In this document: piece after piece, positions 1 to 64,000 of the stretch | Layout of the letters: each line of letters starts with the position of its first letter | Numbering within the stretch: position 1 is the first letter of the stretch | NCBI RefSeq assembly: GCF_002735925.1 | Contig: NZ_PEDL01000001.1 | Location: 434,001 to 498,000, forward strand | From: Sporanaerobium hydrogeniformans | Lineage (GTDB): Bacteria > Bacillota > Clostridia > Lachnospirales > Cellulosilyticaceae | DNA: 64,000 nt | Direction of reading: 5' to 3' | Notes under the pieces: model-generated | Seen by the model: only the letters and a program-made list of their open reading frames with translations | What the model was told of the DNA's origin: nothing | Databases searched by the model: none | Made by a program: the position numbers and the translations under genes

Positions 1-421
1 AGGTTTCCCAAGTTTGATTTCCTTTTTCTTTAATGCAAGCAGGGCATTTACAATGGGTAAAAAAGAAATCATCTAGGATAATTTCATCAAATAAAGAAGC
101 AGTAAAATGAACAATCTGTCTAATTTTTTTTTCGGTATCAGGATGAGCATAGCAAAAAGTATCAAATAAGGTGTCGCTTGTGCTGCCACAGGTGAAAGTA
201 ATAGCCCCCGATACATGTAGGTTATATTTTTCAAAGAGTTTTCTTAGTTGAATAAGTATTTTTTCAGAGATAAAGATACCGCTACGATGACTTTCTACGT
301 AGACATGATGAAGGGGCATCAGGGTTAAGAGGTTCTGAAGTTGTTGTTCAAATAAAGTAAAATCTTTGATGGCTTCGATGTTAAATTGAGTAAGAAAAGC
401 AGCAGATTGGATGGGTGCCAT
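1..421 (-). CDS. Uncharacterised protein, N-terminal 140 residues, runs off the left edge
   Basis: Reading the reverse strand from the ATG at 421-419 gives 140 uninterrupted codons up to the window edge, with AAAGGAG a few bases upstream as ribosome binding site. The protein starts MAPIQSAAFL and has no signal peptide. Conspicuous segments are VYVESHRSG (about residues 41-49), a Cys in ITFTCGS, and an acidic/Cys patch DEIILDDFFF followed by CKCPAC. Alternating strands and helices with acidic residues at strand ends would fit a TIM-barrel hydrolase-like protein, but I do not recognise the family with certainty. The C-terminal part lies outside the window. It is transcribed divergently from the GHL10 gene. 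I am sure it is coding and unsure of the function. Confidence 0.7.
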   Translation of the reverse strand, partial: MAPIQSAAFLTQFNIEAIKDFTLFEQQLQNLLTLMPLHHVYVESHRSGIFISEKILIQLRKLFEKYNLHVSGAITFTCGSTSDTLFDTFCYAHPDTEKKIRQIVHFTASLFDEIILDDFFFTHCKCPACIKEKGNQTWET

Positions 422-832
422 AGAGGATCTCCTTTCCTTTAAATAAGTATTTGCATTAACTATAGCGTATCTTTTGACTAGAAAAAATGGAGATTTTCAT
501 ACAATACATGGCATTTATGATACAATTAAAATAGAAAAATAGATTATGAAAAGATGTAGTGCTTTAATTACAGTGACTACATATATAAACTAAATGATCC
601 TATTAGTCCTTATTATAAAAAGAGTTATAAAACGAGAAATTTAAACACGTTTTATAACTCTTTTTGTTGGAAAAAATTAATATTTGAAAGTAAGATAAAA
701 TATGTGTGGAAGGTTTCAATAAGATAACAAAACAATGACAGATATTTACATTAATGATAAAGTGTTTATATAATCAAACAAGATAAGTCTTTTTAAGGTA
801 ACAAATAAGGATAGCGAGAAGGAGGAGAATAA
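422..832. other. Divergent intergenic region, 411 bp
   Basis: This gap separates two divergent genes and must hold both promoters. It also holds a strong hairpin (listed separately) that no annotated gene explains. A 15-codon frame starting at 547 has no convincing ribosome binding site. I see no longer coding frame. Confidence 0.6.
617..665. terminator. Orphan bidirectional-type terminator hairpin
   Basis: The 18-base arms 617-634 and 648-665 are perfectly complementary, with a 13-base loop. The arms begin with an A-run and end with a T-run, so the hairpin would work as an intrinsic terminator on either strand. Both flanking genes read away from this point, so it is not at the 3' end of any gene I can annotate. 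It could end a short RNA or act in the leader of the downstream gene. Confidence 0.7.
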
Positions 833-2455
833 GTGAAAAAATTTATTGGATGGCTAGTGGCAGCCAGTGTTAGCTTAGGAAGCTTTGTCATACCAACCTG
901 GGCACAAAGCACCACTCAGGATAGGCGAGCAGTTTGGATTTCTACAGTCAATAATTTAGATTATCCAGCTAAAGCCAGTCAAAACAATATAGCGGCACAA
1001 AAAAAAGAATATACTGATAAACTCGATGCCTTAAAGGCACTAGGAATGAATACGGTAGTAGTACAGGTTCGGCCTAAAGCGGATGCTCTTTACGAGTCGG
1101 CAATCAACCCTTGGTCAGATGTTTTAACAGGAGAACAGGGTAAGTATCCAGGTTATGATCCTTTAGCCTTTATGATTGAAGAAACACATAAAAGAGGAAT
1201 GGAATTTCATGCATGGATGAATCCTTATCGTGTGACAACAACAGGTACGGATGTGAATACTTTAAGTAGTAGTCATCCTGCAAGACTTCACCCCAACTGG
1301 ACGCTTACTTATAAAAATGCTCTTTACTACAATCCAGCCTTACCAGAAGTAAAGCAGCATGTTGTGGATAGCGTTAGTGAATTAGCTCTTAACTATGCAG
1401 TAGATGCCATTCATTTTGATGATTATTTTTATCCATCGGGTTATCCACTTCCGGAGGGAGAGGGCAGAGACGGGCAAGAGGCCAATCAAAGGCGTGCCCA
1501 TATTAATGATATGGTATCTCGAGTAAGTACTGCTATTAAAGAAATCAATTACACAACAGGAAAAAAAATCCTCTTTGGAATCAGTCCTATTGGTATTTGG
1601 AAGAATCAAAAATCAGATAGTACAGGTTCTAATACAGGAGGAAATGAATCCTATTATTCTGTTTGTGCAGATTCTCGCACTTGGATAAAAGAAGGCTGGA
1701 TTGATTATATTGTACCTCAAATTTATTGGGAGACAGGCCATAAGCTGGCCGATTATGAAACGCTAGTGAAATGGTGGAGTAATGAAGTAAAGGGAACCCA
1801 AGTAAAACTTTACATCGGACAAGGTGTTTATAAAGATGAAGTGGCAACAGAGATAGACAAACAGCTTCAAGTGAATGAAAAGTACAACGAAGTAAAAGGG
1901 AGCTTCTATTTTAGTGTGAGAGATTTATTAGGTAATCGCAAAGGTGTAAAAGATAAAGTAGCTACATACCATGCATTAAAACCTTTAAATAATCTAGGCG
2001 TAGAAAGTTCTTCAGGTAATATTTCTACCAGTACAGCAGTCAAAACAGGAGTGGTTACTGCAAACTCTCTTAACATTCGTAAGGGGCCAGGTACACACTA
2101 TGCTTTAATGGCTAAAGTGCCAAAAGGAACAAAGGTAGTAATTTTAAAAACAAATAATGGGTGGTATGAAGTTAAGCTTCCCGATGGGAGCACAGGTTTT
2201 GCAAGTAGTACATATATTAAGCTAGAAGCTTCCAATAGTCAGCAGAGCATAGACACGTCTGTGTCTCAAAAGATAGCTACTATTACAGGCAATCATTTAA
2301 ATGTACGAAAGGGAGCAAGTACACAATTTGCTTCTTTAACCAAACTTCAAAAAGGAACACAAGTAATTCTTTTAGAAGCAGGTAAGGAGTGGTGTAAGAT
2401 CCAGTTAGCCACTGGTGTTGTAGGGTATGTAAGTAGCAGTTATATTAATTATTAA
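833..2455 (+). CDS. Secreted GHL10-family glycoside hydrolase-like protein with two SH3b domains
   Basis: The 540-residue protein starts at GTG, 8 bases after GGAGGAG. Residues 1-24 are a signal peptide ending TWA. Residues about 30-320 match the glycosyl-hydrolase-like 10 (DUF187) family, with RAVWISTVNNLDY at the first strand, VVQVRPKADALYES, HAWMNPYR and IHFDDYFYP. Two bacterial SH3 repeats follow, at about 405-465 and 483-540, each with LNVRKG or LNIRKG and a VGY or TGF strand. GHL10 proteins are thought to act on cell-wall glycans, and SH3b domains bind peptidoglycan, so an exported wall hydrolase is the natural inference. The exact bond cut is unknown. The gene is monocistronic, with a terminator directly downstream. 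Confidence 0.85.
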   Translation: MKKFIGWLVAASVSLGSFVIPTWAQSTTQDRRAVWISTVNNLDYPAKASQNNIAAQKKEYTDKLDALKALGMNTVVVQVRPKADALYESAINPWSDVLTGEQGKYPGYDPLAFMIEETHKRGMEFHAWMNPYRVTTTGTDVNTLSSSHPARLHPNWTLTYKNALYYNPALPEVKQHVVDSVSELALNYAVDAIHFDDYFYPSGYPLPEGEGRDGQEANQRRAHINDMVSRVSTAIKEINYTTGKKILFGISPIGIWKNQKSDSTGSNTGGNESYYSVCADSRTWIKEGWIDYIVPQIYWETGHKLADYETLVKWWSNEVKGTQVKLYIGQGVYKDEVATEIDKQLQVNEKYNEVKGSFYFSVRDLLGNRKGVKDKVATYHALKPLNNLGVESSSGNISTSTAVKTGVVTANSLNIRKGPGTHYALMAKVPKGTKVVILKTNNGWYEVKLPDGSTGFASSTYIKLEASNSQQSIDTSVSQKIATITGNHLNVRKGASTQFASLTKLQKGTQVILLEAGKEWCKIQLATGVVGYVSSSYINY

Positions 2456-2484
2456 TAAGAAGTAAGTAAAACGATTACAGTTGT

Positions 2485-2530
2485 AAAGAACCTTCAAAGG
2501 CCCTTATAGGGTAATGAGGGTTCTTTTTTT
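2485..2530 (+). terminator. Intrinsic terminator after the GHL10 gene
   Basis: AAGAACCTTC pairs with the GAGGGTTCTT arm around an inner pairing of GGCCCTTA with TAGGG, and a T-run follows. Confidence 0.75.
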
Positions 2531-2711
2531 ATTTTTGAAAGATAGATTATTTAAAATAAAAAGCATGAAGTAATAAAGGCTAGGAAACACTATAAAAAGG
2601 AATAGCATTCTATTAAAAAAGGTAGTGCAAAATTTTAAAGTATAGTTTATAATTTTAAAGAATAAAAATTTGCATTGCATCCAAAACGGAGCGATAGCGA
2701 GGAGGAAAAAA

Positions 2712-3377
2712 ATGAATAAATTGAATGAGCAAGTAGGTCGTACAAAAAAAATGGTTTACATCGCCCTCTTAATAGCGGTGGAACTGGTTTTGTCGGTGAC
2801 GCCACTAGGGTACATACCGGTAGGTGTTATTCGAGCAACAACTATTCACATTCCAGTCATCATTGGAGCTATTTTATTTGGCCCGATAGTAGGCGCTTTG
2901 CTAGGGGGAGTCTTTGGTTTGACCTCTTTACTGAACAATACTTTTAATCCCACAGTGACATCCTTTGTTTTTTCACCTTTTTACAGCTTAGGAGAATTTC
3001 AAGGTAATTTTTGGAGTATAGCGATTGCCTTGTTACCTCGAATTTTAATTGGTATCGTAGCCTATTATGTTTTTAAATGGACTTATAAGTGTACCAATAA
3101 ATGGGATAATAATAAAATGATGAGCTTTATTTTAGCAGGTTTACTAGGTTCCTTAACCAATACCTTATTGGTAATGGGAGGGATTTATCTGTTTTTCGGT
3201 CAAAGTTATGCCATGGCACGCTCTATTCCCTATGAGACTTTATTAGGCGTCATTATAGGAATTATTGGTACTAACGGAGTAGTGGAGGCTATTGTAGCTG
3301 CTCTTTTAACACTTTTGGTAGCAAAGCCTCTTATTGCAGTAACTAAATTAGAGATTGCAGCTATACAGAGAAATTAA
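2712..3377 (+). CDS. ECF transporter S component, probably pantothenate-specific (PanT-like)
   Basis: The ATG at 2712 follows GAGGAGG at 8-base spacing. An upstream in-frame ATG at 2670 has no Shine-Dalgarno and would add a non-membrane tail. The 221-residue protein has about six hydrophobic helices and the S-component pattern of the ECF family: an N-terminal KKMVYIALLIAVE helix, a Gly-rich turn IIGAILFGPIVGALLGG and a following Phe/Pro loop. S components bind a vitamin and borrow a shared energising module (EcfA/A'/T) encoded elsewhere. Here it lies 31 bp upstream of coaBC, the pantothenate-to-CoA enzyme, so pantothenate or a precursor is the likeliest substrate. Family assignment is firm; substrate is inferred from context only. 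Confidence 0.8.
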   Translation: MNKLNEQVGRTKKMVYIALLIAVELVLSVTPLGYIPVGVIRATTIHIPVIIGAILFGPIVGALLGGVFGLTSLLNNTFNPTVTSFVFSPFYSLGEFQGNFWSIAIALLPRILIGIVAYYVFKWTYKCTNKWDNNKMMSFILAGLLGSLTNTLLVMGGIYLFFGQSYAMARSIPYETLLGVIIGIIGTNGVVEAIVAALLTLLVAKPLIAVTKLEIAAIQRN

Positions 3378-3408
3378 AGTGGAATGAAGAGAGATAAAGG
3401 AGAGACAA

Positions 3409-4602
3409 ATGAAAAAGACAATAGTAGTAGGTATAACAGGTGGTATAGCTGCCTACAAAGCTCTTGATGTTGTTAGTGGATTAAGGAAGAAGGGGTTTAA
3501 TGTCATTGTTATTATGACTAAAAATGCCTGCGAATTTGTAAGACCACTTACATTTCAGTCCATTTCTCAGAACTATGTGGTAGTAGACACCTTTGAAAAT
3601 CCTAAGAGCTGGGATGTTGAACATATTGCATTAGCTAAAAAAGCTGATTTGTTTTTAGTGGTACCAGCCACTGCAAATATTATAGGGAAAGTTGCTCACG
3701 GCATAGCAGATGATATGCTGTCAACGACTATTATGGCAACAAAAGCTCCTGTGGTTTTTTCACCAGCTATGAATACAAATATGTTTGAGAATCCTATTGT
3801 ACAGGACAATATAGCAGCTCTACAAAAAAGAGGCTACTTATTTATTGAACCAGCAACAGGGTATCTCGCTTGCGGTGACACAGGAAAAGGGAAATTACCC
3901 GCTCCTGAGGTGATTGTGGCTTATGTAGAAGCTTTCATGAATCAGAAACAAAAGCAAGATTTGGTAGGCAAGCATATTTTAGTAACAGCAGGCCCCACAG
4001 TAGAAGCTTTAGATCCTATGCGTTATTTAACCAATCATTCTTCTGGTAAAATGGGTTATGCTATTGCTGAAGTAGCAGCAAGAAGAGGGGCAAAGGTTAC
4101 CCTTATTTCAGGGCCTACCCAACTAGCGTGTCCAATAGGTGTAAAACGTATTGCTATTCAAAGTGCAAAGGAGATGTATGAAGCTGTTTTGGAAGCTTTT
4201 GAAACGAGTGATATAGTGATTAAAGCAGCAGCAGTAGCAGATTATCGTCCTGCAACTTTAAATACGCATAAGATCAAGAAAACAGGAGATGATCTAACCC
4301 TTACGCTTGTACGTAATCCAGATATCTTAAAAGCATTAGGACAAAATAAAGGAGGACGTATATTAGTTGGTTTTGCAGCAGAGACACAAAATATAGAAGA
4401 ATATGCAAAGCAAAAAATAAAAAATAAAAATCTTGATTTCATTGTAGCAAATAGCCTAATTACGGAAGGGGCTGGCTTTGGAGGAGATACCAATATTGCT
4501 ACAATTATTGATCGCTTAGGAGAGGTAGAACACTTAGAAAAAATGAGTAAAACGGCTTTAGCACAGCATATCTTAGATAAAGTGGTTACTTTTTTAAAAT
4601 AA
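3409..4602 (+). CDS. coaBC: Bifunctional phosphopantothenoylcysteine decarboxylase / phosphopantothenate-cysteine ligase
   Basis: This cytosolic flavoprotein makes 4'-phosphopantetheine for coenzyme A. The N-terminal CoaC part (1 to about 185) shows the FMN-binding GITGGIAAYK, active-site His72 in the EHIALAKKAD segment, the PAMNTNM clamp (119-125) and the reactive Cys155 in ACGDTGKGK. The C-terminal CoaB part (about 188-397) starts with ILVTAGPTVEALDPMR, continues NHSSGKMG, and carries the KIKK motif and VGFAAET. At 397 residues it has the usual length. The RBS is AAAGGAG. It follows the ECF S-component gene closely enough for co-transcription. Confidence 0.95.
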   Translation: MKKTIVVGITGGIAAYKALDVVSGLRKKGFNVIVIMTKNACEFVRPLTFQSISQNYVVVDTFENPKSWDVEHIALAKKADLFLVVPATANIIGKVAHGIADDMLSTTIMATKAPVVFSPAMNTNMFENPIVQDNIAALQKRGYLFIEPATGYLACGDTGKGKLPAPEVIVAYVEAFMNQKQKQDLVGKHILVTAGPTVEALDPMRYLTNHSSGKMGYAIAEVAARRGAKVTLISGPTQLACPIGVKRIAIQSAKEMYEAVLEAFETSDIVIKAAAVADYRPATLNTHKIKKTGDDLTLTLVRNPDILKALGQNKGGRILVGFAAETQNIEEYAKQKIKNKNLDFIVANSLITEGAGFGGDTNIATIIDRLGEVEHLEKMSKTALAQHILDKVVTFLK

Positions 4603-4665
4603 TAGGTACCCTAAAAAGGATATAGGTGGTTACGAAACGGATAAAAACATATAGGAGGAGACAGT

Positions 4666-5643
4666 ATGAAATACATGCAAATAGGAAGGTCTGGTATTGA
4701 AGCATCCCAAATAGCTTTAGGTACTTGGGCAATTGGTGGCGGTTCCTGGTGGGGACAAAATGATGATCAAGAATCCATTCGTACTATTCATGGAGCTATG
4801 GATAAGGGAATTAACTTGATTGATACAGCTCCTGTTTATGGTTTTGGTCATAGTGAAGAAATAGTAGGGAAAGCTATTAAGGATAGACGCCACAAGGTAC
4901 ACATTTCTACCAAATGTGGTATTTGGTGGAATGATAATGAAGGAAGTTTTTATTTCTCACGTGATGGCTATAACACCTACAAAAATCTTTCTAAGCGTGC
5001 TGTAAAGCAAGGGTTAGAAGATAGCTTAAGACGTCTTGGAACAGATTATATAGATATTTTCTTTACACATTGGCAATCTGTTGAGCCTTTTTTTACACCT
5101 GTCGAAGAAACAATGGAGGCTTTAAATGAATTAAAACAAGAAGGAAAGATTTTAGCTATTGGTGCTTCCAACGTTTCCCCAGAGCATATCAAAGCCTATA
5201 CAGCATGTGGGCAGCTTGATATAATTCAAGAAAAGTACAGTATATTAGACCGCCGCATTGAAGCAGAAATCCTACCATGTGCTGAGAGTTATGGAATTAC
5301 TTTCCAAGCATATTCGCCACTTGAACAAGGTATTTTAACAGGTAAAATTCAGAAGGATTATGTACCAGAAGAAGGAAGTGCACGTTTTGGTAAGAAATGG
5401 TATGAGCCAGAGTATTTATCCCAAGCAGTAGATATGGTGGCTTCTTGGAGAGGACTTTGTGAAAAGTACAACTGTACACCAACACATTTAGCTATTGCTT
5501 GGATTACAGCGCAAGGGCAATCTATGAATGTTTTATGTGGTGCACGTAAAGTAGAACAATTAGAAGACAATATAGGTGGAGCAGACATCCTTCTAACTCA
5601 AGAAGAGTGTGATTGGATGCGTGCACAGGCTTCGTTTAAGTAA
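4666..5643 (+). CDS. Aldo/keto reductase
   Basis: The 325-residue single-domain TIM-barrel oxidoreductase uses NADPH to reduce carbonyl compounds. The catalytic tetrad can be read as Asp53 and Tyr58 in LIDTAPVYGFG, Lys83 in HISTKCG and the His of FFTHWQ near residue 135. The C-terminal dinucleotide-binding region GARKVEQLEDNIGG is in place. The sequence looks like the IolS/YhdN-type branch. The substrate cannot be predicted. The ATG lies 8 bases after AGGAGG. It is transcribed in the same direction as coaBC, about 60 bp behind it, and is followed by a terminator. Confidence 0.9.
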   Translation: MKYMQIGRSGIEASQIALGTWAIGGGSWWGQNDDQESIRTIHGAMDKGINLIDTAPVYGFGHSEEIVGKAIKDRRHKVHISTKCGIWWNDNEGSFYFSRDGYNTYKNLSKRAVKQGLEDSLRRLGTDYIDIFFTHWQSVEPFFTPVEETMEALNELKQEGKILAIGASNVSPEHIKAYTACGQLDIIQEKYSILDRRIEAEILPCAESYGITFQAYSPLEQGILTGKIQKDYVPEEGSARFGKKWYEPEYLSQAVDMVASWRGLCEKYNCTPTHLAIAWITAQGQSMNVLCGARKVEQLEDNIGGADILLTQEECDWMRAQASFK

Positions 5644-5693
5644 CTATTTTCTAAGCCTCTATAAAGGTAATTACTAGAATGAAATAGCCTAAT

Positions 5694-5738
5694 AAAAAGG
5701 GATGACTAAAACATGTAGGTGTTAGAGTCATCCTTTTT
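5694..5738 (+). terminator. Intrinsic terminator after the aldo/keto reductase gene
   Basis: The arm at 5694-5707 pairs with AGTCATCC plus a T-run at 5726-5738, with a single bulged G. Confidence 0.75.
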
Positions 5739-5740
5739 AG

Positions 5741-5984
5741 TTTGCTAATCTTCAAAGAAAGAGAAATAGAACCTTATTTGAGAAATAAGGGAACATCACA
5801 AGAAAAAAGGCGTCTAATAGGTAGAATGGAAAGATTAGAAGACAAAATATGTTAATCTGATATTAATTTTTATTAAATTTTTGTTACATTGTGGAATAAT
5901 ACTCCATTTATTAGGTATCATAGGAGAAGAATAGACACCAGTGCTTTTTAAGACGGAAAAGACATACACCAAGGAGGAAGAAAG
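5741..5984. other. Intergenic region upstream of the amidase gene
   Basis: The region is AT-rich. It has one small perfect hairpin at 5772-5790 (CCTTATTT, loop GAG, AAATAAGG). No convincing sigma-A promoter or coding frame is visible. The amidase promoter must lie here. Confidence 0.4.
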
Positions 5985-8117
5985 ATGAAGAAAAAGTGGC
6001 ACTTAGTGGCTCTTAGTGTAAGCTTATTGATAAGCAGTGCACTGACCACTTATGCAAAACCATTACAGTTAGTTTATGATGGGAAGACCCATACCTATCA
6101 ATTAGATCCTATAAAGCTTTATGTAAATAAAAATGAGGTAAAAACAACACTTATGCCACCTGTTCAAATAGAAGAGAGAGTGCTTGTACCTGTGCGTGAA
6201 GTATTTGAACCTATGGGTGCACAAGTAGAATGGGATGGTAAGGCTCAAAAAGTATGGATTATGTACGAAGAAGATGTACTTGCACTAGAAGTAAACCAAA
6301 AAGTTGCAACAGTTAATGACCAGCCTTTAGAAATGGATGTACCAGCTAAAATTATTAACGATAAGCTAATGGTACCTGTACGCTTCATTAGTGAGGCAAT
6401 GGGCTTTGAAGTAAGCTGGGTGCAAGCAAGCCGTTCGGTTTATATTGATGAACCAGTAGTAGAGCCAGCACCTATTCCAACACCTGAACCCAGCCCAGAC
6501 CCGGTGCCAACTCCGACACCCGAACCCAGTCCAGAGCCAACGCCTACCTTGCCCCCTACACCTTTGCCACAGGTGCCTAATACTTATTATGGTACGAAAC
6601 CCTTACATACAAGTACGATTGTAGCAGGAAGTTATGCCAAGGCCAATGTAACAAGTACTTCCCTCACTAAGGAAGGCAATAATGTAGTATTTTATATTTA
6701 TGGAGAAACACCTTTCTCACATGCAAATGTACAAGTTTTACAAGGTAAGGTGATTGTTGATATTGTTAATAGTACCAATAAGCTAAGTAGCAGTACTGTA
6801 CCGGCCAGTAATCCTTATATTGCCGCAATACGTACTAGTCAGTTTACGGCAGATACTACGCGTGTTGTCTTAGACCTTCAATCAGGAGCTCAAGTGGAAA
6901 GCTCATTGACTGAAGATCGCAAAGGCATAAAAATTAAATTAAAGCCTCAAACGATTGAACAAATTACAGCAGGTTATGACAGTAATAAAGGAGATAGTAT
7001 TTACTTAAAAGGCATTTATCCTTCTCAGCTTCAAGTGATTAAAGGGCAATCAGAGAATACTCTTATTTTTAATGTTGATAATGTTCAGTTAGAACAAGGG
7101 ATTCATTGGAGTGACTTGCCAGGTGAACATATCACACGTATGACTGTTTTACAAAATGATACAGCTATCCAGGGGGTACTTTATACGAATAAAGAAGTAC
7201 TTTATACGCTTACAAGTGATGAAACAGGAACAACTGTTTATCTTACTAAGCCAACTTATCAGAACATCCGATATGTAAGTGGGACAAGGCCAAAACTCAT
7301 TATTGATAAAAACTATTCTGCTATTACAAATTTAACCCGTGTCAATGACTTATATCGTGAGAAAAAGCTCATTGTAGATTTAGGTCAAGATTATAGCGAC
7401 CACATTGGCTATGGAAAAATGAACATAGGAGATGGTAAAGTAAGCGCTATACAAATTGAAACCAATGGGACGACTAAACTAACTATCTCCACAGCGAGTG
7501 TTTATACAACAACTATTCATGAAACAGAAAATACCTTAGAAATTGAACTTTTAAAGCCGAATGAAAAGTATAATCAGATTGTTGTATTAGACGCAGGACA
7601 TGGTGGAAAAGATAATGGAGCTTCAGGCAATGGATTACAAGAAAAGACGGTTAACCTCAATCAGACTTTGGCTGTTTATAAGCTGTTAGAGGCTGACCCT
7701 ACTATCAAGGTTTATATGACTCGTGAAACAGATGAATACCCTACGTTGCAATACCGTACGGAGCTAGCCAATGACATAGGAGCACATCTTTTTGTGAGTA
7801 TCCACAATAATTCAGCAACTGCTAAAATTAAAGGGACAGAAGTGCTTTATTATCCTAATGCCAATGATACACGCGGCAAGCAGTTTGCCCAATTGGTACA
7901 AAATAAAATTGTAGCAGCCTGTAATATGACCAATAGGGGGATTAAAGAGCGCCCAGACCTTTATGTATTACGTACCAGCAATATGCCTGCTATACTCATT
8001 GAAGGGGGCTTCTTATCTAATAGTGAAGACGCGAGCCGCATTAATACGACCTCTTTTATCACGAATTATGCAGGGGCTGTTTATGAAGCCATTGTAGAAA
8101 TGTTTAATAAACTTTAG
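5985..8117 (+). CDS. Secreted N-acetylmuramoyl-L-alanine amidase (copper-amine-oxidase-N, AMIN, Amidase_3)
   Basis: The 710-residue exported peptidoglycan hydrolase cuts the bond between N-acetylmuramic acid and L-alanine. Domains in order: signal peptide 1-24; a copper-amine-oxidase N-terminal-type domain (about 30-152, with LVPVREVFE and VPVRFISEAMGF); a linker of PEPSPDP/PEPSPEP repeats (about 157-195); AMIN-like beta domains (about 205-520); and the catalytic Amidase_3 domain from 533. The zinc ligands and catalytic residues are all present: His539 in DAGHGG, Glu553, His607 in VSIHNNS and Glu673 in ILIEGGF. AMIN domains localise amidases to the envelope. RBS AAGGAGGAAG. Growth-phase or sporulation role not determinable. 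Confidence 0.93.
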   Translation: MKKKWHLVALSVSLLISSALTTYAKPLQLVYDGKTHTYQLDPIKLYVNKNEVKTTLMPPVQIEERVLVPVREVFEPMGAQVEWDGKAQKVWIMYEEDVLALEVNQKVATVNDQPLEMDVPAKIINDKLMVPVRFISEAMGFEVSWVQASRSVYIDEPVVEPAPIPTPEPSPDPVPTPTPEPSPEPTPTLPPTPLPQVPNTYYGTKPLHTSTIVAGSYAKANVTSTSLTKEGNNVVFYIYGETPFSHANVQVLQGKVIVDIVNSTNKLSSSTVPASNPYIAAIRTSQFTADTTRVVLDLQSGAQVESSLTEDRKGIKIKLKPQTIEQITAGYDSNKGDSIYLKGIYPSQLQVIKGQSENTLIFNVDNVQLEQGIHWSDLPGEHITRMTVLQNDTAIQGVLYTNKEVLYTLTSDETGTTVYLTKPTYQNIRYVSGTRPKLIIDKNYSAITNLTRVNDLYREKKLIVDLGQDYSDHIGYGKMNIGDGKVSAIQIETNGTTKLTISTASVYTTTIHETENTLEIELLKPNEKYNQIVVLDAGHGGKDNGASGNGLQEKTVNLNQTLAVYKLLEADPTIKVYMTRETDEYPTLQYRTELANDIGAHLFVSIHNNSATAKIKGTEVLYYPNANDTRGKQFAQLVQNKIVAACNMTNRGIKERPDLYVLRTSNMPAILIEGGFLSNSEDASRINTTSFITNYAGAVYEAIVEMFNKL

Positions 8118-8220
8118 GATGAGGGTAGAGGTAGACCCTTTTAAGATTTTTTTAAAAATGCTATAATAAATAAGATTTAGTAGTTAAAAGTAGAAAAAGA
8201 GAAAAGTGCGGAGAATGGAG

Positions 8221-9135
8221 ATGAATGGCGTGAATTGGGACTTTTTAGTAGGACCATTAGTAGGGAGTATCATTGGTTATATTACAAATGGGATTGCTAT
8301 AAAAATGTTGTTTAGACCTCTTAAACCACTTTATATAGGAGGGTTAAGACTACCTTTTACCCCAGGTGTTATCCCAAGAGAAAAAGGACGTATTGCTAAA
8401 AGTATAGGACGTGTTGTAGCAAGAGAACTTATCAATGAAGAAGTGCTTAGTCAACACTTACTAAAAGAGGAAATATATGTCCAACTTAAAATGAAGGTGA
8501 GTGAAGGGATAAATAAAGGAATAGAGAGTGAAAAACTTTTAGGTGATTTAGGTGAGCAGCTTATAGGAGATGAGAATCTTGAACAAGTAGGGGTAAGTTT
8601 AGAAGAAAAGTTAAGCAAGAGTATTTACGAAAGAGTAGTGGAACTTAACTTAGGTAATTTAGCTACCAAAAAGCTTTTAGAAGAGCTTAGAAATGGTTTA
8701 GGCCAGTCTTTATTAGGACCTCTTTCTATGTTTGTTAGTGACAGTATGCTAGAAGGTGTAGCACATAAAATCGAGCCAGTTATTAATAAGTTAGTACAAG
8801 ATGAAGGAAGGCCAGTTATTCAAAGTATGGTGCATCAAGAAATCAGTAAGTTTCTTAATAAACCTATAAAGGAGATAGCTCTTTATTTACAAGAGTATCA
8901 ACAAAGTTTAGAATTAGGAGTTATTACTGTTTATAGTCAACTTATAAAGAAGCATCTTTCCAAAGCTTTGTACACATTAAATATTGAAGAGATTGTGGAA
9001 GAACGTATCAATGCTTTTGATACTTTAGAATTAGAACGTATTATTTTAGAGGTGATGGAAAAGGAGTTAAAGGCCATTGTTTGGTTAGGTGCTCTATTGG
9101 GAGCTATCATGGGGCTTGTCATGAATATTGTATAG
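8221..9135 (+). CDS. DUF445 family membrane protein
   Basis: I place the start at ATG 8221, seven bases after GGAG. In-frame GTG 8206 and ATG 8215 are possible but worse spaced. The roughly 304-residue protein has one N-terminal hydrophobic helix, with GYITNGIAIKMLFRP, then LPFTPGVIPREKGRIAKSIG, the conserved DUF445 signature. A long amphipathic helical middle and a C-terminal hydrophobic helix (about 285-304) follow. The family is widespread in Firmicutes and its function is unknown. A terminator-like repeat follows. Confidence 0.85.
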   Translation: MNGVNWDFLVGPLVGSIIGYITNGIAIKMLFRPLKPLYIGGLRLPFTPGVIPREKGRIAKSIGRVVARELINEEVLSQHLLKEEIYVQLKMKVSEGINKGIESEKLLGDLGEQLIGDENLEQVGVSLEEKLSKSIYERVVELNLGNLATKKLLEELRNGLGQSLLGPLSMFVSDSMLEGVAHKIEPVINKLVQDEGRPVIQSMVHQEISKFLNKPIKEIALYLQEYQQSLELGVITVYSQLIKKHLSKALYTLNIEEIVEERINAFDTLELERIILEVMEKELKAIVWLGALLGAIMGLVMNIV

Positions 9136-9143
9136 TCAATAAC

Positions 9144-9197
9144 AAAGGCGTCTTAGCTTCTCTATCTAAATAAAAGGGGCTTAAGACGCTCCTTTTA
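9144..9197 (+). terminator. Probable terminator after DUF445
   Basis: AAAGGCGTCTTA pairs with TTAAGACGCTCCTTTT across a 25-30 base loop, with one bulge. A short T-run follows. Confidence 0.6.
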
Positions 9198-9221
9198 TAG
9201 CAAAAAAGAAGGTGGATAAAA

Positions 9222-9749
9222 ATGATATTAAAGTATGAACATATGAATGGAGATTATGGAGAGGCTGCTTGGCGAATTTATGAAGAAAGCTTTCCTCGTA
9301 TTGAAAGGAGAAGGAAAGAAGATCACCAAAGTGCTATGGCAGATGAAGCTTTTAAACCTTTAGTTGTTCTAGATGGTGAACAATTAGTAGGCATTCTCTT
9401 TTACTGGAAGTGGAAAGACTGCACGTATTTAGAACACTTAGCTTTTGAGAAGGCTTGTAGAGGAAGAGGATACGGTTCCCAAGTTATCAGAGATTTTTGT
9501 CAAAAAGAACAAGATATTGTATTAGAGATTGAGCCACCAGAAGATGAAATAGCTATTAAACGTCTTCGTTTTTATGAGCGTTTAGGCTTTCAAATGAATC
9601 CTTATAACCATCTTAATTTACCTTACCGTAAGGATTTAGGAAAACATATGCTTAAGATAATGAGTTATCAAAATTGTCTTTCACAAGGTGAATATGACTA
9701 TTTTAATCATTTACTTATAACATCAGCAGGAGCCTATTGTGAAAAGTAA
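9222..9749 (+). CDS. GNAT family N-acetyltransferase
   Basis: The 175-residue protein has the GNAT fold. The acetyl-CoA pyrophosphate loop is CRGRGYGS (about residues 83-90), preceded by the strand YLEHLAFEKA and followed by a helix. A C-terminal FYERLGFQMNPY motif is the usual GNAT motif B. The acceptor substrate is not predictable; YHLNLPYRKD near the end resembles small-molecule rather than ribosomal-protein acetylases. The RBS is AAGAAGGTGG. It is 74 bp upstream of a lipoprotein gene in the same direction. Confidence 0.85.
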   Translation: MILKYEHMNGDYGEAAWRIYEESFPRIERRRKEDHQSAMADEAFKPLVVLDGEQLVGILFYWKWKDCTYLEHLAFEKACRGRGYGSQVIRDFCQKEQDIVLEIEPPEDEIAIKRLRFYERLGFQMNPYNHLNLPYRKDLGKHMLKIMSYQNCLSQGEYDYFNHLLITSAGAYCEK

Positions 9750-9823
9750 TTAAGAATTGCATAAAAAAGCTTAATGTATTAAAATAAAAGGAAAATATAG
9801 GAAATAAAAGGAGGTTCATTAGG

Positions 9824-10801
9824 ATGAAAAAAAGACAGGCGTTTATAGCATTGCTTTTAGGGTTGAGTTTAGTGGGGTGTGAACCCAAAAACCAACCTAC
9901 TATTAATAATCCTGTAGACATACAGACACCTTCCCCTAGCTTAGTAGAGGAAATTCGTCTACCGGATAATGAAGCTTTTAGACGTATAGATACCCAAAGC
10001 TTAGAGTTAGGCGTTATAGTTAATAATCCCGATACGGAAACTTTAAAAAATGTTAGTCAGTTAGAGTATTATAAAGATGAAATAAACGATGAAACATTAT
10101 TACTTGTTCCTAAATATAAGGACTCTAAGGTAGAAATCTTGGGTTTAGAATATGAAAATGAGTCATTAGTAATGAAAGAACCTGTTTATGTAGTAAAAGC
10201 AACACCTGAAGGATATGGTTTGTTAATAGAAACGAATCGTCCGGAGGGTATTCCTAGATTACTTATTCGAGTAAGCTATAATGAAAAAACCTCAGATTAT
10301 ATAATAAGCTCCCATTTAAAAGAAGGAGAGCCTAGCTTAGAATATTTAAAAGCAGTTGACTCAAAGGAAAAAGAAGGTGAACTTATTGAGGCGACAAAAG
10401 ATTCAGGGCTTTTTAAAGGATTAAATCTTATCAATGAGGCAATGTATGACATGGATAAGGACGGTAAAGTAGAGGAAAAGCTTTTACTCTATAGTGAGGC
10501 ACAGCAAGACCAACAAGGTAATTATATGCTTGATGATGGACAAAATTGGCTTTTAGTAGCTCAAATAGGAGAAGAGTTCTATCCATTATTTGGGCCAGGC
10601 TATATACAGTTAGGAACCCTTAAATATACGGCTTATGAGGATTATACAAAAGAAACCTTTGGAGTTCTTATCAATCGTACAGAGGGAGCAGGTATTAAGC
10701 TTTATGAATGTGTTTATGATAAAACAGCAAAAGCTTTTAAACGTTCTTTAGTCTATCAGACAACAGGCAATATTGGCATAGTAGAAGAATGGAACCAATA
10801 A
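9824..10801 (+). CDS. Uncharacterised lipoprotein
   Basis: The 325-residue protein begins with a lysine-rich lipoprotein signal peptide with lipobox LVGC, so Cys19 would be lipidated. A short Pro-rich spacer follows, then an acidic beta-rich body. A calcium-loop-like DMDKDGKVEE occurs at about residue 210, as in proteins that describe an output value. I do not recognise a named family. RBS AAAGGAGG. It sits in the same direction as the GNAT gene upstream and the nucleoside kinase downstream, with short gaps. An extracytoplasmic membrane-anchored location is well supported; function is unknown. Confidence 0.75.
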   Translation: MKKRQAFIALLLGLSLVGCEPKNQPTINNPVDIQTPSPSLVEEIRLPDNEAFRRIDTQSLELGVIVNNPDTETLKNVSQLEYYKDEINDETLLLVPKYKDSKVEILGLEYENESLVMKEPVYVVKATPEGYGLLIETNRPEGIPRLLIRVSYNEKTSDYIISSHLKEGEPSLEYLKAVDSKEKEGELIEATKDSGLFKGLNLINEAMYDMDKDGKVEEKLLLYSEAQQDQQGNYMLDDGQNWLLVAQIGEEFYPLFGPGYIQLGTLKYTAYEDYTKETFGVLINRTEGAGIKLYECVYDKTAKAFKRSLVYQTTGNIGIVEEWNQ

Positions 10802-10855
10802 GAAGATGAAATACATACTGAATCGAAGGGGATAGGGCGAAAGGATAGGTGAAGG

Positions 10856-11506
10856 ATGTTGCTAGTTGTCGGAGGGATGATTGGATTAGGTAAATCAAGT
10901 ATGGCAGCACTTTTAGGAAAACATTTTAACACAGAGGTTTTTTATGAGAATGTAGATAATAATCCAATATTACCTCTTTTTTATACTGCCACTGATGAAG
11001 AAATCCAAAAATATCGTTATCCGTTTTTGTTGCAACTTCATTTTTTAAACTCTCGCTTTAGAAGTATTAAGCGAGCACTTTATGACGATAATAATATCTT
11101 AGATAGAAGTATCTACGAAGATTGGTATTTTGCAAAGGTTAATAACGAGTTAGGTCGTATTTCTGATTTAGAATTTCGCATTTATGGTGAACTTCTTGAT
11201 AATATGATGGAGGAGCTAAAGGAGTTGCCTAAAAAAGCACCCGATATGATGCTTTATCTAAAGGGCTCTTTTGAAACCGTCTTAGACCGTATTATGGCAA
11301 GAGGACGTAGCTATGAGTTAGATAATAGCCTAGTCGATTACTATAAAAGATTATGGTTAGGTTATGATGAGTGGGTCATGAAGCATTATCATGCCAGTGA
11401 AGTTTTGATTATTGATATGGATTGCTATGATATTGTGAGTTCACAAGAAGATGCTAAAGAAGTCATTGCACTTGTTGAACAAAAACTTGAAAAAATTCGG
11501 CAATAG
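10856..11506 (+). CDS. Deoxynucleoside kinase (dGK/dAK type)
   Basis: The 216-residue salvage enzyme phosphorylates deoxynucleosides with ATP. The P-loop is GGMIGLGKSS (6-15). The second signature is DRSIYED (from Asp83), the DRS motif of the dCK/dGK family, and the lid Arg cluster is RGRSYEL (about 147-153). These place it in the Firmicute deoxyadenosine/deoxyguanosine kinase group rather than thymidine kinase. Which base it prefers cannot be read from sequence. The ATG follows a weak GGTGAAGG site. A strong terminator follows. Confidence 0.9.
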   Translation: MLLVVGGMIGLGKSSMAALLGKHFNTEVFYENVDNNPILPLFYTATDEEIQKYRYPFLLQLHFLNSRFRSIKRALYDDNNILDRSIYEDWYFAKVNNELGRISDLEFRIYGELLDNMMEELKELPKKAPDMMLYLKGSFETVLDRIMARGRSYELDNSLVDYYKRLWLGYDEWVMKHYHASEVLIIDMDCYDIVSSQEDAKEVIALVEQKLEKIRQ

Positions 11507-11512
11507 CTTTTC

Positions 11513-11551
11513 AAAAAAGCCATGTACCTGTTTAGGTGCATGGCTTTTTGT
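11513..11551 (+). terminator. Intrinsic terminator after the deoxynucleoside kinase gene
   Basis: AAAAAGCCATG-T-ACCT pairs with AGGTGCATGGCTTTTT with a single wobble, ending in a T-run. Confidence 0.85.
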
Positions 11552-11605
11552 ATGGGTGCATAAAATGAAACAAGAAGGTTTTTAAAAGGAAAAGAGGGAA
11601 TAGAG

Positions 11606-12382
11606 ATGAAAAAACAGGTAGTGCGCCTAGCCCTTTTACATATGATGCCTAAGATAGGGAATAGTAGTTATAATCGTCAGCAACTACGTCGAGCCTTAGC
11701 TGTAGCGGCAGGACACGAGGCACAAATTGCCCTTACACCTGAAATGATAGAATATGGGCAACTTTTTGATTGCTATAGAGAAAGAGAAAAGGTACCTGTG
11801 TATCCCAGTCGTTATTTATGTGATTTAGGTGAAGTAGCATATAAATACAATATGTATTTTATTGTAGGGATATTAGAAAGAGAGGAACCTACAGGAAACC
11901 TCTATAATGCAGTAGCTTGTATTAATTCCCAAGGACACTTAGAAGGCACTTACCGTAAAATGTATACAACCCAAAAAGAAGAAAATCTTAGTATTCTTTC
12001 AGGAAATGAGTTAGCAACCTTTACATGGACAGAAAACCAACTAGGACTTATGGTGGGAGAAGATGTATACCTTGCTAAGCTCCCCATACTACTTCGTGAG
12101 ATGGGAGCTCAGCTTATATTAGGGGTAGTAAGTCCTGGTGTAGAAGGTATGGCAAAGGAGTGGTGTTTGCGTTCAGCAGAAACTCGCTTACCATTTATTG
12201 TATGTGGTGGCAACTTACAAGGCAGTAAGAAAAACATAAGCTATGGAGAAAGTTTAGTCATTCGATTAGGGCAGGTACAATATGCCTTTAAATCATTAGA
12301 ACCTACTGTATTTATTCTTGATATAGAGTTAAATACTAATAACATTGAACTTGTAGTGACGACTTCCCTTGCTATGAAATGA
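11606..12382 (+). CDS. Nitrilase-superfamily protein lacking the catalytic cysteine
   Basis: The 258-residue protein has the alpha-beta-beta-alpha fold of carbon-nitrogen hydrolases. The catalytic Glu46 (LTPEMIEYG) and Lys118 (GTYRKMY) are at the expected places. The nucleophile elbow, normally G-x-x-I-C-Y-D, reads G-L-M-V-G-E-D, so Gly151 replaces the Cys and Glu152 the Tyr while Asp153 is kept. The downstream GAQLIL segment is typical. As written it should be unable to make the thioimidate or thioester intermediate, so a regulatory or binding role is more likely than amidase activity. It is convergent with the AraC gene, 11 bp away, with no obvious terminator between. Confidence 0.8.
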   Translation: MKKQVVRLALLHMMPKIGNSSYNRQQLRRALAVAAGHEAQIALTPEMIEYGQLFDCYREREKVPVYPSRYLCDLGEVAYKYNMYFIVGILEREEPTGNLYNAVACINSQGHLEGTYRKMYTTQKEENLSILSGNELATFTWTENQLGLMVGEDVYLAKLPILLREMGAQLILGVVSPGVEGMAKEWCLRSAETRLPFIVCGGNLQGSKKNISYGESLVIRLGQVQYAFKSLEPTVFILDIELNTNNIELVVTTSLAMK

Positions 12383-12393
12383 AAAAAGAAATA

Positions 12394-13320
12394 TTATTTG
12401 TATTCCTTAGGAGCAATAGAGAGAATATAGGCTGTGGCGGTAAGACCTGTATATTTCTTAAAAAGTTTACTGAAATAATAGGGATCATCAATGCCTACTA
12501 AATAACCAATATCTGCAAAGTGTAGATGAGTAGAGGAAGCCATAAGTGCTTTCGCATGATGAATACGTAGTTTATTTAAATAATTCATAATGGTCATTCC
12601 TGTAAAAGACTTAAATAAACGATTTAAGTAATTGTAATTAGCATCAAAGTGATTTGCAAGACTTTTACTTGTTAGTTTTTGGGTATAATGAGTATCTAAA
12701 TAATCTTTTAGCTCCTGAGCTCTGGCTAATCCCTTATGTGCTTTTATTTGCTCTTGCTGGAGCAAGTGGTCAGCAAAGTCTTTTCCAAGGGCAAGAAGGA
12801 ATTGCTGAAAAAGAAGGGATACGCGATGACGATAGTTTTCATGTTGTTGATAGAACATAAAATTACTTTGTTCCAGGAGAGAAAAGAAAGCATCTGAGGT
12901 GCTTGGGTGCCATTGCTTAGGAAAATAAACGGGGGAAACCTCCCAGCTTTCATAAATACTAGATAAATAGAGACTGCTTTTAATAGCTTCTTCTCTTTGC
13001 TTTTTAAGAAGTGGGAGGATGTTAAGAGCTGAGGTAGAAAGAGATGTAAGTCCAGTAGAACGAAAATGAACAAAGTAGTAATCACAGGGACTTGCTTTTG
13101 TTCCAGTATGTTCTATAGAGGGATTTAATAAAAAGCTATCGCCTTCTTTTAAAGTATACTGTAAATCACCTTCTTTTAAATAAAGAGAGCCAGATTGGAT
13201 AAAATAAAAAATAAATTCATCTGCTGTGCGAGTGAAGTGAATCCAAGGATTGCTATAGGTGACATGTCCCATATAGCGTACGTGTATAAAAGATTGTGGT
13301 GAAAGCGTATAGAATGACAT
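12394..13320 (-). CDS. AraC-family transcriptional regulator
   Basis: I place the start at the ATG at 13320-13318, preceded on the reverse strand by GGAGG at good spacing, giving 308 residues. A longer in-frame start at 13395 has no such site. The N-terminal cupin-like sensor (about 20-110) contains GDSFLLNP and IEHTG. The C-terminal double helix-turn-helix (about 210-305) contains LDTHY, SLANHFDANYNYLNRLFK, and DIGYLVGIDDPYYFSKLFKK split across the two motifs. It is divergent from the alpha-glucosidase gene, so it most likely controls that gene in response to a sugar. Confidence 0.9.
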   Translation of the reverse strand: MSFYTLSPQSFIHVRYMGHVTYSNPWIHFTRTADEFIFYFIQSGSLYLKEGDLQYTLKEGDSFLLNPSIEHTGTKASPCDYYFVHFRSTGLTSLSTSALNILPLLKKQREEAIKSSLYLSSIYESWEVSPVYFPKQWHPSTSDAFFSLLEQSNFMFYQQHENYRHRVSLLFQQFLLALGKDFADHLLQQEQIKAHKGLARAQELKDYLDTHYTQKLTSKSLANHFDANYNYLNRLFKSFTGMTIMNYLNKLRIHHAKALMASSTHLHFADIGYLVGIDDPYYFSKLFKKYTGLTATAYILSIAPKEYK

Positions 13321-13493
13321 AAAACCTCCAAAGGTAGAAATTTTACCAATAAAATAGAAATTGTACATTTTAGTAGTAAAAAGACTTAGATACAATATAA
13401 TTAATAAGATACAACTCTCTCTTATGAGAAAGAGCTGAGCTAAAGATATTAATAAAGTAGATTATATACCAAATAGAAGAAAAGGAGAAGGGC

Positions 13494-15188
13494 ATGGAGA
13501 GAAAATGGTGGAAAGAAGGCGTTGTGTATCAAATCTACCCTAGGAGTTTTTACGACACCAACGGTGATGGTATAGGTGATTTAAGAGGAATTATCGAGAA
13601 GGTTCCTTATTTAAAAGAATTAGGCATTGATATTATTTGGCTTAATCCTATCTATGCTTCTCCCAATGACGATAATGGATATGATATTAGTCACTATCAG
13701 GAGATCCTTAAGGAATTTGGTACAATGAGTGATTTTGAAGAGCTTTTAGAAAAGCTTCATGAAGTAGGAATCAAACTGGTTATGGATCTTGTTGTCAATC
13801 ATTCTTCGGATGAACATCCTTGGTTTGTAGAGTCTAAAAAGAGCAAGGCTTCCCCCTATCGTGATTATTATATTTGGAGGGGACCTAGTGAAGAAGGAAA
13901 AGAACCTAATAACTGGCGCTCATTTTTTAGTGGGAGTAGTTGGCAACTAGATGAAACAACGGGTGACTATTATTTACATCTCTTTTCTAAAAAACAGCCT
14001 GATTTAAATTGGGAAAATAAAAAGCTAAGAGAAGAAATTTATAGGATGATGCATTGGTGGTTTGAAAAAGGGATTGATGGATTCCGAATGGACGTTATTA
14101 ATTTGATTTCAAAGGTGGAGGGGCTTCCTAGTGCTCCAAAAGAAGAGGAAGGGCCAGATGGTTATGCATGGGGAGGAAACTATTTTGTAACAGGGCCCAA
14201 AGTTCATGACTATATTAAAGAAATGAATCGTGAGGTACTAAGTAAATATGATGTGATGACAGTGGGGGAAACTTGTGATGTGACAGTAGAAGAGGGTATC
14301 CTCTTTACTGGAGAAAATCGTAAGGAATTAAATATGGTTTTCCAGTTTGAGCATGTGAATATTGGTCAAGGACGAGAGGGGAAATGGACACCTATCCCAT
14401 GGAAGCTTACAGAGCTTAAACGTATTATGGATAAGTGGCAAACGGCACTTCATGGCAAGGGCTGGAATAGCCTTTACCTGAATAATCATGATCAACCTCG
14501 CCAGGTATCTAAGTTTGGAAATGATACGGTCTATCGTAAGGAATCAGCCAAAATGCTAGCCACCTATTTGCATACCTTAGAAGGAACACCTTATATTTAT
14601 CAAGGAGAAGAAATAGGGATGACAAATGTCTATTTTGAAGACCTTAGCCACTATAAGGATTTAGAAATTCTTAATAAGTGGGAAGAAATAAAACGCACAA
14701 AAAGTCTTACAGAAGAAGAGCTTCTTTCAGGTGTTCATGTGAATGGCAGAGACAATGCACGTACCCCGATGCAATGGAACGCTTCCCTAAATGCAGGTTT
14801 TACAACAGGTGTACCTTGGCTTGAAGTAAATCCCAATTATACAACGATTAATGTAGAGGAAGCATCTAAAGACTCAAACTCTATTTTAAATTACTACAAG
14901 CAATTATTAGCTTTACGTAAAAAACACCTTATAATGGCCTATGGACAGTATCATTTAATCCTTCCAGAACATGAGCAAATTTATGCCTATACTAAAACCT
15001 TAGAGAGTGAAACATGGTTAGTATTATTGAACTTCTCAGGGGAGGAAGCGCTGTTCCAAAAGCCTGAAGAGATAGAAGTGGTTTCTTCGCCTCAGTTGAT
15101 CATTGCTAATTATCCAGTAGAACAAATGCCAGATTTAAATACAATAGCATTAAAGCCCTATGAAGCACGTGTTTATAAAATTTCATAA
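13494..15188 (+). CDS. malL: Alpha-glucosidase, oligo-1,6-glucosidase type (GH13)
   Basis: The 564-residue cytosolic GH13 enzyme has the four conserved regions: DLVVNHSS (98-105), GFRMDVINL with nucleophile Asp200, TVGET with acid/base Glu259, and NNHDQPR with transition-state Asp333. The residue after the nucleophile is Val201. In the oligo-1,6-glucosidase/alpha-glucosidase subfamily that Val is associated with alpha-1,6 bond preference. Trehalose-6-phosphate hydrolase is a close alternative but usually has FDVIN. No transporter or PTS gene lies next to it. RBS AAAGGAG. Divergent AraC regulator upstream; terminator downstream. Confidence 0.88.
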   Translation: MERKWWKEGVVYQIYPRSFYDTNGDGIGDLRGIIEKVPYLKELGIDIIWLNPIYASPNDDNGYDISHYQEILKEFGTMSDFEELLEKLHEVGIKLVMDLVVNHSSDEHPWFVESKKSKASPYRDYYIWRGPSEEGKEPNNWRSFFSGSSWQLDETTGDYYLHLFSKKQPDLNWENKKLREEIYRMMHWWFEKGIDGFRMDVINLISKVEGLPSAPKEEEGPDGYAWGGNYFVTGPKVHDYIKEMNREVLSKYDVMTVGETCDVTVEEGILFTGENRKELNMVFQFEHVNIGQGREGKWTPIPWKLTELKRIMDKWQTALHGKGWNSLYLNNHDQPRQVSKFGNDTVYRKESAKMLATYLHTLEGTPYIYQGEEIGMTNVYFEDLSHYKDLEILNKWEEIKRTKSLTEEELLSGVHVNGRDNARTPMQWNASLNAGFTTGVPWLEVNPNYTTINVEEASKDSNSILNYYKQLLALRKKHLIMAYGQYHLILPEHEQIYAYTKTLESETWLVLLNFSGEEALFQKPEEIEVVSSPQLIIANYPVEQMPDLNTIALKPYEARVYKIS

Positions 15189-15194
15189 CATTTC

Positions 15195-15231
15195 AAAAGC
15201 CTGAGTACTAGGGATTGTACTCAGCTTTTAA
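15195..15231 (+). terminator. Intrinsic terminator after the alpha-glucosidase gene
   Basis: AAAAGC-C-TGAGTAC pairs with GTACTCAGCTTTT, with one bulged C. Confidence 0.75.
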
Positions 15232-15290
15232 AATAGAATCAAATAGATAATAAGGGAAGTGATGCTATAGATAAGTAATGATTTATTCTA

Positions 15291-15319
15291 TTTAATTATA
15301 TTTTAGAATGTTGTATAAT
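15291..15319 (+). promoter_or_regulatory. Possible promoter of the LysR gene
   Basis: TATAAT at 15314-15319 lies 17 bases after a weak -35 TTTAAT at 15291-15296. Confidence 0.35.
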
Positions 15320-15397
15320 TCAAATATATAGAAGTTAATCTCACTATATATGAAATTTATAAGTGGGAGGAAATGAAAGAATAGAAGGAGTATGCAA

Positions 15398-16315
15398 ATG
15401 GATTTACATTACTTAAAAATTTTTAACACAGTTGCTATGCATGAAAGTTTTACACGTGCTTCAGAGGTTTTACATATTAGTCAACCTGCCCTCTCTATTC
15501 AGATTAAAAAGCTAGAGGAAGAATTAGAGCTTAAACTTTTTGATAAAGCAGGAAACAAAATTATTTTAAATGAAAATGGTAAGCTTCTTTATGGCTATAC
15601 ACAAAAAGTATTTGCTATTTTAGGAGAGGCAGAAAATGTCTTAGTGAACAAAAAGGATTATATTGGGGGCAGCATTACAGTAGGGGGAAGCAACACGCCA
15701 GGTGCTTATATTTTGCCGCATATTATTGGTGAGTTTAAAAAAAAGTATCCTTATGTTGATATTAATTTACAAATTGCAAGTACCGATGAAATGGCAAGAC
15801 GTGTGGAAGAAGGAATAGTAGACTTTGCAGTAAATGGGGGAGGAGTAACCTATCCAGCTACGGTAGAAGTGGAAAAATTAATGGAGGATGAATTGATTAT
15901 TGCTATTTCACCACTTAATCTATATGCACGCAATCGTTATATTTCTCTTGAGGAACTGCAATATATTAAATTTATCCTTCATGAAAACAATTCACAACTT
16001 AATAAAGTAGCTAAGACCTTTATCGAAGAATTTGGACTTTCAGCAAAAAAGATTGAGATGACGTTAGGAAATATTGAAGCTATTAAACAGGCAGTTATTG
16101 CTAATTTAGGGCTTTCACTGATCCCTCATGCAGCTATTGCATTAGAATTAAGTATTGGTGTCATTAAAGAAGTACAGATAAAAGGAAGAAGCTGGTATTA
16201 TCCTTATAACTTAATTCATAATAAAAATAAATATCTCTCACCTGCAGCCAAAGAGTTTATGAAGATGGTACGTAAAAATATGAAAACTGAGGAAAATGAA
16301 AAAGAACATATATAA
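15398..16315 (+). CDS. LysR-family transcriptional regulator
   Basis: ATG 15398 is 7 bases after GAAGGAG; the in-frame ATG at 15392 would be too close. The roughly 305-residue protein has the N-terminal winged helix-turn-helix (MDLHYLKIFNTVA, then SFTRASEVLHISQPALS and IKKLEEEL within residues 1-60). The effector-binding domain has GSITVGGSNTPGAYILP from about residue 88. The sequence resembles the CysL/CbbR-like branch. The target is unknown. The next gene, cobS, is 64 bp downstream in the same direction and could be co-transcribed, though cobS is not a usual LysR target. Confidence 0.9.
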   Translation: MDLHYLKIFNTVAMHESFTRASEVLHISQPALSIQIKKLEEELELKLFDKAGNKIILNENGKLLYGYTQKVFAILGEAENVLVNKKDYIGGSITVGGSNTPGAYILPHIIGEFKKKYPYVDINLQIASTDEMARRVEEGIVDFAVNGGGVTYPATVEVEKLMEDELIIAISPLNLYARNRYISLEELQYIKFILHENNSQLNKVAKTFIEEFGLSAKKIEMTLGNIEAIKQAVIANLGLSLIPHAAIALELSIGVIKEVQIKGRSWYYPYNLIHNKNKYLSPAAKEFMKMVRKNMKTEENEKEHI

Positions 16316-16379
16316 AAGAAACTGGATTTAAGAAAAGCATAGTCTATAACAGGGAACTACAGAAGAAAGGGAGATAGAT

Positions 16380-17156
16380 ATGAGACGGTTTATATGTATT
16401 TTGCAATTTTTAACGAGACTTCCGTTACCTTTTAAAGGTGAAGTAGATGAGGAATTTCATAAAGGTATTTTGTATTTTCCTTTAGTGGGTGGAGTATTAG
16501 GGCTTTGCTACGGAGGTATAGCCTTTGTGAGTATTAGGATTTTTCCTGCTTTCATTAGCAGTCTCATTATACTTTTGAGTATGGTACTTCTAACGGGGGG
16601 ATTACATCTAGATGGAGTAGGTGACACTTTTGATGGACTTTATAGTTATCGTGACAAGGCCCGCATTCTTGAGATCATGAAAGATTCACGTTTAGGTACT
16701 AATGCCCTTTTAGCCATTTTTTTTGTATTACTTTTTAAACTAGGATTTATTTATGAAGCAATTGTTCAAGGTGCTTTATGGCGTCTTTGGATAATGCCAA
16801 TTATGGGGAGATGGTTATTAGTAAATGCCTGTTATAAAACGCAATCACCTCGTGAAAAAGGGATGGGAAATTTATTTATAGGTAAGGCAAGTCTTTTTAT
16901 GTTAGTAGGAGCTACCACCTATACTTTGTTGGTATGTGGGGGGATTTTAAGTATTTGGAAATTGCCATTAAAATTTTATGGTATTCAAGTGGGCGTAATG
17001 TTTTTCTTGTTTTTGGGATTGAAAGGAGCCATTTATAGTGTGTATCGTAAAATAGATGGCTTAACAGGAGATATATTAGGAGCCATTTGTGAAATGGGAG
17101 AACTCATGTATTTAGTCTTTATTTATATAGGTATTCAGGTGAGTCAATGGGTGTAA
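16380..17156 (+). CDS. cobS: Adenosylcobinamide-GDP ribazoletransferase (cobalamin synthase)
   Basis: This integral membrane enzyme joins alpha-ribazole to adenosylcobinamide-GDP in the last part of cobalamin assembly. The 258-residue protein has FLTRLPLPF near the N-terminus, the family signature GGLHLDGVGDTFDG (about 72-85), DSRLGTNA, and about six membrane helices. No other cob gene and no cobalamin riboswitch is visible nearby, so it is an isolated copy in this window; the rest of the pathway would be elsewhere. RBS AAGGGAG. Confidence 0.92.
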   Translation: MRRFICILQFLTRLPLPFKGEVDEEFHKGILYFPLVGGVLGLCYGGIAFVSIRIFPAFISSLIILLSMVLLTGGLHLDGVGDTFDGLYSYRDKARILEIMKDSRLGTNALLAIFFVLLFKLGFIYEAIVQGALWRLWIMPIMGRWLLVNACYKTQSPREKGMGNLFIGKASLFMLVGATTYTLLVCGGILSIWKLPLKFYGIQVGVMFFLFLGLKGAIYSVYRKIDGLTGDILGAICEMGELMYLVFIYIGIQVSQWV

Positions 17157-17157
17157 A

Positions 17158-17213
17158 AACTAAACAGGTTCTGCTTCTTTATTTTCACTCAAAGAAGCAG
17201 AACCTGTTTAGTT
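17158..17213. terminator. Terminator with 23-bp perfect stem between convergent genes
   Basis: The arms 17158-17180 and 17191-17213 are exact complements, with a 10-base loop. The T-tract lies on the reverse-strand side, so it serves the HD-GYP gene directly. It is placed to block both convergent transcripts. Confidence 0.85.
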
Positions 17214-17227
17214 AGAAATAAACTGAC

Positions 17228-18247
17228 TTATTCAATAGAAAGGATGTTTAAAGAAGCATCTTCATAAAGATTAATAAACTTGTCATTTATTTTTATAATA
17301 GGACGATAAATACATTTGGGGTTGATAAACACAACCTGACCAATTTGACCATTACTTAGTGTAACAAATACACCGATATAATAAGTAGCAATATAGTTAC
17401 AGAAGGTAAGAAGTTTATCTGGATCTAATTTAGTAATATAATCTTCAAGAAGTATTTTTAAGGTATCAAAGATATGATGTTGCTTCATAAGAATTTCGTA
17501 AGTATCTGCAATACTTAAGATACGTGTTACTGTACTTAGATAGGCTTCTCTAATATGAATAGGAAAACCTGAGCCGTCACAGTGCTCATGATGAGCTAAA
17601 ATAGCTTTAGCGATAACAGGTTCAATATCCTGCATTTTGCTAACAATATTATAGCTGTAAATAGGGTGCTTTTCATATTCAGCCTGTTCTTCTGGGGTAA
17701 GGCCTTTAAGCACTTTCATACTATCGAAGGACAGATTGATACTGCCTATATCGTGAAGAAGAGCCGCTTTAATGGTATGATTAAGCGTAGTTTTATCTAC
17801 CCGTAGCCATTTGCTAATGAGCATACAAAGAAGTGCTACATTAAGAGAATGAGTATATGTATCATAGCTGAGTGCTTTAATAAGATGTGTGCAGCCTAGT
17901 AGGTTATGGTTATCCTTAAAATCAATAGAGAGATGTTCACAGAGCTTTTCAAAGGTTTCAAAATCAATGCTGTTATCTTGATTAGCACTTTTAATGACTT
18001 TATTTAAGGCGTTGCTATAAGTCTTGTATTTTTCAATAGTTTCGGGTGATAAGTTCCAAACTTGCGAAAAAGAATCCAGGTAAACCCAAATGTCACTATG
18101 AATAAAATGAGATAAATCTTTAATATGTTCAGCGGTAAGTTCCACGTTTTGAGCTAAAATGGTTGTGCCTGTTTGTAAATCTACGATAGGTTGCGCAGTA
18201 ATCATACCAGGAATACATTTGGATAGAGGAATGATTATTTTTTGCAT
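17228..18247 (-). CDS. HD-GYP domain protein, putative cyclic-di-GMP phosphodiesterase
   Basis: The 339-residue protein has an N-terminal region (IPLSKCIPGM, then ILAQNVELTAEHI) like that which precedes many HD-GYP domains. The HD-GYP domain spans about 118-290, with ALLHDIG (His165-Asp166), a metal-ligand His194 in YEKHPIYSY and HHEHCDGSGFP (219-229). HD-GYP proteins hydrolyse cyclic-di-GMP or related dinucleotides. GYP is GFP here, a common variation. It has no receiver domain or membrane helix, so it is a cytosolic stand-alone protein. The reverse-strand RBS is AAAAGGAGG. Confidence 0.88.
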   Translation of the reverse strand: MQKIIIPLSKCIPGMITAQPIVDLQTGTTILAQNVELTAEHIKDLSHFIHSDIWVYLDSFSQVWNLSPETIEKYKTYSNALNKVIKSANQDNSIDFETFEKLCEHLSIDFKDNHNLLGCTHLIKALSYDTYTHSLNVALLCMLISKWLRVDKTTLNHTIKAALLHDIGSINLSFDSMKVLKGLTPEEQAEYEKHPIYSYNIVSKMQDIEPVIAKAILAHHEHCDGSGFPIHIREAYLSTVTRILSIADTYEILMKQHHIFDTLKILLEDYITKLDPDKLLTFCNYIATYYIGVFVTLSNGQIGQVVFINPKCIYRPIIKINDKFINLYEDASLNILSIE

Positions 18248-18353
18248 AGACGTTCCCTCCTTTTAATAAGAGTAAAAAGACTCTTTCTTATAATATATAT
18301 CGGATAAAAAGGATAAATGATAAAACATTTTCAATTAAAAAGTATAAAAGTTA

Positions 18354-18381
18354 TTGACAGGAGATTTATTTATGCTATAAT
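18354..18381 (+). promoter_or_regulatory. Sigma-A promoter of the rubrerythrin gene
   Basis: Consensus -35 TTGACA at 18354-18359 and -10 TATAAT at 18376-18381 are 16 bases apart, about 70 bp before the start codon. Confidence 0.8.
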
Positions 18382-18392
18382 TAACTCATAAC

Positions 18393-18407
18393 AAATAATT
18401 ATTATTA
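18393..18407 (+). promoter_or_regulatory. Fur/PerR-like operator
   Basis: AAATAAT-T-ATTATTA is a 7-1-7 arrangement matching 11 of 14 positions of the PerR/Fur consensus TTATAAT-N-ATTATAA. It lies just downstream of the -10 box. PerR control of reverse rubrerythrin is known in clostridia; that this is the binding site is inference. Confidence 0.5.
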
Positions 18408-18453
18408 ACAAATAATAAAAATTATATAAGATGAATTGAAGGAGGATTTAACA

Positions 18454-18999
18454 ATGAAAAAATATGTATGTACAGTATGTGGTTATATTCACGAAGGTGA
18501 TGCTGCTCCAGAACAATGTCCAATTTGTAAAGTAGGTGGAGAAAAATTTAAAGAGCAAGGTGAAGGCTTAGTATGGGCTGATGAGCATGTAGTAGGTGTT
18601 GCAAAAGGGGTAGATGAAGAAGTGATTAAAGGTCTTAGAGCAAACTTTGAAGGTGAATGTACAGAAGTAGGTATGTACCTTGCAATGGCACGTGTAGCTC
18701 ACAGAGAAGGTTATCCAGAAATCGGTCTTTACTGGGAAAAAGCTGCTTATGAAGAAGCAGAGCATGCTGCTAAATTTGCGGAATTACTGGGTGAAGTAGT
18801 AACAGATTCAACAAAGAAAAACTTAGAATTAAGAGTAGCAGCTGAAAATGGTGCAACAGCTGGTAAAAAAGAGTTAGCAACACTTGCAAAAAAATTAGGT
18901 TTAGATGCTATTCATGACACTGTACATGAAATGGCAAAAGATGAAGCAAGACATGGAAAAGCTTTTGAAGGACTTCTTAAGAGATATTTCAATGCATAA
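18454..18999 (+). CDS. Reverse rubrerythrin (rubredoxin domain first)
   Basis: The 181-residue protein reduces hydrogen peroxide and helps anaerobes survive oxygen. The rubredoxin Fe(SCys)4 site comes first (Cys6, Cys9, Cys22, Cys25 in CTVCGY and CPIC), and the diiron four-helix bundle follows (Glu in EGECTE, EEAEH, DEARHG). This order is the reverse of classical rubrerythrin and typical of clostridial revRbr. ATG 18454 follows AAGGAGG at 8 bases. Codon use is that of a highly expressed gene. It has its own consensus promoter, a PerR-like box and a terminator, so it is an independent stress-response unit. Confidence 0.93.
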
Positions 19000-19015
19000 A
19001 CAATGTAAATAACAG

Positions 19016-19052
19016 AAAGCTATAGACAATTTTATTGTCTATGGCTTTTTTT
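19016..19052 (+). terminator. Intrinsic terminator after the rubrerythrin gene
   Basis: AAAGCTATAGACAAT pairs with ATTGTCTATGGCTTT, followed by T's; nearly perfect stem. Confidence 0.85.
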
Positions 19053-19237
19053 ATCAAAAAAATAAATAATAAGAAAAATGGTTATTTTTAGTTTTTATTT
19101 ACATTTTTTAGTGATATAGTGAAAAGAGGAAAAGTATAAAGAAAAGAGAAAGTAAGAACAAATGGAAGGAGGAAAAGAGGAGAAGCTACGTGTACTAGAG
19201 GGTACAGAAAATGAGTAAATTTTAAAAAAGGGGACAG

Positions 19238-20989
19238 ATGAAGACTATGAGAAACTTAAAACTTAAAACAAAACTTACACTTCTTTTTATACTAACTAGT
19301 TTACTCCCTATCTTAGGAGTAAGTGGCATTAATTATTATGGGGCAGAACTTGGAAGTAGCATGTTGCAAAAAACGATTTTAGAGGCAAAACTAAAAGCAG
19401 ATATAGAGGCTCTAGAAGTTTATCTTGCGCATTATTTTGGCCAAATTTCTAAGGAGGGTAATGCTTTAGTAGATGAGGCAGGAAAAAGTATTGCTGGGCA
19501 GTATGAAATGATTGATAAACTTTCACAGGATTTAGATATAGTAGGCACGCTCTTTATCAAGGAGGGTGAGGAATATACACGTTTTCTCACAAGTATTCAA
19601 GATGAAAATACAGGGAAACGTATAGAGGGAACAAAGCTTGATCAAACAGGCTCTGTATATAGTGTTCTTCAAAAGGATGAAAACTACATAGGAGAAGCAG
19701 CTATTTTAGGAGTACCTTATGTAACAGCCTATAGACCATTAAAGGATAGCAGTGGGCAGACGATTGGTGCTTTATTTGTAGGTGTTTCTAAAAAGCAATC
19801 TGATTTAGTAATGCAGGAGTCAAGGAATTTACGTATAAAGAGTACAAGTGGTTTTTTAGTGTGCGTTATAGTGTTGGGTGTTTTAGTAAACTTACTTATA
19901 GAGCGTTCTATTCGCAAACCTATCTTAAAGGTTGTAGAACATGCACAATTTTTGGCAAAATATGATTTGTGTCAAAAGCTACCTACAAGTTATTGTAAAC
20001 GTAGAGATGAGGTAGGAATGCTTACGCGGGCCATCCAGACCATTCAGGAAAGTTTGATACAAATTATTCAAGATATTACTTCTATTTCATCTCAAGTCAC
20101 ACAGGCGTCTGAAGAATTAACAGCCACAGCTTCTGAATCTGCTACGGCCAGTGAAGAGATGGCTAAAACGATACAGGAAATTGCTGAAGGAGCTACTAGT
20201 CAAGCACACAACACTTCTCAGTGTTTAAATGAGCTAAGTGAGTTAGAAACACTAATTGGAGAAAATCAAAAAAATATGGGTGAACTCAACAAGGTTTCAG
20301 AGGAGGTACATGGTTTAACGCAAACAGGTCTACAGGTTATTAAAAAACTTTTAGATAAGATTAAAGTAAGCCATAGTAGTACGGAAGTAGCTTATGAAAA
20401 TATGCTCAAAACGCATAAAAGCTCAGATCAAATTAGTGAGGCAAGTAATGTGATAGCTTCTATTGCAGAGCAGACTAACTTATTAGCTTTAAATGCCTCT
20501 ATCGAAGCAGCAAGAGCAGGTGAACATGGGCGAGGTTTTGCAGTAGTAGCAGGAGAAATTCGTCATTTAGCAGAGCAATGTGCAGAGTCTACACAAGTGA
20601 TTGATGCTTTAGTTAAGACACTACAATCAGATGCTCTTTTAGCAGTAAAGGCAACAGAGAAAGTAACAGGCTTTTTGGATGAAGAAGATGTACAGGCAAG
20701 GATGACAGAAGAAAAATACTTAGAAATTATAGAAGCAATTAACCGCTTTAAAAAAGTTGTTGACTACTTAAATATTTCAGGAGAACGTATGGTAATTAAA
20801 AAAGCAGAAGTAGGAGATAATATTCAGTCTCTTTCAGCAGTAGCAGAGGAGAATGCAGCTGCAACAGAAGAAAGTTCTGCTTGTATTGAAGAGCAAACGG
20901 CTGGAATTCATGAGATTTATGGAACAAGTAAAAGTTTAGCAGGCAATGCAGCAGCTCTTTATCAACTTATTCAACAGTTTAAAATTTAA
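19238..20989 (+). CDS. Methyl-accepting chemotaxis protein with a single Cache-type sensor
   Basis: The 583-residue transmembrane receptor has TM1 at about 13-32 and an extracytoplasmic Cache-like domain (about 35-200, with [17 protein letters not shown] and IGALFVGV). TM2 lies at about 203-221, then a HAMP-like linker (to about 280) and a long coiled-coil signalling domain. The highly conserved hairpin tip is present as [20 protein letters not shown] followed by RGFAVVA. Possible methylation segments are at [10 protein letters not shown] and AATEESS. It would signal to CheA/CheW. No chemotaxis or flagellar genes are visible here, so it may serve pili or a distant flagellar locus. Ligand unknown. 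Confidence 0.92.
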
Positions 20990-21031
20990 ATAAAATCCCC
21001 TTTCTTACTGAGTAGGAAAGGGGATTTTATT
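20989..21031. terminator. Bidirectional terminator between convergent genes
   Basis: The 16-base arms 20989-21004 and 21016-21031 are perfect complements, with flanking A/T runs on both sides. The reverse-strand arm overlaps the stop codon of the downstream permease gene. Confidence 0.85.
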
Positions 21032-22160
21032 AAGCATTGAAATGTTTACGTATAAGCCGTGCGTTAACACTACGACTTAAAAGCTGATAAAAGATGCTAC
21101 AAAGTGGAATACCTAGTAGCATCCCTAAAATACCAAAGAGACTACCACCTACGAGCATGGCTACCATAACCCAAATAGCAGATAAGCCGATGGAGGTTCC
21201 CACTATCCTGGGGTAGATGATATTACCTTCAAATTGTTGAAGAACGATAATAAACACAATAAACCAAAGTGCTTCCCAAGGGTCGATAATGAAAATAATA
21301 AAGGCTCCTGGCAATGTGCCAATAAAGGCACCAAAGATAGGGATCAGGCTTGTTACCCCTATGATGACACTGATAAGAAGAGCGTAAGGCATAGAAAGAA
21401 GTGTCATCCCTATAAAGCAAAGCACGCTAATAATAAGTGCTTCAGTGAATTGACCTGCGATAAAATGGTGGAAGGTGATATTAGCTAGTTGACCTACTTC
21501 TAAAAAACGATTAGCCCATTTTGTATCTAAAAAGGCAATAATAAATTTTTTAATATGAAAAAGAAGTTTTTCCTTGCTGGAGAGCATATAAACAGCTAGA
21601 ACAATTGCAAGTGCAAAATCAACTATACTACTTGTGATCCCAAGAGTAACATTGAGTAAGCCAGAGAGAGACGAACCAAGAATTTGAGTGCCAATTTTTA
21701 AAAGGTCTTTCCAAGCAACCAAAAGCTCATTGGTCATTTGAGCAAGGAGATCAGAGGAAGAGACATAGTGGTTAATAAATCCTTCAAAGGCTTTTAAGTA
21801 ACTAGGAATAGTATTGGCTAAAGAAGAGACACTTTGTACCAATTGAGGGACTACAAAAAAGATAAATCCAATAAAAAGAGCAAAAACCAAAATAAGAGTG
21901 ATTGTAATCGCAAGTGATCTTTTAAGACGAAAACCTTTTTTAGTCTTATCTAAAAAACACAAAGCTTTGTTCTCTACAAACGTCATAGGAATGTTAAGGA
22001 CAAAAGCAATAGCGATACCTACTAAAAGCGGACTGATAATACCCAATAGGTAACTGGCAAAGTTTAAAACGTCTCGCAAGTTAAGAAGAACATAAGCTAA
22101 TAAAACGATATAAGTAACAAGTAGCAATTGCTGTTTGAATTTTGGTGAGGAATGATTCAT
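21030..22160 (-). CDS. AI-2E family (PerM-like) permease
   Basis: The 376-residue polytopic membrane protein has about eight helices. It carries a central soluble segment (about 95-150) and the family's conserved C-terminal GVTSLIPIFGAFIGTLPGA and YPRIVGTSIGLSAIWVM regions. The family includes exporters of AI-2 and Na+/H+ antiporters, so the substrate is not predictable. It is divergent from the DUF4340 gene and convergent with the chemoreceptor gene. The reverse-strand ribosome site is weak. Confidence 0.88.
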   Translation of the reverse strand: MNHSSPKFKQQLLLVTYIVLLAYVLLNLRDVLNFASYLLGIISPLLVGIAIAFVLNIPMTFVENKALCFLDKTKKGFRLKRSLAITITLILVFALFIGFIFFVVPQLVQSVSSLANTIPSYLKAFEGFINHYVSSSDLLAQMTNELLVAWKDLLKIGTQILGSSLSGLLNVTLGITSSIVDFALAIVLAVYMLSSKEKLLFHIKKFIIAFLDTKWANRFLEVGQLANITFHHFIAGQFTEALIISVLCFIGMTLLSMPYALLISVIIGVTSLIPIFGAFIGTLPGAFIIFIIDPWEALWFIVFIIVLQQFEGNIIYPRIVGTSIGLSAIWVMVAMLVGGSLFGILGMLLGIPLCSIFYQLLSRSVNARLIRKHFNA

Positions 22161-22339
22161 CGAAACACAACCTTTACTAAAAATTTAAACTGTTAAAAGA
22201 CATTATACACAAAGTAGAAAGAGTTGACAATGTGTTCAAGGAGGAATAGACTCCAGTGTTTACTTTTTTTAAAAATACTATATACTAATAGAGGTACTAT
22301 AAAATAGAGAAGAGATTTTTGAAATAGAGGAGGTCTTCT

Positions 22340-23743
22340 ATGCAGAAGAAAACTGGGATATTAGCAGCAGTGGGTGGCATGGTGCTTATAGCACTACTTC
22401 TATTGGCACTACCTCTTATGAATAAGGAGGAACAACCAAAGCTAGAAGAAGGAGAAATCATTGAAGAGAGTTTTGGTGCGATTTGCACCTTATCAGGTGC
22501 CATTGAGCGACTTGAAATAAAAGAGGAAGAGAGCATTGTTCTTGGGAAGGATGAAGGTAAATGGGTAGAGGAAACCTATCCTACATTAAACTATAACCAA
22601 GAAGCTGTACAAGCTTTAATTACTCAGCTGCAAGTTGCTACAAGTGAGCAAATCATCCATCATGTACAAGATTTAGAAAAGTATGGGATTAGAGAAAATG
22701 CACCTATGCTTACCTTATATAACACAGAAAATGAAGCTCAAACCCTTATTATAGGTGGTCAGACACCTAACAGAGAAGGGAATTATGTTTGGAATGAAAC
22801 CCATCAAGCCCTTTACGTAGTTCACTATGAGCAGATAGAAGCTCTTTACTTAAAAAGAGCAGATTTAATGGATAAAAAGCTTCAGCTTCCTAAAAGAGAA
22901 GATATAAATGAAATGGTAATTGAAGAAAAGGACGAAAAGCCTATTGTACTCCAAAAAGGTTCTATCAAAGGTGTAGTAGGGTATGAAGAATGGCAAATCA
23001 AAGATTTTTTTGTAGATTCTCACGCAGTAAGCACAGAACTTATAGAGAGTTTATTTAACCAATTAGAAGGGCTTCAAAAGGATGGGTTTGTAGGAGCCAT
23101 AGCAGAGTATAGAGAAAAGGATTTATTAGAGCCTACTTTAAAGATTACGCTAAATAGTGATTGGTCTATCCAATTTGGAAAAACAAAAGATGGATCCATT
23201 TATTTCACCTACAGTGAAGAGCCTTATGTATATACGATGTTAGAAGATAAAATGCGTCCTTTTATGAATTTAAAGCCTATTGTTATGATTCGTAAAGAGG
23301 TTTATATGCCACAATTAGAGGGACTTGAGAAGGTTATATTAAAAAATCCTGAAGAAAGCTTTATTTTAGAAGTACGAGAGCAGGAAAGTCCACAAACTAC
23401 AACCTCTGAAAATCTAGAGGAGAAAAAAAGTGAGTATACAGGTAAATTACAAGAGCATCCTCTGACTCAGGAGGAATTAGAAAAGGTTTTAAGCTTTATT
23501 GGGAAAAGTATTCGTATTGAAATGCTTCTAAAAAATCCTCAAATTGAGCAAAAAGAAAATCGTAAGGCAGAAGTTACTGTACAGTTTGATTATAAAGATG
23601 GTACTTCTAAGTGCATAGAGTTAGTACCTTATGATATTAATTTTTATATCCTACGCGTAGATGGAATTGTAGAGTTTGCAGCCAGTAAACAGCCTGTGAT
23701 GGAGCTTTTTGGCACACTGGGTGAATGGATGAAAAAAGAGTAG
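22340..23743 (+). CDS. DUF4340 domain protein
   Basis: The 467-residue protein has one N-terminal membrane helix (about 7-26) and an extracytoplasmic beta-rich body. It carries two DUF4340-type halves (about 55-200 and 205-465), recognisable by GKWVEETYPTLNYN, EKYGIRENAPMLTLYN and LIIGGQTP. DUF4340 proteins commonly sit beside ABC-2 transporters of the GldG type; none is present here, so the gene is an orphan in this window. RBS GAGGAGG. Function unknown; a membrane-anchored outward-facing topology is clear. Confidence 0.8.
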   Translation: MQKKTGILAAVGGMVLIALLLLALPLMNKEEQPKLEEGEIIEESFGAICTLSGAIERLEIKEEESIVLGKDEGKWVEETYPTLNYNQEAVQALITQLQVATSEQIIHHVQDLEKYGIRENAPMLTLYNTENEAQTLIIGGQTPNREGNYVWNETHQALYVVHYEQIEALYLKRADLMDKKLQLPKREDINEMVIEEKDEKPIVLQKGSIKGVVGYEEWQIKDFFVDSHAVSTELIESLFNQLEGLQKDGFVGAIAEYREKDLLEPTLKITLNSDWSIQFGKTKDGSIYFTYSEEPYVYTMLEDKMRPFMNLKPIVMIRKEVYMPQLEGLEKVILKNPEESFILEVREQESPQTTTSENLEEKKSEYTGKLQEHPLTQEELEKVLSFIGKSIRIEMLLKNPQIEQKENRKAEVTVQFDYKDGTSKCIELVPYDINFYILRVDGIVEFAASKQPVMELFGTLGEWMKKE

Positions 23744-23753
23744 TACATTACGA

Positions 23754-23782
23754 AAAGGGTAGAGCCTATCTACTCTTTTTAT
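23754..23782 (+). terminator. Probable terminator after DUF4340
   Basis: AAAGGGTAGA pairs with TCTACTCTTT, followed by T's. Confidence 0.65.
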
Positions 23783-23845
23783 TTTCTATTAAAGAAATTT
23801 CATAAAGAAGTATGATAAAATGTTTTAAAAAGGAAGATACTAGGG

Positions 23846-24103
23846 ATGTACATAGTTTATATAGTAAAATGTAAAGATGGTACATATTATACAGGCTATA
23901 CAACCAATATAGAAAAGCGAGTAGCAATGCACAATGCCCAAAAAGGTGCAAAATACACAAAAGGGCGCTTGCCTGTGGAGCTTGTATATGAAGAGCATTT
24001 TGAAAGTAAAGGACAAGCTTTGAAAAGAGAATATGCCATTAAACAATTGACAAAACTACAAAAAGAAAAACTGATTAGGGTACAAAAGACAAGTAAAGGG
24101 TGA
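23846..24103 (+). CDS. GIY-YIG nuclease superfamily protein (YhbQ/UPF0213 type)
   Basis: The 85-residue protein is almost entirely one GIY-YIG domain. It has YIVYIVKCKDG, YYTGYTTNIEKRVAMHN with the catalytic Arg, GAKYTKGRLP and a C-terminal helix with ALKREYAIK. Family members are small stand-alone proteins implicated in DNA metabolism, with no established role here. The start ATG has a weak AGGAAG site. The YitT start lies 5 bases after the stop codon, suggesting translational coupling. Confidence 0.88.
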   Translation: MYIVYIVKCKDGTYYTGYTTNIEKRVAMHNAQKGAKYTKGRLPVELVYEEHFESKGQALKREYAIKQLTKLQKEKLIRVQKTSKG

Positions 24104-24108
24104 AGACA

Positions 24109-24954
24109 ATGAAAAAGCAGGGTATAGAATATATGGGAATTTTGTTAGGAGCACTATTTATATCAACAGGACTTTATTTCTTTTGGTTGCCTACGGATTT
24201 AGCAGCAGGTGGTGTAAGTGGATTAGCCATTGTTGTTAAGGCTTTGTTACCAGCTGTCCCTATAGGGCTTATCTTACTGTTTTTGGACATAGTGATGTTC
24301 ACGATTGGTTTCTTGGTATTAGGAAAAAGTTTTGGGTTTAAAAGCATTATGTGTAGTATAGAGGTATCACTATGTATGACGCTTTTAGAAACTTTTTTAC
24401 CTAATATACAGCCTTTAAGTAGGGATACACTCATTGTTCTTTTGTTTGGAGCATTATTTATTGCTATAGGGCAGGCGTTGGTATTTAATTTAGGAGCCTC
24501 ATCAGGAGGCACAGATATCATTGCTAAGATAATCTCTACTTATACGCATCTAAACATAGGAGCAGCTTTGATTATAGCAGATTTAGCAGTAGTTATTTGT
24601 GCAGTAGGTATCTTTGGATTTGAAAAGGGTCTTTATGCTGCATTAGGTGTTATTGTAACGAGCACTTTAATTGACTATATTATTTCGGGATTTACCATTC
24701 AAAAGTATGTAATGATTATTCCTTCAACGGAAAAAGCTTCAGAAGATATTAATCACTATATTTTACACACCTTAAACCGAGGTGCCACTATTTATCGAGC
24801 TGAAGGGGCGTATAGTCAAGAACAAAAGGCAGTGATCACAACGGTTATAGATCGTAAGGAATTTATTGATTTAAGGAAATACGTTATTGCAGTAGATCCT
24901 TTAGCATTTGTAACAGTTCAGAATCTACATGAAGTAGTAGGGGAAGGATTTTAA
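24109..24954 (+). CDS. YitT family membrane protein (DUF161/DUF2179)
   Basis: I chose ATG 24109, eight bases after AAAGGG; an in-frame GTG at 24100 overlaps the previous stop. The 281-residue protein has five or six membrane helices. It includes WLPTDLAAGGVSGLAIV and ASSGGTDIIAKI, both family hallmarks. A cytosolic DUF2179 domain (about 210-275) follows, with NRGATIYRAEGAYS and ITTVIDRKEF. Function is not established. It probably forms an operon with the GIY-YIG gene. Confidence 0.9.
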   Translation: MKKQGIEYMGILLGALFISTGLYFFWLPTDLAAGGVSGLAIVVKALLPAVPIGLILLFLDIVMFTIGFLVLGKSFGFKSIMCSIEVSLCMTLLETFLPNIQPLSRDTLIVLLFGALFIAIGQALVFNLGASSGGTDIIAKIISTYTHLNIGAALIIADLAVVICAVGIFGFEKGLYAALGVIVTSTLIDYIISGFTIQKYVMIIPSTEKASEDINHYILHTLNRGATIYRAEGAYSQEQKAVITTVIDRKEFIDLRKYVIAVDPLAFVTVQNLHEVVGEGF

Positions 24955-24980
24955 ACTAAAAATTTATAAAAATAGCTTTT

Positions 24981-25020
24981 AAACCAGTAGAAGAAATATT
25001 TTTTAGTTTACTGGTTTTTT
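24981..25020 (+). terminator. Intrinsic terminator after yitT-like gene
   Basis: AAACCAGTA pairs with TACTGGTTT, followed by a T-run. Confidence 0.75.
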
Positions 25021-25035
25021 ATTTTCAAAAAAATA

Positions 25036-25064
25036 TTGACTTTATTACAAAAAAGATATACCAT
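25036..25064 (+). promoter_or_regulatory. Promoter of the Rrf2 regulator/cysK unit
   Basis: A -35 TTGACT at 25036-25041 lies 15-17 bases before an overlapping -10 (TATACC or TACCAT, 25057-25064). Confidence 0.55.
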
Positions 25065-25099
25065 AAAACATATCAACTTACTAGGTGATGGAGGGAGCT

Positions 25100-25555
25100 A
25101 TGAAAATTTCTACAAAAGCGAGATATGGTTTAAGAGCACTAGTTGATTTAGCAATTCATTCGGGAGGTGAGCAAGTAGCTTTACAGCATATCGCCAAAAG
25201 ACAAGAGTTATCTATTCATTATTTAGAACAGGTTTTTTCCCTTCTTAAAAAGACAGGGGTTGTCAAAAGTGTAAAAGGTGCTCAAGGAGGGTATATATTA
25301 GCTAAGGCTCCTTGTGCTATTACAATAGGTGATATCCTAAGAGCTATTGAAGGGGAGATGGCTATTGTAGAAGAAGAAAATTTTTTAGATGCAGCTACAC
25401 CTATCCAAAGAAATATGCAACAATGTATCCAGCAAAATGTGTGGGATAAGGTGACAGAAAGTGTTTGTAATGTCATTGATCATATGACTTTAGAAGACTT
25501 GATGAAAGACTATGAATTACTGACGATGAATGAGAGTTTGATGTATTATATTTAA
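25100..25555 (+). CDS. Rrf2-family regulator, CymR-like
   Basis: ATG 25100 follows GGAGGGAG; the upstream in-frame GTG at 25085 is less likely. The 151-residue protein has the Rrf2 winged helix: MKISTKARYGLRALVDLA, then SIHYLEQVFSLLKK and KGAQGGYILAK. Its three Cys residues are widely spaced and do not form the clustered [2Fe-2S] ligands of IscR, which favours a CymR-like sensor. CymR represses cysteine-synthesis genes together with CysK. The gene directly downstream is cysK, 40 bp away, which supports that role. Autoregulation is likely but not shown. Confidence 0.85.
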   Translation: MKISTKARYGLRALVDLAIHSGGEQVALQHIAKRQELSIHYLEQVFSLLKKTGVVKSVKGAQGGYILAKAPCAITIGDILRAIEGEMAIVEEENFLDAATPIQRNMQQCIQQNVWDKVTESVCNVIDHMTLEDLMKDYELLTMNESLMYYI

Positions 25556-25595
25556 ATAACTAAAATGTAAAGTTAAAATTAAGGAGGCAAATAAA

Positions 25596-26525
25596 ATGAC
25601 AAGAATCGTAAATAATATAACAGAATTAATCGGGCACACTCCTTTACTAAGAATCTCTAATTATAGTAAAGAACAAGGATTAGAGGCTGAACTCATTGTT
25701 AAGCTAGAGAGCTTCAATCCAGGAAGCAGTGCAAAGGACCGTATTGGTTTTTATATGATTCAAAAGGCTGAAGAACAAGGTCTTATTAATAAGGATACCA
25801 CCATTATTGAACCAACCAGTGGGAATACAGGTATTGCTTTAGCCTATATCGCAGCAGCAAAAGGCTATAAACTTATTTTAACCATGCCAGATACAATGAG
25901 TAGTGAAAGGCGTAACGTACTAAAGGCTTTAGGGGCACAGCTCGTACTAACAGAAGGGGCAAAGGGAATGAAAGGAGCTATAGCTAAAGCAGAAGAATTA
26001 GCAAATGAAATCCCTAATACCTATATTCCACAACAGTTTGAAAATGCAGCAAACCCTCTTGCACACCGCGAAACCACTGCTTTGGAAATTTGGGAGGATA
26101 CAGAAGGTGAAGTAGACCTTTTTGTTGCTGGTGTAGGAACAGGTGGTACCATTACTGGTGTGGGAGAAGTGCTTAAAAGTAAAAAGCCGGATATAAAGAT
26201 TGTAGCAGTAGAACCAAAAGATTCAGCAGTACTTTCTGGTGAAAAGCCAGGCCCCCATAAGATTCAAGGTATTGGTGCAGGCTTTGTACCTAAGGTACTC
26301 AATACGCAAATTTTAGATGAAATCATACCTATAAAAAATGAAGAAGCGTTTGAAACCACACGTCTTTTAGCTAAAACAGAAGGTGTTCTAGTAGGAATTT
26401 CTTCAGGAGCTGCATTAGCTGCAGCAACGGAGCTAGCAAAGCGTCCTGAAAACAAAGGAAAGAAAATAGTTGTTTTACTACCAGATACAGGTGAAAGATA
26501 TTTGTCTACTCCACTTTTTCAATAA
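25596..26525 (+). CDS. cysK: Cysteine synthase A (O-acetylserine sulfhydrylase)
   Basis: The 309-residue PLP enzyme makes cysteine from O-acetylserine and sulfide. PLP Lys47 lies in [11 protein letters not shown], the substrate loop is TSGNTGIAL (about 69-77), the phosphate-binding Gly loop is [11 protein letters not shown] and ISSGAA supplies the pyridine-N Ser. Length is normal. RBS AAGGAGG. It lies in one unit with the upstream CymR-like regulator. In Bacillus, CysK binds CymR and raises its DNA affinity, so the pairing is functionally sensible. Confidence 0.95.
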
Positions 26526-26542
26526 ATAGAGAAAAGTAAAAC

Positions 26543-26635
26543 AAGTACAGTAAATACTCTTAGATTTTAGCTGAGTTTGTCTTAAATATTTAAGACAAAT
26601 AAATGAAAGAGGGGTATTTAGCTGTACTTTTTTTG
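26543..26635 (+). terminator. Large nested-hairpin terminator after cysK
   Basis: Outer arms 26543-26557 and 26614-26629 pair with one bulged base and are followed by a T-run. Enclosed inside is a separate perfect 24-base palindrome at 26576-26599 (TTTGTCTTAAAT and its complement). The whole is about 90 nt, much larger than the other terminators here. Confidence 0.7.
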
Positions 26636-26788
26636 CATATTGACGTGGTTTACAAGAAATAGGATATTTTAGGAAGTAGGATTTCTAGCATAAATTTTAA
26701 AATGAAGGAATGAAGGGGCTAAAGTGTGGTAAAATAGGTAAAAAGACTTAAAACGTGAATGTCTACTAGCAAAGGAAGGAATGAAAAG

Positions 26789-27463
26789 ATGGTACAATTT
26801 TGTAATACATGGGATGAAATATTAAAAGGTGAGTTTGAAAAACCTTACTACCAAGCCTTGCGAGAATTTTTAAAAGAGGAATACAAAAATCAAACTATTT
26901 ATCCACCTATGCATGCTATCTTTAATGCTTTAAAAACTACAAGTTATGAAAAAGTAAAAGTAGTTATTTTAGGGCAAGATCCTTATCATGGACCTAATCA
27001 GGCACATGGTATGGCCTTTTCTGTTCAACCAGGCGTCGCGGTTCCTCCCTCCCTTAAAAATATTTATAAAGAGCTTCATGAGACCCTAGGATGTAAAATT
27101 CCTAATAATGGGTATTTGCAAAAATGGGCAGAACAAGGTATTCTCTTACTTAATACAGTACTCACGGTACGAGCAGGTAAACCTCAATCGCATAAAGGAA
27201 AAGGATGGGAAGTTTTTACTGACCGTGTGATAAGTCTTCTTAATGAGCGAGAAGAACCTGTTATTTTCCTTTTATGGGGAGCGCCTGCTAAAGCTAAGAA
27301 AGCTTTAATTACCCATCCACGACATGTTGTATTAACCGCAGCACACCCAAGTCCTTTATCTGCTCACAATGGTTTTTTTGGTTGTAACCATTTTGCAATG
27401 GTCAATAATTATTTACAAAAGATGGGAAAAACGCCTATTGATTTTCAAATTGAAGATATTTAA
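26789..27463 (+). CDS. ung: Uracil-DNA glycosylase
   Basis: ATG 26789 lies 8 bases after AAGGAAGGA; an ATG at 26759 lacks a site. The 224-residue family-1 UDG removes uracil from DNA. The water-activating motif is [13 protein letters not shown] with Asp64, the Phe of MAFSV stacks the base, and the C-terminal loop [13 protein letters not shown] holds His186. All catalytic residues are present and length is typical. It is a single gene with the asnA T-box leader downstream. Confidence 0.95.
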
Positions 27464-27514
27464 ACTAAAAACTAAAAAGAATAAGAAAGATTATAGCTTT
27501 TATAATCAAAAGAA

Positions 27515-27543
27515 TTGACAAATAACAGTTAATTATTTATAAT
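27515..27543 (+). promoter_or_regulatory. Consensus sigma-A promoter of asnA
   Basis: Perfect TTGACA at 27515-27520 and TATAAT at 27538-27543 are separated by exactly 17 bases, upstream of the T-box leader. Confidence 0.85.
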
Positions 27544-27594
27544 TCAAAATAGAATTGAATGATAAATTAAAAGCGATGAAAAGAAGAGTACATT

Positions 27595-27843
27595 TTTGTA
27601 GAATGCTTACAGAGAGCCGAGGAAGCTGAAAGTCGGTAGCAGGGCAAGAATCGAAGAACATCTTGGAGCTGCTAACCAAAAGGCATGAGAGCTAAGTAGG
27701 CTTAGACGGGCTAGACCGTTATATCTAAAACGTATCGATACGTCTGTACGTTTCTGAGATTGTTTAAGTATACTTAGACAAATTAGGGTGGCAACGCGAG
27801 TTAACCTTCGTCCCTTTCCATAGAGGGGGTGAGGGTTTTTTTA
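27595..27843 (+). promoter_or_regulatory. T-box leader responding to tRNA-Asn
   Basis: This leader RNA reads the charging state of a tRNA. The stem I AGAGAG element is at about 27611. The Asn codon AAC at 27657-27659 sits just 5' of CTTGGAGCTG, the position of the specifier. The T-box core AGGGTGGCAACGCG is at 27785-27798, and its UGGC would pair with the ACC-end of a tRNA with discriminator G, as in tRNA-Asn. The core is followed by a CCTTCGTCCC...GGGTGAGGG terminator and T-run at about 27804-27843. Uncharged tRNA-Asn would favour the antiterminator and switch on asnA. Confidence 0.92.
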
Positions 27844-27870
27844 TTTACCAACATTTAAGGAGGAGTAGCA

Positions 27871-28878
27871 ATGAAACTACAATTACCAAAGGATTATGTG
27901 TCAAAGCTTGACTTACGTGAAACAGAAGTCGCTATAAAAAAACTAAAGGATTATTTTGAAAATGCTCTAGCCTATGAGCTCGATTTAACAAGAGTATCAG
28001 CTCCACTTTTTGTAAAGCCTGAGACAGGATTAAATGATAACTTAAATGGGACAGAAAGGCCTGTTGGATTTGATGTTTTAGATGATAATCATGCTTATGT
28101 AGAAATCGTACACTCTCTTGCAAAGTGGAAAAGGATGGCATTAGGCCGCTATGGTTTTGAGGTGAATGAAGGACTTTATACGGATATGAATGCGATTCGT
28201 CGGGATGAAGAATTAGATAATCTACATTCTATTTATGTGGATCAATGGGACTGGGAAAAAGTCATTACAGAAGAAATGCGTAATGAAACATTTTTAAAGG
28301 AAACAGTTAGACAAATTTATAATGCCTTTTTAAAGACAGAAAAATATATTACAGCAGAATACCCTATGCTAGAGAAAACATTACCTGAGCAAATAACCTT
28401 TATTACTGCTCAAGAGCTTTTAGATAAATATCCTGGGCTTTCTTCGAAAGAAAGAGAAACGGCCTTTTGTAAAGAGCATAAAGCTGTTTTTGTTATGCAA
28501 ATAGGCAAAGATCTTACAAATGGTGAACCCCATGATGGAAGAGCACCAGATTATGATGATTGGGAACTTAATGGAGATATTTTATTCTGGAATCCTATTT
28601 TGGAAAGTGCTTTTGAGCTTTCTTCTATGGGAATTCGTGTAGATGAAATAGCATTAGCAAAGCAACTAGAGAAAAGAAATGCATTAGAAAGAAGAGAGCT
28701 AGAGTTTCATAAGAAGGTTTTAGAGAAACAATTACCATATACCATTGGTGGAGGAATTGGGCAATCTCGTATTTGTATGTATTTCTTACAAAAAGCTCAT
28801 ATTGGTGAAGTGCAAGCTTCTTTATGGCCAGATGAGATGTTAAAAATATGTGAACAAAATGGTATCATTCTACTCTAA
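27871..28878 (+). CDS. asnA: Aspartate-ammonia ligase (asparagine synthetase A)
   Basis: The 335-residue cytosolic class II aaRS-like enzyme makes asparagine from aspartate, ammonia and ATP. Features include [18 protein letters not shown] near residue 42, [16 protein letters not shown], the [11 protein letters not shown] segment, and the ATP-site [11 protein letters not shown] near the C-terminus. Length is typical. RBS AAGGAGG. It is controlled by its own tRNA-Asn T-box, which senses exactly its product's tRNA. Confidence 0.96.
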
Positions 28879-28962
28879 CAGAAGCTAAAATAATCAACAG
28901 GGTATAAAAAGAACCGATATGTCTAAAAATAGCTGAGAAACATGTTATTGGAGGTAATAAAA

Positions 28963-29397
28963 ATGTTAATCAGCAGTATAATGGCCATTATATCGGGCTT
29001 ACTTATGAGTGTACAGGGTGTATTTAATACACGTGTAACAGAAAAGGCGGGAGTATGGTTTACAACTAGTATTGTACAAGGAGTAGCACTTGTAACCTGC
29101 CTTTTAGTGTTACTTTTTGCAAAGGATGCAAATGTGGAGGGCCTTAAAGCTGTTAATAAATTTTATTTATTAGGTGGTGTAATGGGTGCAGGTATCACGT
29201 ATACTGTTATTATGGCAATGAGTAAACTGGGTCCTTCTTATGCTATTATGCTTATTCTTATTGCCCAGATGATTACAGGCTACTGTATTGAATTTTTTGG
29301 GCTTTTTGGAACCCCTAAAGTAGGGTTTGTGTGGACAAAGCTTATGGCAGTAGGCATTATGATAGGTGGGATTGTTTTGTTTCAATGGAAAAAATAA
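28963..29397 (+). CDS. DMT-superfamily small transporter (YdcZ/DUF606 type)
   Basis: ATG 28963 follows GGAGG; an in-frame upstream ATG has no site. The 144-residue protein is almost all membrane, with five hydrophobic helices. It has LLMSVQGVFNTRVTEKAG at the start, a family-typical pattern, and ends FQWKK. Half-size DMT transporters of this type usually work as dimers; the substrate is unknown. The dehydrogenase gene begins 17 bp later, so the two are likely co-transcribed and may share a metabolite. Confidence 0.82.
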   Translation: MLISSIMAIISGLLMSVQGVFNTRVTEKAGVWFTTSIVQGVALVTCLLVLLFAKDANVEGLKAVNKFYLLGGVMGAGITYTVIMAMSKLGPSYAIMLILIAQMITGYCIEFFGLFGTPKVGFVWTKLMAVGIMIGGIVLFQWKK

Positions 29398-29414
29398 ATA
29401 AGGGAGTGAAAGAG

Positions 29415-30365
29415 ATGGTAAAAAGAAAGATGTGTATTATTGGTGCAGGGATGGTAGGTTCAGCAACCATGATGGCTATCTTAAACTTAAATCTTGTGGC
29501 TGAAATTGTACTTATTGACCAAAATGAGAAAAAAGCAGAGGGAGAAGCCTTAGATGTTTTCCATACCACCTCTTTTACTTATGTACCCAATGTCATGATC
29601 CGTAAGGGAAGCTATGAGGATTGTAAAGACTCGCAGATTATTGTTATGTCAGCAGGACCTAGCATTAAGCCAGGGGAGAAGCCGGATAGAAGGATTCTCA
29701 CACAAACCAATGCTAATGTTACACGAGCGGTTATGAAAGAAATTACACGTTATACTCAGGAAGCGATCCTTATTTTTGTTTCAAATCCTGTAGATGTAGT
29801 CACATATATTGCGCAAAATGAGTTTGGCTATCCGCGTCACAAAATTTTTGGTACAGGTACATTACTAGATACGGCACGTATGCGACGTATCATTGGCGAG
29901 CATTATTTAGTGGACACTAAAAATGTTCATGGTTATGTACTGGGTGAACATGGGCAAACAGCATTTATTACTTGGAGCATCTGTAATATTGGTGGCATTC
30001 CTATTGATTCTGTAGCCCCAAAATTCAAATTACCTCCTATTGATAAAGAAGAAATTTTAAAAAAGGTTAAAAATGCAGGCTTAGAAATTTTACTTGCAAA
30101 AGGCTATACCAATTATGGTATAGCAGAAAGCGTAGCACGTATTGTAACAGCCATTTGTTTAAATGAATTAAGTGTTTTACCTGTCACCACTACGTTAGAG
30201 GGAGAATATGGTATAACAAATGTAGCCATTAGTGTACCTTGTATTATTGGAAAAGAAGGAATCCACGACATTTTAGAAATTCCTCTTTCATTAAATGAAC
30301 AGGAAGCTTTAAAAAAGAGTGCAGAAAGCGTTATGAAACTCATGTCAGATTTTGAAATTATTTAA
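29415..30365 (+). CDS. Lactate/malate dehydrogenase family protein with atypical substrate loop
   Basis: ATG 29415 follows GGGAG. The 317-residue NAD-dependent 2-hydroxyacid dehydrogenase has the Rossmann GAGMVGSA, catalytic His179 (GEHG), and Asp152/Arg155 (LDTARMR). The mobile loop reads AGPSIKPGEKPDRR. Where lactate dehydrogenases have Gln and malate dehydrogenases have Arg before KPG, this has Ile84, and the loop is two residues longer than usual. So neither lactate nor malate is certain, and a bulkier 2-oxoacid is plausible. It is preceded by a YdcZ-type transporter in the same unit. Confidence 0.85.
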   Translation: MVKRKMCIIGAGMVGSATMMAILNLNLVAEIVLIDQNEKKAEGEALDVFHTTSFTYVPNVMIRKGSYEDCKDSQIIVMSAGPSIKPGEKPDRRILTQTNANVTRAVMKEITRYTQEAILIFVSNPVDVVTYIAQNEFGYPRHKIFGTGTLLDTARMRRIIGEHYLVDTKNVHGYVLGEHGQTAFITWSICNIGGIPIDSVAPKFKLPPIDKEEILKKVKNAGLEILLAKGYTNYGIAESVARIVTAICLNELSVLPVTTTLEGEYGITNVAISVPCIIGKEGIHDILEIPLSLNEQEALKKSAESVMKLMSDFEII

Positions 30366-30551
30366 ACTAAAAAGTCAAAATGTCTAAAAATTAAAGAATT
30401 TATAACAAATAAATTGTGAAACATTCCAGATAATTGTGTGTTATACTATGATTTAAGAGAAAACAGAAAAGAGTCTAAATATAAACTAAATTTTCTGACT
30501 AATCAAAATAAAGAATGAAAAAAATAAAGTTAATGCAGGGAGGATGCCGTT

Positions 30552-31823
30552 TTGCACAATTGGACAACACTTTCAAAAAATGAATTAGAAGAATTAAGAG
30601 AGCAATTAGAAAAGACCTATGCAGGCTATATTTCACAAAATCTTAAATTAGATATGTCTCGTGGTAAGCCTGCTGGCACCCAGCTAGATATAACCAATGG
30701 GATTTTAGACGCATTAGATAATTATATAACAGAAGATGGTACAGATGCTCGGAATTATGGTGTACTAGATGGGTTGCCAGAAGCTAAGAAACTTTTTTCA
30801 GACTTATTAGGCATTCCTACAAGTCAAATCATTATTGGTGGAAATTCAAGTCTTAACTTAATGTATGACAGTATGATGCGTCTTTATGTTTTTGGGACAC
30901 AAGGTCACCTGCCTTGGTGTAAACAAGGGCCAGTAAAGTTCCTCTGTCCAAGTCCTGGTTATGATAGACATTTTGCAATTTGTGAGGACTTAGGTATTGA
31001 AATGCTGAATGTGCCAATGACAGAAGAAGGACCAGATATGGATTTCGTAGAAGAGCTTGTAAAAAAGGATGCTTCTATTAAAGGGATTTGGTGTGTACCG
31101 CTTTATTCCAACCCACAAGGTATTTGTTATAGTGAAGAAACAGTGAAACGCTTAGCAAACATGGAAGTAGCAGCACCTGATTTCCGTATTTTTTGGGATA
31201 ATGCATATGGTGTACACCCTGTCTATAAAGAAGAAAAACTAGCTGATATCTTTGAAGCAGCTGAAAAAGCAGGTAATGAAGATCGTATTTATTATTTCTT
31301 TTCTACCTCAAAAATTACATTTCCAGGTGCAGGTGTCTCTTTAATGGCTGCTAGTACTAAAAATATAGCAGAAATAAAAAAACACCTTACCATACAGACA
31401 ATTGGTCATGACAAGTTAAATCAATTGCGTACAGTAAGATATTTTAAAGATGCAGCTGGTATACACCATCATATGGAGAAATTAGCAGCAGAGTTACGTC
31501 CTAAATTTGATATTGTATTAGAAACGTTAGAGAGAGAGTTAGGGGATACAGGTTTAGCAACTTGGACAAAACCTATGGGTGGTTATTTTGTAGCACTTGA
31601 TACATTAGAAGGGTGTGCAAAAGAAACCGTAGAACTCGCTAAAAAGGCAGGAGTCGTTTTAACAGGAGCAGGTGCAACCTATCCTTATGGTAAAGACCCA
31701 AAAGATACTAATATCCGCTTAGCACCCACTTATCCAACAGTAGATGAACTGACCTTGGCTATGGAATTATTTTGTGTCTGTGTTAAATTAGCAGGTGTTA
31801 ATAAGCTTTTAAAGGAAGCTTAA
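30552..31823 (+). CDS. PLP-dependent aminotransferase, aspartate aminotransferase-like (Asp_aminotransf family)
   Basis: The 423-residue fold-type I enzyme starts at TTG after GGGAGG. PLP Lys254 lies in FSTSKITFPGAG, with Asp216 in FWDNAYG, an Asn in SNPQG and the carboxylate-binding Arg in NIRLAPTYP. The N-terminal MSRGKPAGTQLD and GGNSSLNLMYD are typical of the Asp_aminotransf (PF12897-like) family. Aspartate or alanine as donor is likely but not provable. It is a single gene with terminator. PF12897-type enzymes are often longer than classical AspAT, as here. Confidence 0.88.
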   Translation: MHNWTTLSKNELEELREQLEKTYAGYISQNLKLDMSRGKPAGTQLDITNGILDALDNYITEDGTDARNYGVLDGLPEAKKLFSDLLGIPTSQIIIGGNSSLNLMYDSMMRLYVFGTQGHLPWCKQGPVKFLCPSPGYDRHFAICEDLGIEMLNVPMTEEGPDMDFVEELVKKDASIKGIWCVPLYSNPQGICYSEETVKRLANMEVAAPDFRIFWDNAYGVHPVYKEEKLADIFEAAEKAGNEDRIYYFFSTSKITFPGAGVSLMAASTKNIAEIKKHLTIQTIGHDKLNQLRTVRYFKDAAGIHHHMEKLAAELRPKFDIVLETLERELGDTGLATWTKPMGGYFVALDTLEGCAKETVELAKKAGVVLTGAGATYPYGKDPKDTNIRLAPTYPTVDELTLAMELFCVCVKLAGVNKLLKEA

Positions 31824-31862
31824 ATAAGTAGGGGAGATTAAAGTTGAATAAGAGATAAGGAT

Positions 31863-31895
31863 AAAAGCACTAAGTACAGAATTTAGTGCTTTTGT
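31863..31895 (+). terminator. Intrinsic terminator after the aminotransferase gene
   Basis: AAAAGCACTAA pairs with TTAGTGCTTTT, followed by a T-rich tail. Confidence 0.8.
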
Positions 31896-31995
31896 TTTGT
31901 CCTATTCTATGAGTAAAAAGAGAGTAAAGTTGAAAGAAAGAAAAGAATAGACTATAATTATTTTAATAGTGTTAAAATAAGGGGAGGAAATGAGT

Positions 31996-33105
31996 GTGAA
32001 AAAAAGAAAAAAGGGTTATAGGTTGGGAGTATATTTTTTGATTTGGAGTTTTCTATGTAGTTTAGGAGCCCCTGTTTATGCTAGTAGCATCAATGTAGAA
32101 GTAGGGGAATTCATTACACTTGGGAGAATAAATAAAGAGCCTCTTTGGTGGGTAGTGGTACATAAGGAAAAAGATGTAGCAACTTTAATGTGTTTCTCAA
32201 CTATTACTCAAATGGCTTGTAATAAAGACGGAAAAGAAGCTGCAAAATGGGAAGGGTCTCAGCTGAAAAAATATCTTAACGAAACTTTTTATAAAAATAA
32301 TTTTACTGCAGATGAGCGCGCATTGTTAGTGAAATATAATGCTGATGATGAAGACTTGGTTTATATACCTTCTTTAACAGAATTAGGCCTTGATAAAGAT
32401 ACCTTTGTAAAAAAAATAGATAGCACAGGTAAAAATATTATAAAAACGAATAAAGTAAGCTATAAAGGAACAGCTTTCCAAAAAGTTGATTTTTCACTTT
32501 TTAAAGAAGACCAAGAGCAAGGGTTAGATTTTGCCTTACGTAATTCAGATAATACCCTGAGCCGTCTCATCAATGTAAAATACAAAGATAAAGTCTCATT
32601 AAGCTATACATCTGGAACAATGAAATCCTCTATTCGCCCTGTCATAAAGATAAATACTCAGCTTACTAATGATAACTTACTATTTACAAAAAAAGAAATA
32701 GAGCTTCCTAAAAAGGATGGCACAAAAAAAGTTAAACTCAATGAATTAAAATATAATATTAGCAAAGTATACATTAATAGTGTTCCTCTAGATTTAGGAG
32801 AGGCTACACCCCAAATTTTAGAGGGAACCACCTATGTTCCTCTTAAACTTGTTTCAGAAAAATTAGGTGCAAAGATAGAAATGAATTTTATTAATCAAGC
32901 AATTACGGTTACAAAAAACCAAACAGTAATAATGGTAAATATAGGAAGCAAGGCAGCTACTATTAATGGTAAATGGATGGACTTGCAAGCTCCTATTATC
33001 ATCTTTGATGAGGTTATTTATGTACCGCTAAGGTTTATAGTGGAGGAGTTAGGTGGGACAGTAAACTATAAAAATGGCACGATAGAAATTCGCTCGGATA
33101 AGTAG
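31996..33105 (+). CDS. Secreted protein with C-terminal copper-amine-oxidase-N-like domain
   Basis: GTG 31996 is 8 bases after GGGGAGG; ATG 31990 is only 2 bases after it. The roughly 369-residue protein has a signal peptide ending VYAS. An N-terminal domain follows with WWVVVHKEKDVATLMC and LKKYLNETFYKNNFTADERALL, like the DUF6273 class found in clostridial surface proteins. A copper-amine-oxidase N-like domain lies at about 255-369 (YVPLKLVSEKLGA, YVPLRFIVEELGG). The same domain type opens the amidase at 6 kb. The role is probably cell-surface; nothing catalytic is visible. A terminator follows. Confidence 0.78.
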   Translation: MKKRKKGYRLGVYFLIWSFLCSLGAPVYASSINVEVGEFITLGRINKEPLWWVVVHKEKDVATLMCFSTITQMACNKDGKEAAKWEGSQLKKYLNETFYKNNFTADERALLVKYNADDEDLVYIPSLTELGLDKDTFVKKIDSTGKNIIKTNKVSYKGTAFQKVDFSLFKEDQEQGLDFALRNSDNTLSRLINVKYKDKVSLSYTSGTMKSSIRPVIKINTQLTNDNLLFTKKEIELPKKDGTKKVKLNELKYNISKVYINSVPLDLGEATPQILEGTTYVPLKLVSEKLGAKIEMNFINQAITVTKNQTVIMVNIGSKAATINGKWMDLQAPIIIFDEVIYVPLRFIVEELGGTVNYKNGTIEIRSDK

Positions 33106-33125
33106 TTAAATGAAATAGGATGAGG

Positions 33126-33173
33126 TAAAAGCCCTAAAAGGAAGAGTGAGATGCTCTACTTTTAGGGCTTTTA
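33126..33173. terminator. Bidirectional terminator between convergent genes
   Basis: Perfect 15-bp arms 33126-33140 and 33159-33173 (TAAAAGCCCTAAAAG and complement) lie between the surface-protein gene and nrdG. Confidence 0.85.
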
Positions 33174-33209
33174 TGAATGGGTATAAAATCAAAAGGAGTG
33201 ATAGCAAAG

Positions 33210-33698
33210 TTAGAAAAAAAGTTCCTCTATTATTTTCCCATGGTTAAGCTTTAAAAAACGTTGATTAGACGAACCACGATAACGCAAAGAAGCATTATAG
33301 AGATTTTCTATAAAAGGGCCATCCACCAAAACATCAATAAGCTCAAGAAGATGGGATTTCAGATCATCCGTTAATAACTCTTCATAAATATAGCCTGTAT
33401 AGGCCCAGATAGATAGACCTTCTTGGCGAAGTAAGGTGGCTAAGGCAACAAGTCCTTCAGCTTGGTCAAAAGGCTCTCCACCAGAAAAAGTAACACCGTC
33501 AATAAGTGGTTTGTTTTTTAAAATCCGCTGATAAAGTTCGGTAATTGAATGTACTTCTCCATAAGAGGGAGATTGCATGACTTTATTTTGGCAACCCTGG
33601 CAATAGTGGCGACAACCAGATACAAACAAAACACTACGCAAACCTAGACCATTTACTGTGGAATGGTCTAGAAAGCCTGCTATTTGCAAGCTGCTCAT
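33210..33698 (-). CDS. nrdG: Anaerobic ribonucleotide reductase activating protein
   Basis: The 162-residue radical-SAM activase installs the glycyl radical on NrdD. The [4Fe-4S] motif is Cys29-x3-Cys33-x2-Cys36 in SGCRHYCQGC, followed by GVTFSGGEPF for SAM binding. Its start overlaps the nrdD stop by 4 bases, so translation is coupled. Length and motifs are standard. Confidence 0.95.
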   Translation of the reverse strand: MSSLQIAGFLDHSTVNGLGLRSVLFVSGCRHYCQGCQNKVMQSPSYGEVHSITELYQRILKNKPLIDGVTFSGGEPFDQAEGLVALATLLRQEGLSIWAYTGYIYEELLTDDLKSHLLELIDVLVDGPFIENLYNASLRYRGSSNQRFLKLNHGKIIEELFF

Positions 33699-35812
33699 AC
33701 GTTTATGTAGGTATTAGAATGGTTTTCATCGTGAGCTAATCGGTCTTGTCTTTCGGCGGATTTGCCACTTCCAAAGCGCTCATCAAGACTGAGATAACCT
33801 GTTACACGGCTAATACCTTGAATACGTGTACTACTGCAGGTTGGACAATTCTTTACATGTTCAGTAACATAAGTGCCACAATCCTTACAATATCTTAAAT
33901 GGAAGTTGATACCTATATAACTAATATTAGAATTTTCATAGGCATAACGAACGATTTTTTCTATTGTTTCACCTGTAGGATAGCCATCTAGCTCAATATA
34001 GCTGATATGTCCCGCATTACACATTTTATGGAAGGGTCCTTCAATTTGAATCTTATCAGGGATAGAGATAGGGAAGCCAACAGGCACATGATAACTATTA
34101 GTATAATAATCTTTATCTGTAACACCAGGAATAAGGCCAAAATGTTGGCGGTCTTGAATAACAAACTTACCACTTAATCCTTCAGCGGGTGTGGCATAAC
34201 AACTCCAATTCATATGGGTATCCTCAGTTGTTTTATCTGTAAAATCACGCATACATTGTACAATTTGATAGCCTAACTCACGTGCTTTTTCACATTCACC
34301 ATGATGTTTACCTGTTAAAGCGACTAAGGTTTCAGCTAAACCAATAAAACCAATAGACCATGAACCATTTTTAAGGATGGGATCAATACTGTCATTAGGT
34401 CCAAGACCTTCTGAACCTAGCATCAACCCTTCACCCACAACAAAAGGCAAATCCTTCACTTTCAAATTTTTAAGAATTCCATAGCGATGAAGTAAAGATT
34501 CTTTGGCTTCATTTAATTTTTGATCTAAAAGCTCCCAAAAACGGTCCATATTTCCTTTAGCAGCAATACCAATACGTGGCAAATTAATGGTGGTAGGGGC
34601 ATTGTTTCCGCGGCGATTAGGTCCTTCAGGTCCATTGATATTCGAGCAAATATAAGTTCGACATCCCATAGTAGCTGGTAAAATGCCTTTATTGTAGTAA
34701 GCAAGGTTGAAATCTGCATCTAAATTCATAAAAGTAGGATTCATACGTATAGCAGCTACTTTACAGGCAAGCTGGAATAAAGCATAGTAAGGGTCGCTAG
34801 GATTACGATTCACCCCACTTTTTACACGGAAAATAATGTTAGGAAAAATAGGTTGTTCATTTTTCCCGAGACCTTTTTCATATTCTTCAAGGAAAATTTG
34901 GCATACTAAAGCAGCCTCTTTACTTTGAGGGATTCCAATATTTAAGCTGCTAAAGGGAACTTGTGAACCAGCCCGAGAATGCATGGTATTTAAATTATAA
35001 ACAATACCTTGCATGGCTTGACGCACACGTTGGATAAGCTTGTTCTCTATAAACGTATTGAAGGCTTCTTCACCTTTTAGAGCTTTTAATGCGCTATATT
35101 CTTCTAAAATTTCTTCACGCGTAAAGACCACATAAGGTGCCATATCATTATCAAAATTAACGTGAGATTGGCCGCCAAACATATCATTTTGAGAAGATTG
35201 GAGTAAAATACAGCTGAGTTCTGCTGCAGATTCAATACGTTTAGGTTGACGGATTGTTCCATACCCTGTGTTAAAACCATTTTCAAAAACTTTACCTGTA
35301 TCAATATGTAAGCAGTTAATAGTCAAGTTATAACTATCTAAATCATGATAATAAAGATCTCCAAGCTCGTGAAGCTTTGCTAATTTTTTAGGCATTTTAG
35401 AGAGGTTGTGCCATTTATTGGTTTCACTGGCAATGCGGAGTAGTTTGGAGGAAAAGTTATTTCCTACATTGGCATTATCTCTATCTGTTTCTACTCCTAT
35501 ATTATGAACCGTATCCATAAGCTCAGATTTTAAATCACGGATACGCGTTCTTTCTTTACGGTAGTTTGAATAAGAGTTTTTGATATCAATGAGTCGAAGG
35601 TCTACTAGAGTATCTTCAATAAGATCTTGGATTTGCTCTACTGTAATTTCATAGGTATACTCCTGGCGAATACGATTTTCTACTTCGCTACAAATGCTTT
35701 CTAAAGGCATTAAAAGATTTAAATTTTTGGCAGAACGCTCAATGGCATTTTGAATTTTAGCAATATCAAAACTTACCTTACGCCCGTCACGCTTGATAAC
35801 ATAGTACTTCAT
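33695..35812 (-). CDS. nrdD: Anaerobic (class III) ribonucleoside-triphosphate reductase
   Basis: The 705-residue enzyme reduces ribonucleotides to deoxyribonucleotides without oxygen. An N-terminal ATP-cone (1-90, KRDGRKVSFDIAKIQNAIERSA split around Lys/Asp) gives allosteric control. The catalytic barrel follows, with CRTYICSNINGPEG and NLPRIGIAA. A zinc site CKDCG...CPTC lies near 640-660, and the radical-bearing Gly672 is in RVTGYL. It forms an operon with nrdG. Two NrdR-like boxes lie upstream. RBS GGGGAGG on the reverse strand. Confidence 0.96.
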   Translation of the reverse strand: MKYYVIKRDGRKVSFDIAKIQNAIERSAKNLNLLMPLESICSEVENRIRQEYTYEITVEQIQDLIEDTLVDLRLIDIKNSYSNYRKERTRIRDLKSELMDTVHNIGVETDRDNANVGNNFSSKLLRIASETNKWHNLSKMPKKLAKLHELGDLYYHDLDSYNLTINCLHIDTGKVFENGFNTGYGTIRQPKRIESAAELSCILLQSSQNDMFGGQSHVNFDNDMAPYVVFTREEILEEYSALKALKGEEAFNTFIENKLIQRVRQAMQGIVYNLNTMHSRAGSQVPFSSLNIGIPQSKEAALVCQIFLEEYEKGLGKNEQPIFPNIIFRVKSGVNRNPSDPYYALFQLACKVAAIRMNPTFMNLDADFNLAYYNKGILPATMGCRTYICSNINGPEGPNRRGNNAPTTINLPRIGIAAKGNMDRFWELLDQKLNEAKESLLHRYGILKNLKVKDLPFVVGEGLMLGSEGLGPNDSIDPILKNGSWSIGFIGLAETLVALTGKHHGECEKARELGYQIVQCMRDFTDKTTEDTHMNWSCYATPAEGLSGKFVIQDRQHFGLIPGVTDKDYYTNSYHVPVGFPISIPDKIQIEGPFHKMCNAGHISYIELDGYPTGETIEKIVRYAYENSNISYIGINFHLRYCKDCGTYVTEHVKNCPTCSSTRIQGISRVTGYLSLDERFGSGKSAERQDRLAHDENHSNTYINV

Positions 35813-35859
35813 GATTAAAAAACCTCCCCGTTATTTTATAAAAACTATTGCATAAGCAT

Positions 35860-35903
35860 ACTATATATAGTCTTTTTTCAACTAATAATATACTATATGT
35901 TGC
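35860..35903 (-). promoter_or_regulatory. Two NrdR-like boxes upstream of nrdDG
   Basis: Box 1 is the perfect palindrome ACTATATATAGT (35860-35871). Box 2, ACTATATGTTG (35892-35902), starts 32 bp away, close to three helical turns. The pair matches the NrdR operator pattern (acaCTATATATAGTgt-like) and spacing, and box 2 overlaps a plausible reverse-strand -10. NrdR itself is not in the window. Confidence 0.75.
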
Positions 35904-36074
35904 ATATTTAAATTGCAAGCAAGTATTTTTAAGCAAATTTGTCAATAGCTAAAAATGACGAAATAAATTTTAAAAAGGTGTTTTACGGCACTACATGTAG
36001 GGAAAAAAAGATTTTCAAACACTTCATTGTGGTGTAAGATAAAAGAAGAAAAAGAGAAAGTAAGGAGAACAACC

Positions 36075-36782
36075 ATGAAGCCATATGTGGTGGTAGATAT
36101 AGAGACAACAGGAACCCATCCACTTAATAGTGATATTATTGAGATAGGAGCTGTTTATGTAGAAGAAGGACAAGTAATAAAGCAATTTAATCAGTTAGTT
36201 CAGCCCAATCAAGAGATTTCTGCTTATATTACAGGCATTACAGGGATTACCAATGAAATGGTTCAAGAGGCCCCACCTATTGAAAAAGTGATGCCACAGT
36301 TTTTAGATTTCTGTGAAGGAGCTTTTCTCGTGGGACATAATATTATTTTGTTTGATTACCGAATGTTAAAAGCAAAAGCTGCTTTGTTAAAGCTTCCTTT
36401 TGAAAAAGACGGAGTTGATACGTTAACCATCTCACGTAAGATGCTCTCTAAACTTCCTAGCAGAAAACTAGGTGACTTATGTGCCTATTATGATATTGCA
36501 TTAGAGAATGCACACCGGGCATATGATGATGCCTATGCAACCTATGAACTGTTTGAAAAATTGAAAAAAGATTTTTATGAGAGAGAACCACAGTTATTTA
36601 AAGAAGTTCCTATGAAATGGGAAGTACCTAAAAAGATACCTTTAACACCTAAGCAAAAAAAATATTTAATGAGTTTATGTGCCAAGCATGGCTTAGAAAT
36701 AGATGTAGATATTGAACAATTAACAAAATCGGAGTGCAGCAGGCGTATAGACCAAATTATTTGTCAGTATGGTAAGTTATAA
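36075..36782 (+). CDS. DnaQ-like 3'-5' exonuclease (DEDDh)
   Basis: ATG 36075 follows AAGGAGAA. The 235-residue protein has the three exonuclease motifs: DIETTG with Asp8/Glu10, VGHNIILFDYRML, and HRAYDDAYAT with the general-base His. It resembles the PolC/DinG exonuclease domain, standing alone. A C-terminal helical part (about 185-235) begins LTPKQKKYLMSLC. It may act in DNA proofreading, repair or RNA trimming. Terminator downstream, then the csp locus. Confidence 0.88.
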   Translation: MKPYVVVDIETTGTHPLNSDIIEIGAVYVEEGQVIKQFNQLVQPNQEISAYITGITGITNEMVQEAPPIEKVMPQFLDFCEGAFLVGHNIILFDYRMLKAKAALLKLPFEKDGVDTLTISRKMLSKLPSRKLGDLCAYYDIALENAHRAYDDAYATYELFEKLKKDFYEREPQLFKEVPMKWEVPKKIPLTPKQKKYLMSLCAKHGLEIDVDIEQLTKSECSRRIDQIICQYGKL

Positions 36783-36830
36783 AAGATTAATATTTTTATA
36801 GAATGTGCATAAACATAATAAAGAAGAAAC

Positions 36831-36870
36831 AAATGCTCAAGATCTAATACTAGGTTTTGAGCATTTTATT
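36831..36870 (+). terminator. Hairpin between the exonuclease gene and the csp locus
   Basis: AAATGCTCAA (36831-36840) and TTGAGCATTT (36857-36866) are perfect complements, followed by a T-rich stretch. It ends 19 bases before the first csp start codon, so a promoter upstream of it would be attenuated. Confidence 0.75.
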
Positions 36871-36889
36871 TTACCAGAAGGAGGCTATT

Positions 36890-38575
36890 ATGAGACAATC
36901 CTATGAGATAGCGCAAGCGAGAAATTATATTTTACAAACGTTCGTAGATCCTACTATTTTAAAAGAACGCTATCCGAATCTATTAATTAGTGAAATCGCT
37001 CCTCAAATTGTAAATATAGAAGTTTTGCCAGGAGGAGAAGAATCATTTCAAGAATTACAGGTAAATGCTAGGTTTTTGACTATACCCCTTTTATTAGGAT
37101 TAAATGCAGATGGCGCATTAGCTGCATCTAATATTTCAGTGCTTCATAATTACCCTTATGGGGAATTAAGAGGAAGAGGAGTAATTATTGGTTTTGTAGA
37201 TACGGGAATCGACTATACGAATCCACTTTTTAAAGAAGCAAATAACACAACACGCATTGAAGCGATATGGGATCAAACCATAGAAGGCAGTCCACCTGAA
37301 GGCTTTCAATACGGTAGTGAATATTTAAGAGAAAAGATTAATGAGGCATTAGCTTCGCCTGACCCTTATACAGTTGTGCCTTCACGGGATGAAATTGGGC
37401 ATGGAACCTTTTTGGCAGGTGTAGCAGCAGGGAAGGATTCTACAGGGGAAGAGGATTATACAGGAGGTGCACCTGATGCCATTATTGTTATGGTAAAACT
37501 AAGACCTGCAAGAGCCTATTTGAGGAGATATTATCTAATAGATGATGAAGTAGTTGCATACCAGGAGGATGATTTAATAGCAGGCATTACTTATCTAGAA
37601 AATTTGGCTATTCGGGTGGGACGCCCTATAGTTTTTTGCATAGGAGTAGGAGGGAATTTTGGTGCTCACAATGGGAGAAATATAACGGAACAATATTTGG
37701 AAACGCTTTCTTTTTTTCAAGGGGGTATCATTGTTATAGCAGCAGGTAATGAAGCTAACAGTGGACATCATTACTCAGGAAAAGTGGAGAGTGGTGAAAG
37801 TCAGACTTTAGAGATTAATGTGGCAGAAGGTGAAAATGGAATTGTACTTTTTTTATGGTCTGCTGTTCCTAATAAAGTAACGATCTCCGTTAAAAGTCCT
37901 TTGGGGCAGGTGGTTGAAAAAATTCCAGCCATCCCTAATTTACAACAAACATATCGCTTTAATTTAGAAAAAACTGTTTTATCAGTAACCTATATTTATC
38001 CTGAACCTCAAACAGGAGGACAGCAAATTCGTATGTTTTTTGATGATCCTACACCAGGATTATGGAGCTTAACGGTATATGGTGAAAATGTGGTAGATGG
38101 GGTCTATAATATATGGCTACAACGGAATGGATTTATCTTACCAGATACACGTTTTTTACAGCCCGATCCTCAAATTACGGTGCAGATTCCTTGTACGAGT
38201 CGAAGTCCTATTGTAGCAGGAGGGTATGATTACGTAGATCAAAGTATTTATATTAGCTCAGGAAGAGGACCTACAACAGATAATATTATTAAGCCTGATT
38301 TAGTAGCACCTTGCGTTAATATTTTAGGACCAACACCAGGAGGGGGCTATACCACTTTTACAGGAACAAGTGCAGCAGCAGCTATTACGGCCTCAGCTTG
38401 TGCCCTTCTTATGCAATGGGCAGTAATCAATGGAAATTTAGTAGGTATAAATACACGGATAGCGCGTGCTATTTTGATTCGTGGGGCTACACGTACAAAA
38501 GGTGTTATTTATCCCAATTCTATTGAAGGATATGGAAAGCTTGATTTAAAAAATAGTATTGCTCAAGTGTATTAG
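36890..38575 (+). CDS. Csp-like subtilisin family serine protease (first of four)
   Basis: The true start is ATG 36890, 5 bases after AGAAGGAGG; the in-frame TTG at 36857 lies inside the preceding hairpin. The 561-residue S8 protease has a short prodomain (about 1-90). The triad is Asp104 (GFVDTGID), His171 (EIGHGTFLAG) and Ser494 (TGTSAAAA). The oxyanion Asn287 is in AAGNEANSGHH. A jelly-roll insert (about 300-435) between the oxyanion Asn and the Ser is typical of clostridial Csp proteins. The triad is intact, but GTSAAAA departs from the usual GTSMATP. Csp proteases activate the cortex hydrolase SleC in germinating spores, and sleC lies 12 kb downstream. Confidence 0.88.
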   Translation: MRQSYEIAQARNYILQTFVDPTILKERYPNLLISEIAPQIVNIEVLPGGEESFQELQVNARFLTIPLLLGLNADGALAASNISVLHNYPYGELRGRGVIIGFVDTGIDYTNPLFKEANNTTRIEAIWDQTIEGSPPEGFQYGSEYLREKINEALASPDPYTVVPSRDEIGHGTFLAGVAAGKDSTGEEDYTGGAPDAIIVMVKLRPARAYLRRYYLIDDEVVAYQEDDLIAGITYLENLAIRVGRPIVFCIGVGGNFGAHNGRNITEQYLETLSFFQGGIIVIAAGNEANSGHHYSGKVESGESQTLEINVAEGENGIVLFLWSAVPNKVTISVKSPLGQVVEKIPAIPNLQQTYRFNLEKTVLSVTYIYPEPQTGGQQIRMFFDDPTPGLWSLTVYGENVVDGVYNIWLQRNGFILPDTRFLQPDPQITVQIPCTSRSPIVAGGYDYVDQSIYISSGRGPTTDNIIKPDLVAPCVNILGPTPGGGYTTFTGTSAAAAITASACALLMQWAVINGNLVGINTRIARAILIRGATRTKGVIYPNSIEGYGKLDLKNSIAQVY

Positions 38576-38583
38576 GAGGACTT

Positions 38584-40926
38584 ATGAAAGTAATCATTGA
38601 ACATGCTTCTTATTATGAAAAAGAATGGTTAAGTCAGGTTAAGAATATTCATACCTTAGGCCACACTTATAAGTTAGCGCAATTAAGTGAAGAAGAATTA
38701 ATGCAGTTAAAAGAAAAGGCTGTTTATATAGAGCCTGCTTATTCTATACAATTAATAGGCAGGCAAGAAGCAGTACCAATAACACTTGCACAATCTCTCT
38801 TTATCATAGCCTATATAGGTACTAAGCAAAAGGCAAAAGTAGACGCATATTATGATTTGGAAACAGGTGAGTTACAAGTTGTTCGGACTTTACATTCCCT
38901 GAGAGAACCTCTTTTTATTAGTTGTTATAGTGAAACAGGGATAAGCGATGCAACTGCTTACTTATGTTGTGTTCAGACCTTAGTACATCTTGCAAGACAA
39001 CTTGGACGTCCTTTGCTAGTCTATACTGCTGTTAAAAGTATATTACCAGCGTATCAATACCGTAGTTTAGCCGCCAAAATCACCAATCATTTGCTTCAAC
39101 TGACGTGGGCAGTGGGAATAGCCTATGCGCCTTACAAACAGCAGCATGCTTACTATACGCCTACAAATAGGCTTTTTGAACCTTATGAAGAAGAAAGACT
39201 TTATGTAGAAGATAGCTTTAACCAAGCGATAGAACGCAGTGGGCATTTATTATTACAATATAGAAGTGCACAGAAAGTAAAAAAGAACTATTCTAGAGAA
39301 TACCTAAGAAAGAGTCAGGCTTTATACGAAGAGTTTTTTTATAAACAGCTTCCCCTTGAAGTACCTTTATACATACAGCTACGTAGTGAAAAGGTACAAG
39401 AAGCTTCTTATTATGAGGAGATGGGTTTTGGTGTTGTTCATTTTGAGGGACACCCTATAGCTTTATTGGGAGAAAAATCACGTTATGAGGATTTTAAACG
39501 TATCTTACAGCCTATGCTTACAATGCATTTTGAGATTTCTCTTGTAAATGAACTAAGACCTAGAAGGCAAACAGCTACCCTATCAGAGCTATATAAGGTA
39601 TTAGAAAAAAAGGGAATCTATAGCGGAGAAAATGTATATATTGGTCTTGTGACAACAGGTCAGGTGGAGGCGTATCATGAAGCCTTGAAGGATGAAACGG
39701 GAAAAAGCCGGCTTGTTTATTGGTGGCAGCAAGAAAAAGATGAGAAAGGAAATGAACTTACAAACCTTCAGATGACTAAAAGTAAGGAAGATACAACCTT
39801 TTTACTTGGTTTAGCTGGAGGAGATTCGAGTCAGTATGAGGGGGTAGCATCTAAAGCTAAGTTTATAGTAGCTCAAATTAAAGAAGCACCTATCTCACTA
39901 CAGACACTTTATGGAGGGCAGGTTGTAGCAGGGACCACTCAACTTATAGATGTTCTTATAGGGACACTTAAGCTCATAGAGTGGGCTCAAAAACAGGGAA
40001 AGCCGGTAGTAATTTGTCTACCTTTTGAAGGTCCCTTAACAGGTCATGGGGGAGAAAGTGAACTTGAAAGGTATTTGTCACGATTAGGGAGGCGTCTGGG
40101 ATGTACACTTATCGTTTCGGCAGGAGAAGAAGGGAACAAAAGACATCACCAATGTTTGCTAAGAGAAGGTGAGGTAGAAAATGAAGAAATAATAGAGGTT
40201 AAAAAGGTAGAACAATGTTTTTTAGGTTTCATCAAACAACAAGGGCTAAAACCTTTTAGTGTGCAACTGTGCTCAGAAGATGGTAGGAAGATACTGTTTA
40301 CAGCACTTGAAGAAGCTGGAGAAAAGAAACTAGGTGAAGGGATAAATTGTTTTAGTCAAGGCTTTCAAATAGATTATGAAAAAGGAGGGGGGCAATTACT
40401 TTTTCGTATTGAGAATCTTCCCGTAGGACGGTGGCGATTAAAAGTTAAACGGATAGAAGCTACTCCTTATCCCATTGAAATGTGGCTAAGTTCTCAAGCC
40501 TTTTCTCCCTTTGTTCGATTTGAAAAAGCAACTACTTTCCAAAGTTTAAATCCTTTGGCAGCTTCAGATAGTCTTTTAAGTGTGGGGGCTTATGTAACAT
40601 CAAGCAAGACTTTACTTGGAGAGTCAGGTAGAGCAAAAGAAAAAGAAGCAAAACCAGATGTAGTTGCACCAGGGACAGATGAAATTGCACCTTGCTTAGG
40701 AGGATGGGAAAAGGTAAGTGGGACTTTGGTCGCTATGGGATTGGTAGCAGGTGTTGTAGCAAGTTTATATAGTGGAAGGGATAAGAGATGGAATAGTATT
40801 TCTATGCGACAACAGCTGTTAGAGTGGCAGTGTATGTGGCAAGAAAAAACTTACCCACAATTAGGCTATGAGGGAGCTTTTTTAGAGAAAAATCAATTCA
40901 TTTCTCTTTTAAACACGCCTTTTTAG
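38584..40926 (+). CDS. Csp-family double pseudoprotease (two degenerate subtilisin modules fused)
   Basis: The 780-residue protein starts 8 bp after the previous stop with RBS AGGAGG. Its second half (about 255-780) follows the Csp layout: prodomain, then the Asp strand as GLVTTGQ (Asp replaced by Thr357), the His segment shortened to KEDTTFLLGLAGG with GHG deleted, oxyanion Asn replaced by Glu515 (SAGEEGN), and SGTLVAMG with Ser replaced by Leu715. The first half (1 to about 250) seems to be another eroded module: prodomain-like 1-57, then FIIAYIGT, LARQLGRPLLVYTAV, matching the ELGRPVAINISIG helix-strand of the active paralogue, and no Ser region. It cannot be a protease as written. A sensing or scaffolding role, as for CspA/CspC in C. 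difficile, is inferred. Confidence 0.82.
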   Translation: MKVIIEHASYYEKEWLSQVKNIHTLGHTYKLAQLSEEELMQLKEKAVYIEPAYSIQLIGRQEAVPITLAQSLFIIAYIGTKQKAKVDAYYDLETGELQVVRTLHSLREPLFISCYSETGISDATAYLCCVQTLVHLARQLGRPLLVYTAVKSILPAYQYRSLAAKITNHLLQLTWAVGIAYAPYKQQHAYYTPTNRLFEPYEEERLYVEDSFNQAIERSGHLLLQYRSAQKVKKNYSREYLRKSQALYEEFFYKQLPLEVPLYIQLRSEKVQEASYYEEMGFGVVHFEGHPIALLGEKSRYEDFKRILQPMLTMHFEISLVNELRPRRQTATLSELYKVLEKKGIYSGENVYIGLVTTGQVEAYHEALKDETGKSRLVYWWQQEKDEKGNELTNLQMTKSKEDTTFLLGLAGGDSSQYEGVASKAKFIVAQIKEAPISLQTLYGGQVVAGTTQLIDVLIGTLKLIEWAQKQGKPVVICLPFEGPLTGHGGESELERYLSRLGRRLGCTLIVSAGEEGNKRHHQCLLREGEVENEEIIEVKKVEQCFLGFIKQQGLKPFSVQLCSEDGRKILFTALEEAGEKKLGEGINCFSQGFQIDYEKGGGQLLFRIENLPVGRWRLKVKRIEATPYPIEMWLSSQAFSPFVRFEKATTFQSLNPLAASDSLLSVGAYVTSSKTLLGESGRAKEKEAKPDVVAPGTDEIAPCLGGWEKVSGTLVAMGLVAGVVASLYSGRDKRWNSISMRQQLLEWQCMWQEKTYPQLGYEGAFLEKNQFISLLNTPF

Positions 40927-40960
40927 TGTATAAGTACAGAGAAGAAAGAGAGGAAAGAAG

Positions 40961-42733
40961 ATGTATAGCAATAAGTTAAGCCCATCTGTTCAATTAGCAT
41001 TACGTTATGAAAATTTGTTGACTCCAGAAAGCCGTGCTATATTTCAGGATCCTGTGGAGCCTACTAAATGGCGTATCATAGCCGAATATATTGGGAATTT
41101 AGAAGAAGAAAAACAGAGCTTAAATTTAGATGTATTTTATTTAAATGAGAATTTTGCTCTTATAACCTTATTAAAACAAGATGTACCGGCTTTGTCCGAT
41201 GAAAGGAGTATTATTTACATTTCTTTTGCACAAGAATTAGCTTATATTGATCAATCCTTTAATCAAACATGCATGACGAATGTTATTGCGCCTATTGGAC
41301 GTTATAAGGTAACTGGAAAAGGGGTTTTAGTAGGGATCATTGACACAGGAATTGACTATAGTCATCCTGATTTTATAATGCCTAATGGGAAAAGTCGCAT
41401 TCGTTTCTTATGGGATCAAACGATAGTAGGGAGTCCTCCTCTAGGCTTTAGGAAAGGAACAGAATATACTAATGAAGAATTAAATATGGCTTTAGCACAA
41501 CCTGAAAAAGAAGAGCAGCTAGCCATCGTCCCCTCACAAGATACTATTGGTCATGGAACAGCCATGGCGGGTATCGCAGCAGGAAATGGAAGGGGGTCAG
41601 GGGGCAGAAATCGTGGGATGGCCATAGAGAGTGAACTTCTTATCGTTAAAATAGGACCAGAAGGGGGAGAATCAACTAGGCCGAATACAAGAGAGGTAAT
41701 GTTAGGGATTAAATATGTAATAGAAAAAGCTAAGGAGCTTAGTCAACCATTGGTCATTCTTTTAGGGATTGCTACAAATATAGGTGGGCATGATGGTGCA
41801 GTTTTAATAGAGCAGTATATTGCCGAAATGTCTTTAACGTGGCCTTGTAACTTTGTAGTAGGTACAGGGAATCAAGGCGATAAGGGTGGGCATGCTAGTG
41901 GAAGCATTAAAACGGGAGAGGAAAAGATTATTCAGCTTCTCATTGATAAGCCTAAGCCTTCTTATCAAATGGGGATATGGAAAGAATTTATTGATGAAAT
42001 GGGTATTATAATTGAGTCTCCTCAAGGTGAGCAAACTGAAATTTTAAGTATTCTTACACCGAATAGAGCCTTTTTTTTTGGAAATACAACGGTGTTAGTA
42101 AACATTTCAGAGCCACGTAACAATATTACAAAGCAAGTTATTTATATCGTTTTAGAAGCGCAAACACCAGAAGGAATTAACATAGGAGTATGGAATATTA
42201 GGCTGAGAGGCTTTAATGTTTTAAATGGAAGTTATAATGCGTGGGGAAGTATTAACAAGGATAGCTCAGACCGTACACGTTTTTTGATAGCAGATATTTC
42301 CACTACACTGACTATCCCTTCTACGACAGAAAGCATTACAAGTGTAGCAGCCTTTAATGCCAATAGCTTTCAATTGGCTCCTTTTTCGGGGCGAGGTTAT
42401 ACAGCAAATGGAAGAGTAAAACCTGATTTAAGTGCTCCAGGAGTAAATGTACTTACAGCATCTATTCAAAGAGACATTTTATATGAGCCTTTTTCAGGAA
42501 CGAGTGCCAGTGCAGCTTTTGTAGCAGGAGCCTATGCACTTCTTATGGAATACGGCATTATTCAGCTAGGATTACCTTATTTACATGGAGAGACACTTAA
42601 GAGCTATATGTTAGCTACAGCGCAACGACCTGAGTCTTACGGACCTTATCCTAATAAAGAATGGGGGTATGGTAGATTATGTGTAGAGGCTGCTTTAAAT
42701 CGAATTAATGAAATAAATACAAGTTCATTTTAA
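40961..42733 (+). CDS. Csp-like subtilisin family serine protease (third of four)
   Basis: The 590-residue protein has a prodomain of about 1-105, ending near QTCMTNV. The S8 catalytic domain carries Asp128 (GIIDTGID), His198 (DTIGHGTAMAG) and Ser515 (FSGTSASAA), with GTGNQGDKGGH at the oxyanion Asn. The jelly-roll insert lies between about 320 and 455. The triad is intact. The substitution pattern after the Ser (ASAA) differs from the canonical MATP. RBS AGAAAGAGAGG. It is 34 bp after the pseudoprotease gene and 12 bp before the fourth csp gene, clearly one operon. Confidence 0.88.
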   Translation: MYSNKLSPSVQLALRYENLLTPESRAIFQDPVEPTKWRIIAEYIGNLEEEKQSLNLDVFYLNENFALITLLKQDVPALSDERSIIYISFAQELAYIDQSFNQTCMTNVIAPIGRYKVTGKGVLVGIIDTGIDYSHPDFIMPNGKSRIRFLWDQTIVGSPPLGFRKGTEYTNEELNMALAQPEKEEQLAIVPSQDTIGHGTAMAGIAAGNGRGSGGRNRGMAIESELLIVKIGPEGGESTRPNTREVMLGIKYVIEKAKELSQPLVILLGIATNIGGHDGAVLIEQYIAEMSLTWPCNFVVGTGNQGDKGGHASGSIKTGEEKIIQLLIDKPKPSYQMGIWKEFIDEMGIIIESPQGEQTEILSILTPNRAFFFGNTTVLVNISEPRNNITKQVIYIVLEAQTPEGINIGVWNIRLRGFNVLNGSYNAWGSINKDSSDRTRFLIADISTTLTIPSTTESITSVAAFNANSFQLAPFSGRGYTANGRVKPDLSAPGVNVLTASIQRDILYEPFSGTSASAAFVAGAYALLMEYGIIQLGLPYLHGETLKSYMLATAQRPESYGPYPNKEWGYGRLCVEAALNRINEINTSSF

Positions 42734-42745
42734 GGAGGAAGAAAG

Positions 42746-44512
42746 GTGGAAAATAAAACTGATGCTACTCTACAAATATTAAGTATTGTTCCTAGAGAGG
42801 AATTAATAAGCAGTGGACAATATATACAATTATTAGGATTTGATAATCCTAATAACTGGCAAATTATTGTGAAATATAATGGGGATATTGAAAGGGTCGC
42901 ACAGGAGCAAGGAGGAACCGCTCAGCTTATCAATAGTCAATTTGCTTTGATGACACTTCCACCTGAAAATATAAAGAATTTATTAGGTTATACACAGGTA
43001 GAGTATATGGAAACGCCCAAGCGTATGGTGTTTACTACGACGACAAACATGCAAGAAAGTTGTATTACCACTGTTCAAAACAACCCACCTTATAACTTAA
43101 AAGGAGAAGGAGTTCTTTTGGGTATTATTGATTCAGGAATCCAGTATGCTCATCCTGATTTTCGTAATGCAGATGGTACGACACGTATCACTTCTATTTG
43201 GGATCAAAATATACCTGGTAATCCACCTAGGGGTTTTAAGATAGGAACAGAATATACCCGGGAACAAATTAATGAGGCATTAAGAGCACCCACACGTGAA
43301 GACCGTTTAAGAATTGTACCTAGTGAAGATACAAATGGGCATGGAACACACGTAGCAGGTATTGCAGGAGGGAATGGGAGAGGTTCTAATGGGCAGATAA
43401 TAGGAGCTGCACCAGCCTCAGAATTTATAATTGTTAAATTAGGTCAACCAGGAAATGAAGATTTTGTACGTAATTCAGAAATTATGTTAGGAGTTAAATA
43501 TGTAATTGAAAAGGCAATTGAACTAGGTAGACCGGTTGCTATTAATATTAGTATTGGCATGAATAGTGGTCCTCATGATGGACAGTCACTCATAGAACAG
43601 TATTTAGATGATGCAGCTACTTTATGGAAGACCAGTATTGTTGTAGGAACAGGAAATGAAGGCAATGCAAGGAGTCATACAATGGGGAGGGTACAACAAG
43701 GAAAAAGCATGGCCTTTCAATTTCAAATAGGACCTAATACTTTGTCATACAATGTATCTGTATGGAAAAGCTTTATTGATACTTTTGAGTTTGAAATCAT
43801 TGATCCAGCAGGTAGACGTACTCCACGCATTCCCTATGCACAAGGTCCTGTTCGCTACAGCTTATCTAGTACACAAGTTTATGCAACCTATGCAGGTCCT
43901 TCGCCTTTAAATGGTGATGAAGAATTTGTAGTGTTTTTAACGACATCTGATGGTAAGCCTATTGTAAGTGGGCCATGGTCTGTACTTATTTATGGCATAG
44001 AGGTAGTAGATGGGCTCTATAATGCATGGGGACCTACGGTAGAAACAGGAGGTCAAAATAGTTTTATGTTAGAGCCTATTGTAGAGACGACTTTAACGAC
44101 ACCATCTACTTCACGACTCGTTATTAGTGTAGGGGCTTATAATTCTGTTACTAATCAGCTAGCACCTTTTTCGGGGAGGGGTTTTGGGAGAAATGGCAGC
44201 GTCATTAAACCCGATTTGGTAGCACCAGGTGTAGAGATAATGGCTCCTAGTAATCAAGGAAGTGGTTATCGTACTTTATCAGGCACAAGTATGGCTACAC
44301 CTCATGTAACGGGAGGAGTAGCACTACTTATGGAATGGGGAATTGTAAAAAGAAATAATGTATTCCTTTATGGAGAAAATTTAAAAACCTATTTATTAAG
44401 AGGAGCAAATCGTCAAATTGCTGATGTAACCTTTCCAAGTCCAAACTGGGGGTATGGTAAGTTGTGTATAAGGGAAACCTTAGATTTATTAAGAAGACAG
44501 TTGCTATTATAA
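42746..44512 (+). CDS. Csp-like subtilisin family serine protease (fourth of four, most canonical)
   Basis: The 588-residue protein starts at GTG after AAGGAGGAAG. The prodomain (about 1-105) ends near ESCITTV. The triad is Asp129 (GIIDSGIQ), His199 (DTNGHGTHVAG) and Ser515 (LSGTSMATPHVTG), the last a textbook subtilisin motif. The oxyanion Asn lies in GTGNEGNARSH. The Csp insert domain (about 320-455) is present. Of the four it is the best candidate for the protease that cleaves pro-SleC (CspB role), though which one does so cannot be settled from sequence. It ends the csp unit; the ABC genes start 142 bp later with their own RBS. Confidence 0.9.
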   Translation: MENKTDATLQILSIVPREELISSGQYIQLLGFDNPNNWQIIVKYNGDIERVAQEQGGTAQLINSQFALMTLPPENIKNLLGYTQVEYMETPKRMVFTTTTNMQESCITTVQNNPPYNLKGEGVLLGIIDSGIQYAHPDFRNADGTTRITSIWDQNIPGNPPRGFKIGTEYTREQINEALRAPTREDRLRIVPSEDTNGHGTHVAGIAGGNGRGSNGQIIGAAPASEFIIVKLGQPGNEDFVRNSEIMLGVKYVIEKAIELGRPVAINISIGMNSGPHDGQSLIEQYLDDAATLWKTSIVVGTGNEGNARSHTMGRVQQGKSMAFQFQIGPNTLSYNVSVWKSFIDTFEFEIIDPAGRRTPRIPYAQGPVRYSLSSTQVYATYAGPSPLNGDEEFVVFLTTSDGKPIVSGPWSVLIYGIEVVDGLYNAWGPTVETGGQNSFMLEPIVETTLTTPSTSRLVISVGAYNSVTNQLAPFSGRGFGRNGSVIKPDLVAPGVEIMAPSNQGSGYRTLSGTSMATPHVTGGVALLMEWGIVKRNNVFLYGENLKTYLLRGANRQIADVTFPSPNWGYGKLCIRETLDLLRRQLLL

Positions 44513-44654
44513 ATTAATAATTTCTCAATAATGAGCAATACAAAAGTAACATAATTGTAAGGGGGAGTTTATGGAAAAGGTAGGAAAAATATGCTATACT
44601 CAAAATGTTGAATTATGGTAAAAAAATGATAACAAATGAAAGGAGGTAAGGAGT

Positions 44655-45392
44655 TTGGATAATATTATAGAAATTAAAGGTTTAAGAAAAGTTTATCGTA
44701 TGGGACAAGAAAAAATTATAGCACTTGATCATATTGATTTAGAGATTGAAAAAGGAGAGATTTGCTGTCTTTTTGGAACCTCTGGGTCAGGAAAATCTAC
44801 CCTACTTAATATGTTAGCTGGGCTTGAAAAACCTACAAAAGGAATGGTTAAAATAAAAAACATCCCTGTAGAAAAGCTAAATGAAGAACAATTAGCTACG
44901 TTTAGACAAAAAAACATAGGGTTTGTTTTTCAATCCTATAATCTTATCCCTTCCTTAACCGCCCTAGAAAATGTGGCATTACCCCTTATTTTTCAAGGTG
45001 TAGCGAAAAAGGAACGTAATAAACGTGCTACAGAAATGTTAGAGGCAGTGGGATTAGGAAGCCGTATCAAACACAAACCAAAGGAAATGAGTGGGGGACA
45101 ACAGCAAAGAGTAAGTATTGCAAGAGCCTTTGTAAGTCGCCCTAAAATTTTATTTGCAGATGAACCAACAGGAAATTTAGACACACATACTACACTAGAG
45201 GTAATGGAAATTATTACTTCTATTGCGAGGGAATTTGATCAAACACTCATTATTGTGTCCCATGATCCAGAAATAGCGAACTATGCACACAAAATTATCA
45301 CCATAAAAGATGGGAACATCTATCGTATAGAAAAAAATACAGACAAGGGGAAGGAAATAATCTATGAACAAAAAGAAGAAATGGCTAAATAA
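44655..45392 (+). CDS. ABC transporter ATP-binding protein (LolD/MacB type)
   Basis: The 245-residue ATPase starts at TTG, 8 bases after AGGAGG. Walker A is GTSGSGKST (41-49), the Q-loop is FQSYNL, the signature is MSGGQQQRVS and Walker B ILFADEPTGNLD. The type is that of LolD/MacB/FtsE exporters. Its 3' end overlaps the next gene by 29 bases. It powers the permease at 47.7 kb. Confidence 0.93.
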   Translation: MDNIIEIKGLRKVYRMGQEKIIALDHIDLEIEKGEICCLFGTSGSGKSTLLNMLAGLEKPTKGMVKIKNIPVEKLNEEQLATFRQKNIGFVFQSYNLIPSLTALENVALPLIFQGVAKKERNKRATEMLEAVGLGSRIKHKPKEMSGGQQQRVSIARAFVSRPKILFADEPTGNLDTHTTLEVMEIITSIAREFDQTLIIVSHDPEIANYAHKIITIKDGNIYRIEKNTDKGKEIIYEQKEEMAK

Positions 45393-47727
45393 ATGTATGG
45401 TTTTATTCATATGTGTAGCATTGTTATTACCAGTAATAACAATACCTACTATGGCGGGGTCACTAGTTATTACGGATGTCAAACAAGGAGGTGGGGAGCT
45501 ATTTAAGGATGATAACTTTTCACTTATAATAAAGTTAGCAAGTGAAGGAAGTGCATATGAAGTTAAAAAAAGTGACTATGTACCTAATATTTCGGTATTT
45601 GGTAGTGCAGTAGATAGCAGTAATATGACATATGATATTAAATGGTGGAAAGAAGAACATTCAGATACCAAGATACCAGATGAACCAGATAGCCCAGAAG
45701 AAATCATTGTTAGAGGTTTAGTTTATACGGGGCAAGGTAAAAAAGTCACGGTGGGCATTGATGGAGTCTTCAAAGAACTGACACTAAATGCTACAACTTC
45801 TGATGAGGGGCGTGAATACTTAAAGGTAGATGATAGTGTAAATTTACTGGTTAAAACAGATGCAACTCAAAATGTACAAGTTAAAGTAGTGAATCAAGGA
45901 AAACAAGTACTTAAAAATGTAAAAGTTAAATTACAATTAGATGAAAAAGTAGAGGGTGTTAAAATTAAAACAGAGGAAGCTACTATTTCACAAATTCAAG
46001 CAAAAGAGATAAAAACAGCCTCTTTTTCCATTGAAGTAGATAAGGAAGTAAAAGCTAAAGTATATAAAGCAACAGCAGTTGTAAATGGCGTATCTTTTCC
46101 TGTTAATCTACAAGTAGATAGTAATGTAATGCCTTCAACAATTGAAGTGAGTACAGAAGGAAACAAGGTATTTAAGCCAGGAACACCTCAAGATATGACG
46201 CTTATGCTCAAAAATGTAGGAGAACGTGCAGCCAAAAACATTCGAGTGGAAGTGGAGTCTGATAAGGTAGCCATTGTGGGAGGAAGTAATGTCAAGCATT
46301 TTCAAGTGCTTAATGCCAAAGAAAGTAAAAACTGGACACTTAAGTTTAATGTAAATAGTGAAGTAACGACTTCTTCGGTACCTGTTAAAGTTAATTTGAC
46401 CTTTTTAAATTCTTTAGGCGAAGAAACGAAAGATACTCAAACCATTTATTTAGCTACCAATGCAGCACCTTCCTTATCTTCAGATGTGGTAATTGGTCAA
46501 ATAATTTCACCTTCTGGTGTGTTTGGTGTAAATGAAAATTTTAATATTCAATTTGATATCTCTGCACCAGAAGGGGCTCAAAATTTACGTATCACTGTAA
46601 AAGGAGATGAAGGGATCGTCCCTAAATCTCAAAATGTTTTTTCAGTTCCTAAGTTAAAGGCAGGAGAGAAGAAACACTACAGTGTAACATTAGCTGCTAC
46701 GAGAGCAGCAGTAAGTAGTGCACATGCTATCGAGGTTGCTATAGAGTATGGGACAAGTGATAAGCCCCTTACAATTAATCAATTTGGCAGTGTCACCATT
46801 CATAATCCAGAAAAAGATAAAGAAGATGATAAGGATGAAAACACTAAAAAGAGTGGGCCTAAAGTAATTATTGGGGAATATAAGGTAGAACCAACTATTG
46901 TAAAGGCTGGACAAGAATTTAATCTTGCCATTGGGTTCCTAAATACACATCAAACACAAGGTGTACATAACTTTAAAGCAAGTTTAAAGGTTATAGAGCA
47001 AGGTGAAAATGATGCAGGGAATGTATTTACACCAGTAGGTGCAAGTAATACATTTTTTATCGCTGATTTAGCACCTGGTGAAATAGTTACTAAAAATATT
47101 ACCCTCTACACCATTCCAACGGCTAAACCTAAAACCTATGAGGTGACTCTAGAAATGGAATATGAAGATGAAAAGGGGAATGAACTAACACCTAAAGAAA
47201 GTATAGGTATTCCTGTTGAACAGGTGACAGAAATAGAGATTGGAGATATCCAGGTTGATCCAGGACAAGTCGGTATGCCTTCTTATTTTAATGCCACCCT
47301 TTACAATACAGGTAAGACAGATATTACTAATGTGATGGTACATATTGAAGGAGAAGGTTTTACTGTTCAGGAAAACAAGATGTATATTGGAAGTTTTGAA
47401 AAGCAAATGACAGAAAATTATGCACCTACACTTATTCCAGATATAGCGGGTACACTTACAGGGAATATCATCATTGAATATGAAGAAGCGACAGGAGAAC
47501 AAAAGCAAATTATTAAAGAGTTTAGTTTTGATGTAGCAGAGATGATGATGCCAGAAGATATGGGAATGGAGCCAGGCATGGATATGGTGCCACAACAGCC
47601 TCAAGCCAAATGGCCACTTCTTGTAGGCGTAGGAGCAGGTGTATTTGTTGCATTTGTTATTACACTTGTGGTACTTAAAAAACGTAAAGCAAAAAAAGAA
47701 AAGATGATGCTCAATGAAGACGATTGA
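45364..47727 (+). CDS. Membrane-anchored CARDB/Ig-repeat protein in an ABC transporter operon
   Basis: The 787-residue protein has a signal peptide (1 to about 31, ending TMAG) and a series of Ig-like beta domains. Repeats of the KNVGERAAKNIRVE and TGKTDITNVMVHIEG kind are typical of CARDB/NEW3-type adhesive domains. An acidic-lysine linker (EKDKEDDKDENTKK, about 490) lies mid-protein. A methionine-rich segment occupies about 727-741 (MMMPEDMGMEPGMDM), followed by one membrane helix at about 752-771 and a basic tail. It takes the place that MacA-type adaptors have in Gram-negative tripartite exporters, and overlaps both the ATPase and the permease genes. Role as adaptor or substrate receptor is inferred. 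Confidence 0.82.
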   Translation: MNKKKKWLNKCMVLFICVALLLPVITIPTMAGSLVITDVKQGGGELFKDDNFSLIIKLASEGSAYEVKKSDYVPNISVFGSAVDSSNMTYDIKWWKEEHSDTKIPDEPDSPEEIIVRGLVYTGQGKKVTVGIDGVFKELTLNATTSDEGREYLKVDDSVNLLVKTDATQNVQVKVVNQGKQVLKNVKVKLQLDEKVEGVKIKTEEATISQIQAKEIKTASFSIEVDKEVKAKVYKATAVVNGVSFPVNLQVDSNVMPSTIEVSTEGNKVFKPGTPQDMTLMLKNVGERAAKNIRVEVESDKVAIVGGSNVKHFQVLNAKESKNWTLKFNVNSEVTTSSVPVKVNLTFLNSLGEETKDTQTIYLATNAAPSLSSDVVIGQIISPSGVFGVNENFNIQFDISAPEGAQNLRITVKGDEGIVPKSQNVFSVPKLKAGEKKHYSVTLAATRAAVSSAHAIEVAIEYGTSDKPLTINQFGSVTIHNPEKDKEDDKDENTKKSGPKVIIGEYKVEPTIVKAGQEFNLAIGFLNTHQTQGVHNFKASLKVIEQGENDAGNVFTPVGASNTFFIADLAPGEIVTKNITLYTIPTAKPKTYEVTLEMEYEDEKGNELTPKESIGIPVEQVTEIEIGDIQVDPGQVGMPSYFNATLYNTGKTDITNVMVHIEGEGFTVQENKMYIGSFEKQMTENYAPTLIPDIAGTLTGNIIIEYEEATGEQKQIIKEFSFDVAEMMMPEDMGMEPGMDMVPQQPQAKWPLLVGVGAGVFVAFVITLVVLKKRKAKKEKMMLNEDD

Positions 47728-49081
47728 TTTAATTGAGATGAGTATAAGGAATTTGTGGCGACGTAAAGTACGAACTTTACTAACAATATTAGGTGTTATT
47801 ATAGGCGCTTCATCTATTATTTTGATGCTATCTTTAGGCATTGCTATGGATCGTAATTTTGAACAACAAATTATGCAAATGGGAAGCTTAACAACTATTT
47901 CAGTAAGTAGTAATAACTATGGAGATCCTAAGGCACCTAAGCTAGACGATAAGGCTTTAGAAAGTTTTAAAAAATTAGGTTATGTAGAACGAGTTGTACC
48001 TATTGTACAAGATCAATTTTACGTGACCTTTGGAAAATATCGTAGTAATTACCCTATGCAGGTCTATGGCATGGATGCAGAAGATATGGCAGCTTTAGGT
48101 TATCAACCTGTAGAGGGGAGATTATTAGGTGAAGGAGAAAAAACAGGGATAGTCATTGGTGGGGGACTAACCTATGAATTTACTAAAATTGGTAAACGCT
48201 TTAATTGGCGTGTCGAGCAGCAGGCTCTTCCAATCCAGTTAGAAGAAGATAAAATGACTCTTGAAATTGTACAATTTGATTATCAAACTGGGAAACCCCT
48301 CCTAAAGGATCAAGAAGGGAATAAGATTAAAGTACCTAAAGTGCCTGAACTAAAGGTAGTAGGGATGCTATCAGAGAATAATTGGGAAGTTTCTAGAAGC
48401 ATTTATGTTCCAAGAGAAATTTTTAATACTTTAGTTGTGCAAAAAAAGAAATACGAAGAAAAACTAAATGGCAAACAGACTACTGTTGGTGGAAATAGTT
48501 GGGGAAGACAAGACAATCAAAAAGGAGTTTATCAAGAAGTAAAAGTCAAGGTCAATGACCGTAATGAAGTACTGGGAGTGCAAGAGAAAATTAAAGATTT
48601 AGGTTACTATGCCTATAGCTCAATGGATCAGTTAACACAGATGAAAAAAATATCCGGTGGAATTCAAATGGCTCTAGGTGGTATTGGCGCGGTCTCTCTT
48701 TTTGTAGCGGCTATTGGAATTGCGAATACCATGATGATGAGTATTTATGAACGCACGAAAGAAATAGGAATTATGAAGGTAATTGGTGCCAAGATTATAG
48801 ATATTAAAAAGATGTTTTTAATTGAAGCTATTTTAATTGGTGCTATTGGAGGAAGTATTGGTGTACTCTTTTCCTATGGAGTTTCTCTCCTTATTAATAC
48901 AGTAGGTGGGGGGATTGCAGGCATGATGGGTATGTATGGTGCCACTCAAGTTTCTGTTATACCTGTTTGGCTTGCTTTAGGAGCTATTGTATTTTCTACA
49001 TTAATTGGACTTATTTCAGGTTATTTACCAGCAAGAAGAGCTATGAAATTGTCTGCCTTAACAGCTATAAAGACAGAATAA
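47714..49081 (+). CDS. MacB-like ABC transporter permease
   Basis: The 455-residue protein has the MacB/FtsX fold: TM1 (about 21-42, LTILGVIIGASSIIL), a large extracytoplasmic periplasmic-core-type domain (about 45-320) and three C-terminal helices. The last begin near GGIQMALGGIGAVSLFVAAIGIANTM, here broken at residues about 330-350; the coupling YERTKEIGIMKVIGA follows. Start ATG overlaps the end of the CARDB gene by 14 bases. Such permeases usually do not carry small molecules across but drive a mechanical cycle on a partner. It is convergent with sleC, separated by a terminator. Confidence 0.9.
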   Translation: MKTIDLIEMSIRNLWRRKVRTLLTILGVIIGASSIILMLSLGIAMDRNFEQQIMQMGSLTTISVSSNNYGDPKAPKLDDKALESFKKLGYVERVVPIVQDQFYVTFGKYRSNYPMQVYGMDAEDMAALGYQPVEGRLLGEGEKTGIVIGGGLTYEFTKIGKRFNWRVEQQALPIQLEEDKMTLEIVQFDYQTGKPLLKDQEGNKIKVPKVPELKVVGMLSENNWEVSRSIYVPREIFNTLVVQKKKYEEKLNGKQTTVGGNSWGRQDNQKGVYQEVKVKVNDRNEVLGVQEKIKDLGYYAYSSMDQLTQMKKISGGIQMALGGIGAVSLFVAAIGIANTMMMSIYERTKEIGIMKVIGAKIIDIKKMFLIEAILIGAIGGSIGVLFSYGVSLLINTVGGGIAGMMGMYGATQVSVIPVWLALGAIVFSTLIGLISGYLPARRAMKLSALTAIKTE

Positions 49082-49091
49082 AACAAATAAG

Positions 49092-49147
49092 AGGTGCTTA
49101 CTGAAACCCTTTCTTTTTAAGAAGTGGTTCAGTAAGCACCTTTTTTT
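49092..49147. terminator. Bidirectional terminator between the ABC operon and sleC
   Basis: AGGTGCTTACTGAAACC (49092-49108) pairs with 49126-49141, with one bulged A. T's follow, and the sleC stop lies immediately beyond. Confidence 0.8.
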
Positions 49148-50432
49148 AGAGAAGTTCTCCGATTTTAGTAACGGCTACATAAATTTGTGAAATTTTGTAC
49201 CAGGTATTTCTACCTACAATACCATCTTGAGGTAAGTGAAAAATCTTTTGAAAAGTTTTCACGGCTTCTAAGGTAGCTTGATCAAACTCCCCATTAGTAG
49301 CTACCTTTGGGATAAGAGGATAGTTTTGGCTGATACGGTTAAGCTGTTCTTGTATTTTGCGTACATTAGAACCACTACTACCTAGTTGAAGAGGAGAACC
49401 GGGATAAGATTCAGGGATGCCTTCTACTTTAGGAGCTGTAGGAAGCTCAATATCTCCATAGAAATTTCTAAGGATTTGTTCAGCTGTATAGCCAGCATCT
49501 CCTAAATCTTTGCTACCCCATTGTGTCATCCAATTTGGGCATTGAGATTGAACACCATCACAATATTGTGTAAGAAGAGGTTGTGTAACTCCAGGCCGTT
49601 TAACATAAGTAGTAAAGACATCTGCCACAATAGGTATAATCGTATCAAAGATATTACGACCAAAGAAAAAGGCATGGTCAAAGGCTGTAGAATTGGTAAT
49701 AGTAAAATTCTTACCTTGATTGCGATACCATTCTGTAAAAACGCGATTAAGTGTAAAGGAGGTAATGGCAATAACATTGGCCCGGATCGTTTCTTCTGGC
49801 CAAGTAGGATAGATTTCAGAACTAGCAACGTTAGCAATATACTCTGTAAAAGGTACGGTATAGTTTGGTGCGGTATTATCAGTAGGTAAACCTGCATGAA
49901 CAATAACAAACTCAGGGACAATAACACTATCTAGTGTAATAAAACCTGTACCAGGTAAAATAGGCTTGATCTCGAGTTCTGGAATTTTAGGTGGGAAATT
50001 CCCAAAGAGGGTAGCTGGGCCAATTATAATTTCTTGGAAAAACTGTCTTGCAAGATGACGTGTGGATTCTAGGGTAATGGGCTGAATAGAGCGTGTATCA
50101 GGAAAAACCTGGGTCCCTTCAATAATCGCATCTACATATTCGGGTGATTTGGTTTCAATGCGATAAGTGGAATAGGGTTGATTTGTGTTAAAAGGGTCTA
50201 AGCTGTAGTCAAGAGGAGGCGTAATAAGTTCTAAAGGTTCAGTTTGCCCTACCTCATTGGTCATTAATTCAGCAAAGATTTTTTCATCTCCATTAGGAGA
50301 GATTTCTTTAATGGTTACCAGTACATTGGGAATAGGGCTTTGTGGTCCTATTAAACGATTTGTGGCTAATTCTACAACAAGAGAGCCTGTGTTTTGTCGA
50401 GAAAGTAGGGGAGGATAAGCGCCATAAGTCAT
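49146..50432 (-). CDS. sleC: Spore cortex-lytic enzyme SleC
   Basis: The 428-residue protein is the pro-enzyme that degrades spore cortex peptidoglycan in germination. An N-terminal prodomain (1 to about 160, Ig/transthyretin-like, GSLVVELATNR) lies before a SpoIID/LytB-type catalytic domain (about 172-330, PFTEYIANVASSEIYPTWPEE split at Glu206). Glu206 sits where SpoIID has its catalytic Glu. A peptidoglycan-binding domain closes it (about 357-425, LQLGSSGSNVRKIQEQL). The SVIVPEFVIVHAG junction fits the known pro-SleC activation region cut by Csp proteases. It is close to four csp genes. The reverse-strand RBS is AAGGAAG. Confidence 0.92.
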   Translation of the reverse strand: MTYGAYPPLLSRQNTGSLVVELATNRLIGPQSPIPNVLVTIKEISPNGDEKIFAELMTNEVGQTEPLELITPPLDYSLDPFNTNQPYSTYRIETKSPEYVDAIIEGTQVFPDTRSIQPITLESTRHLARQFFQEIIIGPATLFGNFPPKIPELEIKPILPGTGFITLDSVIVPEFVIVHAGLPTDNTAPNYTVPFTEYIANVASSEIYPTWPEETIRANVIAITSFTLNRVFTEWYRNQGKNFTITNSTAFDHAFFFGRNIFDTIIPIVADVFTTYVKRPGVTQPLLTQYCDGVQSQCPNWMTQWGSKDLGDAGYTAEQILRNFYGDIELPTAPKVEGIPESYPGSPLQLGSSGSNVRKIQEQLNRISQNYPLIPKVATNGEFDQATLEAVKTFQKIFHLPQDGIVGRNTWYKISQIYVAVTKIGELL

Positions 50433-50475
50433 AAAGTCTTCCTTTCTTTGCTTTCATCAGATAATAAGTTATCTA

Positions 50476-50484
50476 TAATATATG
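50476..50484 (-). promoter_or_regulatory. Possible sporulation-sigma -10 upstream of sleC
   Basis: On the reverse strand CATATATTA matches the CATANNNTA -10 pattern of mother-cell sigma factors E/K, about 45-50 bases before the sleC start. I see no clear matching -35, so this is weak. Confidence 0.3.
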
Positions 50485-50543
50485 AAATAAAAGTATGAGA
50501 TAGAACTTCCTGACACATCCTATTTAAAAAAAGGAGTGAGGAG

Positions 50544-53366
50544 ATGAAAAAAAGGACTCTCTTTTTTATAGAGGTTTTTTTTATACTAACTTTTTTAATA
50601 AGCCCATGTTGTTATGGAAAAGAAAAAGCTTATAAGGAAGTCAAAAAGGTTCAATATGGACAAGATACGGTGCATACCTATCAACATCTGGGAACTGGAG
50701 CTCAAATTCTATGGATAGAAAATGATTCAAAAGAGTATGGGTTTGCTGTGGGAGTTAAGACGCCTACAATAAACAGTACAGGTGTTAATCATATAATAGA
50801 ACATGCCATTTTTACAGGTTCAGAAGCTTATCCATCGCCACAGCTATTTTTTGAAGCGAGTGCAGCTTATCCGAGTCTTTATATGAATGCTTTAACGAGC
50901 AGTGACCGTACATTTTATCCTTTTTCTACACCCTATATGCCTTGTTATAAAGCATTAGTAAAAATTTATTTAGATAGTCTCTTTCGTCCAAATTTTTTAA
51001 AAGAGCCCAGTAGTTTTTATGAGGAAGGCTTTCATTATAATCCCAATACCAAAAGCTTAGGAGGGGTAGTTTATAATGAGATGAAAGGGGCTTATGGGAG
51101 TGATAACCGTGCTATTTATCGTGCGATTCGGAGTTTTTTTTATAGAGACACCCCTTATACCCATGATAGTGGAGGCAATCCAGAAGAAATCCCCACTTTG
51201 CGGTATGAAGATTTCGTAGCAACCTATAAAAAATATTATTACCCTGGGAATATGCAAATCCTTTTTTATGGACAGGTACCTATTCAAGAACTTTTAATGA
51301 CTTTGGAAGGCTATTTAAGACCTTATGCCTATGAGGAAGCGATTGATTTAAAGGTAAATTTACCAGAAGTACCACAGTTTGCTACACTTGAAGTACTCCC
51401 TGCACAAAATGGAAGTAGTTTGGCAAAAGTTTGGCGTTTAAAACGCCCTTTAACTGCCGAGGAAGAGGTAGCTTTAGAGACATGGATAGAGGCCAATTGG
51501 TTTCACCCTCAAAGTACCTTTAAAAAGGCACTCGAGCAAACGGGTCTTTCAAAGGGGTATTTTTTTAAAGATGAAGAGCTACCTTATCCAGTGTATGGCA
51601 TAGTTTTTAGCCAATTGACCGATCAAGAAGTGCAAGAGAGCCAGTGCATCCTAAATCAACTGCTAGATGAAAGTCTAGATAAACCTCAAAGTAATTCCTT
51701 ATTAGAAAAGGAAATCATAAAACGTACTCAATTTTCAGGGTTACTTGTCCAAGAAAGCAGTGAAAGAGGTTTAGAGGTGATGGAAGCCCTTAATGAGGCA
51801 TGGACGCATGATAAATCTCTTGATACCTTTTATCTAAAGTTACAAGCATTAGAGGGGGATTTATTAGGACAGCTTAAAAAAGCACCTATACTTTTAAAAG
51901 AAGCTGATGAGGCAACCTTAGTTCTTCTGCCTTATAAAGCGCAAACGACTTCTAACTTAGAGGAAATTTTAAAAAAGGCAGATAGAAGTAAAAAAAATGA
52001 CTGGGCTCAAATAGTAGAAGATATGATAACTTGGCAAAAAATAAATACAGATTTTTCGTTACCTTCTTTAAAGCTTCAAGACTTTGTGAGAGATTTTAAA
52101 CCACAACTGGTAGTTAAGGAAAAAAAAGGGAATACCTACCTAGATTTAACGTGCTCTTCAGAACTAGCACGTACACAGTTATATTATCCTACCAATCAAT
52201 TAACAAAGGACCAGTTGCCCATTCTCTTTTTTTATAGCCACTTATTAAATGAGATAGCTAAAGAGCATATACCTTTTAAGGGTGATATTGAAACACAATG
52301 TCTTGCTTTAGAAAAAAAAGGAGAAATCTTACCTTTATTTAAGATAAAGGTACTAACACCTGCTAAAGAGACAAGGCATGGTGAGCTTTATCAGATTATC
52401 CGGCAAGAACTATTAGAGAAAGATAAAAGCTGGTATGAAGTAAAACGTCAAGAGTGGTTAAAAAATTATAGGACTAAAATAAGAGAGAACCCTCTTGGAC
52501 TTTTAGGAAGCTTGTGTAAGGGATATGAAGGAGGTGCTAAACATTATAACTATGAAATGGGGGTACCTTTCTATGAATGGATGAAAGCCTTAGAGAAGCA
52601 AGAAAGCAAGCTTTGGATCAAGCAGGTTAAAGACTTGGATCAACTTATTTATAGAAGTGAGGGCGTTACAGTAGCCACAACAGGCCCTTGTGCTTACAGG
52701 AATCCTTATGCCAAAAGCTGGGAAAAGCAATTTAAAAAACAAGAAGCTCTAGCTCAAAAAAATAATCAGACAGACTGTATAGAGACCATTTATCCTAAGC
52801 AAAGTATTGTTCCCATACAAAGCAAGGTAGATTATCTTTATGAAGAATGTACATTAAAGAATCGTCAGTTAACAGGTAAGGATTATGTGACTATGGCGTA
52901 TTTAACAGCACATTACCTCAACCCGCAAATTCGTATGGGACAAGGAGCTTACGGAGCAGGTGGTAAGGCACAATTTCCAGATACGCTTTCGTTTTATACC
53001 TATCGTGATCCAGACTATAAAGCTTCTTTAAAGATATTAGAAGGTATACCAGCCTTCCTCAAAGCAGAATGTTCACAAGAGGATTTTGAACAAAGTAAGC
53101 AAGAAGCTTTAAACAGTATACATGTCCAGTTTCAACTATTACAAGGGTGTATGGAGCAAGCTGATAGTTTGGAAAGGCTTTATTTAGCAGGTTATACAGC
53201 AGAGAAAATAAATCAGCTACAACAAGAGGTTATAACGATGCAACAAAAAGAGCTATTACAGCAAGCAGACGAGTTAAAGAGACTCATTAAAAAAGCAGCT
53301 CAGGGGATAGCTACAGGAAAGCCAGTAGAGAGTTTAACAGAAGATTGTAAAGTCTATGATTTTTAA
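50544..53366 (+). CDS. Exported M16C family zinc metallopeptidase
   Basis: The 940-residue protein has the inverted zinc motif HIIEH (83-87: His83, Glu86, His87) in GVNHIIEHAIFTGSEAYP and the distal zinc ligand Glu179 in GVVYNEMKG. These are M16 insulinase-family hallmarks. The length and four-domain layout fit the M16C presequence-protease group. An N-terminal hydrophobic segment (about 5-24, FFILTFLIS) looks like a signal peptide, ahead of KEKAYKEV. Most clostridial M16C proteins are cytosolic, so an exported form is unusual. It is divergent from sleC with a 111-bp gap. RBS AAAGGAGTGAGG. Confidence 0.88.
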   Translation: MKKRTLFFIEVFFILTFLISPCCYGKEKAYKEVKKVQYGQDTVHTYQHLGTGAQILWIENDSKEYGFAVGVKTPTINSTGVNHIIEHAIFTGSEAYPSPQLFFEASAAYPSLYMNALTSSDRTFYPFSTPYMPCYKALVKIYLDSLFRPNFLKEPSSFYEEGFHYNPNTKSLGGVVYNEMKGAYGSDNRAIYRAIRSFFYRDTPYTHDSGGNPEEIPTLRYEDFVATYKKYYYPGNMQILFYGQVPIQELLMTLEGYLRPYAYEEAIDLKVNLPEVPQFATLEVLPAQNGSSLAKVWRLKRPLTAEEEVALETWIEANWFHPQSTFKKALEQTGLSKGYFFKDEELPYPVYGIVFSQLTDQEVQESQCILNQLLDESLDKPQSNSLLEKEIIKRTQFSGLLVQESSERGLEVMEALNEAWTHDKSLDTFYLKLQALEGDLLGQLKKAPILLKEADEATLVLLPYKAQTTSNLEEILKKADRSKKNDWAQIVEDMITWQKINTDFSLPSLKLQDFVRDFKPQLVVKEKKGNTYLDLTCSSELARTQLYYPTNQLTKDQLPILFFYSHLLNEIAKEHIPFKGDIETQCLALEKKGEILPLFKIKVLTPAKETRHGELYQIIRQELLEKDKSWYEVKRQEWLKNYRTKIRENPLGLLGSLCKGYEGGAKHYNYEMGVPFYEWMKALEKQESKLWIKQVKDLDQLIYRSEGVTVATTGPCAYRNPYAKSWEKQFKKQEALAQKNNQTDCIETIYPKQSIVPIQSKVDYLYEECTLKNRQLTGKDYVTMAYLTAHYLNPQIRMGQGAYGAGGKAQFPDTLSFYTYRDPDYKASLKILEGIPAFLKAECSQEDFEQSKQEALNSIHVQFQLLQGCMEQADSLERLYLAGYTAEKINQLQQEVITMQQKELLQQADELKRLIKKAAQGIATGKPVESLTEDCKVYDF

Positions 53367-53386
53367 GTTTTAATAATTGATAAATA

Positions 53387-53415
53387 TTGACATATTACTT
53401 ATCCACCTATACAAT
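53387..53415 (+). promoter_or_regulatory. Sigma-A promoter of the NifU-like/GGGtGRT pair
   Basis: TTGACA at 53387-53392 and TACAAT at 53410-53415 are spaced by exactly 17 bases, directly upstream. Confidence 0.78.
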
Positions 53416-53485
53416 AAGGTTGTATGTTAAATTTTTGATTTAAAGAGTAATCTTTAAATATATAGAGTGGAAAGGAGTCATGAAA

Positions 53486-54178
53486 ATGATGTATTCACAT
53501 GAAGTAGAACAGATGTGCCCAATCGCAAAAGGTCCAAATCACGGTCCAGCGCCAATCCCACAAGAGGGTAAATGGGTACAAGCAAAAGAGATTAAAGATA
53601 TTAGTGGTCTTACACACGGTGTAGGCTGGTGTGCACCACAACAAGGTGCTTGCAAATTAACACTTAACGTTAAAGATGGTGTTATTCAAGAAGCTTTAGT
53701 AGAAACAATTGGATGTTCTGGTATGACTCACTCTGCAGCAATGGCAGCAGAAATTTTAACAGGAAAAACGATTCTTGAAGCCCTTAATACAGACTTAGTA
53801 TGTGATGCAATTAATACAGCAATGCGTGAGTTATTTTTACAAATTGTATACGGAAGAACTCAAACTGCATTCTCTGAAGGCGGACTTCCTATTGGTGCAG
53901 GTCTTGAAGATCTTGGTAAAGGACTTCGTAGCCAAGTGGGTACAATGTACTCTACAGTTGCAAAAGGCCCAAGATACCTTGAAATGGCAGAAGGCTATGT
54001 AACTAAAATCGCTTTAGACAGCGAAGATCAAATTATCGGATACCGTTTCATCCACTTTGGTAAAATGATGGACATGATTAAAAAAGGAATGGATGCAAAC
54101 GAAGCAATAGAAAAAGCAACAGGTCAATATGGCAGATTTGATGATGCTGTACGTACTGTTGATCCAAGACACGAATAG
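53486..54178 (+). CDS. NifU/IscU-like iron-sulfur scaffold protein
   Basis: ATG 53486 is 8 bases after AAAGGAG; in-frame ATGs at 53480 and 53489 are alternatives. The roughly 230-residue protein contains an IscU-like fold: GWCAPQQGACKLTLNV, VETIGCSGMTHSAAMAAEILTGK split at Ser/Gly, then DLVCDAINTAMRE, which supply three conserved Cys. Extra N- and C-terminal segments (CPIAKGPNHGPAPIP; YRFIHFGKMMDM) lie outside the scaffold fold. It is paired with the GGGtGRT gene 14 bp downstream. A consensus promoter and high-expression codons mark it as strongly expressed. The recipient of its clusters is unknown. Confidence 0.75.
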   Translation: MMYSHEVEQMCPIAKGPNHGPAPIPQEGKWVQAKEIKDISGLTHGVGWCAPQQGACKLTLNVKDGVIQEALVETIGCSGMTHSAAMAAEILTGKTILEALNTDLVCDAINTAMRELFLQIVYGRTQTAFSEGGLPIGAGLEDLGKGLRSQVGTMYSTVAKGPRYLEMAEGYVTKIALDSEDQIIGYRFIHFGKMMDMIKKGMDANEAIEKATGQYGRFDDAVRTVDPRHE

Positions 54179-54192
54179 GGAGGTGCCAAACA

Positions 54193-55194
54193 ATGCCATT
54201 ATTTGAATCATATGATAGAAGAATTAACCAAATTAATGAAGCTTTAAATAAATATGGAATCAAGGATATTGAAGAAGCAAGAGCTATCTGTCAAGAAAAA
54301 GGTTTTGATCCATATGAAATTACAAAAGGAATTCAACCCATTGCTTTTGAAAATGCCTGTTGGGCTTATGTTGTAGGTGCAGCAATTGCAATCAAAAAAG
54401 GTTGTCATAAGGCAGCAGAGGCGGCAGAAGCTATAGGGGAAGGTCTTCAAGCATTCTGTATTCCAGGTTCTGTAGCAGATGACCGTAAAGTAGGTTTAGG
54501 TCACGGAAATTTAGGAGCTATGCTTCTTAGAGAAGAAACAAAATGTTTCGCTTTCTTAGCAGGTCATGAAAGTTTTGCAGCTGCTGAAGGTGCTATTGGT
54601 ATTGCTCGTAGTGCAAACAAAGTACGTAAAGAAGATTTAAGAGTTATCTTAAATGGTCTTGGAAAAGATGCTGCTCAAATTATCTCTCGTATCAATGGGT
54701 TTACATATGTTCAAACTCAATTTGATTACGCTACAGGTAAAGTAACAGTTGTAAAAGAAGTTGCTTATTCAAACGGTGAACGTTCTAAGGTACGTTGCTA
54801 TGGTGCTGATGATGTGCGTGAGGGTGTAGCTATCATGCATCTTGAAGGCGTTGATGTATCCATTACAGGTAATTCAACAAATCCAACACGTTTCCAACAT
54901 CCAGTTGCTGGAACATACAAAAAAGAATGTATGGAGCAAGGTAAAAAATACTTCTCAGTAGCATCTGGTGGTGGTACAGGACGTACACTTCACCCAGATA
55001 ATATGGCAGCAGGTCCTGCTTCCTATGGTATGACAGATACAATGGGAAGAATGCACTCTGATGCACAGTTTGCAGGTTCTTCATCAGTTCCTGCTCACGT
55101 AGAGATGATGGGACTTATCGGTATGGGTAACAACCCAATGGTAGGTGCTACAGTAGCAGTAGCAGTAGCTATTGAGGAAGCAATGAATAAATAA
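54193..55194 (+). CDS. GGGtGRT family protein
   Basis: The 333-residue protein carries the naming motif ASGGGTGRTLHPDN near residues 257-270, preceded by TGNSTNPTRFQHPVAGTYKK. Other Gly-rich segments are GLGHGNLGAMLLREET, AGHESFAAAEGAIGIARSANK and GLIGMGNNPMVGA, which suggest a nucleotide- or phosphate-binding enzyme-like fold. Family function is not established. The same pairing with an iron-sulfur scaffold protein occurs in other anaerobes as I recall it. Codon use is that of a highly expressed gene. RBS GGGAGG. Terminator downstream. Confidence 0.85.
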   Translation: MPLFESYDRRINQINEALNKYGIKDIEEARAICQEKGFDPYEITKGIQPIAFENACWAYVVGAAIAIKKGCHKAAEAAEAIGEGLQAFCIPGSVADDRKVGLGHGNLGAMLLREETKCFAFLAGHESFAAAEGAIGIARSANKVRKEDLRVILNGLGKDAAQIISRINGFTYVQTQFDYATGKVTVVKEVAYSNGERSKVRCYGADDVREGVAIMHLEGVDVSITGNSTNPTRFQHPVAGTYKKECMEQGKKYFSVASGGGTGRTLHPDNMAAGPASYGMTDTMGRMHSDAQFAGSSSVPAHVEMMGLIGMGNNPMVGATVAVAVAIEEAMNK

Positions 55195-55517
55195 TGAGTG
55201 CATTCCATATGTATCAAGGATTGTAGAGAATAATTCTTTTGCAATTTGAGTAATGGATGGACAATCATTTCATAAATAAGTACAAAAAGAGGTTAGCCAC
55301 GTCATTTGGAGTAAAATACTCATGACGTGGCTAACTTTTTTTAAATTCCAATGGAATCTTTAAGAAGAGGTGTATACTGGAGTATCCCAATATATTAAGG
55401 AATAAAAACCATTATACTCTTGGTAGGTATTTTATTAAGAGTATAATAGTTTTGAAGGAGATATACAAAGCAATAATCTATGCAACGAAACTTTGAATGT
55501 TTTATGAGTCTATACTT
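55195..55517. other. Intergenic region with two hairpins
   Basis: This 323-bp gap contains the terminator at 55292-55335 and a second, 17-bp imperfect hairpin at 55405-55453. The second is followed by GAAGGAGAT, which looks like a ribosome site but has no proper ORF after it. Tiny frames at 55351 (15 codons) and 55481 (13 codons) are not supported. Confidence 0.5.
55292..55340 (+). terminator. Intrinsic terminator after the GGGtGRT gene
   Basis: The perfect 14-bp arms GTTAGCCACGTCAT and ATGACGTGGCTAAC (55292-55305, 55322-55335) are followed by seven T's. A small nested GAGTA/TACTC hairpin lies in the loop. Confidence 0.9.
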
Positions 55518-56147
55518 TTAGGTTATGTTTTGCATGGGATAATAGTATGTTTCAAAACCGTTATTAATAATAGTATGTCCACTTTTAACTTGAAAAGCAA
55601 TTAGAAACATATTTAAAAAATCCACACATGAGCCTACAGCATTAATGAGGCAGAGCCCTAATGTATACCAGTTGAGAAAGCCAAGTAAATTCAATAAAAA
55701 TACAGGTACTAGTGATAACAAAAAAAATGGCATGATAGAAATAACAAGGAATCGCTCTTTCTTAATAGGCTCTGTTGTAAATACAAAACCAAATAATCCA
55801 TTTAAACCAAAAAAGATTTTTTTAGATTTTGTAAAATTTGGTATAAATACTGCATGTATCAACTCATGAATGAGCATATAAACAAAAACGAATAGGATAT
55901 AGAGTAGCATTTTAAAATCAATACTAAATGATATAGACAGCACATCAGATATCAAAAATTCAAATAGCGTTGGTTTAAGTAAATAAGCAAGCCATAAAAT
56001 AATACTACCTAGCAAATAAGAGAATGGCAGAGAAAATAATACAGCTAAGCTAAAATTTCGAGGTTCTTTTATTTTTTTCCATCCATTTTCGATTAGCTGA
56101 TTACTTAATTGTCTATCTGTTGCAGGCAACTTTCTCACATATTTCAT
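55518..56147 (-). CDS. DUF3267 family membrane protein, putative zinc metallopeptidase
   Basis: The 209-residue protein has about five hydrophobic helices and a zincin-type motif MLIHELIHAVF, with His94-Glu95-x-x-His98 inside a membrane-proximal helix. This is the DUF3267 signature. The family is thought to be intramembrane or membrane-associated metallopeptidases, unproven. An N-terminal soluble part (about 1-35) contains LPATDRQLSNQLIENGW. The third metal ligand cannot be assigned. It is monocistronic on the reverse strand; an RBS-like AAGGATG lies upstream. Confidence 0.78.
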   Translation of the reverse strand: MKYVRKLPATDRQLSNQLIENGWKKIKEPRNFSLAVLFSLPFSYLLGSIILWLAYLLKPTLFEFLISDVLSISFSIDFKMLLYILFVFVYMLIHELIHAVFIPNFTKSKKIFFGLNGLFGFVFTTEPIKKERFLVISIMPFFLLSLVPVFLLNLLGFLNWYTLGLCLINAVGSCVDFLNMFLIAFQVKSGHTIINNGFETYYYPMQNIT

Positions 56148-56383
56148 AGTATATACACATCCTTAAATTCAAATATTGCATATTAGAGTTTAGCATAATA
56201 AAAAGAATAGATTCGATTAGCAAAATAATTTTTATTAAGACAAGAAAATAAGAGAGTAAGTATACTGACCTACTCCCTCTAAATAATATATATTTAATAT
56301 TAATTCAAATTATAATTAAGAAGTAAAAGGATATCTATCAATTTTATCTTTAATTATATCAGATAAAACATGTTATAGGTAGA

Positions 56384-56842
56384 TTATCCATTAAGATTTA
56401 ACAAATAATTATATTTATCAGCATGTTTAAGTTCATCTGTTAAAATTTCAAAAACCATATCCCTATAGTACTCTATAGGAAGTCCAGCACGAATATCACG
56501 ATAACGTTCTACAGCTGATAGCTCTCCAAATAAAGCATCTTTTAATCCTTGTTTATAAGAAGAGGGTTTCTCAAAATTAACATCTTGGGAGACAGATATA
56601 TCTTGACCTGTAAAAAATTTATAAATTTCTCTAAACATCTGATTATGCTTTTTTTCATCATCACGAATAGAAGTAATAATGTCTTTTTCAGCTTGTGTAG
56701 GAGCTACAGAAATAAGGTAGCTATAAAAAAGCTCATCTTCTTTCTCGCCTTGGACAGCATTATAAATCAGTTTAAGTGCTTGCTCTAATGTTTTATAAGT
56801 TGTAAGTATATCTTTGCGATATCTTCTAAAATTTTGATTCAT
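56384..56842 (-). CDS. Ferritin-like diiron protein
   Basis: The 152-residue protein has the four-helix ferritin-like pattern. The ligands are Glu33 or Glu37 on helix 1, Glu63-Lys-Lys-His66 (ExxH) on helix 2, Glu107 on helix 3 (GELSAVERY) and Glu137-Leu-Lys-His140 (ExxH) on helix 4. That is a complete diiron site. It resembles rubrerythrin-like proteins but has no rubredoxin domain. A role in oxidative-stress defence or iron handling is likely. A 66-residue relative lies 345 bp away on the same strand. Reverse-strand RBS AAGGAG. Confidence 0.82.
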   Translation of the reverse strand: MNQNFRRYRKDILTTYKTLEQALKLIYNAVQGEKEDELFYSYLISVAPTQAEKDIITSIRDDEKKHNQMFREIYKFFTGQDISVSQDVNFEKPSSYKQGLKDALFGELSAVERYRDIRAGLPIEYYRDMVFEILTDELKHADKYNYLLNLNG

Positions 56843-57187
56843 TTTTTATCTCCTTATTAAGAATGGTTTATTCTATTTTATTCATAAATTTAAAATAGAT
56901 GTATGTCTTTTGCCTTCAATCGAATAGCTCTTAGTATTAGGAGCCATTTTACATATTGATATTTAATTGTAAATTGGCTTAAAGCATATACCTAATAATT
57001 TCATAATAGGAGATACTTGTATAAAAATATCTTTAGAATTATATTTTCCAAACTTTCGTTCTTTTATTTCTTTAAAGTCCTTTTCTAATGTATCCTATAT
57101 ATGAAGATGTTAATTAATAAAAGGCTATAAAAAGAAAATATCTTCACAAGCAGTAGGTATAATTTATTAAAGAATTTTACCTATAAA
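56843..57187. other. AT-rich gap with a gene remnant
   Basis: The gap holds a possible decayed coding fragment (listed separately) and must hold the promoter of the ferritin-like gene. I see no clear terminator or complete gene. Confidence 0.45.
56963..57094 (-). pseudogene. Possible C-terminal remnant of a lost gene
   Basis: On the reverse strand 43 codons read open from just after a TAG (57097-57095) to a TAA at 56965-56963. They give LEKDFKEIKERKFGKY, NSKDIFIQVSPIMKLLG and ICFKPIYN. The composition is protein-like rather than random AT-rich translation. The frame has no start codon near its beginning, and the only ATG is 12 codons from the end. I do not recognise the family. It could be chance. 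Confidence 0.35.
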
Positions 57188-57388
57188 TTACTTATCTTGA
57201 TAGGATGAAATAATCTCTCTTAATTTTGTTGCATGCATTCCCTCGTCTTCTGCAAATTGTTTGAAAACTTGTTTAAGTTCATGGTCATCCATTTCATTTG
57301 AATAAGTTTGGAAATCTCTAACAAGTTCTTTTGAATTTTCCCAAGCCCTCATCAATTTATCATATGTGGTAGTTTGTGTTTTGTTCAT
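57188..57388 (-). CDS. 66-residue half-ferritin-like protein
   Basis: The 66-residue protein consists of two helices. Helix 1 has Glu17 and Glu21 in AWENSKELV, and helix 2 has FAEDEGMHATKL, an Exx-His (Glu49, His52) motif. Together these make half of a ferritin-like diiron site. A homodimer or tetramer could rebuild a four-helix bundle, as in other half-size ferritin-like proteins; this is inference. The reverse-strand RBS is AAAGGAG, at good spacing. A full-length ferritin-like protein is encoded 345 bp away in the same direction. Confidence 0.75.
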   Translation of the reverse strand: MNKTQTTTYDKLMRAWENSKELVRDFQTYSNEMDDHELKQVFKQFAEDEGMHATKLREIISSYQDK

Positions 57389-57706
57389 TAATAAAATCTC
57401 CTTTTCATTAGAGTAATATAGATAGTATTTTCGCTTAGATATAAGAAATATTCATATATTATTTAAGATAGGTTATTTTAATTGAAATAAAAGGAATTTT
57501 AGTGTAGCTTCAATTTAACTAATTATTAGTTCCAGTGATAGGAATGATAATTAGAGTTGTTTTATTCTAGATATAAAAAAAACAGTTGCTTAAGCAACTG
57601 TCTATAAAATCAATGTTGTAAAATGAATAAAGGAATAAAAATCATATAAAGTAAATAATTCCTCTGAAAATTTTGAGCATATATAGTTTTTTAAGATGGA
57701 TAGTTA
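57389..57706. other. Intergenic region with one terminator
   Basis: This 318-bp gap is AT-rich. It contains the palindromic terminator at 57575-57601 and nothing else I can recognise. Confidence 0.5.
57575..57601 (-). terminator. Terminator of the 99-residue protein gene
   Basis: The perfect palindrome ACAGTTGCTTAAGCAACTGT (57582-57601) is followed, on the reverse strand, by a run of T's, about 105 bases after the stop codon. Confidence 0.85.
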
Positions 57707-58006
57707 CTATGCGACATATAATATTCTTCCCTGAGAAGCTGTAACGGTAGGAACTAAATTTGCAGTATTTTCGAAGGTAAAAGAAGTTGAGGTGTTTGCA
57801 GCTATGGTACCAGCAGTAGTTTTAGGAAGTGTGAAGGTAACAGTTGTGGTAGCTGATGTTGAGTCAGTAAGGAGTGCATAAAAATAAATATTTGAATTCT
57901 CGGCATAGTCAAATTCATTAGTGTTAGTAAAAGTAATATCAAAGAATGTATTAGGAGTATTTGCATCTAATGCTTGTGCGTCAGTAACAGTAACGTTAAT
58001 TGCCAT
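57707..58006 (-). CDS. Small Thr-rich beta protein, function unknown
   Basis: The true start is at 58006, preceded by GAAAGGAGG at good spacing; a longer in-frame start at 58096 has none. The 99-residue protein has no signal peptide, no Cys and almost no Lys, and is very rich in Thr, Ala and Asn, as in TDSTSATTTVTFTLPKTT and AANTSTSFTFENT. An alternating polar/apolar pattern suggests a beta-sandwich. Such composition is seen in surface or self-assembling proteins. I do not recognise a family. It has a strong RBS and a terminator, so it is probably expressed. It is divergent from the DNRLRE-like gene. Confidence 0.7.
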   Translation of the reverse strand: MAINVTVTDAQALDANTPNTFFDITFTNTNEFDYAENSNIYFYALLTDSTSATTTVTFTLPKTTAGTIAANTSTSFTFENTANLVPTVTASQGRILYVA

Positions 58007-58173
58007 AAATAAGCCTCCTTTCAAATGATTTATTTTTGAAGGTTTAAAAAGGATACTTTCTAATACAATATATGCGGTATACGATAGGATGTTCAAAAAA
58101 TCTTAAAACAATAAATAAAGGGTAATCAAGAAGTAGAAAGAATGTATATGATATAAGGGAAAGGGGAGATAAG

Positions 58174-58749
58174 ATGAGTTTAATGGATTTGAAATGTCAA
58201 GAATCAATTTATATAACAGAAGAGTGCTGCTATAATGATAATGATGCTGAAAGGCTATTGTTAGGTAAAGATTATCACAGACGTTATTTGGTTTATTTAT
58301 TTTTTGATTTACCACCGTATGCCTATATTAGAAGTCTAAAAGAAGCTAGGATTATCCTTTTTAAACTACCACAGGTTAAACAAAATGATATTAACTTGAA
58401 AAAACAATGTGTAAGATATAGTGTAGGCGCCTTATTAAATTTCTTTAGTATTTATAGCTGTAATTGTTCTCCAACATTCATCGACTCTAATCAAATAGTA
58501 ACCTTTCAAGATGAATATTGCTGTAGTTATACAGAAATAGACATTACACATATTGTTAAAACTTGGATTGAAGAGAAAATAGAAAATAAAGGGGTATTAT
58601 TGTATGGAAATGAAAATGCCCCTCTTATTATTTATGCATCAAATAGATATAAAATACAAGGAATGCAACCAAGGCTTCGGTTAATTTATGAAGACCAGTG
58701 TGTATGTAAGCCATTGTCTTCAGTTCCCTGTACTATTATAGTAAAATGA
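58174..58749 (+). CDS. Cys-rich DNRLRE-like protein, possibly spore- or cell-surface
   Basis: The 191-residue protein starts at ATG after GGGGAGAT. It shows the DNRLRE-type pattern: RYLVYLFFDLPPYA, SLKEARIILFKL, then EIDITHIVKTWIEEKIENKG split at Thr/Trp, GVLLYG and PRLRLIYE at the end. At least ten Cys residues are spread over it, including two CC pairs (ECC, YCC), which is unusual for this fold. There is no signal peptide. Cys-rich intracellularly made proteins of this sort often end up in the spore coat, but that is inference. It is divergent from the Thr-rich gene. Confidence 0.65.
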   Translation: MSLMDLKCQESIYITEECCYNDNDAERLLLGKDYHRRYLVYLFFDLPPYAYIRSLKEARIILFKLPQVKQNDINLKKQCVRYSVGALLNFFSIYSCNCSPTFIDSNQIVTFQDEYCCSYTEIDITHIVKTWIEEKIENKGVLLYGNENAPLIIYASNRYKIQGMQPRLRLIYEDQCVCKPLSSVPCTIIVK

Positions 58750-58808
58750 TTTATTTGGTAGGTCTTGTTTAAAGTATTTCAAGTGTTCTTAAATCAAAGA
58801 TAGTTTTT

Positions 58809-58838
58809 AGAGCTGGAGAAATCCGGCTCTTTTTTAGA
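58809..58838 (+). terminator. Intrinsic terminator after the DNRLRE-like gene
   Basis: AGAGCTGG pairs with CCGGCTCT, with one wobble, followed by T's. Confidence 0.75.
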
Positions 58839-58927
58839 AAGAAATTTTGTTTTTAAAAAGTAATCCTACGTATAGTACGGTTGAGTTTATTAAGTTAAGC
58901 CATTAAGCACTTAAATAAAGAATAGGA

Positions 58928-59413
58928 TTATTTACCTAAGGTAGAAAGGAAATTAGAAACAAAGTTAAGTGTATTGTTAGCATATACTCTAAAACCAAAA
59001 TAACGTTCTAAAGTAGAAAATTTCTCTAGAGCACTTTGTTTGACAGAGAAGGACTTTAGTTCATCTAATGAATTTTGAGCATAGTTACTAGCAGTTAAAA
59101 GAAGTCTAATTTGCTCAGACTGAGCCAGGCTGTTTTTATTAGAAGCAAGCTCACTGATTAATTTACCACTAATACTTTGTAGTGAATTACTAATATAATT
59201 GAATTCAGGCTGAAGATTCTGAGAAGATAACGTATCATCTGGAAAAGCAACTTTTTCACCAAGTGTAAAAATTTGATTTTGGATAGTTATTAAATCGTTT
59301 AAATAACCCTCGATTACACTTTGGTTAGGCATGGAACTTGCCTTAGTAGATGTGCAGGCTATAAAGCTAAAGGAAAGTAATATAAAGAAATAAGTTTTAA
59401 GTTTTGAAAACAT
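58928..59413 (-). CDS. Uncharacterised small lipoprotein
   Basis: The ATG at 59413 is preceded by GCAGGAGGTG; an in-frame start at 59443 is weaker. The 161-residue protein has a signal sequence MFSKLKTYFFILLSF with lipobox FIAC, so Cys20 would be lipidated. A helical body follows with LQPEFNYISNSLQSISGKL split at Ser and a Gln/Asn-rich middle. No family recognised. It would face outward from the membrane. Confidence 0.72.
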   Translation of the reverse strand: MFSKLKTYFFILLSFSFIACTSTKASSMPNQSVIEGYLNDLITIQNQIFTLGEKVAFPDDTLSSQNLQPEFNYISNSLQSISGKLISELASNKNSLAQSEQIRLLLTASNYAQNSLDELKSFSVKQSALEKFSTLERYFGFRVYANNTLNFVSNFLSTLGK

Positions 59414-59568
59414 AGTATTCACCTCCTGCTTATTATGAGGCAATTTAAAAGAAAATATATAGACACAATGAAAATATAGGGAACTGATGGTATAATATAA
59501 GGAAAAAAATGAAATATTTAAATAATGGGTAAGATTTACCTAAATAAAATAAAAGGGGACAGATCGCT

Positions 59569-60519
59569 ATGAAGCCGCTTATCTCGGTAATTGTACCGAT
59601 GTATTTTGAAGAAAAAATAGTAGAGATATGTTATACACGCTTAACACAGGTAATGAGTAAAGAAACTACTTATGACTATGAGCTTTTATTCATAAATGAT
59701 GGAAGTAAGGATGCTACCCTAACACTTCTTTTAGAAAAAGCAAAGCAAGATAGACATGTAAAGGTTATTAGTTTTTCTAGAAATTTTGGTCATCAAGCAG
59801 CAGTATCTTGTGGGATTGCATATGCTAAAGGTGAAGCACTTGTTATTATCGATGCAGATTTACAGGACCCTCCTGAACTTATTCCACAAATGCTCAATCT
59901 ATGGAAACAAGGAAATGAAGTGGTATATGGTAAGCGAAAAAGACGTAAAGGTGAGACTTGGTTTAAACTAACAACAGCTAAAATTTTTTATCGCTTATTA
60001 GGTTGGTTAACGGAAGTAGAGATTCCTGTTGATACAGGTGATTTCAGGTTAATTGACCGTAAAGTAGCAGAAGTTATTAAAGCTTTACCGGAACATAATC
60101 GTTTTTTAAGAGGGTTAGTAGCTTGGACAGGCTTTCGTCAAATACCTCTTGTATATGAAAGAGAAGCTCGTTTTGCAGGAGAAACTAAATACCCACTGAA
60201 AAAGATGATTCATTTTGCATTGGATGGGATTTTTTCTTTTTCCGCTAAACCTCTTAAGCTTATTATTAATATTGGCTTGCTAGCTGTTCTTGTTTCACTG
60301 GGAGTGCTAATTTACTCTTTGGTAGCGTATCTTTCTACAGGTATTTCTACAGTTAGAGGATGGACTTCTTTGATGGTAGTCATTACCTTTTTAGGGGGAG
60401 TACAGTTAGTATCTATAGGGATACTAGGAGAATATATTGGGAGGATGTATGACGAAAGTAAAGGCAGGCCTTTGTACATTGTAGATAAAACGTATAATAT
60501 TGAAAGGCAAGATGAGTAA
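59569..60519 (+). CDS. Polyprenyl-phosphate glycosyltransferase (GT2, GtrB/DPM1-like)
   Basis: The 316-residue enzyme transfers a sugar from a nucleotide donor to a lipid carrier at the membrane. The GT2 domain has SVIVPMYFEE, ELLFINDGSKD, SRNFGHQAA, the metal-binding DADLQDPPELI and VDTGDFRLID. A C-terminal pair of membrane helices (about 228-249 and 268-290) ends with LGEYIGRMYDESKGRPLYIV. This matches bactoprenol glucosyltransferases. RBS AAAAGGGG. It stands alone, with a terminator downstream. The sugar and the final acceptor are unknown. Confidence 0.9.
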   Translation: MKPLISVIVPMYFEEKIVEICYTRLTQVMSKETTYDYELLFINDGSKDATLTLLLEKAKQDRHVKVISFSRNFGHQAAVSCGIAYAKGEALVIIDADLQDPPELIPQMLNLWKQGNEVVYGKRKRRKGETWFKLTTAKIFYRLLGWLTEVEIPVDTGDFRLIDRKVAEVIKALPEHNRFLRGLVAWTGFRQIPLVYEREARFAGETKYPLKKMIHFALDGIFSFSAKPLKLIINIGLLAVLVSLGVLIYSLVAYLSTGISTVRGWTSLMVVITFLGGVQLVSIGILGEYIGRMYDESKGRPLYIVDKTYNIERQDE

Positions 60520-60545
60520 TAAAAAATAAAAAACATATAAAGAAG

Positions 60546-60596
60546 GAGTAGTAGATAGGATGTTTTTAAATAACATTCTCTCTACTACTCTTTTTT
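60546..60596 (+). terminator. Intrinsic terminator after the glycosyltransferase gene
   Basis: GAGTAGTAGA pairs with TCTACTACTC, with an inner ATGTT/AACAT pairing and a following T-run. Confidence 0.85.
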
Positions 60597-60779
60597 ATAA
60601 AGTGACTTATTATATATTGAATGGCTCTCCTATATAAATAATTTTTAATATATTAATTTTAAAAATATAAAATTACATTAAAACTAAATTTTCTATTTTT
60701 AAAAAAATAAAATAATAAATTTATATATTATTATGTAAAAATTTAAATAATAATATATTTTATAATAAATTTAATATTA

Positions 60780-60809
60780 TTGAAAATAATCAGAAACAAG
60801 TAGTATAAT
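60780..60809 (+). promoter_or_regulatory. Promoter of the pil operon
   Basis: TTGAAA at 60780-60785 and TATAAT at 60804-60809 are spaced by 18 bases, preceded by a long A/T tract that could act as an UP element. Confidence 0.65.
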
Positions 60810-60855
60810 TAATATAAACAAAATAACCAACAAAACTATTTACTTAGGAGAACTT

Positions 60856-62529
60856 ATGAAAAAAGTAGAGCGAAAAAAGTTAGGTGATTTACTTTATGAA
60901 ACAGGTATGATTTCTAAGGAACAATTAGATTGGGTTATAAAGGAACAGAAACGTACAGGAAAGCGTATAGGAGAAGTGATTACTGAGTCAGGGCTTCTTA
61001 CCGAAAAGGATCTAATGGGGGCTTTAGAGTTTCAACTAGGCATACCTCATATGGATCTTGAAAAGTACACCATTGATTATACCATTGCATCAAAGGTACC
61101 TGAAAGTATTGCAAGAAGATATGTTGTTGTAGCTGTGGGGTATGAAGGAGATAAGCTGAAGGTAGCCATGAAAGATCCACTAGATATGTTTGCATTGGAT
61201 GACCTTAAGATTTCAACTAAGATGGAGATTGTGCCTATTTTGGCTGCTGAGAAGGAAATAAATGATTTGCTTAATCAAATCTATGCATCTAATAAAACAA
61301 AAAACATTGTATTTGAACTAGAAAAGCAAATTCAAGAAGATGTCAATAAGCAAGTAGAAGAAGAAACAGAAGAAAATGCACCTATGGTACAGCTTGTAAA
61401 TAACATTTTGCAGCGTTCTATTTTAAAAGAAGCCTCTGATATTCATATTGAGCCTTTTGAAAGCTATGTGCGTGTCAGATACCGTATTGATGGGCAACTT
61501 CAAGAACTGACACGTACTAAAAAAGAAACCTTAAATGGGATTACAGCGCGTATAAAAATTCTTTCAGGTTTAGATATTGCTGAGAGGCGCCTTCCGCAAG
61601 ATGGACGTATGTCACGGGTGGTAGAAGGCCAGCAAGTAGATTGTAGAGTAAGTATTTTACCAACTATTTATGGTGAGAAAACAGTTATTCGTTTGATGTA
61701 TCGAACAGGTCGTACCTTTAGTTTAACAGAGTTGGGCCTTCATCCACAGGATTTAGAAAAAGTGAAAAATATGCTAAAAAACCCACATGGTATTATCTTA
61801 GCAACAGGCCCCACAGGAAGTGGAAAGTCTACAACCTTGGTAGCCGCCCTTAAGGAACTCAACAAAAACAATGTGAATATCATTACAGTTGAAGATCCTG
61901 TAGAAAATATGATAGAGGGAATTAATCAAGTTTCTATTAATAGTAAAATTGGGTTAACTTTTGCTAATTCTTTAAGAGCTATACTACGACAAGACCCAGA
62001 TATTATTATGGTAGGAGAAATGCGTGATAGTGAAACCAGTAGTATTGCTATACGCGCTGCTATAACAGGACATTTGGTACTCAGTACCTTACATACGAAT
62101 GATGCACCAAGTAGCATAGCACGGCTTATTGATATGGGAACAGAACCTTTTATGGTAGGAGCTGCTTTAAAGGGAGTTATTTCTCAGCGATTAGTGCGCA
62201 AAGTCTGTCCGAATTGTAAACAAAAATATACAGTTACTTCAGCAGATGAACTCATTTATAAGGTACCAAAGGGGACAGTAGTCTATGCCCCAAGAGGATG
62301 TAGTATGTGTCATTATACAGGCTATAAGGGGCGAATTGCCATTCATGAGATTATGCTCGTAGACAGTATATTAGAAGGATTCATTGCAGCTAATCATTTA
62401 AGTAATGAAGAACTTAAAATAGAGTGTATAAAACGAGGGATGCGTACCTTATGGGATAATGCATATTATAATGTTTTAGAAGGTCATACAACGTTACAAG
62501 AAATGCTGCGTATAGCTTATGAACAATAA
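60856..62529 (+). CDS. pilB: Type IV pilus assembly ATPase PilB (GspE family)
   Basis: The 557-residue AAA-type secretion ATPase drives pilus extension. An N-terminal MshEN/T2SSE_N domain (1 to about 145, LGDLLYETGMISKEQL) precedes the ATPase. Walker A is GPTGSGKST (318-326). The Asp box (DIHIEPFE) and the His box region ILRQDPDIIMVGEMRDSET, here split at Ile/Met, are in place. A zinc-binding tetra-Cys lies near 449-490 (CPNC and CSMC). RBS AGGAGAA. First gene of an operon with pilT 15 bp later. Confidence 0.94.
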   Translation: MKKVERKKLGDLLYETGMISKEQLDWVIKEQKRTGKRIGEVITESGLLTEKDLMGALEFQLGIPHMDLEKYTIDYTIASKVPESIARRYVVVAVGYEGDKLKVAMKDPLDMFALDDLKISTKMEIVPILAAEKEINDLLNQIYASNKTKNIVFELEKQIQEDVNKQVEEETEENAPMVQLVNNILQRSILKEASDIHIEPFESYVRVRYRIDGQLQELTRTKKETLNGITARIKILSGLDIAERRLPQDGRMSRVVEGQQVDCRVSILPTIYGEKTVIRLMYRTGRTFSLTELGLHPQDLEKVKNMLKNPHGIILATGPTGSGKSTTLVAALKELNKNNVNIITVEDPVENMIEGINQVSINSKIGLTFANSLRAILRQDPDIIMVGEMRDSETSSIAIRAAITGHLVLSTLHTNDAPSSIARLIDMGTEPFMVGAALKGVISQRLVRKVCPNCKQKYTVTSADELIYKVPKGTVVYAPRGCSMCHYTGYKGRIAIHEIMLVDSILEGFIAANHLSNEELKIECIKRGMRTLWDNAYYNVLEGHTTLQEMLRIAYEQ

Positions 62530-62544
62530 GATAAGGGGTCGGTA

Positions 62545-63612
62545 ATGGATATTAATAAATTATTAGAATTAACGAATGAAAAAAAAGCGTCAGACCTTCA
62601 CATTACCACAGGGATACCACCCATGGTACGTATTAATGGGGATTTACAACCCCTAAGCTTGCCATCTTTAGGACCTGAGGATTCAAAGGAAATTGTAGAG
62701 CAACTTTTAAAAAAGGATAAATCGATTTATGAGAGGTTTTTAGAAAAAGGTGAGGTAGATTTTTCATTTGCAGTGCCTCAGCTTGGCAGATACCGTGTCA
62801 ATGTTTTTAAACAACGTGGTACTTATGCAGCGGCTTTAAGAACAGTAGGGATTCATATTCCTACTATGGAGGCATTAGGGCTTCCTACTCCTATTTTAAA
62901 ATCACTTGCTGATAATGCACGTGGTTTGATTTTAGTAACAGGGCCAACAGGAAGTGGTAAGTCGACTACTTTAGCAACTATGATTAATTATATTAATGAT
63001 AGTAAGAAGTGTCATGTGCTAACTTTAGAAGATCCTATAGAATATCTGCATAAGCATAAAAATAGTATTGTTAATCAAAGAGAAATTGGTATTGATAGTA
63101 GAAGCTATGGAGAAGCTTTAAGAGCTGCACTACGAGAGGATCCAGATGTGATATTAGTAGGGGAAATGCGTGATCAAGAGACAATTTCAACAGCTATTAC
63201 AGCAGCTGAAACAGGACATTTAGTACTCAGCACTTTACATACCATTGGAGCGCCACAGACCATTGATCGCATCATTGATGTATTTCCACCTCACCAGCAA
63301 CAACAAATTAAAGTGCAATTGGCTAATATTTTAAAAGGCGTTCTATCTCAGCAACTTCTACCACGTTATGATGTAAAGGGACGTTGTGTTGCCTTAGAAA
63401 TTATGATTAATAACCCAGCTATCACTAATCTTATTCGTGAGGGTAAAACCCATCAGATTTATTCTCAGATTCAAACAGGTGGTTTAAGTGGTATGGTAAC
63501 CATGGATAGCTCCATTGCTAAACTCTATAAAGAAGGTAGGATTTCGCTAGAAACAGCAAATCAGTATGCGCAAATCAAAGATGAACTCAAGCGTTTATTA
63601 GAACGCCGATAA
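62545..63612 (+). CDS. pilT: Twitching-motility retraction ATPase PilT
   Basis: The 355-residue ATPase powers pilus retraction. N-terminal KASDLHITTGIPP is typical of PilT. Walker A is GPTGSGKST (133-141), followed by EALRAALREDPDVILVGEMRD, here broken at Asp/Val, which is close to the AIRNALREDPDVIL consensus, and GHLVLSTLHT. RBS GGGGT. It is directly followed by the pilC start, so the three are one operon. PilT presence suggests retractile pili rather than a pure type II pseudopilus. Confidence 0.94.
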   Translation: MDINKLLELTNEKKASDLHITTGIPPMVRINGDLQPLSLPSLGPEDSKEIVEQLLKKDKSIYERFLEKGEVDFSFAVPQLGRYRVNVFKQRGTYAAALRTVGIHIPTMEALGLPTPILKSLADNARGLILVTGPTGSGKSTTLATMINYINDSKKCHVLTLEDPIEYLHKHKNSIVNQREIGIDSRSYGEALRAALREDPDVILVGEMRDQETISTAITAAETGHLVLSTLHTIGAPQTIDRIIDVFPPHQQQQIKVQLANILKGVLSQQLLPRYDVKGRCVALEIMINNPAITNLIREGKTHQIYSQIQTGGLSGMVTMDSSIAKLYKEGRISLETANQYAQIKDELKRLLERR

Positions 63613-63637
63613 ACAAGGAAGGAAAGGAGGGCGTTTT

Positions 63638-64000
63638 TTGGCTGTTTACTTATATAAAGCAAAAGATATTATCAATAATAAAATTATAAGAGGAGAATTA
63701 GAGTTAGAAAACGAGCAATTGGTTAAAAAGTTTTTGTCAGATAAATATTTTTATCCTATTTCTATACGTAAGAAGAACGTCCTAAATAGTGATCTAAGTG
63801 AGATAGGTATTTTTAAGACAAGAGTTAAAATGAGTGATATTACCTTCTTTTGTAAGCAATTTGCCGCTATGATTCAAGCGGGGATTAGTATTGGTCGTGC
63901 TCTTGAAATTTGCATCCAACAAGCAACCAATAGGTCTTTTAAAAAGAATCTCATAAATATCCATGAAGAAGTGAATAAGGGAATAACTTTATCAGAAGCT
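63638..64000 (+). CDS. pilC: Type IV pilus inner-membrane platform protein PilC (GspF family), 5' part
   Basis: A TTG start at 63638 lies 7 bases after AAAGGAGG. 121 codons are open to the window edge. The protein begins MAVYLYKAKDI and continues DITFFCKQFAAMIQAGISIGRAL, split at Phe/Cys; that pattern, then NIHEEVNKGITLSEA, marks the first GspF domain. The rest, including the membrane helices, is outside the window. It follows pilT with a 25-bp gap. Confidence 0.88.
   Translation, partial: MAVYLYKAKDIINNKIIRGELELENEQLVKKFLSDKYFYPISIRKKNVLNSDLSEIGIFKTRVKMSDITFFCKQFAAMIQAGISIGRALEICIQQATNRSFKKNLINIHEEVNKGITLSEA

Follow-up and report, generated by a model that had tools for sequence, protein, structure and literature searches.

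In the window analysed here, a stretch of 64,000 nucleotides from Sporanaerobium hydrogeniformans, four S8/Csp-type genes (A, X, B1 and B2) stand in tandem, and the second of them, X, lies between intact Csp protease genes and encodes a protein without the catalytic residues of its neighbors. The locus raises the question of what such a protein is, where it came from and what it might do beside working proteases. The initial annotation had described X as a fusion of two dead Csp modules, a reading now backed by sequence, by a family profile, by an intermediate form and by structural models.

The csp operon and its surroundings

The four genes are separated by gaps of only 9, 35 and 13 bp, and an AGGAGG box precedes the ATG of X, which is an open frame of 780 aa (Table 1). 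The operon lies 8 kb from a gene for pre-pro-SleC, the expected substrate of CspB. In ten genomes of the host family, Cellulosilyticaceae (G000, G001, G002, G006, G008, G015, G016, G019, G021, and G022), sleC is found on the opposite strand at most about 8 kb from the B-type csp end, and the pairing of the csp operon with sleC therefore looks old. SleC itself was found in 24/24 host-family genomes, and the host genome also encodes SpoIVA, SleC, YabG and a GerA-GerB-GerC receptor operon. The interval that separates the csp operon from sleC (44655-49081), read by eye, codes for an ABC transporter ATPase, a large protein that is exported and a permease of FtsX type. A tRNA search of the 64-kb window returned none.

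Table 1. Positions of the csp genes, the parts of X and sleC within the window
Feature	Position	Strand	Remarks
A, cspA-like gene	36890..38575	+	intact D-H-N-S; ATG (36890) behind AGGAGG box, giving N-terminus MRQSYE
X, doubly dead, probably CspB-CspA-derived fusion	38584..40926	+	780 aa
M1 (first half of X), aa 1-245	38584..39318	+	prodomain (~1-60), truncated subtilase core (~70-181), linker
Linker motif R-K-S-Q-A-L-Y-E, aa 242-249	39307..39330	+	RQ at this place in 26/40 relatives; candidate site for YabG cleavage
M2 (second half of X), CspA/CspC type, aa 246-780	39319..40926	+	prodomain + subtilase + jelly roll; catalytic positions T357, D403, E515, L715
B1, CspB-type protease	40961..42733	+	CspB_prodomain, intact D-H-N-S
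B2, CspB-type protease	42746..44512	+	CspB_prodomain, intact D-H-N-S
sleC, pre-pro spore cortex-lytic enzyme	49146..50432	-	9h68_A, E 2e-132; N-terminus with SRQNTGSL

Two modules and a linker

The second half, M2, is a full-length CspA/CspC-like pseudoprotease. Superposed on 9pr8_D, a chain of the CspC:CspA heterodimer (Z 37.3, rmsd 3.4, 494 aligned), residues 260-780 of the model show the Csp layout of a prodomain and a subtilase domain with a jelly roll inserted, and this bears out the Csp fold order first read from the sequence. The superposition on Clostridium perfringens CspB (4i0w) gave Z 34.4 (416 aligned). By profile, window M2 is of A type rather than B type (153.0 vs 116.3 bits), and M2 formed one clade (SH-aLRT 100) among A-type rows in a 72-row tree that included 13/38 M2 sequences. 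Only the model shows the M2 prodomain (245-335), which reaches a profile probability of at most 7.8 when taken alone. The model behind these superpositions, the second one of X (mean pLDDT 74.7), was made from an alignment of four X proteins together with 14 CspBA fusions, and because it drew on those fusions it is not independent evidence for M1.

Aligned to the intact downstream paralogue, X has T357, D403, E515 and L715 in the D, H, N and S columns, and the Asp-His-Ser triad of active Csp members is accordingly absent. The initial annotation had named T357, E515 and L715 exactly, while the deletion it placed at the His segment holds in part: about 18 residues ahead of the His column are missing from window X, but the column itself is present and occupied by D403. 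Most X relatives do not have this deletion, yet none of the 38 has kept the His. Among these 38 distinct X proteins, from which three duplicates and four CspBA fusions were left out, the Asn is likewise gone from every one, the Asp is retained by 5 and the Ser by 3, and no protein has all four residues. The substitutions are regular, with an acidic residue at the Asn position in 34/38 and Leu at the Ser position in 22/38, and the family has residues of its own, E516 and H521 in 37/37 and K519 in 36/37. A frame error in X was judged unlikely and set aside, since full-length relatives (open frames of 640-880 aa in the 38 distinct members) are built in the same way.

The first half, M1, is a miniaturised Csp in which the prodomain fold and a portion of the subtilase core survive. 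The early reading of its sequence, aligned by eye with the prodomain of the paralogue and then with a helix and strand, and found to be without the His and Ser regions, was right on both counts; the jelly roll is missing too. At the D, H, N and S columns by which an active B half of CspBA is recognized, M1 has no catalytic residue. A profile of M1 from 38 X proteins, with duplicates and CspBA fusions excluded, matched B-type Csp with a probability of 92.3 (E 5.6e-7, score 57.0, columns 3-179). Without L143, the intermediate form described below, the best match of the remaining 37 proteins was to A-type Csp at 80.5 (E 1.3e-5, helix-strand part only); with this set the M1 core alone reached 85.8 and M1 against B-type 29.3, and 40 comparisons with column-shuffled controls gave scores of at most 18.5 and probabilities of at most 0.4. 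As a lone sequence, window M1 scored 0.0-0.2 bits against Csp profiles, none of it significant, and a search for CspB_prodomain in window X returned nothing at E up to 1. For two further X proteins the result was 13.8 bits and no match, respectively, both under the cut-off of 25.

A model built from four X sequences, one of which is the intermediate, has a mean pLDDT of 48.8, with block means of 41-89 over residues 1-180 and weak stretches at 61-70 and 101-110. Its residues 1-232 superpose on pro-Tk-subtilisin in the unautoprocessed form (Z 12.3, rmsd 3.8, 202 aligned), a moderate score from a low-confidence model which points to the pro-subtilisin fold. In a Foldseek search with the same model, the matches to Csp chains were mostly poorly superposed (rmsd >12 for the Csp rows). 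The idea that M1 is an unrelated domain was rejected on the profile-profile match together with the superposition on pro-Tk-subtilisin, moderate as the latter is and drawn from a partial, low-confidence model.

The two modules are joined by a linker in which Arg-Gln occurs in 26 of the 40 LY-FY-anchored X proteins (of 42); the other 14 have no RQ, 12 of them having another Arg. Window X has R-K, not R-Q. Across the family, R is followed by Q in 26/53 cases in the linker vs 48/1274 elsewhere, for which the Fisher p of 8e-21 is too small because the members are related. Of the SleC proteins compared, the five read from the family and the one from Defluviitalea have SRQ close to the N-terminus, and eight others lack it in the stretch examined; an N-terminal RQ is also found in many family A proteins, and in neither B1 nor B2. 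In C. difficile, YabG cleaves preproSleC within SRQS, between its R and its Q, as determined by Edman sequencing, and interdomain processing of CspBA requires YabG, although this processing still took place once SRQS had been deleted from CspA, according to the available parts of PMC6464247 and PMC10681294. Since the linker Arg-Gln resembles that at the SleC N-terminus, YabG may by analogy with CspBA cut the halves of X apart, and with such a candidate site in the family linker the halves may not stay fused. We infer this processing from the motif and from the YabG gene found in the host genome, and for the window protein it is the more tentative because of its R-K.

Origin, distribution and selection

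An Epulonipiscium-labelled MAG (L086, its X identical to that of L143) carries, in the same operon slot, an X of 878 aa with the character of an intermediate. Its M1 scores 116.5 bits against B-type and 45.1 against A-type Csp, in three pieces collinear with CspB: the prodomain, the core and, past a large deletion, a remnant of the CspB C-terminus. The CspB_prodomain match reaches 29.7 bits, over the Pfam cut-off of 25. Its M2 is of A type (436.5 vs 323.1 bits for B-type) and retains the catalytic Asp, with His replaced by Ser, Asn by Glu and Ser by Ala, and BLAST against CspBA fusions is collinear. With M1 collinear with CspB and M2 CspA-like, X probably descends from a CspB-CspA fusion that has decayed until both halves were dead, and the decay of a CspBA-like gene is the simplest reading of its origin. 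That the intermediate M1 could be unrelated to the other M1 modules is disfavoured, as the profile of the other 37 matched it with E 4.1e-6 (best of 50 shuffles 0.42).

Quick ML trees placed the intermediate M1 on the B side. In AU tests a placement of M1 on the A side was not rejected (p 0.459), and neither was one with both modules on the B side (p 0.167); because these tests did not decide, the B origin of M1 rests on profile scores, BLAST, the Pfam prodomain and position. The B-type signal comes from this one organism's intermediate, and without it A-type matches better.

Some CspBA fusions have the D, H and S motifs in each half; these were found in Defluviitalea phaphyphila (L037), a Vallitalea sp. 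MAG (L038), an Epulonipiscium-labelled MAG (L036) and Clostridium neonatale of the Clostridiaceae (L089), the last at 8962-12669 and 1235 aa long. Fusions of this kind are likely the ancestral form of X. In the CspBA of Romboutsia, Terrisporobacter and two Peptostreptococcaceae records, the A half is dead; we take the two named genera to be Peptostreptococcaceae as well.

Open frames of X longer than 540 aa number 42 and occur in 17/24 host-family genomes. Among the seven without X, six are <90% complete, and G002 (98%) has A, B1 and B2. An M1 probe found matches in 15/392 genomes of the host order, all in the host family and 0/368 in others; divergent X elsewhere could be missed, since the probe also passed over G004 and G006, both with X. 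When genome contigs were searched with X as query no relatives were returned, and B2 was used for the further scan. A B-type gene follows X directly in 15/17 genomes, the contig ending at that point in the other two (G018 and G020). In 12 genomes the cluster ends A-X-B-B, with additional X or A genes ahead in genus g9. Elsewhere in the host order, G036 has seven A-type Csp genes of 567-580 aa in tandem (L150), with X and B absent in the stretch examined.

The X family is under purifying selection, with dN/dS of 0.10-0.23 in nine pairs (a tenth being undefined). For the same genome pair, X at 0.173 is less constrained than B1 (0.032) and B2 (0.071). By module, eight pairs gave 0.14-0.32 for M1 and 0.11-0.22 for M2, M1 being the less conserved in each of the eight.

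Several X copies in G012 are split or short and lie next to intact copies (L126), which points to genes being born and lost within the X family. This genome also has neither a Spore_permease nor a SpoIVA match. In G016 (L134, 8989-11169), X has 726 aa and stops before the Ser region, followed by a 371-bp gap and then B1. G004, G007 and G011 (97, 95 and 92% complete) have SpoIVA, SleC and X and no match to Spore_permease (GerB-type). These may be spore formers that lack a complete Ger receptor and depend on Csp proteins, although assembly gaps could also account for the missing matches.

Possible roles and known Csp systems

In C. difficile, a heterodimer of CspC and CspA is proposed to relay germinant and co-germinant signals to CspB, the activator of SleC, in the portion of PMC12880746 available. 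By analogy, X most likely plays a CspC/CspA-like part beside B1 and B2. The full proposal, to which we give about an even chance, is that X is a decayed CspB-CspA fusion which acts as a pseudoprotease partner and gates the SleC-activating CspB proteases. X would be made during sporulation, its linker would be cut by YabG behind the conserved Arg, and M2 would pair with another Csp, as CspC does with CspA. The resulting complex would hold or release the active proteases B1 and B2, which would cut pro-SleC, and M1, the part most variable between paralogues, would tune the partner or signal of the complex. X need not be the sole sensor, as the organism also has the GerA-GerB-GerC receptor operon. 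A more far-reaching version, tentative and somewhat unlikely in our view, has X proteins as amplified, lineage-specific soluble germination sensors derived from the doubly dead fusion; M1, freed by YabG, would serve as a miniature sensor or adaptor and, through its divergence across as many as seven paralogues, would set the spore response.

The initial annotation proposed a germinant or co-germinant receptor, a role that the precedent of CspC/CspA in C. difficile makes plausible. In its strict form, X itself would be a soluble receptor whose former active-site cleft in M2, or whose M1, binds a small molecule, the paralogues of one genus having diverged for different ligands. The four genomes of genus g9 with 6 or 7 X open frames each, several outside the operon, fit such a role, as do the lower conservation of M1 in 8/8 pairs, the non-random residues at the former catalytic positions (acidic at Asn, Leu at Ser) and the near-invariant E516, K519 and H521. 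However, direct germinant binding has been shown in no system, C. difficile included, as far as the accessible text of PMC12880746 states, and the GerA-GerB-GerC operon is also in the genome, so that we consider this form rather unlikely.

The prodomain fold of M1 in the X-only model and the M2 prodomain in the second model might instead point to a folding helper or inhibitor of CspB, with the prodomain-like parts acting in trans on B1 or B2 and blocking the active site until removed; the prodomain of C. perfringens CspB remains bound and blocks the active site, according to the part of PMC6636752 at hand. Such a role appears distinctly improbable, as B1 and B2 have their own prodomains and window X fails to match CspB_prodomain at E up to 1. 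It is very unlikely that X has left germination for a structural part in the spore coat or cortex: the total loss of catalysis and the copies found beyond the operon would agree with this, but X keeps its slot directly ahead of the B-type genes, and at least ten family genomes have sleC close to the operon. Least credible is a decaying pseudogene, for despite broken or short copies such as those of L126 and L134, the long open frames in 38 distinct members, the low dN/dS and the family-specific invariant residues all speak against it. With up to seven of these doubly dead proteins in some close relatives, the analysis suggests that they have turned into control parts for spore waking.

In the literature searched, in which few subscription papers were covered, no description of a doubly dead Csp fusion like X was found, which agrees with the initial claim that this form had not been previously described. 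The text available from PMC6636752 states the opposite for related families: CspBA fusions and Csp pseudoproteases appear unique to C. difficile/Peptostreptococcaceae, and the Csp proteins of Clostridiaceae and Lachnospiraceae are single proteins with intact triads, which the excerpt of PMC12880746 likewise predicts to be active. The confinement of CspBA stated in the former is contradicted by the Clostridium neonatale fusion, that species being of the Clostridiaceae. Under the wide sense of Lachnospiraceae, in which the part of PMC3416734 consulted places Cellulosilyticum, X contradicts the claim of intact triads as well; current taxonomy separates the host family from it.

The closest likeness among known systems is to CspBA of C. 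difficile (NF040809), where an A-type module also stands behind another Csp module in one gene, the A half is dead in both, and the interdomain processing by YabG that is known there is suspected for X. In CspBA, however, the B half is an intact protease, whereas the first half of X is shrunken and dead, and X is present on top of separate intact A, B1 and B2; the score of X against NF040809 is 57.1 bits, far under the cut-off of 1250. Known pseudoproteases CspA and CspC are also without an intact triad, as given in the available part of PMC6636752. CspC (NF040808, 6mw4) and CspA (9pr8, 9pr9) share with M2 its pseudoprotease state and, in the model, the same prodomain-subtilase-jelly roll order, but are only 17-18% identical to it in structural alignments, and X bears M1 in front; against NF040808, the CspC bile acid germinant receptor, X reaches 51.6 bits (cut-off 675). 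C. perfringens CspB (4i0w) shares the fold of M2 but is an active protease. The dual-motif CspBA fusions (L036, L037, L038, and L089) have the module order of X with D, H and S in both halves, while X has lost the triad twice.

Csp pseudoproteases are thought to be germinant sensors in C. difficile, and X represents a CspBA-like fusion of a second lineage that has seemingly become doubly dead and been amplified. It offers a second case in which the function of dead Csp proteins can be tested, in hosts which keep intact A, B1 and B2, and together with the known fusions it completes a natural series in which two halves, one half or neither carries the catalytic motifs.
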